This document shows positions 1-64,000 of a stretch of DNA of 64,000 nt, in pieces. The stretch is taken from assembly GCA_963575745.1 (NCBI GenBank), contig CAUYUJ010000658.1:529001-593000 (forward strand), written 5' to 3'. Source of the stretch: Prorocentrum cordatum. Lineage: Eukaryota; Sar; Dinophyceae; Prorocentrales; Prorocentraceae. The notes under the pieces are model-generated. The model was not told where the DNA came from. It did not search any database and saw only the letters and a list, made by a program, of their open reading frames with translations. Position 1 is the first letter of the stretch; every line of letters begins with the position of its first letter. A program made the position numbers and the translations under genes.

Positions 1-984
1 CCAGGTTGACGGTTCACCGCCGGTGCCAGTTCTGGCGCGCTGGAGAGCTAGTTGGCAAGAAAAATCTCGACGAAACTTTTGGTGACTTTTGGTCCGTTGA
101 AAATTGGTATTCGAAATTCAACAATTCGTTTGAGCTCTAGTATTTTTTCCCGTGATATTCGATCTTATTCCCACTCGTCATCTTGATCTCAGCTCGATCG
201 GATGAATATTACTATCGAAAAGCACTGTGGCGGGATCGGTCGTTTCGAGTCATCTTGATACGCGCTAGCGGTTTTCTGAACATAACTCGAGCTCTAGGAC
301 AGCTACAGAGCTGGTAACCACAGCTAACTGAGGCAGACTCATTAGCGTGTTCGCCTGTTGAATCCAGAGGTCTGAACTCGGTCTGTTAGCCGAGCTAGGT
401 CTGCGAACCTATTCGTATTATTCGAGTCATCTTGACAAGAACTCTCGGTTTTCTGTACTTAACTCGAGCTGTAGGGCAGCTACAGAGCTGAAGTTTACAT
501 AAACCGATTACGAATCGTCAGTTGCGTTTGTCTATCGAGTCCAAAGCTCTGAACTCGGTCTGCCGCCCGATCTAGAATCGCGAAACTGTTCGTATTCATC
601 GAGTTGTCTTCAGAAGTGCTCTCGGTTTTCTTCACTCAACTAGTGCTGAGGGGCTGTTGGTCACAGGAATCGATTTGAAGACATCAGGCGCGTCCTTCTA
701 ATGAATTCAGAGCTCAGAACTCGGTCTGCTGCCCGAATTAGGTCTTGGAAACTATTGTATTGTTCGAGACATCCTCAGAGGTGCTGTTGGTTTTCTGCAC
801 TTAACTCGAGCTGTAGTGGGGCTGCAGGCTGGTAATGAGAGGAGTCGAGTCGCAGAGATCAGACGCGTCCCCCTGTCGCATTCAGAGGTCAAACAAATAT
901 TCACTATAAGTCGGAATGTTGGTAGGTGCTGTCGGTTTTCTCAACTTATGTCGAGCTAGGAAGCTCTACGAGTCTCCCGGCGGT
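1..984. repeat. Satellite array, left flank
   Basis: No gene is seen here. The stretch opens inside a hairpin motif (right stem at about 15-24), then carries the leader module (GAGAGCTAGTTGGCAAG, GATCTTATTCCC, CAGCTCGATCGG) and four to five monomers of about 175 bp. The monomers are recognisable by TTCGAGTCATC at their start and by CAGAGGTCTGAACTCGG and CTATTCGTATTG near their end. It ends in the left arm of the hairpin (CCCGGCGGT) that Ret-A entered. Confidence 0.85.
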
Positions 985-994
985 AACCATGGTT

Positions 995-3040
995 AGGTGG
1001 GACAAATGTATTCGGACGGGAGGGCCCGAGGGACCGTTGGCCTTCAATATCATCGTTGCTGCTATGTGGGGCTCCACGATTCGAGAATGGGACGTACTAG
1101 GACTAGGTTATCGTATTGAGTATGTGACTGGCTCGACTAGCTGTGTTTCGATTATTAATCATTTCCTTTGGGCTGACAACTGTTATGTATTGGCTCGGAG
1201 TCGAGAGGAACTCACACGCATGTTACACGGTCTAACTACACAGTTACATGATTATGGAATGAGATGGAAGGAATCCAGCCTATTGTATATGGTGTTCGGG
1301 GTCGAGCCGCCGCGAGATGTGGAAGGGGAAATACTTCACACTGCTGATCTTGCTCTCTCGGTGGGGTCGGAGGCGTCTGGAGTGTATCGATTTAGAAGGA
1401 CGACGGAGATGGAGGTGCTGGGGGCTTATATTTGTTCTGAACTACATGTGAATGAACATCATGATTTGGACGCTCGTATTGACTGTGCTCGCAGGGCCTT
1501 CTGGGGGCAGGCGACCTTCTTCCGCTCCACGGCCATCCCGTTGAAAGATAAATATGAGAGGTATGCTCAGAGAGTTCAGAGTATTGTGCTCTACGCGGCG
1601 GAAGGATGCACGGTCGATTCAAGTTCATTGAGCGCCCTTCATATCTTTGAGGGCAAGTGCCTGTCTGTAATGTCTCGCTGTATACGGAGGGAGGGGGAAA
1701 GTTACCAGGAATGGAATACGAGGAGGTATGAACGTGCGAGACAAAAAATTCATGATGCTCACTTCGTGGGCATTGTACAGAAGTTTCTCAGAGTGCATTG
1801 GATGTGGGCAATTGACATCCAGGACTTTGCACACAGGCTGATCACAGATCGGGGGGAGCTGGAGGCGAACTCGATGAGAGCTTGGAGAGATTCTCGTTTC
1901 TCATGTCTGGCGTTTGGCCGACTGTGGGATAGAATGAGGACGGATTCAAGTGAGGCTCTCAGATGTTGGGGAAACTGGAAGGAGGCCAGCTCTATGAAAA
2001 GGCATCGGGGGGGACAGGAGAGCGTCGGACTCCGTCCGTGGTATTATTCATTGGAATCGTTTTACGGTTTATCCTGGTGGGAGTTCTTTGCTGGAAGCTT
2101 TGAGCATTTCATGGATTTCGCTGCTAATGTTTGTTCTAGTACTATGTTGAAGTACTTCCAAAAGAAGTGTAAAGGGTTGGCGTCCTCAGGGGTGCCTGTA
2201 TTCTTGAACTTGGATGAGGATGGAGGGGTTCATATCGGTCAGGATCGGGAGGATACACCAGCATATAGGGATCGCCTCAGCAAACGTATTGCGTTGCATA
2301 ATATGCGTTGTACACAGTGGGACCTCGATACAGATGGGATACCACTGGACATCCAAGGGGACTCACTGCTTGTTATTAACTGGCTCTGCGGGAAATGGAA
2401 AGTATTAGCTCAGGTATATCAGAAAAGGGTGGATACTCTGATTAATAAGTTGGACGAAATGCAGGAAACTTACTTGGTGAGGCCTCCAGAGGCCGGCCGT
2501 GACTTCTTCTCTCATTCGTTTCGGGAATGGAACCAGAAAGCTGACTTACTGACCCATCAGGCCCGTCAGGGCCATGTGTACGCCGATTTCGTTTACCTCA
2601 ACGACTTTGAATCTCAGTGTTATATTCCTTGCCTTATCAAAGCCGGCTTTGATGGGGGAGTTTGTAGCCGCGGAAGTGCCTGTGGTGCATGGATACAGAT
2701 CGGTCTGCGAAACAAGTATATCTTCTCGCGGACCGACATCATTTTCAAGGATGTGTATCTTGCGGGTTGGTGTCTACCACCGAGCGCCACTGTTACAGAT
2801 GCGGAGCTATCGGCGGCGGAGCGCATATGCGAGGTGCTCCCACAGGTTGTGCAGACCTTCTTTGATCATTCGCAGTGTTTTGACACACATTGTTTCTTCT
2901 TTTCTGTGTCTTGTCTATTCCTGCAGCTTCGCTGTTCACTGACTTCCTCGATTTTCTGTGTGTTCTTTGCGTTTGATTGTGTCATTGCGGCAGGTGATTC
3001 TCTTTATTCCTTCAGCTTCGCTGTGTGGTATAAGAGCTGA
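995..3040 (+). pseudogene. RT (partial) - RNase H fragment of Ret-A ORF2
   Basis: The frame is open for about 680 codons from the truncation point, so the copy is recent. It begins at RT motif B (CIRTGGPEGPLAFN, from about 1006), followed by motif C FLWADN near 1171, where the usual YxDD has lost its second Asp. The thumb-like region RIDCARRAF...FEGKCL follows. The RNase H motifs come in the order GDSLLVINW (about 2359), REWNQKADLLTHQAR (about 2523), GFDGGV (about 2647) and TVTDAELSAAE (about 2788), i.e. permuted. RT motif A and the endonuclease are missing, so no active enzyme can be made. The frame upstream of 995 (open from 926) is satellite read by chance. The last 50 or so residues read into the 3' UTR and are probably not conserved. 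It is most like Ret-B and Ret-D. Confidence 0.85.
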
Positions 3041-3133
3041 CTGCTTGCGTGATGAATAAGAGGCTCTGTTTTGCCTGAGACTTTGTTGGACCTGGCCTCA
3101 GTGGCCAAGACGGTCCCAGCAAAGACGCAAAAA
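995..3133 (+). mobile_element. Ret-A: 5'-truncated site-specific LINE copy
   Basis: This is a 5'-truncated non-LTR retrotransposon. It is flanked by the duplication AACCATGGTT at 985-994 and 3134-3143, which is the loop of the array hairpin. It starts in the middle of the RT palm and keeps the rest of RT, the linker, the RNase H and the 3' UTR. The UTR holds two CAGCTTCGCTG mini-hairpins (2924-2934, 3013-3023), AATAAGAG, a 5-bp stem (TGGCC 3093-3097 with GGCCA 3103-3107) and the tail GACGCAAAAAA. Truncation at the 5' end and an A-rich tail are typical of target-primed reverse transcription. Confidence 0.9.
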
Positions 3134-3143
3134 AACCATGGTT

Positions 3144-4880
3144 GACGGTGTACCGCCGGCGCCCAGTTGGCAAGAAAAATCTCGACGGCTTTCGCTGACT
3201 TTTGGTCGGTTGAAAATACCTCATAGAGCTCTTCGTCGTCGATGAGCTAGAGGAATTCCAGCGCGGGGTGGAGCTAGTTGGCCCACCCGGCCGGGGCGGA
3301 CAATGTGACAACTTTTGGGTGATATTTGACGATTTATTTTGAGAAAGCAGATTTTTCGCACCTGTGAACGACTATGAGGGCCTCTCTGTCTTAGTATGAG
3401 CTCTATAGGCGCACTTTTACTATGGAAAGACTTGGAGGAACCATCTTCATGTCGACAAGGAAAAATCAATTTTTATTTTTTCGAGAAATGCTTCCAGAAG
3501 CTCTCTCTTTCGACTCCGAGCACTCTTACGCGTGAAATGAGCTCTACGATGTTCCCGGCGGTGACCAGGTTGACGGTTCACCGCCGGCGCCCAGTACCTC
3601 GTAGATCTCTTCGAAACGATGAGCTAGAGGAATTCCGGCGCGGGGTGGAGCTAGTTGGCCTACCCGGCCGAGGCGGACAATGTGACAACTTTTGGGTGGT
3701 TTTGCGAATATAACTCGTAGAGCTTCCCTTAGCAAGTTATTGCTGGAAGCTTGAGAGTAATTCCGGGGCACTGGAGAGCTAGTTGGCAAGGAAAATCTCG
3801 ACGGACATTTTGGGGACTTTTGGTCGGTTGAAAATTTTGTTCTCGAAATTCAACCATTCGTTAGAGCTCTAGTATTTTTTCTTGTGATATTCGATCTCAT
3901 TCCTGCTTGCCGTCTCGATCTCAGCACGATCGGGTACCTTTTACTGCCAAAAAGCACTGCGGCGGGATCGCCCGTTCCGGGTAATCTTGTCACGCGGTGA
4001 CAGTTTTCTCAAGAAAACTCGAGCTTCAGGCCAGCTACAGAGCTGGTAAGCACAGCTAATCGATTCAGAATCATCGGGCGCGTTCGCTTGTTAAACCCAG
4101 AGGTCTGAACTCGGTCTGCTAGCCGAGCTACGTCCGCAAACCTATCCGTATTATTCGAGTCATCTTGACAGACCCTCTGTACTTAACTCGAGCTACAGGA
4201 CAGCTACAGAGCTGATACGTACAGAATCTGATTCAGAATCATCAGTGGCCGTTGTCTGTTGAATTTAGAGCTCTGAACTCGGTCTGCTGCCCGATCTAGA
4301 ATTGCGAAACTCGTATTGTTCGAGTCATCTTGAGAGATGCTGTCGGTTCTCTGCACTGATCTCATGCTGTAGGGGGCTGCATGGCTGGTAATCACTGGAA
4401 TCGATTCGGAGACATCAGACGCGTCCGCCTGTCGAACCCAGAGTTCCGAACTCTGTCTGCTGCCCGAACTAGGTCCGCGGAACTATTCGTACTGTTCGAG
4501 TCATCTCCAGAGGTGCTGTCGGTTTCCTGCACTTTACTCGGGTCGTAGGGGCTGCAGGGCTGGTAATCACAGGAATCGATTCCGAGACATCAGACGCGTC
4601 CGCCTGTCGCATGCAGAGGTCTGAACTCGGTCTGATACGCGAGCTAGGTTTGCGAAACTATTCGTATTGTTCGAGTCATCTTGAGAGGTGCTGTCGATTT
4701 ACGCACGTAACTCGGTAGGAGAGCTACAGAGCTCGTGCAGAAGACAATGCAGAAGCATCGGAGGCGTTCAGCTGTTGCATCCGAGAGCTCTGAAATTGCT
4801 TGGGCTGAAAAATTATGTTTTCGGTGTAATGTTTTTCGACATTATATGTTGTCAGGAAGCTCTACGAGTCCCCCGGCGGT
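3144..4880. repeat. Satellite/module array between Ret-A and Ret-B
   Basis: No gene is seen. It contains the right half of the Ret-A target hairpin, one 350-400-bp module (3168-3600, ending in a complete hairpin at 3555-3587), a second partial module, the GGAAGCTTGAGAGTAATTCC leader, and then about five 175-bp monomers up to the left arm of the hairpin that received Ret-B (CCCCCGGCGGT, 4870-4880). Short ORFs in it on both strands are chance readings of the repeats. Confidence 0.85.
3555..3587. repeat. Array hairpin, GTGA/TCAC type (representative)
   Basis: The left stem CCGGCGGTGA (3555-3564) pairs perfectly with TCACCGCCGG (3578-3587), with a 13-nt loop, CCAGGTTGACGGT. GCGCCCAGT follows. 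Other complete copies of this type include 10931-10963 and those ending near 21010, 21350, 31570 and 51358. The loop is the insertion target of the retrotransposons. Confidence 0.9.
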
Positions 4881-4892
4881 AACAAAGGTTGA

Positions 4893-4916
4893 GGATCAAG
4901 TCCATTTTGGCTCAAG
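4893..4916 (+). other. Dinoflagellate spliced-leader relic, apparently two in tandem
   Basis: The last 15 nt, CCATTTTGGCTCAAG (4902-4916), equal the 3' part of the known dinoflagellate trans-spliced leader. Immediately before it GGATCAAG (4893-4900) resembles the end of a leader (GGCTCAAG) with one substitution. The relic sits at the very 5' end of Ret-B, directly after the target-site duplication. The simplest reading is that the element RNA was trans-spliced, reverse-transcribed and integrated, and that its descendant was trans-spliced again. The 15-nt match is seen directly; the older copy is an inference. Confidence 0.8.
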
Positions 4917-5389
4917 CCCCCCGGCACAAGGGCTCCAGGATCCCACTGGGGCTCAGGGGGTGTCGGCGTCGCGGGGAGACGGCGCGGCAGCCATCGCTGC
5001 CATCGACGGGTACGGCATCTTCGAGGTCAGCTAGGCTGCTTCCTTTGTTTGCTGCGCTTGTTATCTTTTGTTGTACGTGTGTGACGACGGACGGATACGA
5101 CTTTTCGGTTCTTGCGAGAAGGTTTCAGCTGGAGTATATATCACCGACAGTGCCATATTTGCAGTACTCACAGGATTACGGTCAAAAGCCAGATACTGCT
5201 GTCGAGCGAGCTTCTCGTAAAAGACAACTTCAGGATATTGAGAAGACCCCAGGTGACTACCCATTGGACGGAAGATTGAATACTGCCGACTCCACTCCAG
5301 ATAGTGAATCTGCTGTACCTCTCTGTGAACGGACGGTGACACGACAGTGGTTGCACTCGTGGGGATACGGACCTCAGTGTATTGACACA

Positions 5390-6499
5390 ATGCCCGAGCA
5401 TGCAGATAACATGACGGTGGATGGCGGAGCCCCCCCTGTGAAGCGTAATCGTGAGGAGGTTCTTGCTGAAAGGAAGGCCGCCTTGGAGGGGAAGGATGGT
5501 ATGCAGAGTTTACTATTGCAGATGATGCACAAGATGGATGATAACACTGAAAGGATCCAGGATGCCATAGGAGTTCAGGGGACCAAAATCGACAACGTTC
5601 AGGCCCAGGTCCAGAAGCAGGGTGTTACGATTTCTAATCTGGAGACGAGCGTTCAGGGGCTTGAGACTAAACATAATCGACTCGAGACGATCGTCCAGGG
5701 GCTCCAGGGACAGGTTCGTGCGGGTTCAGTTGCCAGTGACGCTTCGACGAGGCCTGATAACACCAGGACGGGAAGATACCAGGCTCCTGGAACCACCTAC
5801 TTCTCTCCAACGTATGTCGAACTCAAGGGATGGGTCACCAACTGGAGCGACAGGGATAGGAGGTCTCAGGGAATGCTCATGTGGGAGGATGTGAAGGTGC
5901 TCATAGATAACATTACAAATCATTGTCTTGCGGAGGATGATCGTGTGCACGTGTGTGTTGACGGTACTGAGCGCATTAACGCTGGCCGTTACATGTTCGG
6001 ATCGGCAAAAATCAAATTCAAGCCAGGGACCGACAGGGATATTATTTGGAGGGTCAAACGGTGCATCGACCTTGTGACGGTACCCCCTGCCAAACGCCCC
6101 GCGCCTCCTCCAGGAATCCAGATCGCTGCACCACAGTGCCTCATTGAGAATATGAAGCAGGTTATCAACCCTGAGTCGATCAAAGTCAGTGTCGAATGCC
6201 CAGAGTGGAAGAGGGACCACGTTAAGGCAGTGGGGAGATTCTGCGGCACTATTCGGAGCATGTGTACACATATTGGTATAGAGGTTATTGCTGTGCGAGG
6301 GGAAATGGGACCGCCCAAATCGACTATATGGACAGTGCCCACGACGGCCGCTCCGAGGCCGATGCTTCTGGCCGAGTTTACCACGACGCGGGCGACATGG
6401 GAGGTATCGAGTGAGACTGTCGACAGGTTGCATCAACTCATACCTGCGTTTACTAAGACGAAGGTTGATATCGAGACGGAAGTCAACAGGAGGGTGTGA
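5390..6499 (+). CDS. Ret-B ORF1 protein (coiled coil, nucleic-acid-binding type)
   Basis: ORF1 of the LINE, 369 residues from the first in-frame ATG (5390). The frame is open from 4893 without another ATG, so a non-AUG start could add up to about 165 residues. After a basic stretch (PPVKRNREEV) comes a clear heptad coiled coil (MQSLLLQMMHKMDDNTERIQ to about GLQGQV, roughly 5500-5715), which suggests trimer formation as in L1 ORF1p. The C-terminal half contains a stretch shared with Ret-F ORF1 (Ret-B: FGSAKIKFKPGTDRDIIW, then V; Ret-F: FGVTKFRIYFMPGT, then W and V). Its expected role is to bind the element RNA and form the RNP; I recognise no named domain there. It ends at a TGA that is in frame with ORF2. 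Confidence 0.75.
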   Translation: MPEHADNMTVDGGAPPVKRNREEVLAERKAALEGKDGMQSLLLQMMHKMDDNTERIQDAIGVQGTKIDNVQAQVQKQGVTISNLETSVQGLETKHNRLETIVQGLQGQVRAGSVASDASTRPDNTRTGRYQAPGTTYFSPTYVELKGWVTNWSDRDRRSQGMLMWEDVKVLIDNITNHCLAEDDRVHVCVDGTERINAGRYMFGSAKIKFKPGTDRDIIWRVKRCIDLVTVPPAKRPAPPPGIQIAAPQCLIENMKQVINPESIKVSVECPEWKRDHVKAVGRFCGTIRSMCTHIGIEVIAVRGEMGPPKSTIWTVPTTAAPRPMLLAEFTTTRATWEVSSETVDRLHQLIPAFTKTKVDIETEVNRRV

Positions 6500-7216
6500 C
6501 GACGACGACGCCGAACACCGTTCAAGGGGATCCGACTGGGTAGCTGGAACCTCAATCGGGCGGGGTCGGCCAATTTCAAGGGGAATGAGATTCTGAGGTG
6601 CCTTTCAATGCGAGATTGCATCTGGGGTGTTCAGGAATGCCAGAATCTTTTTGGAGGCAAATTCGATGCATATATCAGACGGTGTGGTCTATCATATCGT
6701 GTGAGTTGTGACGGTAAGTGTGGGTTATTATTTAACAAAGAGTGGAGTACGTGTGTGCGTGAATCAATATGTCAATATGAACGGTTCTGTGTGGTGGTCT
6801 TTGGTAGTGGAAGTGCCCCTGTGATAGTTGCCTCTGCGTATCTTCCCGACCCCGGCGTCGAGAACGCCGTAGATGTGCAGTGCGTGGTGTTGGACACGCT
6901 CGAGTCAGTTATTCTCACTCTGCGCAGCCGCTGGAAGGGGGCGACTGTCTCTGTGCTGCTCGATGCCAACGTTGAGCTATCCCCATCAACTCAGCTGCAG
7001 TGCTCACGCACTGGGACTGTCTATGAGGCGGTGGGAAGTGCTACCAAGGAGGAGAGGAGGACTTGCGAGGAGGGAGGTGCACAGCGGGTGAGGAGGGACG
7101 TACGACAACAGCTGCGCGAGCGTGTTCTGTGCTTTCTAGGGCGCCTGGGGATGAAGGCTGCCACGACGACTACACACATGGGAGAGCTACGGAGTATCTC
7201 GGTGGGGGACGTGTAA
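6500..7216 (+). pseudogene. Ret-B ORF2, N-terminal part: apurinic-type endonuclease (frameshifted)
   Basis: The same frame as ORF1 continues after the TGA at 6497-6499. The endonuclease/exonuclease/phosphatase fold begins with LGSWNLNRAG (catalytic Asn at 6548-6550), then GVQEC (Glu), VASAYLPDP, and LLDANVE (Asp-x-Asn). The first ATG (6608) lies after the catalytic Asn, so an AUG-started product would lack it. The frame stops at 7216, but the remaining motifs (KKVLDYIFVP at about 7215-7244; LSDHGLL at about 7317) continue in another frame, so an indel lies at about 7190-7215. Role in the family: nicks the target DNA to prime reverse transcription. This copy is probably broken. Confidence 0.8.
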
Positions 7217-10200
7217 GAAGGTTCTTGATTACATTTTTGTTCCCAGGACGTGGGTGATCGATGAGATGACGGTCGAAACGATGATGAGTAATGGGGGGAA
7301 GACAAATCGTAGTCGTCTCAGCGACCATGGCCTGCTTCAGGGGACTTTTAGTGACGCAGGCGCTGAGCTGGTCAAACGTAGTATCCCGACGGCAGCTCGT
7401 GAAAAGAGTTTGGTGGGTTATAAGACGGTGAATTGGGGGGACCTCAATATGGCGCGAAAGGAAATCGATCGGGTCTTGGGAGATGCCAATACTACTTGTT
7501 CTCCAGGGGACCTTGTGTCGACCACTATTCGGGCCTGTACTGAGCAGGAGGATATCAAATTCACGACTGCCACCACGGGACGGGGACTACCGCCAATTAG
7601 GCCTGCAGGGCTCACGGCCTGCCAGGAGATTTTGCGACGGAAGCCTCTGCCAGCGTCAGTGGACGTGCCCAGCTTGCGCAGACGTGCCAACGGACTGCGG
7701 AGGGAGTATCGTGCGGCGTTGGCCGCGTGGACCTCTCCTGCCTCCAGGCGCAAAGAGCGTCATGGTATCAAGCACCTCATTGTGCAGGGACGGATATCTG
7801 AGGACAGGGAGGAGTGGGTGGAGGAGATCAGAGCACATACCAGACAGAAGTATACTTCGGAGGAGGTCAGAGGACGGGATATGGCGATGTTGGAGGAGTT
7901 GAGGAGGGATGCACAACAGAACCTATGTGACGGGTACTGCACTGAGGGACTGACAATGGCGGTGGTATGCCAGGCACGGTCACGTCTCAAGTCCAAGCGT
8001 GCCACCGGCCCCGACAGGCTGCCTTGTGAAATCCTCAAGGCATTGCCGTGGGCGACTTTGCGTGGCGTTGCTCGGATGTTTGATGAGATATTTCGCTTGG
8101 CACGGCAGTATCCGCAGGATTGGAGGAAAATTTTGATCGCCTTCATGCCCAAGCTGCCGAGCTTGACATCGCTGACAGATGCACGGTACCTCTGTCTGCA
8201 AAACAGTCTCAGCCGTTGGTATTCTGCTTGTGTGGTGATCTTGGTCGAACAATTTGTGTCTCGGGCTGGCCTCATGGGACCCCTGGGCATCTACGGCTTC
8301 CAGGAGGGACGTAAGACGGTGGAAATTGTGGGGGCCCTCAAGGCTCTGGCTCAACATGGGGACATCTGGGGAAAGGATCAGACGGTCCATATCGCTAACG
8401 CCGATATCAAACAAGCGTTCGACCACTGCAGCCTTCTAAACGCCAAGCGAGCTATGTGCCATGCCAATATTCCTGCCTATCTCCAGTATGCTTTGCTATC
8501 ACCGCTGGTTTGCACTACGGGGTCGTTAGTTGTCGAGGGTATGGCCATTCACGACATCAACTGGGACGTCTGCATACGGACGGGCGGCCCTGAGGGGCCT
8601 CTTCTCTTTAATCTTATCATATGTGCCATGTGGGGACCTATATTTCGGGATTGGGACAGTCGAGGAGTGGGGTATGTGCTGGAGGGCGTCTGTGGTGAGT
8701 ATGAGCGACGGACAATAGTGAACCACTTTGTGTGGGCGGACAACTGCTACCTTGTCTCTGCCTCCTCAACTGTGTTGGCTCAGATGATGCACGATCTAAC
8801 ACTACCACTACATGACTGGGGGATGAGATGGAAGGATAGCAGCCTGTTGTACATGACATGTGGGGAAAATGCTAAAGTGGACGGTGACGGACATATACTT
8901 ACCAGCGAGGATTTGTGTATACCTGCGTGCTCGAGATATCAGGGCTTTAGACTTCGACGTGTTTGCAGAATGAAAGTATTGGGGCATGAGATTTTCTCCA
9001 CCTACTTAGTGCCCGCTCATCCTGATGTTGAATATCGCATCAAGGAGGCTCGAGCTTGTTTCATTGGACAGTCGAATTTCTTTCGTGACAGAGCGGTAGC
9101 TGTTCGTGACAAGTTTTGCCGTTATCAAGACAAGGTGCAGAGTATGGCGTTGTATTGTCTAGAGACATGTACTGCGGATACTTCCTCGCTACACATGCTC
9201 AATGCCTTCGAGGGATGGTGTTTGTGCCGTATGTTTCGACGGCCGAGGAGAGAGGAGGAGACTATGGCGGACTGGAACCGACGACGGTACCACGAGGCCA
9301 GGGAGCAATTTCGATCTTATGGATTTGCGAGTTTGGTGCAGCGATTTTTTCGTATGGTGTGGAACTCCGCTAAGGATGCTGCTGATTTCATTTCTATGTT
9401 GTGTACTGCTTCTCATGAGGAAATATCTTCGACGCAACGTACGTGGAGAGATCACCACATGACTACGGTTGCGTATGGCCCACTGTGGGACAGACTCAGG
9501 ACGGATGCGTCTGAGTGCTTGCGGGGTATGTTTCACTTCCAAGAGGCTTCGCAGCTAAAAAGGAGACATGTTAGTTCAGGTCGAGCTGTCGGCCAGAGAT
9601 GCTGGCTATTTTCTTTCTGCGAATTCTACGGACTCAAATGGTGGGAGTCCTTTGTGCCGACAGATGCCGCGTATGTTCAGTTCTGCGAGCACATGTGTAC
9701 ACGGACGATGCTGAGTTATTTCCAGCAAAGAAAAGGGTACGGTACAACAGGTGGGGCCCCGCAGGAGGTACTTACTATCACACAAAACGACCTGCACACC
9801 TATGGGGCCCAAGAGGGCACTGCGGCGTTCAACGACAAACTGGCCAAACGTATTGCGTTACAAATTATGAAGGGGGTTGAGTACGACCTCGACTCATTTG
9901 GGATCCCTGTGTATATTTCTGGGGACAGTCTTCTGGTGGTGTCTTGGCTGCAGGGTGTCTGGAGGGTGCTTAATCGTACTTATCAGGATAGGATCAACAG
10001 AATGATAAACCAACTCGACAACATGTGTCAAAGATATGGAATTAGGCCTGCCTGTCATGGGAGGGAAATTGTTGACCACACATATAGGGAATGGAACACG
10101 CGTGCAGATGTACTCACTCATACGGCCCGCGTCGGGCCACCAGTGATTCGAGATAGGATAGGGCTTCACGCCCCTCAGTTACAACAGGTGTTTCGCGTTT

Positions 10201-10457
10201 GTGCCATCAGAGCTGGATTCGATGGTGGTGTCTCTTGCGACGGCGTGGGAGTCGGGTGCTGGATAGATGTTGGACGGGTATCGAGACTCTCAAGGCAGCC
10301 ACTCAGCCATGAGATCATTTGGACGGAGGTGTACAGTGCGGCACTCTCGATTGATCCAACTTCAACAGTGACTGATGCCGAGGTCTCGGCCGTTGAGCAT
10401 ACGATTATGATCTTGCCGCGGGTTGTACAAGCGTATTTCGGACAGGATATGATGTGA
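7209..10457 (+). CDS. Ret-B ORF2, main part: end of endonuclease, RT, permuted RNase H
   Basis: This frame carries the end of the endonuclease (LDYIF, SDH), then a linker, then RT: motif 1 ATGPDRLPCEIL (about 7999), motif A ADIKQAFDHC (about 8401; first Asp catalytic), motif B IRTGGPEGPLLFN (about 8575), and motif C FVWADNCY (about 8727), where Asn replaces the second Asp. The thumb region follows (FEGWCL). The RNase H motifs are GDSLLVVSW (about 9922), REWNTRADVLTHTAR (about 10087), GFDGGVSCDG (about 10213) and TVTDAEVSAVE (about 10366), in permuted order. A computed start at GTG 7254 is not biological; the frame is the continuation of the endonuclease after an indel. The RT-RNase H part is intact (more than 1000 codons). 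Confidence 0.88.
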   Translation, partial: TCKKVLDYIFVPRTWVIDEMTVETMMSNGGKTNRSRLSDHGLLQGTFSDAGAELVKRSIPTAAREKSLVGYKTVNWGDLNMARKEIDRVLGDANTTCSPGDLVSTTIRACTEQEDIKFTTATTGRGLPPIRPAGLTACQEILRRKPLPASVDVPSLRRRANGLRREYRAALAAWTSPASRRKERHGIKHLIVQGRISEDREEWVEEIRAHTRQKYTSEEVRGRDMAMLEELRRDAQQNLCDGYCTEGLTMAVVCQARSRLKSKRATGPDRLPCEILKALPWATLRGVARMFDEIFRLARQYPQDWRKILIAFMPKLPSLTSLTDARYLCLQNSLSRWYSACVVILVEQFVSRAGLMGPLGIYGFQEGRKTVEIVGALKALAQHGDIWGKDQTVHIANADIKQAFDHCSLLNAKRAMCHANIPAYLQYALLSPLVCTTGSLVVEGMAIHDINWDVCIRTGGPEGPLLFNLIICAMWGPIFRDWDSRGVGYVLEGVCGEYERRTIVNHFVWADNCYLVSASSTVLAQMMHDLTLPLHDWGMRWKDSSLLYMTCGENAKVDGDGHILTSEDLCIPACSRYQGFRLRRVCRMKVLGHEIFSTYLVPAHPDVEYRIKEARACFIGQSNFFRDRAVAVRDKFCRYQDKVQSMALYCLETCTADTSSLHMLNAFEGWCLCRMFRRPRREEETMADWNRRRYHEAREQFRSYGFASLVQRFFRMVWNSAKDAADFISMLCTASHEEISSTQRTWRDHHMTTVAYGPLWDRLRTDASECLRGMFHFQEASQLKRRHVSSGRAVGQRCWLFSFCEFYGLKWWESFVPTDAAYVQFCEHMCTRTMLSYFQQRKGYGTTGGAPQEVLTITQNDLHTYGAQEGTAAFNDKLAKRIALQIMKGVEYDLDSFGIPVYISGDSLLVVSWLQGVWRVLNRTYQDRINRMINQLDNMCQRYGIRPACHGREIVDHTYREWNTRADVLTHTARVGPPVIRDRIGLHAPQLQQVFRVCAIRAGFDGGVSCDGVGVGCWIDVGRVSRLSRQPLSHEIIWTEVYSAALSIDPTSTVTDAEVSAVEHTIMILPRVVQAYFGQDMM

Positions 10458-10608
10458 TTTTGATTGTGCTCACTCACGCCATGCCTTCGTTTGTCGTGTG
10501 TGTGTGCTTGACCTCTCATCCTCCTAATAAGAGTTGGCTTTCGCCTCTGATCGTTTGGATCGGTGAGGCTTCCGCCTACTCCCGATGCGCCCGCTTTTTG
10601 CTTCCGAC

Positions 10609-10650
10609 TAGGCTGGAAAGCCTACACAGTCGACCGCAAAGTCCGCAAAA
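10609..10650 (+). promoter_or_regulatory. Ret-B 3' stem-loop and CGCAAA tail
   Basis: TAGGCT (10609-10614) pairs with AGCCTA (10619-10624) around GGAA. CGCAAAGTCCGCAAAAA follows up to the target-site duplication. Equivalent stem-loop plus CGCAAA tails end Ret-A, -D, -E1, -E2, -F and -G. In LINEs of the stringent type, a 3' stem-loop is the RT recognition signal; that role is inferred here. Confidence 0.7.
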
Positions 10651-10662
10651 AACAAAGGTTGA

Positions 10663-13600
10663 CGGTTTACCGCCAGCGCCCAGTTTGAAAGATATTTGAC
10701 AATTCATTTTGAGAAAGCAGATTTTTCGCACCTGTAAACGATTATGAGGGCCTCTCTGTCTTAGTGTGAGCTCTGTAGGCGTTCTTTTACTATCATAACA
10801 CTTGGCGGAACCATCTTCATCTCGACGCGAGAAAAATCGATTTTTCTCTTTTTCGAGAAATGCTGCCAGAAGCTCTCTCTTTCTTTCGACTCTCAGCACT
10901 CTTACGCGCGAAAGGAGCTCTACGAGGTTCCCGGCGGTGACCAGGTTGACGGTTCACCGCCGGCGCCAGTTTTGTTCTCGGAATTTAACAATTCGTTTGA
11001 GCTCTAGTATTTTTTCTGACCACATTCGATCTTATTCCCGCTCGCTATCTCAATCTTAGCTCGATCGGGTAAATATTTCTGCAAAAAAGCATCGCGACGG
11101 GATCGGCTGTTTCGAGTCATCTTGATACGCGTTGTCGGTATTTTGTACTTAACTCGAGCTGTAGGGCAGCTACAGAGATGATTCTCACAGAAATCGATTG
11201 CGAATTATCAGCCGCGTTCGTCTCTGCCATCTAGAGGTCCGATTTCGGTCTGCTGTCCGAGCTAGGTTCGCGAAACTGTTCGTGTTGTTGGAGTCATCCT
11301 GAGAGGTGCTGACAGTTTTCTGCGCTTAACTCTGGCTCTAGGGGGGCTACAGGGCTCGTACTCACATGAATCGATTCAAAGACACCAGCCGCGTCCGTCT
11401 GCCGAATCCAGAGCTCGGTGCGCGTCTGAGCTAGGTTCGCAAAATTATTTGTATTCGTCGAGTCATCTTGAGAGGTGCTGTCCGTTTTCTGCGCTTAACT
11501 CGAGCTGTAAGGGGGCTGCAGGGCTGGTAATCACTGGAATCGATTCGGAGACATCAGTCGCGTCCACTTGTCGCATTCAGAGCCCTGAACTCGGCCTGCT
11601 GCCCGAGCTAGGTCTGACCATTCGTTTTGTTCGAGTCATCTTGAGAGGTGCTGTCGATTTTCTGCACTGAACTCGGGCTGTAAGGGGGCTCTAGAGCTGG
11701 TAATCGCAGGAATCGATTCAGAGACATCAGGCCCGCCCACCTGTTCTATTCAGATGTTTGAACTCGGTCTGATACTCGAGCTAGATTCGCGAAACTATTT
11801 GTATTGTTCGAGTGATCTTGAGAGGTGCTCTCGATTTTCGCATGTAACTCGGGCTGTAGAATAGCTACGGAGCTCGGGCGCACAGAATACGATCTAGAAG
11901 CATGAGGGGGCGTTTGGCTGTTGGATCAAGAGGTCTGAAATCGTTTAGGCTGAAAAACTACTCGTTCTCTGCAATTTTTCTTGACATTATATATGCTCAG
12001 GAAGCTCTACGAGTCCCCCGGCGGTGAGGAAGGTTGACGGTTTACCGCCGGCGCCCAGTAATTCCGGCGCGCTGGAGAGCTAGTTGGCAAGAAAAATCTC
12101 GACGGACCTTTTGCTGACTTTGGGTCGGTTGAAAATTTTGTTCTCGAAATGACTCGTAGAGCTTCCCTTAGCAAGTTATTGCTGGAAGCTTAAGAGTAAT
12201 TCCGGGGCGCTGGAGAGCTAGTTGGCAAGGAAAATCTCGACGGAACTTTTGCTGACTTTTGGTCGGTTGAAAATTTGATTTTCAAAATTCAACAATTCGT
12301 TTGAGCTCTAGTATTTTTTCCCTTGATACTCGATCTTATTCCCGCTCGCCATCTTGATCTCAGCTCGATCGGGTGAATATTACTATCGAAAAGCACTGTG
12401 GCGGGATCGACCGTTTCGAGTCATCTTGATACGCGCTGACGGTTTCCTGAACATATAACTCGAGCTTTAGGACAGCTAGAGAGCTGGTAAGCACAGCTAA
12501 TCGATGTAGAATGATTAGGCGCGTTCGCCTGTTGAATCCAGAGGTCTGATCTCGGTCTGGTAGCCGAGCTAGGTCCGCAAACCTATTCGTATTGTTCGAG
12601 TCATCGTGACAGGAACTCTCGGGTTTCTGTACTTAACTCGAGCTGTAGCACATCTACAGAGCTGATATTTACAGAAACCGATTCAGAATCATCAGTTGCG
12701 TTTGTCTGTCGAATCGAGAGCTGAACTCGGTCTGCTGCCCGATCTAGAATCGCGAAACTATTCGTATTGTCGAGTCATCTTGAGAAGTGCTCTCGGTTTT
12801 CTTCACTCAACTCGTGCTGAGGGGGGCTACAGTGCTGGTGGTCACAGGAATCGATTTGAAGACATCAGGCGCGTCCGCCTGTCGAATCCAGAGCTCGGAA
12901 CTCGGTCTGCTGCCCGAATTAGGTCTCCGAAACTTCTGTATTGTTCGAGTTTTCCTGAGAGGTGCTGTTGGTTTTCTGCACTTCTGCACTTAACTCGGGC
13001 TGTAGGGGGGCTGCAGGCTGGTAATGACAGGAGTCGTTTCGCAGACATCAGACGCGTCCGCCTGTCGCAGGCAGAGGTAAACAAATATTCACTATGAGTC
13101 GAAATGTTGGTAGGTGCTGTCGGTTTTCTCAACTTAAGTCGAGCTAGGAAGCTCTACGAGTCTCCCGGCGGTAACCAAGGTTGACGGTTTACCGCCGGCG
13201 CCCAGTTCAACAATTCGTTTGAGCTCCTTAGTATTTTTCCCATGATATTCGATCTTATTCCCGCTCGCCATCTTAATCTCAGCTCGATCGGGTAGATATT
13301 ACTGCAAATAAGCATCGCGGCGGGATCGGCTGTTTCGAGTCATCTTGATACGCGTTGTCGGTATTTTGTACTTAACTCGAGCTGTAGGGCGGCTACAGAG
13401 CCGGTAAGCACAGCTAATCGATGCAGAATGATCAGGCGCGTTCGCTTATTGAATCCAGAGGTCTGAACTCGATCTGTTAGCCGAGCTAGGTCCGCAAACC
13501 TATTCGTATGAATTGGAGTCATCTTGACAGGCACTCTCGGTTTTCTCTACTTAACTCGAGCTGTAGGACAGCTACAGAGCTGATATTTACAGAAACCGAT

Positions 13601-15513
13601 TCAGAATCATCAGTTGCGTTTGTCTGTCGAATCCAGAGCTCTGAACACGGTCTGCTGCCCGATCTAGAATCGCGAAGCTACTCGTATTGGTCAAGTCCTC
13701 CTGAGAAGTGCTCTCGGTCTTCTTCACTCAACTCGCGCTAGGGGGGCTACAGTGCTGGTGGTCACAGGAATCGATTTGAAGACATCAGGCGCGTCCGCCT
13801 GTCGAATCCAGAGCTCGGAACTCGGTCTGCTGCCCGAATTAGGTCTGCGAAACTACTGTATTGTTCGAGTCATCCTGAGAGGTGCTGTCGGTTTTCTGCA
13901 CTTAACTCGGGCTGTAGGGGGCTGCAGGGCTGGTAATGACAGGAGAGTCGATTCGCAGACATCAGACGCGTCCGCCTGTCACATTCAGAGGTCAAAAATT
14001 CACTATCAGTTGGAATGTTGGTAGGTGCTGTCGGTTTTCTCAACTTAAGTCGAGCTAGGAAGCTCTACGAGTCTCCCGGCGGTAACCAAGGTTGACGGTT
14101 TACCGCCAGCGCCCAGTTGGCCCACCCGGCCGAGGCGGACAATGTGACAACTTTTGGGTGGTTTTGCGAATATTTGAAAGATGTGTGACAATTTATATTG
14201 ATAAACCAGATTTTTCGCACCTGTAGTGGGTTTTGCCGCGTCTGCCAGTAAAATTTTCAGTCTGTAGGTGCAGTATTACTATCAAAAGACTTGGGGGAAC
14301 CGACGTTAAGTAAAAGCAGAAAAACCTGTTTTTTTGAGTTTTTTCTTTCTCGCTCGAGAAGCTTTCTTTGTGTTTCGACGATCGCCGTGCAAGAAAAGAG
14401 CTCTACGAGGTCCCCGGCGGTAGCCAGGTTGACGGTTTACCGCCGGTTCCAGTTCCGGGGCGCTGGAGAGCTAGTTGGCAAGAAAAATCTCGACGGACAT
14501 TTTGGTGACTTTTGGTCGGTTGAAAATTTTGTTCTCGAAATTCAACAATTCGTTTGGACTCTAGTATTTTTTCCCGTGATATCCGATCTTATTCCCGCTC
14601 GCCATCTTCATCTCAGCTCGATCGGGTACCTTTTACTGCCAAAAAGCATTGCGGCGGGATCGGCCGTTTCGAGTCATCTTGATACGCGCTGTCGGTTTTC
14701 TCAAGATAACTCGAGCTTCAGGACAGCTAAAGAGCTGGTAAGCACAGCTAATCGATTCAGAATGATCAGGCGCGTTCGCCTGTTGAAGCCAGAGGTCTGA
14801 ATTCGGTCTGCAAGCCGAGCTAGGTGCGCAAACCTATTCGTATTATTCGAGTCATCTTGACAGGCGCTCTCGGTTTTCTGTACTTAACTCGAGCTACAGG
14901 ACAGCTAAAGAGCTGATGCGCACAGAATCTGATTCAGAATGATAAGTGGCCGTTGTCTGTTCAATCTAGAGCTCTGAACTCGGTCTCCTGCCCGATCTAG
15001 AATCGCGAAACTATTCGGATTGTTCGAGTCGCTTGCGAGATGCTGTCGGTTCTCTGCACTTCACTCGGGCTGTAGGGGGGCTGCATGGCTGGTAATCACT
15101 GGAATCGATTCGAAGACATCAGGCGCGTTCGCCTGCGGAATCCAGAGCTCCGAACTCGGTCTGTTGCCCGAACTAGGTCCGTGAAACTATTTGTATTGTT
15201 CGAGTCATCCTGAGAGGTGCTGTCGGTTTCCTGCACTTAACTCGGCTGCAGGGGGGCTGCAGGGCTGGTAATCACAGGGATCGATTCAGAGACATCAGAC
15301 GCGTCCGCCTGTCGCATGCAGAGGTCTGAACTCGGTCTGATACTCGAACTAGATTTGCCAAACTATTCGTATTGTCATCTTGAGAGGTGCTGTCGATTTG
15401 CGCACGTAACTCGAGGAGAGCTACAGAGCTCGTACAGAAGACAATCTAGAAGCATCGGGGGCGTTCGGCTGTTGCATCCGAGAGGTCTCAAATTGCCTGG
15501 GCTGAACAACTAT
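10663..15513. repeat. Satellite/module array between Ret-B and Ret-C
   Basis: 4.85 kb without a gene. It holds a 350-bp module ending in a hairpin (10931-10963), a run of 175-bp monomers to a hairpin near 12018-12050, a second run to about 13165-13200, a third to about 14075-14110, a third-type module (14115-14450, ending in the variant GGTAGCC...GGTTTACC), and a fourth run broken by Ret-C. Each module starts at a different phase immediately after a hairpin's GCGCC(C)AGT. Confidence 0.85.
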
Positions 15514-16950
15514 ATTTGTGCACGGGCTGGAGACCCCAGCCTGCCCTATCAATTACGTGAGGCGGTGGTTTTGCCGAGAAAAAGCGAGTGCGACATACTG
15601 GGAGTTAAATTTGTGACGAACCCGAGGGATTTCCATGCAGTGCGGCACCGTATTGATGCAGGCAGGCGGTGTTTCTATGCTGATATTAAATTCTATCGAT
15701 CACGTGCGGTGAGCATGAGGGAAAAATTCAGACGGTATCAGAGCAGAGTTCAACAGATCATATGCCATGGATGTGTGGGGTGGAGCTGTAATGAACATGT
15801 GCTGAACATATTGAGGAGCTTTGAAGGAAGATGTTTGAACACAATGCGGGGATTACATAGAAAAGAGACGGAAACGTGGGAGGAGTTCAGGGATCGCAGT
15901 ACCAACAGATCCAGGGAGATGTTCAAGGAGGGGGGGTTCAAAACGTTGGTGGAGAAAGTTGTGAGGTATAACTTTGAATTCGCCGTGGAGGTATCCCAAT
16001 ATAAGTGCCACATGCCGTCCACTGTGTATAGCAAATCGTGGCAGCAGACGCTGCGCTCCATGTTGCACGTATCGGGGGAGTGGACGGTGCAGAGGGATGA
16101 AATGCTGGCGGCAGTAAGTCGGACGATGTCGAGAGAGGGAACGAGACGGCTCAGAGGCAGACCACGAATCGTGGCGAGCAGCTGGCATGCACCCTTTGAA
16201 AAATGGAGGTCGCTTCTGTGGCACGACACGTGCGTTGTACCGACGGATTGGGAGGAGTTTGTGGAACACATATCACAGATACCCAAAGTGGAGGATATGT
16301 TTGTGAGGAGGAGTAAGGAGAGGAGGATGGGAGGGTTTGCGAAGACACCGACAGATGACGAGTTGGCCCGACGTCTTGCAGTTATTAATGAACAGACTAC
16401 GATATGGGACCCTGGGATGGAAGGTATCGCTGTTGAAATGTGCGGAGACAGTAAAACGGTCGTACAATGGTTGAGGGGAGTCTGGGCCTGTGACAACAGT
16501 GGGTATGCCAAACGGATCGCCAGGATACAAAATATCATGTATGACGTGAGTGAACAACACAACATACGATGCCCGACGTACGGTAGGGATTTCTGGAAAC
16601 ATATCTATAGGGAAGCCAATGCCTATGCTGATGAGCTGACACACCATGCGAGAGAAGGAAACTGTTACAGAATTTACAAGCACGACTATATCAAACAGAA
16701 CAGGACAAACATCGAATACATCAGAGGATGCTGGGATGGTGGTGTGAGCAGTGAGGGTGCTGCAGGAGGTCACTGGATCGAAGTTGCTCCAGAGGATGGC
16801 CCGTGGACACTCGTGAGCTCAGAAGCCTACATGTTTGATGTAGGAGCCACCGTGACGGAGGCAGAATTATCTGCTGCCGAGCGCCTGTGCACAGGTGTGG
16901 AGCACATTGTTAAAGAAATTTCCTCTGCAAAGCGGAGGAGGCGGATTTAA
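15514..16950 (+). pseudogene. Ret-C ORF2 fragment: post-RT region and permuted RNase H
   Basis: About 478 codons remain open. The copy starts after the RT catalytic motifs, in the connecting region (DILGVKF, RRYQSRVQQI, LRSFEGRCLNTM). The RNase H is complete in permuted order: CGDSKTVVQWLRGVW (about 16441), YREANAYADELTHHAR (about 16606), CWDGGVSSEG (about 16729) and TVTEAELSAAERL (about 16852). The part of the open frame before 15514 is satellite. Ends in EISSAKRRRRI, a basic tail absent from Ret-B and Ret-D. It cannot transpose alone since RT and endonuclease are gone. Confidence 0.8.
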
Positions 16951-17008
16951 CTGGCTCTAGCCCTTAGGCTTGGGCGCACGCGCCCTGTGTAGCCTGACCA
17001 AACACCAA
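15514..17008 (+). mobile_element. Ret-C: 5'-truncated LINE copy outside the hairpin
   Basis: A LINE fragment inserted in the terminal part of a monomer run (between GGGCTGAACAACTAT and TCTTCCGACATTATATG), not in a hairpin loop. No target duplication is visible and a few bases of the satellite seem lost. The 3' UTR is very short; it has a 6-bp stem-loop (GGGCGC 16972-16977, GCGCCC 16980-16985) and ends ACCAAACACCAAA, without the CGCAAA tail of the others. The coding sequence is clearly diverged from Ret-A/B/D, so this is a separate lineage. Confidence 0.78.
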
Positions 17009-17530
17009 ATGTCTTCCGACATTATATGTTGTCAGGAAGCTCTACGAGTCCCCGGCGGTAACAAAGGTTGACGGTTTACCGCCGGCGCCCGGTTCCTGTA
17101 GCTCATTGACGCCGAAGAACTCTACAAGGTACTTGGTAGCTTACCTCGTAGAGCTCTTCGTTATCGATGAGCTAGAGGAATTCCGGCGCGGGGTGGAGCT
17201 AGTTGGTCGACGCGACCAGAAAATAAGATGTGATAACTTTTGGTCGGTTTTGCGAAAAATTAAAAGATATTTGGCAATTCATTTCAAGAAAACAGATTTT
17301 TACTCCGAGCATCAGTATCTTAACTTCCTTCTGCGAGCAGCTCAGCTCTTTCGAGAGAGTTTTGCTATCCAAACATTTGGAGGAACCGAGACCGAGAAAT
17401 GCAAATCTGACGTTTTTCTAGGAATGTTCCCAGAAGCTGTCTGCTTTTCATCTGAGCACTCTTACGTGTTCAAGGAGCTCTACGAGGTTTCCGGCGGTGA
17501 CCAGGTTGACGGTTCACCGCCGGTGCCAGT
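17009..17530. repeat. Hairpin-terminated modules after Ret-C
   Basis: No gene. It holds the end of the monomer run with a GTAA-type hairpin (about 17054-17087) and one 350-400-bp module (GAGCTAGAGGAATTCCGG to GAGCTCTACGAGG) ending in a GTGA-type hairpin near 17493-17525 and GTGCCAGT. Confidence 0.8.
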
Positions 17531-17879
17531 TCAAAACGAAGCAAGCGAAGAGACCGTCGGGGAGGGAGAATCTTCTAGAGAGCTCCGGGGAGCCCCCCTG
17601 CAGCGCGCGTGCGCGCGCGCCACGGCCGCCCAAGCGCCGCGCACGCCCGGCGCGCTCCTGGCATCACGCACGCGTGCGCGCGAGACTCCCGGGAGCGGGG
17701 CAGGGTGCGGCGCTGGCGAGCCGGCGGCGCGGGGCCTTCGTCGTTCTTGTCCTCTCCGTCGCCTTCTTCCTTGCTTTCTCCCTTTTCTCTTCGCTGTCTG
17801 CCCTTGCTCTCCTCTCGCTTCTCTCCTCTCGTTACTGCTGCCCTTATTTCCTCCTTGCTGTCTCTCTCTCTCTCTCTTG
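17531..17879. other. GC-rich plus pyrimidine-tract island unrelated to the satellite
   Basis: About 350 bp between a hairpin end (GGTGCCAGT) and a satellite monomer resumed in mid-unit. The first 200 bp are very GC-rich with alternating purine-pyrimidine runs such as GCGCGCGTGCGCGCGCGCC (17606 on). The last 140 bp are almost pure pyrimidine on the plus strand (TCCTTGC, CTCTCTCTCTCT), ending TTGTTAG. Open frames cross it on both strands only because it lacks A/T-rich stops. I recognise no product. It could be a captured piece of host DNA. Confidence 0.6.
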
Positions 17880-20800
17880 TTAGAGTCATCCTGAGAGGTG
17901 CTGACAGTTTCCTGCAATTAACTCGGGCTGTAGGGCAGCTACAGGGCTGGTACTCACAGAAATCGATTCGCAGACATCAGACGCATCCGCCTTGCCGAAT
18001 CTAGAGTTCGGAACTCAGTGTGATAGGTTCGGAAAACTATTTGTATTCGTCGAGTCATCTCGAGAGGTGCTGTCTGTATCTCGTAGAGCTTCCCTTAGAA
18101 AGTTATTGCTGGAAGCTTAAGAGTAATTCCCGGGCGCTGGAGAGCTAGTTGGCAACAAAAATCTCGACGGACCTTTTGGTGACTTTTGGTCGGTTGAGAA
18201 TTTTGTTCTCGAAATTCAACAATTCGTTTGATCTCTAGTATTTTTTCCCATGCTATTGGATCTTATTCCCGCTCGCCATCTTGATCTCAGCTCGATCGTG
18301 TACCTTTTACTGCCAAAAAACAGGCAGGCGGGATCGGCCGTTTCGAGTCATCTTGATACGCGCTGTCGGTTTTCTGAACATAACTCGAGCTTGAGAACAG
18401 CTAGAGAGCTGGTAAGCACAGGTAATCGATCCAGAATGATCAGGCGCGTTCGCCTGTCGAACCTAGAGGTCTGAACTCGGTCTGCTAGCCGAGCTAGGTC
18501 CGTAAACCTATTCGTATTATTCGAGGCATCTTGACAGAGGCTCTCGGTTTTCTGTACTTATTAACTCGAGCAACAGGACAACTACATAGCTAATGCATAC
18601 AGAATCTGATCCAGAATAATCAGTGGCCGTTGTCTGTTGAATCCAGAGCTCTGAACTCCGTCTGCTGCCCGATCTAGAATCGCGAAACTATTCGTATTGT
18701 TCGAGTCATCTTGAGAGATGCTGTCGGTTCTCTGCACTTCACTCGGGCTGTAGGGGGGCTCCATGGCTGATAATGACTGGAATCGATTCGGAGACATCAG
18801 GCGCGTCAGCCTTTCGAATCCAGAGCTCCGTACTCTGTCTGCTGCCCTAACTAGGTCCGCGAAACTATTCGTATTGTTCGAGTCATCCCGAGAGGTGCTG
18901 TCCGTTTCCTGCACTTAACTCGGGCTGTAGGGGGGCTGCAGGGCTGGTAATTACAGGAATCGATTCAGAGACATCAGACGCGTCCGCCTGTCGCATGCAG
19001 AGGTCTGAACTCGGTCTGAGACTCCAGCTGGGTTTGCCAAACTATTCGTATTGCTCGAGTCATCTTGAGAGATGCTGTTGATTTACGCACGTAACTCGGG
19101 AGCTCGTACAGAAAACAATCCAGAAACATCGGGGGCGTTTGGCTTTTGCATCCGAGAGGTCTGAAAATGCTTCGGCAAAAAAAATCATTTTTTCGGTGTA
19201 ATTTTTTTCGACATTATATGTTGTCAGGAAGCTCTACGAGTCCCCCGGCGGTAACAAAGGTTGACGGTTTACCGCCGGCGCCCAGTTTTCTGCACTTACC
19301 TCGAGCTGTAAGGGGGCTGCAGGGTTGGTAATCACTGGAATCGATCCGGAGAAATCAGTCGCGTCCACCTTTCGCATTCAGAGCCCTGAACTCGGCCTGC
19401 TGCCCGAGCTAGGTCCGCGAAACTATTCGTATTGTTCGAGTTATCTTCAGAGGTGCTGTCAGTTTTCTGCGCTTAACTCGGGCTGTGCGGGGGCTGCATG
19501 GCTGGTAATGACAGGAATCGATTCGGAGGCATCAGGCGCGTCCGCCTGTTGCATTCATATGTTTGAACTCGGTCTGATACTCGAGCTAGATTCGCGAAAC
19601 TATTCGTATTGTTCGAGTAATCTTGAGAGGTGCTGGCGATTTCCGCACGTAACTCGGGCTGTAGGAGAGCTTGGGCTGAAAAACTATACGTTCTCTGCAT
19701 TTTTCCGACATTATATATGCTCAGGAAGCTCTACAAGTCCCCGGCGGTAAGGAAAGTTGACGGCTTACCGCCGGCGCCCAGTTGGCAAGAAAAATCTCGA
19801 CCGACCTTTTGGTGATTTTTGGTCGGTTAAAATTTTGTTCTCGAAATTCAACTATTCGTTTGAGCTTTAGTTTTTTCCCGGGATATTCGATCTGATTCCC
19901 GCTCGCCATCTTGATCTCAGCTCGATCGGGTACCTTCAGAAAGCACTGCGGCGGGATCGGCCGTTTCGAGCCATCTGGATACGCGCTGTTGGTAAATTTG
20001 ACTTAACTCGAGATAGAGGATTCATAATGATCAGCAGAGGTCACCATGCAGAATGATCAGGCGCGTCCGTCTGTTGCATCCAGAGGTCTGAGCTCCGAGC
20101 TAGGTCCGCAAACCTATCCGTATTATTCGAGTCATCTTGACAGGCGCTCTCGGTTTTCTGTACTTACCTCGAACTAAAGGACAGCTACAGAGCTGATACG
20201 TACAGAAATCGATTCAGAATTATCAGTCGCGTTTGTCTGTTGAATTGAGTGCTCTGAACTCGGTCTGCTGCCCGATCAAGAATCGCGAAACAATTCGTAT
20301 TGTTCGAGTCATCTTGAGAGGTGCTGTCCGTTTTCTGCACAACTCGGGCAGTAGGGGGGCTACAGTGCTGGTGGTGACAGCAATTTATTTGAAGACGTCA
20401 GGCGCGTCCGCCTGTGGAATCCAGAGCTCGGAACTCGGTCTGCTGCCCGAACTAGGTCCGCGAAACTATTCGTATTGTTCGAGTCATGCTGAAAGATGCT
20501 GTCGGCTTTCTGCACTTAACTCGGGCTGTAGGGGGGCTGCAGGGCTGGTAATCGCAGGAATCGATTCGGAGACGTCAGACGCGTCCGCCTGTCGCATTCA
20601 GAGGTCTGAACTCGGCCTGATACTCGAGCTGGGTTTGCCAAACTGATGAGCTAGAGGCATTCCGGCGCGGGGTGGAGCTAGTTGGTCGACCCGACCAGAA
20701 AGGACAAAGTGATAACTTTGCCGTGGTTTTGCGAATATTTGAAAGATATTTGACCATTTATTTTAAGAAAACAGATTTTTCGCACCTGTAAACGATTGTG

Positions 20801-23800
20801 AGGGCCTTTGCGTCTTAATATGAGCTCCGTAGGCGCACTTTTACTATCAAAACACTTGGAGCAACCAACTTCATGTCGACATGACAGAAATCAATTTTGC
20901 CTTTTTCGAGAAATGCTTCCAGAAGCTCTCTTTTCTGATTATGAGCACTCTTACGTGCGAGCGGAGCTCCACGAGGTTTCCGGCGGTGACTAGGTTGACG
21001 GTTCACCGCCGGCGCCAGTTGGTCGACCCGACCAGAACGGACAATATGGCAACTTTTGGGTGGTTTTGCGAAAATTTGACAGATATTTGACAATTTATTT
21101 TGAGAAAGCAGATTTTTGCGCGTCGCATTGGCATATAAACTCCTCTCTGACAGCAGCTCAGCTCTTCCGATCTATTTTCTTGAGAGTTGACTTCCAGGAA
21201 CTGAGCGAATCTGAACATCGGAAAAATCAGAAATACAGATTTTCGAAAAATCTCTATTCTTTTACTCTACTTCGATTCTCAGCACTTTTACCAGTGTGAG
21301 GAGCTCTACGAGGTTCCTGGCGGTGACTAGGTTGACGGTTCACCGCCGGCGCCAGTTAGCGATGAGCTAGAGGAATTCCGGCGCGGGGTGGAGCTAGTTG
21401 GTCGACCCGGCCAGAAAGGACAAAGTGTTAACTTTTGCTCGGTTTTGCCAAGATTTGAGAGATATTTAACAATTTATTATGAGAAAGCAGATTTGTCGCA
21501 CCTATAAACGACTATCAGGGCCTCTGCGTCTTAATATGAGCTCTGTAGGCGCAACTTTACTATCAAAACATTTTGAGGAACCAACTTTATCTTGACATGA
21601 AAAAGATGAATGTTATTTTTTTCGAGAAATGCCTCCAGAAGCTCTCTCTTTCGACTCTGAGCACTTTACGCGTGGAAGGAGCTCTACGAGGTTCCCAGCG
21701 GTGACCAGGTTAACGGTTCACCGCCGGCGCCAGTTCCGGGGCGCTGGAGAGCTAGTTGGCAAGAAAAATCTCGACGGACCTTTTGGTGACTTTTGGTCGG
21801 TCGAAAATTTTGTTCTCGAAATTCAACAAGTCGTTTGAGCTCTAGTATTTTTTCCATGATATTCGATCTGATTCCCGCTCGTCATCTTGATCCCAGCTCG
21901 ATCGGGTACCCTTTACTGCCAAAAAGCAGGCAGGCGGGATCGGCCGTTTCAAGGCATCTTGACACACGATGACGGTTTTCTGAACATAACTCGAGCTGTA
22001 GGACAGCTAGAGAGCTGGTGAGCACAGCTAATCGATTCAGAATGATCAGGCGCGTTCGTCTGTTGAATCTAGAGGTCTGAGCTCGGTCTGCTAGCCGAGC
22101 TAGGTCCGCAAACCTATTCGTATTATTCGCGTCATCTTGACAGACGCTCTCGGTTTTCTGCTCTTAACTCGAGCTATAGGACAGCTACAGAGCTGATACT
22201 TACTGAAACCGATTCAGAATCATCAGTCGGATTTGTCTCTTGAATCCAGAGCTCTGAACTCGGTCTGCTGCCCGATCTAGAATCGCAAAATTATTCGCAT
22301 TGTTCGAGTCATCTTGAGAGGTGCTCTCGGTTTTCTGCACTCAACTCGGGCTGGGGGGGGGGGCTACAGTGCTGGTGGTCACAGGAATCGATTCGAAACA
22401 TCAGGCGCGTCTGCTTGTGGAATCCAGAGCTCGGAACTCGGTCTGCTGCCCGAACTAGGTCCGCGAAACTTTTGTATTCTTCGAGTCATTCTGAGAGCTG
22501 TCGGTTTTCTGCACTTAACTCGGGCTGTAGGGCGGCTGCAGGGCTGGTAATCAGAGGAGCCGATTCGCAGACATCAGGCGCGTCCGCCTGTCGCATTCAG
22601 AGGTCTGAACTTGGTTTGATACCCGAGCTGGGTTGCCAGACTATTCGTTTTGTTAGAGTTATCTTGAGAGGTGCTGTCGATTTACGCACGTAACTCGGGC
22701 TGTAGGAGAGCTACAGAGCTCATAAAGAAGACAATCTTGAAGCATCGGGGGCGTTCGGCTGTTGCATGGAGAGGTCTGAAATCGCTTGGGCTGAAAACTA
22801 TTAGTTCTCTGCATTTTTCCACATTATATACTGTCAGGAAGCTCTACGAGTCCCCCGGCGGTAAGAAAGGTTGTCCGGGGAGCTGGAGAGCTAGTTGGCA
22901 AGACAAATCTCGACGGACCTTTTGGTGACTTTTGGTCGGTTGAAAATTTTGTTCTCGAAATTCAATAATTCGTTTGAGCTCTAGTATTTCTTCCCGTGAT
23001 ATTCGATCTTATTCCCGCTCGCCATCTTGATCTCAGCTCGATCGGATTCCTTTTACTGCCAAAAAGCAGGCAGGCGGGATTGGTCGTTTCGAGTCATCTT
23101 GATACGCGCTCTCGGTATATTGGACTTAACTCGAGATACAGGACAGCTACAGAGCTGGTAAGCACACCTCATCGATTCAGGATAATCAGGTGCGTTCGTC
23201 TGTTGCATCTAGAGGTCTGAACTCGGTTTGCTAGCCGGGCTAGGTCCGCAAACCTATTCGTATTATTCGAGTCATCCTGACAGGTGCTCTCCGTTTTCTG
23301 TACTTAACTCGAGCTATATGACAGCTACAGAGCTGATGCTTACAGAAACCGATTCAGAATCACCAGTCGCATTCGTCTGTTGAATCCAGAGCTCTGAACT
23401 CGGCCTGCTGCCCGATCTAGAATCGCGAAACTATTCGTATTCTTCGAGTCATCTTGAGAGGTGCTGTCAGTTTTCTTAACTCGGGCTGTAGGGGGGCTAT
23501 AGTGCTGGTAGTCACAGGAATCGATTTGGAGACATCAGGCGCGTCCGCCTGTCGAATCCAGAGCTGGAAACTCGGCCTGCTGCCCAAACTAAGTCCGCAA
23601 AACTATTCGTATTGTTCGAGTCATCATGAGAGATGCTGTCGGTTTTCTGCACTTAACTGGGCTGTAGGGGGGCTGCACGGCCAGTAATCACAGGAATCCA
23701 TTCGGAGACGTCAGACGCGTCCGCTTGTCGGATTCAGAGATCTGAACTCGGTCTGCTACTCGTGCTGGGTTCGCGAAACTATTCGTATTGTTCGAGTCAT

Positions 23801-25669
23801 CTTGAGAGGTGCTGTCGATGTACGCACGTAACTCGGGCTGTAGGAGAGCTACAGAGCTCGTACAGAAGACAATTCAGAAGCATCGGGGGCGTTCCGCTGT
23901 TTCATCGAGAGGTCTGAAATCGCTTGGGCTGAAAAACTATTCGTTCTCTGCAATTTTTTTCGACATTCTATATTGTCAGGAAGCTCTACGAGTCTCCCGG
24001 CGGTAAGGAAGGTTGACGGTTTACCGCCGGCGCCCAGTGTGGGTGGTTTTGCGGAAAATTGAAGGGTATTTGACAATTCATTTTGAGAAAGCAGTTTTTT
24101 CGAACCTGTAGTGGGTTATGGCGCGTCCGCCAGTAAAATTTTCAGGCCCATAGGTGAAGTATTACTATTGAAACACTTGGGGGAACCGACGTTGGATAAA
24201 AACAGAAAAACGTGATTTTTCGAGTTTCTCAGGTCTTGCTCTAGACGCTTTCTACATGCTCACCGAGGAGCGCCGTGTGAGAGAAGAGCTCTACGAGGGC
24301 CCCGGCGGTAACCTGGTTGACGGCTTACCGCCGGTTCCCAGTGCCTCGTAGAGCTCTTCGGCATCGATGAGCTAGAGGAATTCCGGCGCGGGGTGGAGCT
24401 AGTTGGCCCACCCGGCCGGGGCGGACAAATTGGTGACTTTTGGTCGGTTTTGCGAAAATTTGAAAGATATTTAACAATTTATCTTGAGAAAGCAGATTTT
24501 TGCGCGTCCCATTGACATATAAACTCCTCACTGACAGCAGCCCAGCTCTCCCGATGTATTTTCTTATGAGTTGACTTCCGGGAACTGAGCGAATATGAAC
24601 ATCGAAAAAGTCGAAAATCAAGATTGTCGAAAAATTTATTTCATGCCTCTACTTTGATTCTCAGCACTCTACGAGGTTCCCGGCGGTGACTAGGCAGACG
24701 GTTTACCGCCGGCGCCAGTTGGCGGACCCGGCCAGAAAAGAAGATGTGATGACTTTGGGTCGGTTTTGCTAAGATTTAAAAGATATTTCACAATTCGTTT
24801 TGAGAAGGCAGATTTTTTCGCACCTGTAAACGACTATCAGGGCCTCTGCGTCTTAATATGAGCTCTGTAGGCGCACATTTACTCGCAAAATATTTGGGGG
24901 AACCAACTTCATGTCGACATAAAAAAACATGAATGGTCACTTTTTCGAGAAATGCCGCCAGAAGCTCTCTCTTCCGACTCTCAGCTCTCTTACGCGCTCT
25001 ACGAGGTTTCCGGTGGTGACCAGGTTGACGGTTCACCGCCGGCGCCAGTTTTGGACGCTACGAAGTACCTCGTAGAGCTCTTCGGCATCGATGAGCTAGA
25101 GCAATTCCGGCGCGGGGTGGTCGACACGACCAGAAGGGACACTGTGACAACCTGAACTCGGTCTGCTGCCCGATCTAGAATCGCGAAACTATTCGCATTG
25201 TTCGAGTCATCTTGAGAGGTGTCGGTTTTCTTTACTTAACTCGGGCCGTAGGGGGGCTACAGTGCTGGTAGTCACAGGAATCGATTCGGAGATCAGGCGC
25301 GTCCGCCTGTCGAATCCAGAGCTCTAAACTCGCTCTGCTGCCCGAACTAGGTCCGCGAAACTATTCGTATTGTTCGAGTCATCCTGAGAGGTGCTGTTCG
25401 TTTTCTGCACTTAACTCGGGCTTAGGGGTCTCCAGGGCTGGTAATCACAGGAATCGATTTCGAGACATCAGACGCGTCCGCATGTTGCATTCAGAGGTCT
25501 GAACTCGGTCTAATACAGAGCTCGTACAAAAGACAATCCAGAAGCATTGGGGGCGTTCGGCTGTTGCATCGAGAGGTCTGAAATCGCTTGGGCTGAAAAA
25601 CTATTCGTTCTCCACAATTTGTTTTCGACATTATATATTGTCAGGAAGCTCTACGAGTCCCCCGGCGGT
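17880..25669. repeat. Satellite/module array between the GC island and Ret-D
   Basis: 7.8 kb without a gene. Runs of 175-bp monomers alternate with hairpin-ended modules. Complete hairpins lie near 19245-19278, 19740-19775, 20978-21010, 21316-21348, 21695-21727, 23998-24030, 24300-24335, 24678-24710 and 25010-25042. At 22855-22875 a hairpin is cut in its loop (AAGAAAGGTTG joined to TCCGGGG) and a leader module follows. Three modules in a row (20640-21735) show the head-to-tail arrangement most clearly. Confidence 0.85.
19245..19278. repeat. Array hairpin, GTAA/TTAC type (representative)
   Basis: The left stem CCGGCGGTAA (19245-19254) pairs with TTACCGCCGG (19269-19278) around a 14-nt loop, CAAAGGTTGACGGT. 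Relative to the GTGA type, the G in position 9 of the left arm and its partner C on the right arm have both changed (to A and T), so pairing is kept. This type usually ends the 175-bp monomer runs; the GTGA type usually ends the 350-400-bp modules. Confidence 0.88.
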
Positions 25670-25684
25670 AAGAAAGGTTGACGG

Positions 25685-28341
25685 AGGATAGATATATCTT
25701 GAAGGAGAAGTTGGAGGAGCATGTTAAGGGGAAGGTGACATCACAGCGTAAGAGGGAGGAGAACAGCAACTTGATGGAGGAAATCAGGAGGAAGGCGGAG
25801 GAGGAGATCAAGGGTGGCCAGATCATTCGAAGTATTACGATGTCGATATGTTGTGCAGCGAGGGCTCGTCTTCGAACGCGACGGGCAACAGGACCGGATC
25901 GCGTACCTTGTGAAATGCTCAAGCTTCTCCCATGGTGCACAGTTCGGCACATCCAACAGATCTTCGACTCTCTTTTGAGGCTGGCTGTCCAGTACCCTGT
26001 TCGATGGAGGGACATTCTTATTGCATACATGCCTAAACTAAAGGGGATCACGAACTTGGCGGATGCTCGACTCTTGTGCTTACAGAATAGCATAACTCGC
26101 TGGTTCTCGGCGTGCGTAGTTATCCTGGTGGAGCAGCATGTGGAAGAGTCTAAGCTATTTTATCCTCTGGGCCTCTATGGGTTCCGTCAGGGTCACAGCA
26201 CATCCCATATCACGAATAGCCTTACTAACATGTGTATGCACGGGGACAAGTGGGGGAAGCGTGAGTGTCTGTACGTTGCGGACATGGACATATACCAGGC
26301 CTTTGACAACTGCACGATACAGAACGTTCATAAGGGTCTTGAGCATGCACGTGTCCCTGCGTATTTACAGCACGCGTTTCTGGATCCGTTATCGCACAGC
26401 ACGGGCTGCCTCTACTATGACGGGTTGGAGATTGATAACATCCAGTGGGACACCTGTATTAGGACTGGAGGTCCAGAAGGGCCCTTGGGCTTTAACCTCA
26501 TTATTGCTGCCATGTGGGGTGACGTTATTCATAATTGGGACGTTCAGGGCATGGGGTATGCGGTAGATTTCGGTACGGAGCATCGGTCGGTGGTGAATCA
26601 TTTTATCTGGGCAGATAACGTGTACCTCGTCAGTCGTAGCCGTGAGGAGCTTACTCGTATGGTAAGAGACTTGACACTTCCACTTTACAACTTCTCGATG
26701 CGATGGAAACCCACATCGCTGAAGTACATGGTGTGCGGAGCTCCTGCTGTCTTGGATGAGGACGGGAATATCCCGCGTTCGATGGATCTTAAAATACCGA
26801 TCTTCTCAGATGCATGTGACGGGAGAAATGCAGTGCAGCAGATTGATGAGTTATGTTACCGTCGAGTTGTTTCTATGGACGTACTGGGCACGCAGCTGCA
26901 TAGTGAATATAACTGTTCTGTACATCGCGATGTTTCTTTTCGCCTAGACTGTGCTCGTCGCGCATTTTACTCTCAGGCAGGGTATTTCAGGTCGCATTGT
27001 ATTCCTCTCAAGGATAAGCTGCGGAGATACCAGGACAGAGTCCAGAGCCTGGCTCTGTATGGTATGGAGACCACCACTGCAGATTCTTATACTCTCTCGT
27101 TTCTCCATTCCTTCGAAGGGAAATGCCTGAAGATGATGATCTCTTCTCGAAAAGGCCCGACGGAAACGGAGCAAGCCTATCAGCAGAGGAGATATCATGT
27201 CGCACGGGAACGTTTCTTGAAGGCTGGGTACTCCTCTCTTGTCCAGCGTTATCTGATATTGCACTGGAATTTCGCAAAAGACATTGCAAGTTTCGCAAAT
27301 GGCATGATTGTTGAGAAAGCGATTGACTTGAAAGCGGCGGAGAGGACATGGCGCGATTCCCGTATGGCGAGTTTATGTTTTGGACCGTACACTGACCGCA
27401 CTCGTACACTTATGAGCGAGACGATGAGACACTTTGGCAACTGGTCGGAGGCCTCTTCTTACAAACGTCGCTGTCGAGGTACGGAGAGTATTGGACAGAG
27501 ATCATGGCAATATACATTAGCTGAGTTTTTCGGAGATGATTGGTGGATTCATTTCACAGGCTCCCAGCTTGGATTTATGCAGTACGCCACGCACCTTTGT
27601 ACTCATAGCATGCTTCAATGTTTCCAGGAGGTGTCGACGTGCGGACCTGTGAGTTCGCCCGCATATTTGGCGCCCTCCGAGCATGGTGAAATCCAGGTGA
27701 GCACGGATGATAGTCCGATGGCTGCTGAGAAACTTGCAAAGCGCATCGCTCTTCATAATATGAAAGCAACCCGTTGGAACCTGGAGGCCCCTGGAATCCC
27801 TCTGGAGGTGGTGGGTGACTCGCTTCTCGTGGTTAGCTGGGCTACGGGACGGTGGCGGGCAGATAATAGATCATATGCGGATAGAATATCAAAAATTATC
27901 AATACGCTTGATGGGCTTTGTTGCAGCTATAATATACGACCTCCAGCGCCGGGTATGGATCTTATTCGTCATGATTTTCGGGAGTGGAACACTCGTGCCG
28001 ACGTTCTAACACACCAGGCCCGAGAGGGCCAGATTTCTAGTTCAGAATGTAGTCCGTATACACATGATTATGAGACAGAATTTTACGTTGCTGCTGCTAT
28101 TCGGGCTGGTTTCGATGGCGGCGTGTCGTCTGAGGGATGTGGGTGCGGTTGCTGGATAGACATAGGCCTCAAACCTCGGTATTGGGATCGACGGGACCCC
28201 GCTCAGCTGATATGGAAGTCAGTTTTTGAGAGGGCTTGGCTTATTTCTCCGACCACAACTGTTACTGATACAGAACTCAGTGCTTTGGAGTGCATCGTGA
28301 CTGCGCTCCCACAGGCAGTTCTATGGTTATCACAGACTTGA
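25685..28341 (+). pseudogene. Ret-D RT - permuted RNase H fragment (frame intact)
   Basis: About 885 uninterrupted codons; only the 5' part of ORF2 is missing. RT: ATGPDRVPCEMLK (about 25885), motif A MDIYQAFDNC (about 26285), motif B IRTGGPEGPLGFN (about 26459), motif C FIWADNVY (about 26602), with Asn for the second Asp. The RNase H has GDSLLVVSW (about 27814), REWNTRADVLTHQAR (about 27979), GFDGGVSSEGCGCGCW (about 28109) and TVTDTELSALE (about 28258), permuted. The open frame starts a little earlier (25678) in the target duplication. Without a promoter or ATG it is presumably not expressed, but the intact frame shows it is young. Closest to Ret-B and Ret-A. Confidence 0.88.
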
Positions 28342-28625
28342 TAGTTGCAGCTTTTCTTATTTCATTGTTCTTCCTCATACTATGATATACTCAGCTTCGC
28401 TGGGACTTCTCTATTTTCTCTTGCATGTTTAGTTGACTGCACTTTGATTCATTTCTGTGTGCGTTTGCTCGTTCGCTCATATTTGTGATTGATGATTCAT
28501 CGCAGCTTCGCTGCTCTGGGTTGTCTTGACTTTAGGTTCGAATAAGAGCTTGCGCTTCCTGATGACACCTGACCTCATGCTTGCTCGTGGCCCTAGGGCC
28601 AGTAGGAGCCTCGCAAAGCCGCAAA
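25685..28625 (+). mobile_element. Ret-D: 5'-truncated site-specific LINE copy
   Basis: Flanked by a perfect 15-bp duplication AAGAAAGGTTGACGG (25670-25684, 28626-28640), again beginning directly after CCGGCGGT of the hairpin. Truncated between endonuclease and RT. The 3' UTR has two CAGCTTCGCTG mini-hairpins (28392-28402, 28503-28513), AATAAGAG, the palindrome TGGCCCTAGGGCCA (28588-28601), and the tail TCGCAAAGCCGCAAA. The duplicated paralogue at about 43741 is the same site without the element. Confidence 0.93.
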
Positions 28626-28640
28626 AAGAAAGGTTGACGG

Positions 28641-28961
28641 TTTACCGCCGGCGCCCAGTTGGTCGACACGACCAGAAGGGACAATGTGACAACTTTTGGT
28701 CGGTTTTGCTAAGATTTGAAAGATATTTGACAGTTCATTTTCAGAAACCATATTTTTCGCATGTGGACGACTGAGGGCCTCTGCACCTTGATATGAGCTC
28801 TATAGGCGCACTTTTACTATCGAGACACTTGGGGGAACCAGCGTTTATGTCGACATGGAAAAAACAAATTCTGGCTTTTTCGAGAAATGCTTCCAGAAGC
28901 TCTCTCTTTCGATTTGGAGCACTCTTACGCGTGCAAGGAGCTCTACGAGGTTCCCGGCGGT
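28641..28961. repeat. Single hairpin-ended module between Ret-D and Ret-E1
   Basis: No gene. This is the right half of the Ret-D target hairpin, then one 300-bp module (GGTCGACACGACCAG to GAGCTCTACGAGG) ending in the left arm of the hairpin that took Ret-E1. Its paralogue is 43756-44066. Confidence 0.85.
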
Positions 28962-28971
28962 GACCAGGTTG

Positions 28972-31120
28972 CTGCTGTCCCTCCTCGGGATCTCAGCGGC
29001 GACCTGGCCCGTCGGAGGCCTCCTCGAGCGGCATCGTGCCGTGCCTGGCGTTTGGTTCTCTTTACCGTACACGGTGCTTCAGTGTCTGTTTTGCCTGAGT
29101 ACCGTACACTCTTATTGATTGTCGAAGGCCTGTCCACGCCCATTGTCGTCGGAGTGCATATAATTGTTGAGATTGTCGGAGTATCGTTGGAACAGCATTT
29201 ACCTTGGTTATCTCAACTGTCCATCTAGTTATTGCGTGTGATTTGCTTTCTTGTAGAGCGAGTCCACGTTTTTATAGATGGAGTTCGTTTCATATGAATT
29301 GTCAGGCGCGGATTTTCTTGCTTCAGATTTGACAGATACGGCGTTGTTTACTTCCGAGTCTCTCGCTTGTTTGTCTGCTCGTTTGTCTACGGTCGAAGTG
29401 TGTGTTAGTGATCTATATTGCCGTGTTCGCCCTTCGTACGGAGGTGACTCTCGCATGCATGAGCGAGACCAGCTGTATGGGCATGGTGTCAAAGTTTCTC
29501 AATCGAAGTTGCGCCGCCTGCGGGCGAAACGTGTCAGGTATCGTTTGTGGTCCACGGCCCGGGGGCCAGATCCGTCGTGCCTTGTTCGCGCGGGCATTTT
29601 CGCGCCCAGATGTTATCGGAATTTTTGCTCGGGCGATTCTGAGGAAGAGGAGTGGGTTGAGGACACTTGTGGAGCACAGACTGATATGGATGCTGTTGAA
29701 TTGGCTGGCAACTCTTTGCGTTCGCAGTGTTCCGATTGTGGGACTCAGACACATCCCTGTGTTCACATCGAGTGTGGGACTCAGACTGATCTTTGTGTTC
29801 TCTTTGTTGGTGAGGAGGAGAAGGAGGAGTGTCATCGAGTGCGCGCTGATCAGGGTGATGCTTCTGCAGTTGGGAGTTCCTGTGCAGTCGGGAGTTCCAC
29901 TGTTCGGAGTGCAGTAGGAAGTTCCACAGTTCGGAGTTCCGCTGATGCAGTTGTGGATGCAGTTGGGAGTTCAACAGCTGGGAGTTCTGCAGTTGGGAGT
30001 ACCGCGGTTTGGAGTTCAGCTGATGCTGTGGAAGCAGTTGCTAAGATGGAGCAGTTGAGAGTACCGCAGTTTTGAGTACAGTTGATGCAGTCGGGAGTTC
30101 CAGTGCAGTCGGGAGTTCAACACTTGGGAGTGCAGTAGGAAGTTCCACAGTTCGGAGTTCCGCTGATGCAGTTGAGGATGCAGTTGGGAGTTCAACAGCT
30201 GGGAGTTCTGCAGTTGGGAGTTCAGCTGATGCAGTAGGGAGTTCCATGAATGGGAGTTCTGCAGATCGACCGAGTGAGACACGCTCTGAGTGCCAAGCTG
30301 CCAGGGACTGGGCCCTTGCCGGTGTCGATGTAAGGGCTCTTTGGCTTGAGCTACACCGACTCCCGACACAGGAGCTTCAGCGTAGGACTGAGGCTCTTCA
30401 TGCATACAGGCTGCAATTGGGAATTGAACGTTCCGAGGAGGATAATTCGCAACAAGGGGGTCCTCAGAGTTCTACTTCCAGGAGTGCATTGACGCGGAGC
30501 GGCATGAAGCATCGGAAACGGCACAGATGATGCACATGTGATTGATCCTGCACGCTTGATTTGTCATTGCGTTGCCTTTCTTCATGCCTGTGTGTGTGTT
30601 GTCGGGCATGCGCGTGTGTTGAATAAGAGCTTCGCTTGTTCCCTCAAAGTAGGTCATTCGTTGCTTCCTTGATTTGAGTGCTCATTGACCGTTGAACGTG
30701 ACTTTCCGTGATTTGTCACGTGGTGCCTCAAAGTAGGCCTTTGATCTGGTCGATACTACGGTTACCTCAAAGAGGACTGGAGTGTACTCGTCATTCTAGT
30801 TGTTAGTTTTGTGTTTGTCTCAGTGGTGTTGAGACGGTAATCGCTGTTTTAAACCAGTGGTTACTGTATGTTCTCTCACTGCTTTTATTTTCAGTGGTGC
30901 TGAGACGGTAATCGCTATATGTGGTTACTGCATGGTCTCGCATTGCTTTCAATCTTATAATCTTTGAGTTGCATTCTCGTGTATTGTATACTTGTGCATT
31001 CCTGTGCAGCTTCGCTGTTTGTGCACTTGTACTTAATCTTTGCAGCTTCGCTGCTTAGGTTCTTTGTGTTTCGGCCTGCTCCCATGGGAGCTCGAACCGG
31101 CCTTCGCAAAAGACGCAACA
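28972..31120 (+). mobile_element. Ret-E1: non-autonomous element with Ret-F-like ends
   Basis: Flanked by the 10-bp duplication GACCAGGTTG (28962-28971, 31121-31130) in a hairpin loop. The first 55 or so nt are close to the 5' end of Ret-F (both start CTGCTGTCCCTCCTCGG). The 3' end has the same nested structure as Ret-F: GCTCCCATGGGAGC (31078-31091) inside a GGCC/GGCC outer pair, then CGCAAAAGACGCAA. There is no endonuclease, RT or RNase H; the interior encodes one unrelated protein. The 3' UTR has two CAGCTTCGCTG mini-hairpins (31007-31017, 31043-31053) and a tandem repeat of GAGACGGTAATCGCT (about 30829, 30904). It presumably moves with Ret-F-type machinery. Confidence 0.85.
29278..30530 (+). 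pseudogene. Ret-E1 low-complexity protein, internally deleted
   Basis: Starts at ATG 29278 (MEFVSYELSG). It is the damaged copy of the 494-residue protein of Ret-E2. Two internal deletions near 30030-30060 remove about 235 bp compared with Ret-E2 and shift the frame: the first frame stops at 30075 and the rest (VDAVGSSSAVGSS to KHRKRHR) continues in another frame to 30530. One of the three GTQTD motifs has become GAQTD and another GTQTH. No function known. The copy was inserted before the 9-kb duplication, as Ret-E2 lies at the paralogous position. Confidence 0.8.
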
Positions 31121-31130
31121 GACCAGGTTG

Positions 31131-34100
31131 ACGGTTCACCGCTGGCGCCAGTGCCTCGTAGAGCTCTTGGGCATCGATGAGCTGGAGGAATTTCGGCGCG
31201 GGGTGGAGCTGGTACCTCGTAGAGCTCTCCGTTAGCGATGAGCTAGAGGAATTCCGGCGCGGGGTGGAGCTAGTTGGTCGACGCGACCAGAAAGGACAAA
31301 GTGGTAACTTTTGGGTGGTTTTGCGAATATTTGAAAGATATTTGGCCATGTATTTTGAGAAACCAGATTTTTCGCACCTGTAAACTCTAAGCGCACTTTT
31401 GCTATCGAAACACTTGGGGGAACTAACTTCGTGTCGACATCAAAGTCATGAATTTTGATTTCTCCGTGAAATGATTTCAGAAGCTCTATCTTTCGATTCT
31501 AAGCACTCTTATGTGAAAGGAGCTCTACGAGGTTCCCGGCGGTGACCAGGTTGACGGTTCACCGCCGGCGCCAGTGGACGCTACCAAGTTTCGAAAAGGG
31601 ACGAGATCATACTATGTGCGGCCTGGCTCATCCGATTTTGCAGCTCTAACCATTCGTTTGGGCTGATAATTGCGCAGAGCGAGCTTTGGGTTCCCGGCGG
31701 TGACCAGGTTCACATGCAGAGGTCTGAACTCGGTCTGCTACTCGAGCTAGATCCGCGAAACTATTCGTATCGCGCAGATAATCTCGACAGGGACTGTCCG
31801 TTTTCTGTATTTAACTCGAGCTCTAGGGGCGCTGCAGAGCTGATACGCACAGGAACTAATACAGAATAATCAGGCGCGTTCGTCTGTTGCATCCACAGTT
31901 CTGAAGTCGGTCTGCTACTCGAGCTAGGTCCGCGACACTATTTGTATTGTTCGAGTCGCCTTGAGAGGTGCTGTCCGGTTTCTGTACTCAACTCGAGCTT
32001 TAGAGCTGATACGCACAGAAACCAATCGAGAATAATCAAGCGCGTTCGTCTGTTGCATCCAGAGGTCTGAACTCGGTCTGCTACTCGAGCTAGGTCCGCG
32101 AAACTATTCGTATTGTTCGAGTCGCCTTGAGAGGTGCTGTCGGTTTTCGCACGTAACTCGGGCTGTAGGAGAGCTAGAGAGCTCATGCGCAAAGAAACTG
32201 ATTCGGTATCATCAGGCTCGTTCGTCTGTTGCATCCAGAGGTCTGATCTTGGTTTGCTACTCAGGCTATCCGCTCAGGCTGAAAAACTATTTATTCTCTG
32301 CTGATTCTTTGGACGTAATATATGGTCAGGAAGCTCCACGAATCCCCCGCGGTAAGAAAGGTTGACGGTTTACCGCCGGCGCCCAGTTGTGGTAACTTTG
32401 GGTGGGGTTTGCAATCTTTGTGCAACAATGTAAAGTTCGTTTTGGGAACCGTTATTTTTCTCACCTGTAGTGGGTTCTGCGGCGTCCGCCAGTGAAATTC
32501 TCAGGTCCGTAGCTGCAATATTACTATCAAAGACTTGAGGGAACCGTCGGCCGTTTCGAGCATCTTGACACGCGTTGACGGTTTTCTGTGCTGCTCAAGA
32601 TTTAGATACAGAGCTGCTACTTACAGAGACCGATTCAGAATCATCAGGCGTGTTTGTCTGTTCCATCGAGAGGTCTGAACCCGCTCTGCTACTCGTAGAG
32701 ATCTTGGGCATCGATGAGCTAGAGGAATTTCGGCGCGGGGTGCAGCTAGTTGGCCAACCCGGCTCCGATGGACCATGTGTGAACTTTGGGTCGGTTGGAC
32801 GAACTTTGTGAGAGATTTGAACATTCATTTTGAGAGCCGGTATTTTTCGCACCTGTAGTGGGTTATTCCGCGCTTGCCAGTCAAATTCTCAGGTCTGTAG
32901 GCGCAGTTTTACTATCAAAACACTTGGCGGAACCGTCTTTGGATACAAACATAAAAACGTGATTTTTCTAGTTTTTTGGGTCTCGCTCCAGACTCTTCCT
33001 GCATGTGTACCGAGGGGCGCCATGCGAGAACAGAGCTCTACGAGGGTCCCGGCGGTAACCTGGTTGAGGCTGTAGCAGAGCTATAGAACTCGTGCGCGCA
33101 GAAAACGATCCAGAAGCATCAGGGGCGTTCGGCTGTTCCATCGAGAGGTCCGAAATCGCTTGGACTGGAACACTATTCGTTCTCTGCATTTTTTCGACAT
33201 TTTATATGGTCAGGAAGCTCTGCCAGTCCCCCGGGGTTAAGGAAGGTTGACAGTTTACTGCCGGCGCCCAGTTTGCTGACTTTTGGTCGGTTGAAATTAA
33301 CTCGTAGAGCTCCCCTGCAAGTTGTTGCTGGAAGCTTGAGAGTAATTCCGGGGCGCTGGAGAGCTAGTTGGCAAGAGAAATCTCGACGGACCTTTTGCTG
33401 ACTTTTGGTCGGTTGAACATTTTATTCTCGAAACTCAACCATTCGTGAGAGCTCTAGTATTTCTTCCCGTGACATTCGATCTTATTCCCGCTCGCCATCT
33501 TGATCTCGGCTCGATCGGGTACCTTTTACTGCCAAAAAGCGTCCAGACGGGATCGGCCGTTTCGAGTCATATTGATACGCGCTGTCAGTATATTGGCCTT
33601 AACTCGAGATACAGGACAGCTACACAGCTGGTAAGCAACCTTATCCATTCAGAATCATGAGGCGCGTTCGTTGCATCCAGAGGTCTGAACTCGTCTGCTA
33701 GCCGAGCTAGGTCGGCAAACCTATTCGTATTATTCGAGTCATCTTGACAGGCACTCTCGATTTTTTTGTACTTAACTCGAGCTATAGGTCAGCTACAGAG
33801 CTAATACTTGCAGAAAACGATTCAGAAACATTCGTCGCGTTTGTCTGTCGAATCCAGAGCTCTGAACTCGGTCTGCTGCCCGATCTAGAATCGCGAAACT
33901 TTTCGTATTGTTCGAGTCATCTTCAGAGATGCTGTCGGTTTTCTGCACTTAACTCGAGCTGTAGAAGGGCTACAGTGCAGGTGGTCACAGGAATCGATTT
34001 GAAGACGTCAGGCGCGTCGGTCTGTCGATTCCAGAGCTTGGAACTCGGTCTGCTGCCCGAACTAGGTCCGCGAAACTGTTCGTGTTGTTCGAGTCATCCT

Positions 34101-36951
34101 GAGAGGTGCTCTCGGTTTTCTGCACTTAACTCGGGCTGCAGGGGGGCTGCAGGGCTGGTAATTACAGAAACCGATTCGGAGACATCAGACGCGTCCGCAT
34201 GTTGCATTCAGAGGTCTGAACTCGGTCTGATACTCGAGCTGGGTTTACGAAACTTTTCGTTTTGTTCGAGTCATCTCGAGAGGTGCTGTTTACGCACGTA
34301 ACTCGGGCTGTAGGAGAGCTACAGAGCTCGTACAGAAAACAATCCAGAAGCATCGGGGGCGTCCGGCTCTTGCATCGAGAGGTCTCAAATCGCTTGGGCT
34401 GAAAAACTTTGCGTTCTCTGCATTTTTTTCGACATTAAATATTGTCAGGAAGCTCTACGAGTCCCCCGGCGGTAAGAAATGTTGACGGTTTACCGCCGGC
34501 GCCCAGTTCGGGCGTAGGGTTGAGCTAGTTGGCCGACACTAGCTTAAGAGACAATGTGACGACTTGGGCTCGGTTTACCTCGTAGAGGTCTTCGGCAAAG
34601 AGCTAAGAGGAATTCGAGGGCAGGCTAGAGCTAGTTGGCCGGGCTGACCAAAAGAGACGATGTGGTAACCTTGGCTCGGGTTTTTTCACTTTATGCAACA
34701 TTTCGAAATTCGTTTTCAGAAGTCAGATTTTCATTCCCTGTAGTAACTCGTAGAGCTTCCCTTAGCAAGTTATTGCTGGAAGCTTAAGAGTAATTCCGGG
34801 GCGCTGGAGAGCTAGTTGGCAAGAAAAACCTCGACGGACCTTTTGGTGACTTTTGGTCGGTTGAAAATTTTGTTCTCGAAATCCAACCGTTCGTTAGAGC
34901 TCTAGTATTTTTTCCCGTCATATTCGATCTTATCCCCGCTCGCCATCTTGATCTCAGCTCGATCGGGTATCTTTTACTGCCAAAAAGCGTCCAGGCGGGA
35001 TCGGCCGTTTCGAGTGATCGTGACACGCGCTCTCGGTATATTGCACTTAACTCGAGATACAGGACAGTTACAGAGCTGGTAAGCACACCTCATCGATTCA
35101 GAATGATGAGGCGCGTTTGTCTGTTGTATCCAGAGGTCGGAACTCGTTCGGCTAGCCGAGCTAGGTCCGCAAACCTATTCGTACTATTCGAGTTCTCTTG
35201 ACAGGCGCTCTCGGTTTTCTGTACTTAACTCGAGCTATATGACAGCTACAGAGCTGATGCTTGCAGAAACCAATCCAGCATCATCAGTCGCGTTCGTCTG
35301 TTGAATCCAGAGCTCTGAACTCGGTCTGCTGCCCGATCTAGAATCGCGAAATTATTCGTATTGTTCGAGTCATCTTCAGAGATGCTGTCGGTTTTCTGTA
35401 CTTAACTCGAGCTGTAGGGCGGCTACAGTGCTGGTAGTCACAGGAATCAATTTGGAGACATCAGGCGCGTCCGCCTGTCGAATCGAGAGCTCGAAACTCG
35501 GTCTACTGCCCGAACTAGGTCCGCGAAGCTATTCGTATTGTTCGAGTCATCCTGAGAGGTGCTGTCGGTACTCGGGCTGTAGGGGTGCCGCAGGGCTGGT
35601 AATCACAGGAATCGATTTGGAGACATCAGACGCGTCCGCCTGTCGCATTCAGAGGTCTAAACTCGGTCTGATACTCGAGCTAGGTTCGCCAAACTATTCG
35701 TATTGTTCGAGTCATCTTGAGAGGTGCTGTCGATTTACGCACGTAACCCGGGCTGTAGGAGAGCTACAGAGCTCGTACAGAAGACAATCCAGAAGCATCG
35801 GGGGCGTTCCGCTGTTGCATCGAGAGGTCTGAAATCGCTTGGGCTGAAAAACTATTCGTTCTCTGCAATTTTTTCCGACATTATATATTGTCAGGAAGCT
35901 CTGCGAGTCTCCAGGCGGTAAGGAAGGTTGACGGTTTACCGCCGGCGCCCAGTGTGGGTGGTTTTGCGGAAAATTGAAGGATATTTGACAATTCATTTTG
36001 AGAAAGTAGTTTTTTCGCACCTGTAGTGGGTTATGGCGCGTCCGCCAGTAGAATTTTCAGGCCCATAGGTGCAGTATTGCTATTGAAACACTTGGGGGAA
36101 CCGACGTTGGATAAAAACAGAAAAACGTGATTTTTCGAGTTTCTCAGGTCTTGCTCTAGACGCTTTCTACATGCTCACCGAGGAGCGCCGTGTGAGAAAA
36201 GAGCTCTACGAGGGCCCCGGCGGTAACCTGGTTGACGGTTTACCGCCGGTTCCCAGTCCCTCGTAGAGCTCTTCGGCATCGATGAGCTAGAGGAATTCCG
36301 GCGCCGGGTGGAGCTAGTTGGCCCACCCGGCCGGGGCGGACAAATTGGTGACTTTTGGTCGGTTTTGCGAAAATTTGAAAGATATTTAACAATTTATCTT
36401 GAGAAAGCAGATTTTCGCGCGTCGCATTGACATATAAACTCCTCTGTGGCAGCAGCCCAGCTCTCCCGATGTATTTTCTTATGAGTTGACTTCCGGGAAC
36501 TGAGCGAATATGAACATCGAAAAAATCGGCAATCAAGATTTTCGAAAAAATATATTTCATGCCTCTACTTTGATTCTCAGCACTCTCATCATTGTACGGA
36601 GCTCTACGAGGTTCCCGGCGGTGACTAGGCAGACGGTTTACCGCCGGCGCCAGTTGGCGGACCCGGCCAGAATAGAAGATGTGATGACTTTGGGTCGGTT
36701 TTGCTAAGATTTAAAAGATATTTGACAATTCATTTTGAGAAAGCAGATTTCTCGCACCTGTAAACGAATATGAGGGCCTCTGCGTCTTAATATGAGCTCT
36801 GTAGGCGCACATTTACTAACAAAAAACTTGGGGGAACCAACTTCATGTCGACATGAAAAAAAATGAATGGTCACTTTTTCGAGAAATGCCTCCAGAAGCT
36901 CTCTCTTCCGACTCTCAGCTCTCTTACGCGCTCTACGAGGTTCCCGGCGGT
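31131..36951. repeat. Satellite/module array between Ret-E1 and Ret-F
   Basis: 5.8 kb without a gene; paralogous to 50917-55738 in its first 4.8 kb. It holds hairpins near 31542-31575, 32345-32380, 33235-33270 (stem degenerate), 34465-34500, 35914-35947, 36218-36252 and 36617-36650. Two hairpins are cut in the loop and fused to other repeat phases: GACCAGGTT|CACATGCAG (about 31705) and ACCTGGTTGA|GGCTGTAG (about 33066); both junctions recur in the second copy. Confidence 0.85.
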
Positions 36952-37473
36952 GACCAGGTTGCTGCTGTCCCTCCTCGGGGATCTCAGCGGTGGCCTGGCC
37001 CGTCGGGGGCCTCCTCAAGCCTGTCTCCTCAGGCTGCCCCTTGGGCGGCCGTGGGCGCGCGTGGGTGCGCGCTGGCCCATAAGTTCGTGTACTTCGTCGG
37101 CTGCAACCTCCTGGACGTGCTGCGCATAGGTCGCTGCATTTGTTCCCTGCTCGTGTTAGCGGGTGAGCCCACACGTGCCGCTGGAGGCGCAAGGCCGCTA
37201 CCTGTTGCACTTGTATCTTTGCTGTTTGCTTGTGATACTCTTGGGAGCCCGGCACTTACCAGTTTTGCTCTGGCAGTTGAGAAGGACACTTTGACCGTTT
37301 TTGTTGCAGCAGATTTCATCACGTACCGACTTTCACCTTCACGGGTTTGGGATAAGTGTCTTGAAGAACTCGAGGACGAACACTATCGTGATCTGGAGGC
37401 TAGTAGGTGCCCTACTTGTCGAGCTTATCGGTATTCTACTTCCAGTTGTGGGCAGTGTGATCTTAAGAGGAAG

Positions 37474-38586
37474 ATGGTTCCGACTTCTGATGATGATATG
37501 GGAACTGAGGGCAACGGAGAGAAGCGACAGAGGAAGCTCCTGGAAGATAGACGTCTTCTTGGTGATGCCGAGGGTGGTGGAGGTGGGGCAGTTAGTGGGA
37601 ATGGAAGTGGTAGTAGTGGAGGAGGAGGAGGTGATGCTGGAGATCTGGCCACTATGCTCCGTGCACAGTTCGATGCCATGCGTGAAGATATGCAGAGGAT
37701 GCTTATGCAGAACTCTGTTGACATCAAAGAGCAGATTCAAACGAGGGTATCAGAGCAGGTTGCCCCTATTGCTTCGTCGGTGCAGGAGATTCGTTCAGCT
37801 CAGGAGGCCCAGGCGAAAGAGATCAAAGCACTTCAGTCTCAGATGAACTCTAGAGATCCCTGGGCAGATTCATCATCTCTGGGAGGTGCGTCTACTCGTG
37901 ATTCTCGGACTGCTGACTTCCAGAGACCCTTTGTACCACATGTTCCGACTTGGATCCAGGTGAGCGGCTTCGCGCAAGAGGACCCCCGAAAGGTTGAAAC
38001 TCGAGATAAGGCCAAGATCCAGGTCACCACGGTTAGGAACATGATAGGTAAGTTGTACACACTATCGCAAGCACGGGAGAGTGACGTTACTAAGATCTTC
38101 GACAGAGGTAGGACGGACGGGGATATCGCTTCCAATCGATTTGGTGTGACCAAGTTTCGCATATACTTCATGCCAGGGACTTCGAAAGAGACGGTCTGGG
38201 AAGTACGCAACGAGTGGGCCTCAGCCTGGTCCAATTCGTGCCCTGATCTGGTCGGTTGTCAGAATAGTTTTGGACCATACAAAGACCGACACCTCGGTTG
38301 GTTTGTCCAACCGGCACCACAGGACCGACGTAGAGTGGGGGAGACTCGCAAGGCGACTGCGATCTTTCATAAGCTCAAGACTGTTGCCACTGCTCTCATC
38401 ACTTTTGAGCCTGAAGGGCCTGCAAAGGCTTGGGCATACCTGCAGAAGGATAGTCAGAGTGATAAAGTGTGTGTAGGTACGTGGACGGATACCGTGGGAT
38501 GGAAGTTCGTGTCCGAGCGGGTCCAGCACATCGATCCAGATCTGGACTGCAAGACTTGGGAGAGGCAGGTGAATAGCAGCTCGTGA
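37474..38586 (+). CDS. Ret-F ORF1 protein (glycine/serine-rich linker, coiled coil, C-terminal domain)
   Basis: 370 residues from the first in-frame ATG (37474); the frame is open without ATG through the whole 512-nt leader. It begins KMVPTSDDDMGTEG with an acidic and basic stretch, a Gly/Ser linker (about 37573-37635), then a coiled-coil region (MLRAQFDAMREDMQRMLMQ to IKALQSQM, about 37654-37845). It ends with a domain sharing FGVTKFRIYFMPGT and a following W and V with Ret-B ORF1. Upstream of the ATG are CPTCRAY and CGQC (about 37411-37460), a possible CxxC pair if a non-AUG start is used. Role inferred from LINE ORF1 proteins: RNA binding in the RNP. Stops at TGA 38584-38586, in frame with ORF2. 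Confidence 0.75.
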   Translation: MVPTSDDDMGTEGNGEKRQRKLLEDRRLLGDAEGGGGGAVSGNGSGSSGGGGGDAGDLATMLRAQFDAMREDMQRMLMQNSVDIKEQIQTRVSEQVAPIASSVQEIRSAQEAQAKEIKALQSQMNSRDPWADSSSLGGASTRDSRTADFQRPFVPHVPTWIQVSGFAQEDPRKVETRDKAKIQVTTVRNMIGKLYTLSQARESDVTKIFDRGRTDGDIASNRFGVTKFRIYFMPGTSKETVWEVRNEWASAWSNSCPDLVGCQNSFGPYKDRHLGWFVQPAPQDRRRVGETRKATAIFHKLKTVATALITFEPEGPAKAWAYLQKDSQSDKVCVGTWTDTVGWKFVSERVQHIDPDLDCKTWERQVNSSS

Positions 38587-41500
38587 CGGTGCCCAGCTTC
38601 TGTTGGAGGTTGGAACGTTCGGAGGTTGGGAAGATACACCTCCGAGTGCATGAATCACATTGCCGAATTAAAGATTTCCATCGTCGGGGTCCAAGAGAGC
38701 CAGTTCTTACACGACTTGGATCTTGCAGATGCGGGTTGGGATATACATCGCTCGGCAGATGAAGGGGAGAACGTGGGGAGACGGGCTGCCATCTTGTGCC
38801 GAGGTGTATGGAGACATCTGCTTATCGATGTTGTGTGTGGTCGCCGCTGGGTCATTGCAATCTTTCGCAAGCTCATCTTCGTTTCTGTCTATCTCCCTCA
38901 TAAGGAGTCTGAGCGGGGTGCACAGGGTGAAGCACGCCGTTCTCCTGAAGGGTTTCTTGCTAGTTTCAAGCTCTATACGGACGTGTTATCGGATCTTGTT
39001 GCACATGTCTCTGCGGCCAAAAAGCGATTTCACATTGAGGAGGTTGTTATCTCGGCTGACGCCAACGTGGAGGTTTTCCCGCACCACAGGATCAATGGGG
39101 TGGAGGTTACGGGGGAGGCGGTGAATGGGCCTATACGTAAGAGGGGGAGGTCTAGTGGAGGTGACGAAAGTAGAGCCAACAGGATGAGGGAGATGTGCTC
39201 GGGGGCCTTTCTGACGACCATGGGGGCCCTCAAGTTGCAGCTAGCCAACACTTTTGGGACTCGTCAGCCTACTTGGAGACACAATTCGAGCACATACGAG
39301 CACGTCTATGATTATCTTGCGGTCCCAGCTTCTTGGATGACTCCAGAGGTGACTTGTTCCTGGGTTGTGCCGTCCCAGGTCCCACGGTCGGAGGCGACGG
39401 AAAGGACGTTTAGCGATCGCAAGCTCTTGTGTGCCGATATGCCCGCCCAGCATGCTCAGTTGAGGTATCGACGTCGGCCTCAGCTCAAGACCTGGAAGCT
39501 TCAGCCAGGGTTCGAGCTCCAGCAGACAGCCGGCTTGGAGAGAGCGATTTGCCAGCCCGAGCTCGTGAATCAGATCCACACGGATGTAGGTTTTGAGGTC
39601 ATGACACAGAGTATACTTGAGGGTGCCAGTGAGACTTTGGATATCTCCCGTTCCCGTGGTCAGCCTGTTTCAGACTATCCCAGATATTCGGAGGAGGATT
39701 TACTGATAAAGGAGGAGTTCTTTAAGGTCAGGAAGAGGTGGAGGGTGGCACGATATGGCGGGGCTAACGTGGGACAGGAGGAGTACGAGGGAGTCCAGGA
39801 GGAGTACAAGGGGACAGCAAGGAGGTGGCGTCGAGTACGTAAGCGCCATGATCGTGCATGTGAGCTTTACCGTATTCGTGATGGTGTCCGTCGTAGGCCT
39901 GTTATTACGCACATGTATGTTGACGGGGTCCTCACGCGTGACCAGGAGAAGTGGATTGAGGGCCTTCGGCGGCATGGGCTCCTGAGGTACTCCTGCGATC
40001 CCCACCGACAGGACACCAACGCGTGCTTGGATGAGCTTAAGAACCAGTGTAAGGCCCTGCGAGACTCTGGAGAGCCCCACCGCAACCCGATCAACATGGG
40101 TCTCTTGCTGGAGGCACGGTCTAGACTCAGGGAAGGACGGGCAACAGGTGCAGACGGGGTGACGTCATCGGTGCTCAAAGCATTGCCATGGGAAGCCCTC
40201 CGACACATACTTACCTTATTCCGTTTGCTGTACGATCAGAAACATGTTTCACCGAAGTCCTGGAGAGAGATCTTGGTATGCTTGATGCCTAAGAATCCCA
40301 AGGCTCGTGATTTTGAAGAAACGCGGGCCCTCTCACTTCTTTCTCATTTTGGTAAGTGGTATAGCAGTTGTCTATGTGTACTTCTAGAGCACCGCGTTCG
40401 GCAGGCTGCACCGCCAGGTTGCAACTTATATGGCTTTATTGCGGGGCACAAATGTTATGAGGTCACGGCCCCCCTCAAACGTCTTGCTCAACACGGCGTT
40501 GTGTGGGGGAAGGAGGAGAGTCTTTATCTTGCAAGTGCTGACATTGAAAAGGCGTTTGATAATTTCACGGTGAGATGTGCAGCAGAGGCGCTTTTATTCC
40601 ATCATGTCCATCCTGCCCTTGTGTATGCTGTCTTTGAGAGTTATGCTTGTAATACGGCAGAGATCAGCTTCCAACAGTGTTCTACGACCATCTCGTGGGA
40701 TACTTGCATACGTACAGGCTCCTTGGAGGCGCCTTTGCTGTTTGTTGCCCAGACACTTCGTATGCTTGCACCAGTGACGGCAGGTTGGAGGCAGTCTGGA
40801 TACGGCGTCAGGCTCACTGATGAGGCATCCAATCTCTTGGTCAACCACTGGCTGTGGGCAGACAATATTTTGCTGGCAGCAGCTTCCAGGCGAGAACTGA
40901 CTCATATGCTCGAGGACTTGACTGGGGTCCTCCACCGCTTCGGTTTCAACTGGAAAGCATCTTCGATGGAGTTCTTGGCTTGTGGCGTTCAAGGTCCATT
41001 GCAGGATATCCGCCTGCCTGTACCGGGGCTCCTGCCTGCTGAGATGGGTAGGAAGCGTTCTCGTGGGGCTTCCCAGAGCGCCGCAGGCCCTTCGGAGGAG
41101 ATGATAGTGAGGCAGGTGGAGAGGATGGAGGTTCTCGGCACGCTATTGGATGTACGATTTCAGGATCATGACGACATTAAGCACCGACTGGAGAAGGCAC
41201 GGAGGGTCTTCATGAGTGAGATTTCTTTTTACTCGTCGCCCGTGGTTCCGCTTCGTTGTAAGTTTCAGCGTTATGATAGCAGGGTCAGAAGTTGCTTTCT
41301 GTACGGCTTGGAGGGTACGACTCTGGATTCGAGTAGTATCCAACAGATACATGCAGCTGAAGGCAACTTCTTGTCCACCATGAGACGTCTCAAAAAGAAG
41401 ATCACGGAGTCCTGGGGAGAGTACTGGGGCAGGAGGATTAAGGGTGGCCGTCGCTTATTGAAGTGGGCCCGTAAGCCTTCGATGGTCCAGCTCGCCCTTC

Positions 41501-42855
41501 ATCGCCAGTGGCTCTTCGCCAAACATGTTGTGAGCACAATCCATGAGGAACATAGTCGGGTGGATGAGGACGCACTCAGTCAGGGCATTCTTTATCATGA
41601 GCCACGAGATCCTGATATTTTTGGTGGTTCGCAGCGTTTCTTGGAGTTATCGGTTCCCTCGCCTACCCCGAATGCCAGACAGCTCAACAGTTCGTGTAGG
41701 AGAAAGGCACAGAGCGCATCTTCCTTGGAAAGTAGATCAGTTCGCAGACGTATATCGGAGAACACGGCATATGAGCATCACGATTCACAACATGTACATG
41801 AGCCTGTTCGTAAGCGGGTACGCCATACCTATGCACGGGAGGAGGAAGGAGGATTGCCCACTGCCAGTATGCAGAGCGCCTTGACGATGATGCACGCGTC
41901 GGGGGAGTGGACTGAGCAGCGTGACGTACATGTTAGAGCTCTCCCTGGGGGCCGAAGGTTTACTAGAGCCTGTCGTCATCGAGTCTTGACGGGACTCAGG
42001 CCTTGGTTCGAGGTCTTCGAGCACACGCGCGGGGTTCATTGGGATCGCACGATGGTCTGGAATGAAACTGGCTGGCGTTCTTTCCTGGTGGGTACCCTGG
42101 CCGCCCTGGACTTGGATGATCTTCTCGAGTTCTGCCTTCTTCGGGATCCCTTCACGGGTGAGTTCAAGCAGGAGGAGGAGGGGGAGGAGAAGTCTGAGGA
42201 GCAGCAACGACGGGAAAATGAACGGGTGGCGAAACGACTGGCCGCGATAAATGATGATGAAACCACTTGGCGTGGGGAAGGGGGTGGATATGGCTTGGAG
42301 CTCCGTGGGGATAGCCAGTGTGTTGTGCGCTGGCTTAATGGAAGATATCGCTGTCATAATGAAGTATACCGCCGCACGATCAAGGGTATGCAGAACCGCC
42401 TCCACAGAATGAGTGAGGACCATCATCTTGTCACGGCTGAAGTGGGAAGGGATATGTGGAAATGGGTGTATAGGGAGGGCAACGATGAGGCGGACTATGA
42501 GACACATCTTGCACGTGAGGGTAAAGTAACTTCTGATGTTCGTTGGAATCATAACACTCTTTATCATATTAGATCGGGTCATTATATTGTTCGTGCACTT
42601 AGAGGAGCTTTTGACGGTGGGCGGTGTGAGCGTGGCACCTCGTGTGGCTGGGTTATTGATGTTTATCTTGTTCCCTCTCTTCCTCCTCACCAGCTTCCCC
42701 CTGGACTTGTGCAGGGTGGATGGCACCCTGGAGTTGGCCGCAGAGGTTTCATGATCCCTAGCCATTGCACGATCACACAGGCTGAGTTGGCAGCTGCACA
42801 TTCTCTTCTCAATGGCATTGCCGAGATGTGTATACACGTACAACTTGGCAGGTGA
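38587..42855 (+). CDS. Ret-F ORF2: endonuclease - RT - permuted RNase H
   Basis: 1422 codons open after the TGA, in the same frame as ORF1. Endonuclease: GGWNVRRLG (catalytic Asn 38614-38616), GVQES (38686-38700), VSVYLP, SADANVE (about 39052), YDYLAVP (about 39307) and FSDRKLL (about 39409), where SDR replaces the usual SDH. RT: TGADGVTSSVLK (about 40145), motif A SADIEKAFD (40534-40560), motif B IRTGSLEAPLLF (about 40708), motif C WLWADN (40849-40866). RNase H, permuted: GDSQCVVRW (about 42307), REGNDEADYETHLAR (about 42472), GAFDGG (about 42604) and TQAELAAAHSLL (about 42775). The first ATG (38650) lies after the catalytic Asn, so upstream translation is needed for a complete endonuclease. 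Confidence 0.9.
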   Translation, partial: RCPASVGGWNVRRLGRYTSECMNHIAELKISIVGVQESQFLHDLDLADAGWDIHRSADEGENVGRRAAILCRGVWRHLLIDVVCGRRWVIAIFRKLIFVSVYLPHKESERGAQGEARRSPEGFLASFKLYTDVLSDLVAHVSAAKKRFHIEEVVISADANVEVFPHHRINGVEVTGEAVNGPIRKRGRSSGGDESRANRMREMCSGAFLTTMGALKLQLANTFGTRQPTWRHNSSTYEHVYDYLAVPASWMTPEVTCSWVVPSQVPRSEATERTFSDRKLLCADMPAQHAQLRYRRRPQLKTWKLQPGFELQQTAGLERAICQPELVNQIHTDVGFEVMTQSILEGASETLDISRSRGQPVSDYPRYSEEDLLIKEEFFKVRKRWRVARYGGANVGQEEYEGVQEEYKGTARRWRRVRKRHDRACELYRIRDGVRRRPVITHMYVDGVLTRDQEKWIEGLRRHGLLRYSCDPHRQDTNACLDELKNQCKALRDSGEPHRNPINMGLLLEARSRLREGRATGADGVTSSVLKALPWEALRHILTLFRLLYDQKHVSPKSWREILVCLMPKNPKARDFEETRALSLLSHFGKWYSSCLCVLLEHRVRQAAPPGCNLYGFIAGHKCYEVTAPLKRLAQHGVVWGKEESLYLASADIEKAFDNFTVRCAAEALLFHHVHPALVYAVFESYACNTAEISFQQCSTTISWDTCIRTGSLEAPLLFVAQTLRMLAPVTAGWRQSGYGVRLTDEASNLLVNHWLWADNILLAAASRRELTHMLEDLTGVLHRFGFNWKASSMEFLACGVQGPLQDIRLPVPGLLPAEMGRKRSRGASQSAAGPSEEMIVRQVERMEVLGTLLDVRFQDHDDIKHRLEKARRVFMSEISFYSSPVVPLRCKFQRYDSRVRSCFLYGLEGTTLDSSSIQQIHAAEGNFLSTMRRLKKKITESWGEYWGRRIKGGRRLLKWARKPSMVQLALHRQWLFAKHVVSTIHEEHSRVDEDALSQGILYHEPRDPDIFGGSQRFLELSVPSPTPNARQLNSSCRRKAQSASSLESRSVRRRISENTAYEHHDSQHVHEPVRKRVRHTYAREEEGGLPTASMQSALTMMHASGEWTEQRDVHVRALPGGRRFTRACRHRVLTGLRPWFEVFEHTRGVHWDRTMVWNETGWRSFLVGTLAALDLDDLLEFCLLRDPFTGEFKQEEEGEEKSEEQQRRENERVAKRLAAINDDETTWRGEGGGYGLELRGDSQCVVRWLNGRYRCHNEVYRRTIKGMQNRLHRMSEDHHLVTAEVGRDMWKWVYREGNDEADYETHLAREGKVTSDVRWNHNTLYHIRSGHYIVRALRGAFDGGRCERGTSCGWVIDVYLVPSLPPHQLPPGLVQGGWHPGVGRRGFMIPSHCTITQAELAAAHSLLNGIAEMCIHVQLGR

Positions 42856-43095
42856 CTGTTTGTGTATAATATCTGCATAGCTCCGCTGTTGTAAGATACA
42901 TGCTTAGCCCCACTGTTTCTTGATGTGTGTATATTCCTGTGCAGCTGCGCTGTTGTATCATATATGCACAGCTACGCTGACTTGTATATCGCACAGCTCC
43001 GCTGTTAGTGCTTAGGTTGCCTGTAGGTAATCCTACCGCTGGCCCTGCCCCCTAAGGGGGCTCGAATCGGGCCCCGCAGACCGCAGACCAGGTTG

Positions 43096-44066
43096 ACGGT
43101 TCACCGCCGGCGCCAGTTTTGGACGCTACGAAGTACCTCGTAGAGCTCTTCGGCATCGATGAGCTAGAGCAATTCCGGCGCGGGGTGGTCGACACGACCA
43201 GAAGGGACACTGTGACAACCTGAACTCGGTCTGCTGCCCGATCTAGAATCGCGAAACTATTCGTATTGTTCGAGTCATCTTGAGAGGTGTCGGTTTTCTT
43301 TACTTATCTCGGGCCGTAGGGGGGCTACAGTGCTGGTAGTCACAGGAATCGATTCGGAGATCAGGCGCGTCCGCCTGTCGAATCCAGAGCTCTAAACTCG
43401 CTCTGCTGCCCGAACTAGGTCCGCGAAACTATTCGTATTGTTCGAGTCATCCTGAGAGGTGCTGTTCGTTTTCTGCACTTAACTCGGGCTTAGGGGTCTC
43501 CAGGGCTGGTAATCACAGACATCGATTTCAAGATATCCGACGCGTCCGCATGTTGCATTCAGAGGTCTGAACTCGGTCTAATACAGAGCTCGTACAAAAG
43601 ACAATCCAGAAGCATTGGGGGCGTTCGGCTGTTGCATCGAGAGGTCTGAAATCGCTTGGGCTGAAAAACTATTCGTTCTCCACAATTTGTTTTCGACATT
43701 ATATATTGTCAGGAAGCTCTACGAGTCCCCCGGCGGTAAGAAAGGTTGACGGTTTACCGCCGGCGCCCAGTTGGTCGACACGACCAGAAGGGACAATGTG
43801 ACAACTTTTGGTCGGTTTTGCTAAGATGTGAAAGATATTTGACAATTCATTTTCAGAAACCAGATTTTTCGCATGTGGACGACTATGAGGGCCTCTGCAC
43901 CTTGATATGAGCTCTATAGGCGCACTTTTACTATCGAAACACTTAGGGGAACCAACGTTTATGTCGACATGGAAAAAACAACAAATTCTGGCTTTTTTTC
44001 GAGAAATGCTTCTAGAAGCTCTCTCTTTCGATTTGGAGCACTCTTACGCGTGCAAGGAGCTCTACG
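43096..44066. repeat. Satellite/module array between Ret-F and Ret-G (empty Ret-D site)
   Basis: No gene. Paralogous to 25031-25684 plus 28641-28955. The hairpin around 43733-43766 (GGCGGTAAGAAAGG then TTGACGGTTTACCGCC) is the unoccupied version of the Ret-D target. It ends at GAGCTCTACG (44066), where Ret-G begins and about 16 bp of the expected sequence are missing. Confidence 0.85.
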
Positions 44067-44068
44067 TC

Positions 44069-47000
44069 TGGAGGGCAGGTAAAGACAAAACAACTCAAGT
44101 TATACAACGAATTCAAATGCATGGGAGAAGTGTTGCTTTGGTGGGTCTTCAAGAGTGTCTGCACCTAACCCAGAGTATCATTTCAAAAGAGGGATGGATA
44201 TTATTGCGGAGTAAAGACAAGCTAGCGGGTTTCATGTTCCGAGCGAGTGTTCCGATTAGATACACTGACAACCAGTCAAATCGTGTTGTGCTCATCGTAG
44301 TCGGCAAAATCATCGTTGTCTCGGCCTACTTTCCACATGAGGGGAGAAGAAATGCGGTGGCGGAGTTCAATGCCTTAGCCAACTTGGTGAGAGCGAAGAT
44401 CCAGGCGGCACGTGTGCAGTTTGAGCAAGAGGGGGGGAAAGACTTTGAGGTGGCCATCTTGACAGATGCGAATGTTGAGTTGCCTGCACATGTACGGGGT
44501 GAAGGAGGGAAGGAGGTCACGGGAGGGTGTGCGCACGGACTTGCAGGTGGGACAGGCGGTGGGAGGCTTCGAAACGGAGAGGACGAGGAGGAAACGTTTG
44601 ATGCGCGAAGCCCTGGTCGACCTGATTGTTGAGCTGGATCTTGTGGCGACGAACGCGTTTCAGGAGCGGCTCCCGACACATTTCACTCGTGCACATAAGT
44701 CACCGCAGGTGCTCGATTACATCTTTGCTCCAGCGTTGTGGGGAGAGGCTAGAGTTCAGTGGCAGGACGTCAGGGACACAGGCAATGAGACGTCGGATCA
44801 TGCGGCGGTGTTGCTGGAGTTGCCCGTCTCGACCCGCCCGGCCCCGAGAGCAAAAACGAGGCGACCCATGCGCCCCAAATGGGAGCCAGAGACCGAGCCA
44901 GGCCGCAGATTGTTCTCAGCCCAGAACTACGACAGGTTAGTCACGGAGCGGGGGGAAGGGGACTACGTGCCACCAGGTAAGTTGTCCGAGGTGATGCTAG
45001 GTGCGGCGGAGGGGATCCCGACGAAGCAGATGGTTCGAGAGGTGCCTCAGAAGTCAGATAAACACAAAGCCCTGGAAAGAGCCAAAAGGTTGAAACAATG
45101 GGAGGACGAGGAGGGGAGGAAAGAGATAAACCGACAGTTGAGAAAAGAAAAGAATGCCCTAAAGTGTGCCATGCTTAAGTATGCCAGTATATCAAAGAAG
45201 AAGACCAGGACCGAGATTATCACTAAGTTAAACATCAATGGGAGGATGGAGGAGGATCAAACAAAATGGAGTTCGGCACTGTATGAGCATACCAAGGGGA
45301 AGTTTGCGAATGAGCAGATCAGGAGGGAGACGGAGGAGGTGATGGAGGAGCTCAGGAACCAGGCCCAGACGGACACCATCAGGTTGATTTTCGACTTTAG
45401 TGCGATGATGGATGCCAGATCCAGACTGTCGGTGGGCAAGCAGACGGGGGAGGGCGGGATCACGGTTAGCATGCTGAAGACTCTAGGCTTCGGGGACCTT
45501 CAGGAGATATTTAAGACGTTTTCGGCGATCTATGAGGGGCGGGAGTCGACGCCAGAGGACTGGCGTATGATAGTACTCACGCTCATCCCCAAGAGTGAGA
45601 AGATTACGAGTTTGGAGGATACTAGAGCGATTGCAGTTTCTTCATGCTTAACTAAGTGGTATTCGCTTTCCCTGGTTGTGGTCCTGGAGAGGTTCCTGGC
45701 CAAAAACTTGGACCCCGAGATGAATGTATATGGGTTTATGTCTGGGAGAAAAACGACGGAGGTCACCTCGATGATTAAACATATCGGTCAACATGCTTCG
45801 ATTTGGGGGAAGGGCCAGAGCTTTTGGCTCTGCAGTTGTGATATTCTGAAAGCGTACGTTCACCTTCGACTTACGACATGTGTGAAAGCAATGAGAAAGC
45901 TTGGGGTTCCTTCTTCTTTTCAGTATGCTATCTTGGAGCCGATGCTGAGAAACACGGCGACGGCAAATTTCCAGAGTACCCAGTGCGAAACAGTGCCGTG
46001 GGACACCTGTGTTAGGACGGGACAGGTTGAGAGCCCCATCTTATTTGTGCTAGTCACGATTGCGATGATTGGCCCGACAGTGCACCCGTGGAAAGAGAGG
46101 GGCGGCTACAATATCGAGAGACAGAGAGCGTGCGCATATTCGATCGAGGCTAAAGTTGGAGCCATCTCTCGCACTATCGAGGGCTCCCAGGAGATGGAGG
46201 TGCACCAGACTCTCAGTCATGCGATATGGGCGGATAACTTTTTCATCTTCGCCCAAGGCGATAGACAGGAGGGAAAGAAGATGGTTTCCACGATGATGAA
46301 GGAACTTACGATATCCATACGTGAATGGGGTTTCGAATGGAAACCCAGTTCGGTTGAGTTAGCGACGTTTTGGATAGATTTTGATGCAGATCCGTTGGAA
46401 GTTCAAATCCCGACCAAATCTTTTGAACCAGTGACGAAAAGAGAGAGAACAGCGATCAAATCTTTTGAATCAGCTGCGAGAGTAACTTCATTGACAGGGC
46501 CAACACCACTTCCTCATTCGTATATGCCAGCGCCAACATCACTTCTTCATTCACGTTTGCCAGCACCGACATCACTTCTTCATTCGACATATCCGACAGC
46601 TACGCTGTGCAAGATATCCGACAGCTACGCTGAACAGACATATCAGACAGCTACGCTGAACAGAAATATGCCAGTTCCCCATTCGCCTTTGACAGCGCCA
46701 ACGACATTTCCTTATGCACATTTGCCAACGCCAATGCCAGCTGTTCATACTCGTGTGTCATCGTCGTCGTTGATAAGAGTGCCTGTTGTTCTTTCGCATT
46801 TGCCAGCGCCAACGCCATCTCTTCATACTCGTGTGTCTTCGCCGCCGTCGATAAGAGTGCCTGTTGTCTCAGCTTGTAGTGTGCAGCCTGTTGCCTCAGC
46901 TTGCAGTGTGCACGAATTGGCTGAGAATGCGGGTGCTGTTCAAACGATGACCGATCTGGCCTTGTCTCAGAATGCGGGTGCGGGCTCGTCCACCCATTTG

Positions 47001-48480
47001 GTGGAGACACTCTTCGTTCCGCGAGTGCAGGAGATTGCCTTCTTGGGTGTTCGGCTACACACTCGAATGAGGACCCACTTGGACGTGCAGTATCGGATTC
47101 AGAAAGCTCAGCATGCGTTCTGTCAAGACATCAGTTTGTATCGGTGTCGGTCGGTGCCCTGGACGGTGACATGGGATAAGTATGTGAGCAAAGTACAGGG
47201 CACTTTCTTGTACAGTGTTGAAGGATCGAGCATCGACAAATCGGCATTGCAAGATATTCATAAGTTTGAGGGACGTTGCTTGATAAAAATAGTTGGTGTA
47301 CGGAAAAAGGTCAATGAAACATGGGTCAGCTTCAATGTCAGAGCTTATAACTTTGCCAGGGAGAGGTTTCGGGAAAAAACACGCCAGCCTTGTAGAGTTG
47401 TACTTGCAGAAACAATGGGAGTGGAATAAGGATTGTTGCTCTTTCTTGAAGACGGCGGACATTGCGACAGGTGCTGCTTGCAGTCAACTGAATTCTGGAG
47501 CTTGGCGTGAATCAACAAGTGTGTGCCGCAGTTTTATGACAGCAAGGTTGGCGATGTTCCATGGTATGAAACGTTGGACGGAGAGACGGGACTTGTACAA
47601 TGACGCGATCAGGGTGTTGAGTAAAAGCTGGAAGAACCCAGAAGTGTCAGAAAAACGTCGGAGGATTGATTGCCAGACAATAGGTCAGACATCGTGATGA
47701 GTATTGGAAACACTTGAGACATGATTAGGGGACGCGGAAAGCATGGATTGAGCATATCAAACAAAGGACTGGACTTGCATTCGATCGACTTTTTAAGCAG
47801 GAAGAAGAAAAGCGTGTGGGACCAAACACTTGGGAGGAGGAGGAGGCACCAACACGGGCGGCGAATACAAAGCAGGCCAAGAGGCTCGCACATGTTTTCG
47901 CGACGATGACGGACTGGTGGGAGTACGAACAGGGGCTTGCGCGAGGTTTGCCAGTGGAGATCCATGGAGATAACATGGCCACGATCAAGTGGTTAAACGG
48001 GGAGTGGAAGATCCAAAACCGAATATATGCCAGACAGATTGCCGAACTACAAAATGAGTTTCACGAGTTGCATGAAGAGTTTAACTTTGTCGGAGCCAGG
48101 GTCGGAGGAGACATGGGTAATCATGTCTATCGGGAGGGAAATCAGAGGGCGGATGCATTAACTCACATTGCACGCGTCAGAGATATAGAATATGATAGGG
48201 CACACGAGCTACAGGGGTATGACCTTTATGCCCTTCGGGACGCTTTCGACGGTGGAGTCGATAAGGATAAAGCAGGAGCAGGCTGGTGGCTGGAGGGATT
48301 GATCAAAGCATCGGCATCTCATTCAATATATGGGAGCTTTGCCTTTCTGGATAGACCACAATGGGTGCTGATCAAATCGAAGGCGTTTGGCCTTCCCCCC
48401 AATATTCTGCCATGAACACTGAATTCGAAGCTTTATCGAGCCTCTGCGGGGCCATCTTTAGTGTAACCCGTAACTTCGCC
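44069..48480 (+). pseudogene. Ret-G ORF2 remnants: endonuclease - RT - permuted RNase H, several frameshifts
   Basis: At least four frame changes. Endonuclease: ALVGLQE (about 44136), VVSAYFPHEG, LTDANVE (about 44459), then a shift near 44540-44570 to VLDYIFAP (about 44709) and TSDHAAVLLEL (about 44791). RT in that frame to 47429: SCDILKAYVHL (motif A; the second Asp position lost), CVRTGQVESPILF (about 46009), AIWADNFF (about 46220). A shift at AAAAAA (about 47372) leads to SLVELYLQKQWEW, stopping at 47697. The frame returns for GDNMATIKWLNGEW (about 47959), YREGNQRADALTHIAR (about 48127) and AFDGGVD (about 48241) up to 48415. The last motif NTEFEALSSL (about 48415) is in yet another frame. 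A low-complexity insert (about 46480-46990) separates RT from the thumb region. Confidence 0.82.
46480..46990 (+). repeat. Degenerate coding repeat inside Ret-G ORF2
   Basis: About 500 bp in the frame of RT but without counterpart in Ret-B or Ret-D at this place. It is rich in Pro, Thr, Ser, Leu and His with repeats such as LPAPTSLLHS and RVSSSSLIRVPVV. It includes three CAGCTACGCTG mini-hairpins (46597-46607, 46622-46632, 46648-46658). In Ret-F the same place holds a shorter linker (PVPGLLPAEMGRKRSRG). It is probably a disordered, expanding linker between RT and the following region. Confidence 0.65.
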
Positions 48481-48867
48481 CGTAGGGTTAGGCTTAAGAA
48501 ACGACCTGTGGCTGCTTTTGGCAGCCGTTGGACAGATCGCAAAAGGCAAAATACCAGGTTGCTGCTGTCCCTCCTCGGGATCTCAGCGGCGACCTGGCCC
48601 GTCGGAGGCCTCCTCGAGCGGCATCGTGCCGTGCCTTGCGTTTGGTTCTCTTTACCGTGCACGGTGCTTCAGTGTCTGTTTTGCCTGAGTACCGTACACT
48701 CTCATTGATTGTCGAAGGCCTGTCCACGCCCATTGTCGTCGGAGTGCATATAATTGTTGAGATTGTCGGAGTATCGTTGGAACAGCATTTGCTTTGGTTA
48801 TCTCAACTGTCCATCTAGTTATTGCTTGTGATTTGCCTTCTTGTAGAGCGAGTCCACGTTTCTATAG

Positions 48868-50352
48868 ATGGAGTTCGTTTCGTCTGAAGTGTCAGGCGCG
48901 GATACTCGTGCTTCAGATTGGACAGATACGGCGTTGTTTACTTCCGAGTCTCTCGCTTGTTTGTCTGCTCGTTTGTCTACGGTCGAAGTCTGTGTTAGTG
49001 ATCTATATTGCCGTGTTCGCCCTTTGTACGGAGGTGAGTCTCGCATGCATGAGCGAGACCAGCTGTATGGGCATGGTGTCAAAGTTTCTCAATCGAAGTT
49101 GCGCCGCCTGCGGGCGAAACGTGTCAGGTATCGTTTGTGGTCCACGGCTCGGGGGCCAGATCCGTCGTGCCTTGTTCGCGCGGGCATTTTCGCGCCCAGA
49201 TATTATCGGAATTTCTGCTCGGACGATTCTGAGGAAGAGGAGTGGGTTGAGGACACTTGTGGAACACAGACTGATATGGGTGCTGTTGAATTGGCTGGCA
49301 ACTCTTTGCGTTCGCAGTGTTCCGATTGTGGGACTCAGACAGATCCCTGTGTTAACATTGAGTGTGGGACTCAGACTGATCTTTGTGTTCTCTTTGTTGG
49401 TGAGGAGGAGAAGGAGGAGTGTCATCGAGTGCGCGCTGATCAGGGTGATGCTTCTGCAGTTGGGAGTTCCTGTGCAGTCGGGAGTTCCACTGTTCGGAGT
49501 GCAGTAGGAAGTTCCACAGTTCGGAGTTCCGCTGATGCAGTTGTGGATGCAGTTGGGAGTTCAACAGCTGGGAGTTCTGCAGTTGGGAGTACCGCGGTTT
49601 GGAGTTCAGCTGATGCTGTGGCATCGAACCCTGGCTGCAAGGACGAGGAGGAGGAGAATGTTCATAGTGAAGCAGTTGCTAAGATGGAGCAGGAGGAGGT
49701 GGCTGAGGAGGATTTTGTTCATGTTGGTGAGGGGGAGAAGGAGGAGTGTCATCGAGTGCACGTTGATCGGGGTGATGCTTCTCTCAGAATGAAGAGATAT
49801 TGTTTCAAACGAGCGGAGACTATCGAGAGTACAAAGTTGCACACTTCAGAATTGCATGCGACCAACGGGAGTGCGGTGGAGAGTACCGCAGTTTTGAGTA
49901 CAGTTGATGCAGTCGGGAGTTCCAGTGCAGTCGGGAGTTCAACACTTGGGAGTGCAGTAGGAAGTTCCACAGTTCGGAGTTCCGCTGATGCAGTTGAGGA
50001 TGCAGTTGGGAGTTCAACAGCTGGGAGTTCTGCAGTTGGGAGTTCAGCTGATGCAGTAGGGAGTTCCATGAATGGGAGTTCTGCAGATCGACCGAGTGAG
50101 ACACGCTCTGAGTGCCAAGCTGCCAGGGAGTGGGCCCTTGCCGGTGTCGATGTAAGGGCTCTTTGGCTTGAGCTACACCGACTCCCGACACAGGAGTTTC
50201 AGCGTAGGACTGAGGCTCTTCATGCATACAGGCTGCAATTGGGAATTGGAAGTTCCGAGGAGGATGATTCGCAACAAGGGGGTCCTCAGAGTTCTACTTC
50301 CAGGAGTGCATTGACGCGGAGCGGCAAGAAGCATCGGAAATCGCACAGATGA
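48868..50352 (+). CDS. Ret-E2 protein, 494 residues, unknown function
   Basis: Starts at ATG 48868, directly after an in-frame TAG. I do not recognise the family. The N-terminal third is ordinary in composition (FVSSEVSGAD to FAPRYYRNFC) with a basic run SKLRRLRAKRVRYR, then an acidic stretch DDSEEEEWVED. Three GTQTD motifs follow (49261-49275, 49330-49344, 49366-49380), each after Cys; TQT is the anchor of dynein light chain LC8 ligands, though the usual K/R is absent. The second half is made of repeats of the type AVGSSTVGSSA, interrupted by Glu-rich stretches, and ends in a basic tail (SGKKHRKSHR). No enzymatic motif. It may be an ORF1-like accessory protein; inference only. Confidence 0.65.
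   Translation: MEFVSSEVSGADTRASDWTDTALFTSESLACLSARLSTVEVCVSDLYCRVRPLYGGESRMHERDQLYGHGVKVSQSKLRRLRAKRVRYRLWSTARGPDPSCLVRAGIFAPRYYRNFCSDDSEEEEWVEDTCGTQTDMGAVELAGNSLRSQCSDCGTQTDPCVNIECGTQTDLCVLFVGEEEKEECHRVRADQGDASAVGSSCAVGSSTVRSAVGSSTVRSSADAVVDAVGSSTAGSSAVGSTAVWSSADAVASNPGCKDEEEENVHSEAVAKMEQEEVAEEDFVHVGEGEKEECHRVHVDRGDASLRMKRYCFKRAETIESTKLHTSELHATNGSAVESTAVLSTVDAVGSSSAVGSSTLGSAVGSSTVRSSADAVEDAVGSSTAGSSAVGSSADAVGSSMNGSSADRPSETRSECQAAREWALAGVDVRALWLELHRLPTQEFQRRTEALHAYRLQLGIGSSEEDDSQQGGPQSSTSRSALTRSGKKHRKSHR
49459..50095 (+). repeat. GGGAGTTC-type coding repeat in Ret-E2
   Basis: Degenerate tandem units around GCAGTTGGGAGTTC and GCAGTCGGGAGTTC, of about 15-24 bp, encoding AVGSS-like peptides in two blocks (49459-49617 and 49870-50080) separated by a Glu-rich non-repeat stretch. 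Ret-E1 has the same blocks at about 29869-30245 with the middle deleted, as expected from recombination between repeats. Confidence 0.75.
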
Positions 50353-53300
50353 TGCACATGTGATTGATCCTGCACGCTTGATTTGTCATCGCGTTGCCTT
50401 TCTTCATGCCTGTGTGTGTGTTGTCGGGCATGCGCGTGTGTTGAATAAGAGCTTCGCTTGTTCCCTCAAAGTAGGTCATTCGTTGCTTCCTTGATTTGAG
50501 TGCTCATTGACCTTTGAACGTGACTTGTGATCTGGTCGACACTACGGTTACCTCAAAGAGGACTGGAGTGTACTCGTCATTCTAGTGGTTAGTTTTGTGT
50601 TTGTCTCAGTGGTGTTGAGACGGTAATCGCTGTTTTAAACCAGTGGTTACTGTATGGTCTCTCGCTGCTTTTATTTTCAGTGGTGCTGAGACGGTAATCG
50701 CTATATGTGGTTACTGCATGGTCTCGCATTGCTTTCAATCTTATAATCTTTGAGTTGCATTCTCGTGTATTGTATACTTGTGCATTCCTGTACAGCTTCG
50801 CTGTCTGTGCACTTGTACTTAATATTTGCAGCTTCGCTGCTTAGGTTCTTCGTGTTTCGGCCTGCTCCCATGGGAGCTCGAACCGGCCTTCGCAAAAGAC
50901 GCAAAAGACCAGGTTGACGGTTCACCGCTGGCGCCAGTGCCTCGTAGAGCTCTTGGGCATCCATGAGCTGGAGGAATTTCGGCGCGGGGTGGAGCTGGTA
51001 CCTCGTAGAGCTCTTCGTTAGCGATGAGCTAGAGGAATTCCGGCGCGGGGTGGAGCTAGTTGGTCGACGCGACCAGAAAGGACAAAGTGGTAACTTTTGG
51101 GTGGTTTTGCGAATATTTGAAAGATATTTGGCCATTTATTTTGAGAAACCAGATTTTTCGCACCTGTAAACTCTAAGCGCACTTTTGCTATCGAAACACT
51201 TGGGGGAACTAACTTCATGTCGACATCAAAGTCATGAATTATGATTTCTCCGTGAAATGATTTCAGAAACTCTATCTTTCGATTCTAAGCACTCTTATGT
51301 GAAAGGAGCTCTACGAGGTTCCCGGCGGTGACCAGGTTGACGGTTCACCGCCGGCGCCAGTGGGCGCTACCAAGTTTCGAAAAGGGACGAGATCATGCTA
51401 TGTGCGGCCTGGCTCATCCGATTCTGGAGCTCTAACCATTCGTTTGGGCTGATAATTGCGCAGAGCGAGCTTTGGGTTCCCGGCGGTGACCAGGTTCACA
51501 TGCAGAGGTCTGAACTCGGTCTGCTACTCGAGCTAGATCCGCAAAACTATTCGTATCGCGCAGATAATCTCGACAGGGGCTGTCCTTTTTCTGTATTTAA
51601 CTCGAGCTCTAGGGGCGCTGCAGAGCTGATACGCACAGGAACTAATACAGAATAATCAGGCGCGTTCGTCTGTTGCATCCACAGGTCTGAAGTCGGTCTG
51701 CTACTCGAGCTAGGTCCGCGACACTATTTGTATTGTTCGAGTCGCCTTGAGAGGTGCTGTCCGGTTTCTGTACTCAACTCGAGCTTTAGAGCTGATACGC
51801 ACAGAAACCAATCGAGAATAATCAAGCGCGTTCGTCTGTTGCATCCAGAGGTCTGAACTCGGTCTGCTACTCGAGCTAGGTCCGCGAAACTATTCGTATT
51901 GTTCGAGTCGCCTTGAGAGGTGCTGTCGGTTTTCGCACGTAACTCGGGCTGTAGGAGAGCTAGAGAGCTCATGCGCAAAGAAACTGATTCGGTATCATCA
52001 GGCGCGTTCGTCTGTTGCATCCAGAGGTCTGATCTTGGTTTGCTACTCGGGCTATCCGCTCAGGCTGAAAAACTGTTTATTCTCTGCTGATTCTTTGGAC
52101 GTAATATATGGTCAGGAAGCTCCACGAGTCCCCCGCGGTAAGAAAGGTTGACGGTTTACCGCCGGCGCCCAGTTGTGGTAACTTTGGGTGGGTTTTGCAA
52201 TCTTTGTGCAAAAATGTAAAGTTCGTTTTGGGAACCGTTATTTTTCTCACCTGTAGTGGGTTCTGCGGCGTCCGCCAGTGAAATTCTCAGGTCCGTAGCT
52301 GCAATATTACTATCAAAGACTTGAGGGAACCGTCGGCCGTTTCGAGTATCTTGACACGCGTTGACGGTTTTCTGTACTGCTCAAGATTTACATACAGAGC
52401 TGCTTCTTACAGAGACCGATTCAGAATCATCAGGCGTGTTTGTCTGTTCCATCGAGAGGTCTGAACCCGCTCTGCTACTCGTAGAGCTCTTGGGCATCGA
52501 TGAGCTAGAGGAATTTCGGCGCGGGGTGCAGCTAGTTGGCCAACCCGGCTCCGATGGACCATGTGTGAACTTTGGGTCGGTTGGACGAACTTTGTGAGAG
52601 ATTTGAACATTCGTTTTGAGAACCGGTATTTTTCGCACCTGTAGTGGGTTATTCCGCGCTCGCCAGTCAAATTCTCAGGTCTGTAGGTGCAGTTTTACTA
52701 TCAAAACACTTGGCGGAACCGTCTTTGGATACAAACATAAAAACGTGATTTTTCTAGTTTTTTGGGTCTCGCTCCAGACTCTTCCTGCATGTGTACCGAG
52801 GAGCGCCATGCGAGAACAGAGCTCTACGAGGGTCCCGGCGGTGACCTGGTTGAGGCTGTAGCAGAGCTATAGAACTCGTGCGCACAGAAAACGATCCAGG
52901 AGCATCAGGGGCCTTCGGCTGTTCTATCGAGAGGTCCGAAATCGCTTGGACTGAAACACTATTCGTTCTCTGCATTTTTTCGACATTTTATATGGTCAGG
53001 AAGCTCTGCCAGTCCCCCGGGGGTAAGGAAGGTTGACAGTTTACCGCCGGCGCCCAGTTTGCTGACTTTTGGTCGGTTGAAAATAACACGTAGAGCTCCC
53101 CTGCAAGTTGTTGCTGGAAGCTTGAGAGTAATTCCGGGGCGCTGGAGAGCTAGTTGGCAAGAGAAATCTCGACGGACCTTTTGCTGACTTTTGGTCGTTT
53201 GAACATTCTATTCTCGAAACTCAACCATTCGTGAGAGCTCTAGTATTTCGTCCCGTGACATTCGATCTTATTCCCGCTCGCCATCTCGATCTCGGCTCGA

Positions 53301-55843
53301 TCGGGTACCTTTTACTGCCAAAAAGCGTCCAGGCGGGATCGGCCGTTTCGAGTCATATTGATACGCGCTGTCAGTATATTGGATTTAACTCGAGATACAG
53401 GACAGCTACACAGCTGGTAAGCAACCTTATCCATTCAGAATCATGAGGCGCGTTCGTTGCATCCAGAGGTCTGAACTCGTCTGCTAGCCGAACTAGGTCG
53501 GCAAACCTATTCGTATTATTCGAGTCATCTTGACAGGCACTCTCGATTTTTTGTACTTAACTCGAGCTATAGGTCAGCTACAGAGCTAATACTTGCAGAA
53601 AACGATTCAGAAACATTCGTCGCGTTTGTCTGTCGAATCCAGATCTCTGAACTCGGTCTGCTGCCCGATCTAGAATCGCGAAACTATTCGTATTGTTCGA
53701 GTCATCTTCAGAGATGTTGCCGGTTTTCTGCACTTAACTCGAGCTGTAGAAGGGCTACAGTGCAGGTGGTCACAGGAATCGATTTGAAGACATCAGGCGC
53801 GTCAGTCTGTCGATTCCAGAGCTTGGAACTCGGTCTGCTGCCCGAACTAGGTCCGCGAAACTGTTCGTGTTGTTCGAGTCATCCTGAGAGGTGCTCTCGG
53901 TTTTCTGCACTTAACTCGGGCTGCAGGGGGGCTGCAGGGCTGGTAATTACAGAAATCGATTCGGAGACATCAGACGCGTCCGCCTGTCGCATTCAGAGGT
54001 CTGAACTCGGTCTGATACTCGAGCTGGGTTTGCCAAACTATTCGTTTTGTTCGAGTCATCTCGAGAGGTGCTGTTTACGCACGTAACTCGGGCTGTAGGA
54101 GAGCTACAGAGCTCGTACAGAAAACAATCCAGAAGCATCGGGGGCGTCCGGCTCTTGCATCGAGAGGTCTCAAATCGCTTGGGCTGAAAAACTATGCGTT
54201 CTCTGCATTTTTTCGACATTAAATATTGTCAGGAAGCTCTACGAGTCCCCCGGCGGTAAGAAAGGTTGACGGTTTACCGCCGGCGCCCAGTTCGGGCGTA
54301 GGGTGGAGCTAGTTGGCCGACACGAGCTTAAGAGACAATGTGACGACTTGGGCTCGGTTTACCTCGTAGAGGTCTTCGGCAAAGAGCTCAGAGGAATTTG
54401 AGGGCAGGCTAGAGCTAGTTGGCCGGGCTGACCAAAAGAGACGATGTGGCAACCTTGGCTTTGCTTTTTTCACTTTATGCAAAATTTCGAAATTCGTTTT
54501 CAGAAGTCAGATTTTCATTTCCTGTAGTAAATCGTAGAGCTTCCCTTAGCAAGTTATTGCTGGAAGCTTAAGAGTAATTCCGGGGCGCTGGAGAGCTAGT
54601 TGGCAAGAAAAAGCTCGACGGACCTTTTGGTGACTTTTGGTCGGTTGACAATTTGGTTCTCGAAACCCAACCGTTCGTTAGAGCTCTAGTATTTTTTCCC
54701 GTCATATTCGATCTTATCCCCGCTCGCCATCTTCATCTCAGCTCGATCGGGTATCTTTTACTGCCAAAAAGCGTCCAGGCGGGATCGGCCGTTTCGAGTG
54801 ATCGTGACACGCGCTCTCGGTAAATTGCATTTAACTCGAGATACAGGACAGCTACAGAGCTGGTAAGCACACCTCATCGATTCAGAATGATGAGGCGCGT
54901 TTGTCTGTTGTATCCAGAGGTCTGAACTCGTTCGGCTAGCCGAGCTAGGTCCGCAAACCTATTCGTATTATTCGAGTTCTCTTGACAGGCGCTCTCGGTT
55001 TTCTGTACTTAACTCGAGCTATATGACAGCTACAGAGCTGATGCTTGCAGAAGCCAATCCAGCATCATCAGTCGCGTTCGTCTGTTGAATCCAGAGCTCT
55101 GAACTCGGTCTGCTGCCCGATCTAGAATCGCGAAACTATTCGTATTGTTCGAGTCATCTTGAGAGATGCTATCGGTTTTCTGTACTTAACTCGGGCTGTA
55201 GGGCGGCTACAGTGCTGGTAGTCACAGGAATCAATTTGGAGACATCAGGCGCGTCCGCCTGTCGAATCGAGAGCTCGAAACTCGGTCTGCTGCCCGAACT
55301 AGGTCCGCGAAACTATTCGTATTGTTCGAGTCATCCTGAGAGGTGCTGTCGGTACTCGGGCTGTAGGGGTACCGCAGGGCTGGTAATCACAGGAATCGAT
55401 TCGGAGACATCAGACGCGTCCGCCTGTCGCATTCAGAGGTCTAAACTCGGTCTGATACTCGAGCTAGGTTTGCCAAACTATTCGTATTGTTCGAGTCATC
55501 TTGAGAGGTGCTGTCGATTTACGCACGTAACTCGGGCTGTAGGAGAGCTACAGAGCTCGTACAGAAGACCATCCAGAAGCATCGGGGGCGTACGGCTGTT
55601 GCATCGAGAGGTCTGAAATCGCTTGGGCTGAAAACTATTCGTTCTCTGCAATTTTCCTTTCGACATTATTTATTGTCAGGAAGCTCTACGAGTCCCCCGT
55701 CGGTAAGAAAGGTTGACGGTTTACCGCCGGCGCCTAGTACCTCGTAGAGCTCTTCGGCATCGATGAGCTAGAGGAATTCCGGCGCGGGGTGGAGCTAGTT
55801 TGCCGACCCGACCAGAAAGGACAATGTGATAACTTTTGGGTGT

Positions 55844-55844
<1 letters not shown>

Positions 55845-55901
<57 letters not shown>
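55845..55901. repeat. Run of 57 T
   Basis: A homopolymer inside a 350-400-bp module, between TAACTTTTGGGTGTG and CCGAAAATTTGAAAG. Neighbouring modules have GGTTTTGCG at this place, so a TTTT tract has expanded (or an oligo-T/A tail was inserted). Its exact length may be a sequencing artefact. Confidence 0.9.
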
Positions 55902-58425
55902 CCGAAAATTTGAAAGATCTTTGACCGGTCATTTTGAGAAAGCAGATTCTTCGCACCTGTGAGCGACTATGAGGGCCTCTGCGTCTTAATATGAGCTCTC
56001 TAGGTGCAGTTTTACTATCGAAACACTTGGCGGAACTAACTTCATGTCGACATGACAAAAATCATGTTTTCTCTTTTTCGAGAAATGCTTCCAGAAGCCC
56101 TCTACTTCCATGCTGAGCACTCTTACGCGTGCAAGGAGCTCTACGAAGTTCCCGGCGGTGACCAGGTTGACGGTTCACCTCCGGCGCCAGTACCTCGTAG
56201 AGCTCTTCGGCAACGATGAGCTAGAGGAATTCGGGCGCGGGATGCAGCTAGTAGGCCGACCCGGCCCCGACGGACAATGTGTGAACTTTGGGTCGGTTGG
56301 GCGAACTTTGTGAGAGATTTGAACATTCGTTTTGAGAACCGGTATTTTTCGCACCTGTAACTCGTAGAGCTTCCCTTAGCTAGTTGCTGGAAGCTTAAGA
56401 GTAATTCTGGGGCGCTGGAGAGCTAGTTGGCAAGAACAATTTCGACTGACCTTTTGCTGACTTTTGGTCGGTTGAAAATTTTGTTCTCGAAATTCAACCA
56501 TTCGTTAGAACTCTAGTATTTTTTCCCGTGATATTCGATCTTATTCCCGCTCGCCATCTTGATCTCAGCTCGATCGGGTAGATATTACTGCCAAAATTTA
56601 TCCCGGTGGGATCGGCCGTTTCGAGTCATCTTGATGCGCGTTGACGGGTTTTTGTACTTAACTCGAGATATACCACAGCTAGAGAGCTGATTCTTACAGA
56701 AACCGATTCTGAATCATCAGGCGCGTCCACCTGTCGAATCCAGAGCTCGGAAATCGGTTTTCTGCCGGAGGTAGGTCCGCAAAACTATTCGTATTGTTCG
56801 AGTCATCTCGAAAGGGGCTGTCGGTTTTCTGCACTTACCTCGGGCTGCAGCGGGGCTACACAGCTGGTAATCAAAGGAATCGATTTAGAGACATGAGGTG
56901 CGTCTGCCTGTCGCATTCAGAGGTCTGAGCTCGGTCTGATACTCGAGCTAGGTTCGCGAAGCTAGTCATATTGTTCGAGTCATCTTGAGAGGTGCTGTTG
57001 ATTTTCGCACGTAACTCGGGCTGTAGGTGAGCTACAGAGCTCGTACGCACAGAAAGCGATCCAGAAGCATCAGGGGCGTTCGGCTGTTGCATCGAGAGGT
57101 CTGAAAGCGCTCGAACTGAAAAACTATTCGTTCTCTGCAATTCATTTCCAACATTATATATGGTCAGGAAGCTCTACGAGTCCCCTGGCGGTAAGGAAGG
57201 TTGACGGTTTACCGCCGGCGCCCAGTAGTGAGTAACTCGTAGAGCTTCCCTTAGCACGTTGTTGCTGGAAGCTTACGAGTAATTCCTGGGCGCTGGAGAG
57301 CTAGTTGTCAAGAAAAATCTCGACGGACCTTTTGCTGACTTTTGGGCGGTTGAAAATTTTGTTTTCGAAATTCAACCATTCGTTAGAGCACTAGTATTTT
57401 TTCCCGTGATATTGGATCTTATTCCCGCTCGCCATCTTGATCTCTCCCAAAAAGCGTCCGGGCGGGATCGGCCGTTTCGAGTCATCTTGATACGCGCTGT
57501 CAGTATATTGGACTTAACTCGAGAGATAGGACAGCTACACAGCTGGTAAGCACACCCTATCGATTCAGAATGATCAGGCGCGTTCGTATGTTGCATCTAG
57601 AGGTATGAATTCGGTTTGCTAGCCGAGCTAGGTCCGCAAACCGATTCGTATCATTCGAGTCATCTTGACAGGCGCTGTCCGTTTTCTGTACCAAACTCGA
57701 GCTATAGGACAGCTACCGAGCTGATACTCACAGAAAGCGATTCAGAATCATCAGTCGCGTTTGTCTGTTAATCCAGAGGTCTGCTACTCGAGCTAGATCC
57801 GCGAAACTATTCGTATTATAGAAGTGATCTTGAGACGTGCTGTCGGTTTTCTGCACTTATCTCGGGCTGTAGGGGGGCTACAGTGCTGGTGGTCACAGGA
57901 ATCGATTTGAAGACATCAGGTGCGTCCGCCTGTCGAATCCAGAGCTTGGAACTCGGTCTGTTACGTCCGCGAAATTATTCGTATTGTTCGAGTCATCCTG
58001 AGAGGTGCTCTCGGTTTTCTGCACTTAACTCGGGCTGTAGGGGGGCTGCAGGGCTGGTAATCACAGCAATCGATTCGGAGACATCAGAGGCGTCCGCCTG
58101 TCGCATTCAGAGGTCTGAACTCGGTCTGATACTCGAGCTGGGTTTGCCAAACTATTCGTTTTGTTCGAGTCATCTTGAGAGGTGCTGTCGATATACGCAC
58201 GTAACTCGGGCTGTAGGAGAGCTACAGAGCTCGTGCAGAAGACAATCCAGAAGCATCGGGGACGTTGGGCTGTTGCATCGAGAGGTCTGAAATCGCTTGG
58301 GCTGAAGAACTATTCGTTCTCTGCATTTTTCGACATTTTATATTGTCAGGAAGCTCTACGAGTCCCCCGGCGGTAAGAAAGGTTGACGGTTTACCGCCGG
58401 CGCCCAGTTATTCCGCGTTCGCCAG

Positions 58426-58945
58426 ATTCTGGATCGATGAGGTGTGCTTACCAGCTCTGTAGCTGTCCTGTATCTCGAGTTAAGTCCAATATACCGAAGC
58501 GCGTATCAAGATGATTCGAAACGGCCGGTCCCGCCTGGACGGTTTTTGGCAGTAAAAGGTACCCAATCGAGCTGATATCAAGATGGCGAGCGGGAGTGAG
58601 ATCGAATATCACGGGAAAAAATACTTGGCACCGGCGGTAAACCGTCAACCTGGTCACCGCCGGGAACCTCGTAGAGCTCTTTCCACGAGTGAGAGTGCTC
58701 AGAGTCGAAGGAGAGAGCTTCTGGAGGTATTTCTTAAAAACATGAACATTCATCCTTTTCATGTCGACATAAAGTTGGTTCCCCCAAGTGTTTCGACAAT
58801 AAAAGAGCGCCTACAGAGCTCATATTAAGACGCAAAGGCCCTCACAGTCGTTTACAGGTTCGGAAAATCTGCTTTCTCAAAATAAATGGGCAAATATCTT
58901 TCAAATATTTGCAAAACCACCCAAAAGTTGCCACTTTGTCCTTTC
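58426..58945 (-). repeat. Inverted segment of the array
   Basis: 520 bp that read as the reverse complement of the array: a monomer leader, a complete hairpin (about 58626-58672, in reverse orientation) and a partial 350-400-bp module. The left junction is GCCAG|ATTCTGG, the right one GTCCTTTC|AGATTTTCAGG. All other modules in the window point the same way. Confidence 0.85.
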
Positions 58946-61097
58946 AGATTTTCAGGTCTGTAGCTGCAGTTGTACTATCAAAACACTTGGCGGAACCGTC
59001 TTTGGATACAAACATAAAAACGTGATGTTTCGAGTTTTTTTGGGTCTCGCTCCAGACTCTTCCTGCATGTGTACCGAGGAGCGCCGTTCGAGAGCGGAGC
59101 TCTACGAGGGTCCCGGCGGTAACCTGGTTGACGGTTTACCGCCGGTTCCCAGTAAGCTATTGCGCACCCCCTGGTAAATGTATCATGGCTCTAGGGGCAG
59201 TATTACTATGAAAACACTTGGAGGAACCGCCTTTGGATGATAATCGGAAAATCGTGATTTTTCGAGTTTCGGCTTTCGCTTCAGAAGCTTCCTTATGTGT
59301 TCCGAGGAGCGCAGTGCTAGAACAGAGCTCTACGAGGTGCCCGGCGGTAACCTGGTTGACGGTTTACCGCCGGTTCCCATTTCTATCTTTGTGTGAAATT
59401 TGAAAGTTCTTTTTAAGAACAGGTATTTTTTCCACATATAGCGGTCTATCTTTGTGTGAAATTTCAAAGTTCGTTTAAGAACAGGTATTTTCCCCACCTG
59501 TAGCGGGTTGTGCCGCGTCTGCCAGTTGAATTCTGGTCCGTAATCACCTGGCGCGTTCTTTTCTCGCATCGAGAGTCAGAACTCGGTCTGGCGCTTGAGC
59601 TAGGTCCACGGAAAGATGGAAAATGAAAGACAAATATTATCCGAGCTTTTTTCTTCACGCTCGAGAAAGCTTTTTCCGTGTGCTCGCAGCAGCGCCGCGC
59701 GAGAACAGAGCTCTACGAGGCCCCGGCGTTTACCTGGCAGTGTTAACTTTGGGTAGGTTTTTGAATCTTTCTGCAAAATTTGAAAATTCGTTTGGGAACC
59801 GGTATATTTCTCACCTGTAGTTGGTCATACCGCGTCTGCCAGTTAAATTCTCAGGTCCGCTGCAATATTACTATCAAAAGACTTGCTGGAACCGACAGAT
59901 GTTTCGAGTCATCTTGACACGCGTTGACGGCTTTCTGTACTTGTCTCGAGATTTAGGGCAGCTACAGAGCTGATACTTACAGAAACCGATTCAGAATCAT
60001 CCGGCTTGTTCGTCTGTCCCATCGCGAGCTCTGAACTGTGTCTGCTCCTCGAGTTAGGTCTGCAAACCTATTCGTATTCTTTGAGTCATTTTGACGAGTG
60101 CTGTCGGTTTTCTGTACTTAACTCACGATCGAGAATAGCTACAGGTTCGCACATGATAGGATTCTGTATCATTAGGCGCGTCCGTCTGTTGCATCGAGCG
60201 GTCTGAACCCGTCTTGCTACCCGAGCTGGGTCGGCAAAACTATTTGTATTCTTTAAGTTATCTTTGCAGGCGCTGTCGGGCTTCTGTACTTAACTGGCAC
60301 TATTCATATGAGACTGATTGAACTGAAGGCTTTTTTTTTTCTACTTACTTCGAGCTGCAGATGAGCTTGAGAGCTCTTTCGCACAGAAATCTTGAAGACA
60401 AATCTATGAATGTGTACCGGACCGGGCAACCCCGCACGAGAAAAGAGCTCTACGAGGCTCCCGGTGGCAAGCTGGTTGACGGTTTACCGCCGGCTCCCAG
60501 TTGGCGGACCCGACCTGACGAGACAGTGTGACGACTTGGGGTCGCTCTTTCAATCTTTATGCAACATTTGAATGTTCGTTTTGAGAATCGGTATTTTTCT
60601 CATCTGTAGTAAGTTATGCCGCGTCTACCAACTAAATCGAGCATCTTGACACGCCTTGACGGTTGTCTGTACTTCTCTCGAGATTTAAGAGAGCTACAGA
60701 GCTGCTACTTATTCAAACCGATTTAGAATCATCAGACGCGTTTGTTTGTTTCATCGAGAGGTCTGAACTGTCTGCTACTCCAGCTAGATCCAGGAAGCGA
60801 TTCTTATTACATGAGTGATCTTGATGGGTGCTGTCGGTTTCCCTTAACTGAAGATTTAGAAGGGCTACAGAGCTCGTACGCATATAAACCGATCCAGTAT
60901 CACCCGGCGCGTTCTTTTCACGCATCGAGAGGTCTGAACTCGGTCTGGCACTCGAGCTAGGTCCACGAAGCGAAGATGCAAAATGAATAAACATATTTTT
61001 CGAGCTTTTTTCTGCACGCTTAAGACAGCTTTTTTTCGTATGCTCCGAGCAGCGCCGCGCGAGAACAGAGCTCTACGAGGCTCCCGGCGGTTACCTG

Positions 61098-61118
61098 GTT
61101 GACGGTTTACCCGTCAAC
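61098..61118. other. Palindromic junction at the end of the array
   Basis: GTTGACGG (61098-61105) and CCGTCAAC (61111-61118) form a perfect 8-bp inverted repeat around TTTAC. The left arm and TTTAC are the normal hairpin loop sequence; where CGCCGGCGCC should follow, the reverse complement of the loop is found and non-satellite DNA begins. Confidence 0.75.
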
Positions 61119-61722
61119 TTCCCATACAGGGACGACGTGTTCAACTTTGTCACTCCCCCAGGCACCATCCGTTCCCTGGAGGCACGCCCTCCCCAACAGA
61201 TGAGACGGGCCTGCCAGTGGCGCGAGGGCGGCCGAAGGGCTCCCGGAAAGAGACGTCTCCGGCCTCGCCATCGCCACCAACCCCCCGCCTTGGAGCAGAC
61301 ACCAGCTGTTGGTCTCTTCACCGGCCAAGTGGGACCCTTCGCCGGCCAGATGGGACCCTTCGCCGGCTGATCCGTTCACCGGCTGATTGTGTGTTTCACC
61401 GGCTACGTCTTTCAATTGAAAGTTGATTGTAGTGCTCACGTGTACGCCACCAAGAACGAGTGTGGAGTGCTAATGTTATGCCGGGCATGTCCCTCTACAG
61501 CCCTCCCAGAAGATCTACCCCTCAGAACTTGTTTTGGAGTTGTTCAAAAGTTGAAACCATGTTTTCCGTATAAGTAAGATTTGAGTTGTTTTGAAGTAGT
61601 ATATGTTTTCGCACACGCACCGCGTCCAACACAATGCTTGTTGTCTTCACTTTGCGCAAAAATCCACAGCCATGATTGCACCATCTGTTCAATATCGGGA
61701 CAGGCACGTGCTCGCGACCATT
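61119..61722. other. Non-satellite DNA before the minisatellite
   Basis: About 600 bp with no gene I can support. It contains a short tandem repeat of the type TTCGCCGGCCAGATGGGACC (about 61318-61390, three to four degraded units). A + frame of 62 codons (61389-61577, HVYATKNECGVLMLCRA) has normal composition and might be a gene fragment, but nothing identifies it. Confidence 0.5.
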
Positions 61723-62305
61723 GTAGGCTATATGGGGCCAGTATCGGCTGTCTCGGGGCCACCATAGGCTGTCTCGGGGCCATCATAGGCTGTCTTGGGG
61801 CCGTCATAGGCTGTCTTGGGGCCGTCTTGGGGCCATAATAGGCTGTCTCGGGGCCATCATAGGCTGTCTTGGGGCCATCATAGGCTGTCTTGGGGCCATC
61901 ATAGGCTGTCTTGGGGCCATCATAGGCTGTCTTGGGGCCATCATAGGCTGTCTTGGGGCCGCCATAGGCTGTCTCGGGGCCATCATAGGCTGTCTTGGGG
62001 CCATCATAGGCTGTCTCGGGGCCATCATAGGCTGTCTTGGGGCCATCATAGGCTTTCTTGGGGCCGTATTGGGGCCATCATAGGCTGTCTTGGGGCCATC
62101 ATAGGCTGTTTTGGGGCCATCATAGGCTGTATTGGGGCCATCATAGGCTGTCTTGGGGCCATCATAGGCTGTCTCGGGGCCATCATAGGCTGTCTTGGGG
62201 CCATCATAGGCTGTCTTGGGGCCATCATAGGCTGTCTCGGGGCCATCATAGGTTGTCTTGGGGCCATCATAGGCTGTCTCGGGGCCATCATAGGCCTTCT
62301 TGGGG
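61723..62305. repeat. 21-bp minisatellite, about 27 units
   Basis: Tandem units with the core AGGCTGTCTTGGGGCC followed by ATCAT or a variant; T/C alternate in CTTGGGG/CTCGGGG. Because 21 is a multiple of three, several frames are open on both strands and give seven-residue repeats (GAIIGCL, GHHRLSW, APRQPMM, AYDGPKT). Two places carry a shortened spacing (GGGGCCGTCTTGGGGCC near 61815 and GGGGCCGTATTGGGGCC near 62060). I see no reason to prefer one reading frame as a real protein. Confidence 0.85.
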
Positions 62306-62450
62306 GAATGTTCCTCGCTTGGGCGTTGCATCTCCGAAAGCGTTCCATTGTCATGTTGGTCACCGTTATCTTCCGTAACCGTTTTGGCCCACACTCGTTT
62401 CTTAATATTCCTTGTTGTTTTGCGATTGCGATGCGCATTGCGAGCATCGC

Positions 62451-63164
62451 ATGTCCGACAGCGAGGGCGCTGCCAGCGCAGGCGGCTCCTCTGACGGTTC
62501 CGTTGCCGCCCTAGGGTGGCGCAGCCCCTCCCTGCCGTCCGACGTCGAATCACACGTGGCCCTGGGATGGCGCAGCCCCGCATCTTTATCAGATAGTACA
62601 CTTCGTGATTGCCCAACGCCTTCCGACGTGGATGACGGAGATGTTGATGTGCATGATGCCCTCGATGCCGCCCCAATCGCTGGCGACCCAGGGAGCGACC
62701 CTCCTGGCCCTGATGATGCTCCGCCTAGACGTATCTCTGCAGCTAAATCGTTGAGGTTTTTGGCCAAAGGCCTCGCGGCAGCGTTCGGCGGTGATGCCCC
62801 GATGTTGGCTTTAGAAGATGACGAGGGCGCCGCGGAGGGACCCCGCGATTCCGCTGGCATCGAGGACGTCGACGGCGCGCTGGCTTGGCTCGTTCAGAGA
62901 CAGTTCCCCGCAGGATGCGAGGATGTTGTGCCTCGCGCAGTGGACGAAACCGTTTTCCATCACGCGATTTACGACACGCATTTCTTCGACTTGGCGGTGG
63001 CAATCGCTAGATGCATCCAAAGATTGGCACAGCAACGTCAAAGAGTCGATGAGACCAACAACCGTCTTATGCAGCGATACATCATTGGCCCCAGCCTCAC
63101 GTTGACCAAAGTTGCACAAGCGAAGCTGGACAACGTTGATCGGAAGAGGGTGAGTAATATTTAA
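62451..63164 (+). CDS. Putative host protein, N-terminal part, unknown function
   Basis: ATG 62451 (MSDSEGAASAGG) opens a frame of 237 codons; the frame is open slightly upstream but without ATG. The N-terminal half is acidic and rich in Ser, Asp, Pro and Ala with two copies of ALGWRSP (about 62505 and 62562), i.e. probably disordered. From AKSLRFLAKGLAAAFGG on, it looks folded: DGALAWLVQRQF, VFHHAIYDTHFFDLAVAIARCIQ, RYIIGPSLTLTKVAQAKL. It ends at a TAA (63162-63164), but the same frame goes on afterwards with good coding character, so this is either an interrupted gene or exon 1 of a longer one. I do not recognise the family. Confidence 0.55.
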   Translation: MSDSEGAASAGGSSDGSVAALGWRSPSLPSDVESHVALGWRSPASLSDSTLRDCPTPSDVDDGDVDVHDALDAAPIAGDPGSDPPGPDDAPPRRISAAKSLRFLAKGLAAAFGGDAPMLALEDDEGAAEGPRDSAGIEDVDGALAWLVQRQFPAGCEDVVPRAVDETVFHHAIYDTHFFDLAVAIARCIQRLAQQRQRVDETNNRLMQRYIIGPSLTLTKVAQAKLDNVDRKRVSNI

Positions 63165-63464
63165 ACTGGTTTGGCGATGGCCGCTGTCCTGTGTGACAGA
63201 ATGGACGCATTATCGTTCATGGCGCACGTAGCGCGAGAAGTTGCTATGGATCCTGCCAGCGTGTTGATCAGTCTTACAGAGTTTTGCCGCTACGACGAAA
63301 CGCCGTTGAGATTCAGGACCAAATCGGATGTGTCGGATGCTAGGTTGGAGGCCGCTGCGCGTGACGTCAAACTACAGAATATCATTGGCCCGACAGATGT
63401 TGACGAGGACTCCTTGATCGCCAAACTCTGCCACACCCAGCATTCGGTCTCAATGCTTTTTTAG
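63165..63464 (+). pseudogene. In-frame continuation of the putative host protein
   Basis: The same frame as 62451-63164, after the single TAA. It reads AMAAVLCDRMDALSFMAHVA, then EFCRYDETPLRFRTKSD, then DVKLQNIIGPTDVDEDSLIAKL. IIGPT-like sequence also occurs before the TAA. The frame is lost close to 63425: it ends CHTQHSVSMLF at TAG 63462-63464, while the protein-like reading passes to another frame. GTGAGT at 63151 could be a splice donor, but removing the 50 nt up to ACAG gives a poorer frame, so I prefer a disrupted gene. Confidence 0.45.
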
Positions 63465-64000
63465 CATCTGGTCAATATTGGTGCATTGAGTTTTCATTCC
63501 CTCAGTGGCTGCAGAGCATGACGAGTAAGCAAGGGGAATGTTATTATCGTTGTGTGCAGATGGGTAGGCTTCCATTGAACAATATGTGTGCGCTTTATGC
63601 TCGCGCTCAGCGCATAGCCACCACTGACGACGATGGGGCAATCGGCCGCTGCGAGGCGGGCATGGCACAGAATAACACCAGCGTGCACAACATGAGGTGC
63701 AAGTGCGAAGTCCACAGGTCAGCTGGAATCATAAAGAAGACCATGAAACTGTTCAAAGCCCACATTTCGTTTTTGATACACGTATCTCTGTCTATTGGAA
63801 TGGGCTCGGTCATGGTAATAATGCGGCAGGAGTTTCGGGACATACTCAAATCATCATTCGAGTTCCGTCGCGGGGCGCCGCCTCCGCACTACGGCTCGGA
63901 GTTACAGGATCTCCTCGACGTCTTCTGGCACCAGAATGTGAGAGTTGTCCAGCTCAGGCGAGTTATCGTGGAAGCTCTGTTCACAGGGAGCATTGCCGAG
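63404..64000 (+). CDS. Putative host protein, C-terminal part, runs off the window
   Basis: 199 codons open to the window edge in a frame shifted relative to 63165-63464; coding character is convincing from about 63437 on (HPAFGLNAFLASGQYWCIEF). Features: Cys/His pairs (MRCKCEVHRS, about 63691), a hydrophobic helix (AHISFLIHVSLSIGMGSVMV, about 63757), and FWHQNVRVVQLRRVIVEALF at the end. The Cys-x-Cys-x2-His spacing is reminiscent of transposase-derived proteins such as hAT, but this is weak. It most likely belongs to the same gene as 62451-63464, joined by an indel or intron at about 63404-63440. Confidence 0.5.

Follow-up and report, generated by a model that had tools for sequence, protein, structure and literature searches.

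A probable circularly permuted, archaea-like RNase H domain at the C-terminus of a LINE family in Prorocentrum cordatum

The C-terminal domain encoded by a family of LINEs in Prorocentrum cordatum is very probably an archaea-like RNase HI whose chain has been circularly permuted, with the new termini between helix A and strand 4. Six copies of one LINE type (A, B, C, D, F and G) lie within the window, the 64,000-nucleotide stretch of contig CAUYUJ010000658.1 that was analysed. Circular permutation, first proposed in a preliminary description of this DNA, is the best reading of the domain and is supported by the motif order, the complete D-E-D-R-D catalytic residues, the rotation of profiles and two AlphaFold models. 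The predicted chain would start at β4, which contains the Asp of GDS, and continue through αB, αD, β5 and αE (Arg, Asp). A linker between αE and β1 would bridge the two original chain ends, before the chain passes through β1 (Asp), β2 and β3 to its end at αA (Glu). The two halves are expected to close into a single RNase H fold in which the two-metal site works.

The open frame is uninterrupted in A, B, C, D and F and frameshifted in G (Table 1). Within the 1422-aa frame of copy F the reverse transcriptase (RT) is recognized by Pfam RVT_1 with an E-value of 1.5e-7. The RVT_1 score lies above the cut-off of 29.6 bits in D (35.2), F (31.8) and G (33.0) and below it in B (27.7) and A (15.7, partial). 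Copy C gives no RVT_1 row and its RT part is missing; the 5' part of its frame consists of a ~175-bp tandem repeat, arrays of which (2–5 copies) lie within ~1.2-kb units scattered across the window. Motif C of the RT reads W-A-D-N in all five copies that hold the motif (A, B, D, F and G). In LINEs this motif is usually F/Y-A-D-D, and the second catalytic Asp of the RT is replaced by Asn throughout the LINE family of the window. Pfam returns no endonuclease row for the copy F frame; the N-terminal strings SADAN, YDYL and SDRK/SDHG resemble, by eye, APE-type endonuclease motifs. An ORF1-like frame of copy F (36820-38586, plus strand) stops at TGA CGG (38584-38589) and ORF2 follows in-frame. Stop codons in the context TGA CGG are known to be leaky and both ORFs share the frame, so fusion of ORF1 and ORF2 by readthrough is possible in copy F, the copy examined. 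The window also contains a 5.2-kb segmental duplication that is 97.7% identical (30739-35953 and 50524-55738) and a 21-bp tandem repeat array at 61733-62305, about 27 units by length, which overlaps a repetitive minus-strand open frame. The dinoflagellate spliced leader has no match in the window within 3 mismatches, and its 14-base core has one chance-level match.

Table 1. Positions in the window of the LINE copies, their RNase H motifs and associated features
Feature	Position	Strand	Details
Copy A permuted RNase H	2270..2880	+	end approximate; frame extends to 3040; GDS 2357; FREWN 2519; NQKAD 2531; FDGG 2648; TVTDAEL 2789
Copy B permuted RNase H	9834..10457	+	GDS 9921; YREWN 10083; NTRAD 10095; FDGG 10218; TVTDAEV 10365
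Copy C permuted RNase H	16357..16950	+	GDS 16444; YREAN 16606; NAYAD 16618; WDGG 16732; TVTEAEL 16849
Copy D permuted RNase H	27727..28341	+	GDS 27814; FREWN 27976; NTRAD 27988; FDGG 28111; TVTDTEL 28258
Copy F ORF2	38587..42855	+	1422 codons; N-terminal region, reverse transcriptase, C-terminal permuted RNase H
Copy F permuted RNase H	42220..42855	+	final 211 codons and stop of 1422-codon frame; lead helix ERVAKRLA 42220; β4 GDS 42307; YREGN 42469; NDEAD 42481; β1 FDGG 42610; αA TITQAEL 42769; stop 42853-42855
Copy G permuted RNase H	47867..48441	+	degraded, frameshifted; same motif order; end approximate; one frame: TKQAKRLA 47867, GDN 47966, YREGN 48128, FDGG 48245; another frame: TEFEAL 48418
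Lead helix	42220-42243		equivalents at 2270, 9834, 16357, 27727
RT motif C (W-A-D-N)	1169-1180, 8733-8744, 26608-26619, 40855-40866, 46227-46238	+	
~175-bp repeat arrays, examples	4267-4715, 11111-11858, 18418-19078, 33598-34332, 54831-55621		

From N- to C-terminus, the motifs of all six copies run GDS (GDN in G), R-E-x-N-x-x-A-D, [F/W]DGG and a last acidic helix, which is T-x-T-x-[A/T]-E-[L/V] in the intact copies and degraded in G. This is the order third, fourth, first, second that the preliminary description had read in the same six copies. The motif strings given there blend several copies; in copy F, REGN stands in place of REWN and the last motif reads TITQAELAAAH. The proteins had also been described as ending shortly after the Glu helix, and the frames of B, C, D and F do so; that of A runs on and that of G is broken. 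Over the domain, identity to copy D is 47% (A), 45% (B), 39% (C), 32% (F) and 35% (G), so the copies are diverged, as had been stated, and are not recent duplicates. An assembly artefact was ruled out because six diverged copies have the same motif order. In the six-row alignment 24 columns do not vary, and these include the Arg and the three Asp residues of GDS, AD and DGG. The five intact copies also agree in the Glu of the C-terminal helix, and each of them has the complete D-E-D-R-D set. Both halves of the domain show pN below pS in each of the 10 pairwise comparisons of intact copies (pN 0.36-0.56, pS 0.69-0.90, the latter near saturation).

A second, canonical set of Asp and Glu motifs upstream of GDS, which would have spoken against permutation, was not found in these proteins. 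Eighteen columns are acidic in at least four of the five copies (alignment A4, column 691 onward), and none of the nine that lie upstream of the GDS Asp has a D-G context. One of the nine falls in a helix that leads into the domain (A-E-K-L-A in copy D). A DGG string before GDS (NLDEDGGVHIG) is present in copy A only and is not common to the other copies. With the intact domains of all five copies as queries, tblastn (E ≤ 1e-3) found each copy once in the 64-kb window and no extra RNase H half.

On profile comparison, the first half of the domain is homologous to archaea-like RNase HI. E. coli-type RNase HI was tried as a yardstick and is weak for this half (hhalign probability 3.4%, E-value 0.013); RVT_3-type sequences were therefore used. 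Against a template of 80 RVT_3-type (archaea-like) RNase HI sequences from genomes, columns 43-121 of the native domain align with template columns 62-129 at an hhalign probability of 96.8% and an E-value of 2.5e-10 for a single comparison. All 80 of the GTDB RNase HI loci were used; 79 of the 80 IMG/VR loci gave usable frames, which together with E. coli made 62 unique sequences. The Pfam RVT_3 cut-off of 21.6 bits is passed by one of the five intact copies: C scores 30.5 bits, F is sub-threshold at 15.4, and no RVT_3 row is returned for A, B or D. Among NCBIfam models, searched with copies C, D and F, RNAseHI_Thmprot (Thermoprotei RNase HI) ranks first in F (24.6 bits against a cut-off of 140) and second in C, far below the cut-off, with no match in D. 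A search of solved structures with copy F returned three rows, all at chance level. The Arg of the YRE/FRE motif matches the residue separating archaea-like from other RNase H in the available text of two papers, which also define the D-E-D-R-D set for the archaea-like group (PMC4640811; PMC5348765). Since the motif order is permuted, the domain is termed a 'permuted relative' of archaea-like RNase HI and not a plain member.

By sequence alone, the assignment of the second half to RNase H is weak. HMMER with profiles of both RNase H types scores this half alone nowhere positive in the five copies, and a Pfam RNase H match is seen in none of them. When the second half alone is compared with the full canonical template, its score is reached by 2 of 100 column shuffles in global alignment and by 6 of 100 in local alignment. 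Against the N-halves of two RNase H sets, 34 and 31 of 250 shuffles are as good; the segment is misplaced in the first set, and with the E. coli-type set Asp falls on Asp and Glu on Glu. These comparisons would suit a reading in which the first half alone is an RNase H remnant and the segment from DGG to AEL is an unrelated small domain with a chance likeness to the motifs. Such a reading is improbable, as the sole two acids of the segment that are invariant in all five copies sit in DGG and T-x-T-x-x-E contexts, and four of the proteins finish soon past the Glu helix. The rotated profile and the predicted fold of the segment, described below, also argue against it and favour circular permutation.

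The first half alone has a global hhalign score of 62.5. Placing the second half before it, with the insert between β2 and β3 removed, raises the score to 69.1, a value attained by 1 of 100 shuffles of the second half. With the insert kept the global score is 63.3, again equalled by 1 of 100 shuffles; local scores of the rotated profiles give no separation (19 of 100 and 12 of 100 shuffles). The rotated alignment pairs the two DGG motifs, and the C-terminal helix has its Glu opposite that of AEY. Rotation was scanned with cut points every 4 columns, using the domain without lead helix and insert. The native order gives a global score of 64.8, cuts 12-64 within the first half 33-51 and cuts within the second half 60-68; the best scores, 69-75, come from cuts 80-108 between αE and DGG. 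As judged by these profile scores, the best cuts are at the site predicted by circular permutation. Between cuts 80 and 144 the local score stays level at about 68.5. Pfam scores of rotated sequences go up in A and F and down in C, with none in B or D, so that any reward is unclear. The E-value of the match to PDB 3u3g moves from 0.0091 with the native to 0.00059 with the rotated profile, a slight improvement in which the Glu is still out of register; rows to influenza haemagglutinin with the rotated profile were taken as chance. The rotated alignment and all hhalign tests cover five of the six copies (all except G), and the hhalign tests are based on the columns present in copy D; the one-frame fragment of G formed part of alignments A2, A3 and A5 and of the input to both structure predictions.

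AlphaFold models of the domain from copy D, the structure prediction originally suggested as a check, and from copy C have pTM values of 0.80 and 0.77. Both have the permuted element order β4-αB-αD-β5-αE-β1-β2-β3-αA. The models and the best rotation cuts agree with the earlier placing of the new termini between the Glu helix and the GDS strand. In the copy C model the second half is a predicted β-β-β-α unit and matches, at low rank, β1-αA of foamy virus RNase H. Foldseek found no match at E ≤ 0.001 among viral models, the best 50 rows including the RNase H of Pithovirus, foamy virus and Dasosvirus (no ranges given). The CinA, TolB-N and ITPase-like folds are among the best sequential structural matches. 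In SCOP c.51 the sheet order is 21345 with strand 4 antiparallel. The RNase H sheet has the order 32145 with strand 2 antiparallel (PMC1079889). After the permutation of the window LINEs it would take on the c.51 order of the CinA, TolB-N and ITPase-like folds, a likeness of topology. From the predicted topology and the half-by-half matches, the four acids would meet in space. The linker between αE and β1, which is variable and some 20–30 residues long, could also allow a domain swap, the β4-αE half of one protein pairing with the β1-αA half of another. An intermolecular unit of this kind is very improbable; the single chains fold in the models, a result that is compatible with a swap too.

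The helix that precedes GDS follows the pattern [DE]-x-[L/V]-[A/S]-[K/R]-R-[I/L]-A and in five copies stands at a constant distance of 30 residues from the Asp of GDS. It may be asked whether this helix is a leftover αA, the remnant of a canonical RNase H that was duplicated in tandem and lost its outer halves; such a history would account for how the permutation arose, fits with the favoured reading and implies no other fold. The acid of the helix is kept in all five intact copies, and in copy C the RVT_3 match (35-150, profile 19-123) begins upstream of GDS and gains 2.7 bits from the helix. Against this, the gain is just 0.2 bits in copy F, copy D has no RVT_3 row, and on alignment to canonical αA 99 of 100 shuffles are equal or better globally and 53 of 100 locally. 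Because the alignment is no better than chance, the lead helix was dropped as evidence of a relic, and the duplication origin is considered unlikely.

In the permuted enzyme the RNase H would be attached to the RT through the lead helix and strand 4. It is predicted to act on the RNA/DNA hybrid that arises in target-primed reverse transcription, cutting its RNA strand. Template RNA would be removed after first-strand cDNA synthesis, freeing the cDNA for second-strand synthesis; hydrolysis at this stage is proposed by analogy with the enzymes of other LINEs and of retroviruses.

Circularly permuted versions of E. coli RNase H have been engineered. The closest known group is archaea-like RNase HI (RVT_3, PF13456; RNAseHI_Thmprot; PDB 3u3g, 3aly, 2ehg and 4e19), which has in common with the window LINEs the D-E-D-R-D residues, profile homology over β4-αE and the predicted set of elements. 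Its canonical order is β1-β2-β3-αA-β4-αB-β5-αE, whereas that of the window LINEs is β4-β5-αE-β1-β2-β3-αA, with termini between αA and β4. Plant L1 (Ta11), oomycete L1 and Utopia likewise combine a non-LTR RT with an archaea-like RNase H containing the Arg, but with the residues in the order D-E-D-R/H-D, and in oomycete Utopia the RNase H lies upstream of the RT; the string 'permut' is absent from the available text of both papers (PMC5348765; PMC4640811). Foamy virus RNase H, which resembles the copy C second half in β1-αA, has the canonical order in the accessible part of PMC3443672 and belongs to a different kind of element. CIRPIN, a preprint study of the AlphaFold DB, includes one circular-permutation pair of RNase H-like domains whose members are unnamed in the main text available, where 'RNase H', 'retro' and 'transcriptase' are absent (PMC12667903). 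Among the matches listed from the open-access literature, no LINE or other retroelement with a permuted RNase H was found; priority of a LINE-borne permuted RNase H is unproven. Relatives of the domain were found neither in IMG/VR nor, with one pattern, in GTDB genomes, a result that fits a eukaryotic element.

Retroelements have gained RNase H several times, with the residues in canonical order in the available text of the papers compared. It is likely that this clade as a whole has a permuted, catalytically complete archaea-like RNase H fused to the RT at strand 4, the first known retroelement RNase H with swapped halves, together with an RT containing ADN. If so, both enzymes would have been rebuilt relative to known LINEs, as the RT has ADN instead of ADD and the RNase H is permuted, and the fusion to the RT would be at strand 4, not strand 1. 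A permutant kept through this divergence would represent a fold re-threaded in evolution with its two-metal site retained. The permutation may explain why the domain is missed by ordinary profile searches, and the same arrangement may hide in other LINEs annotated as being without RNase H.
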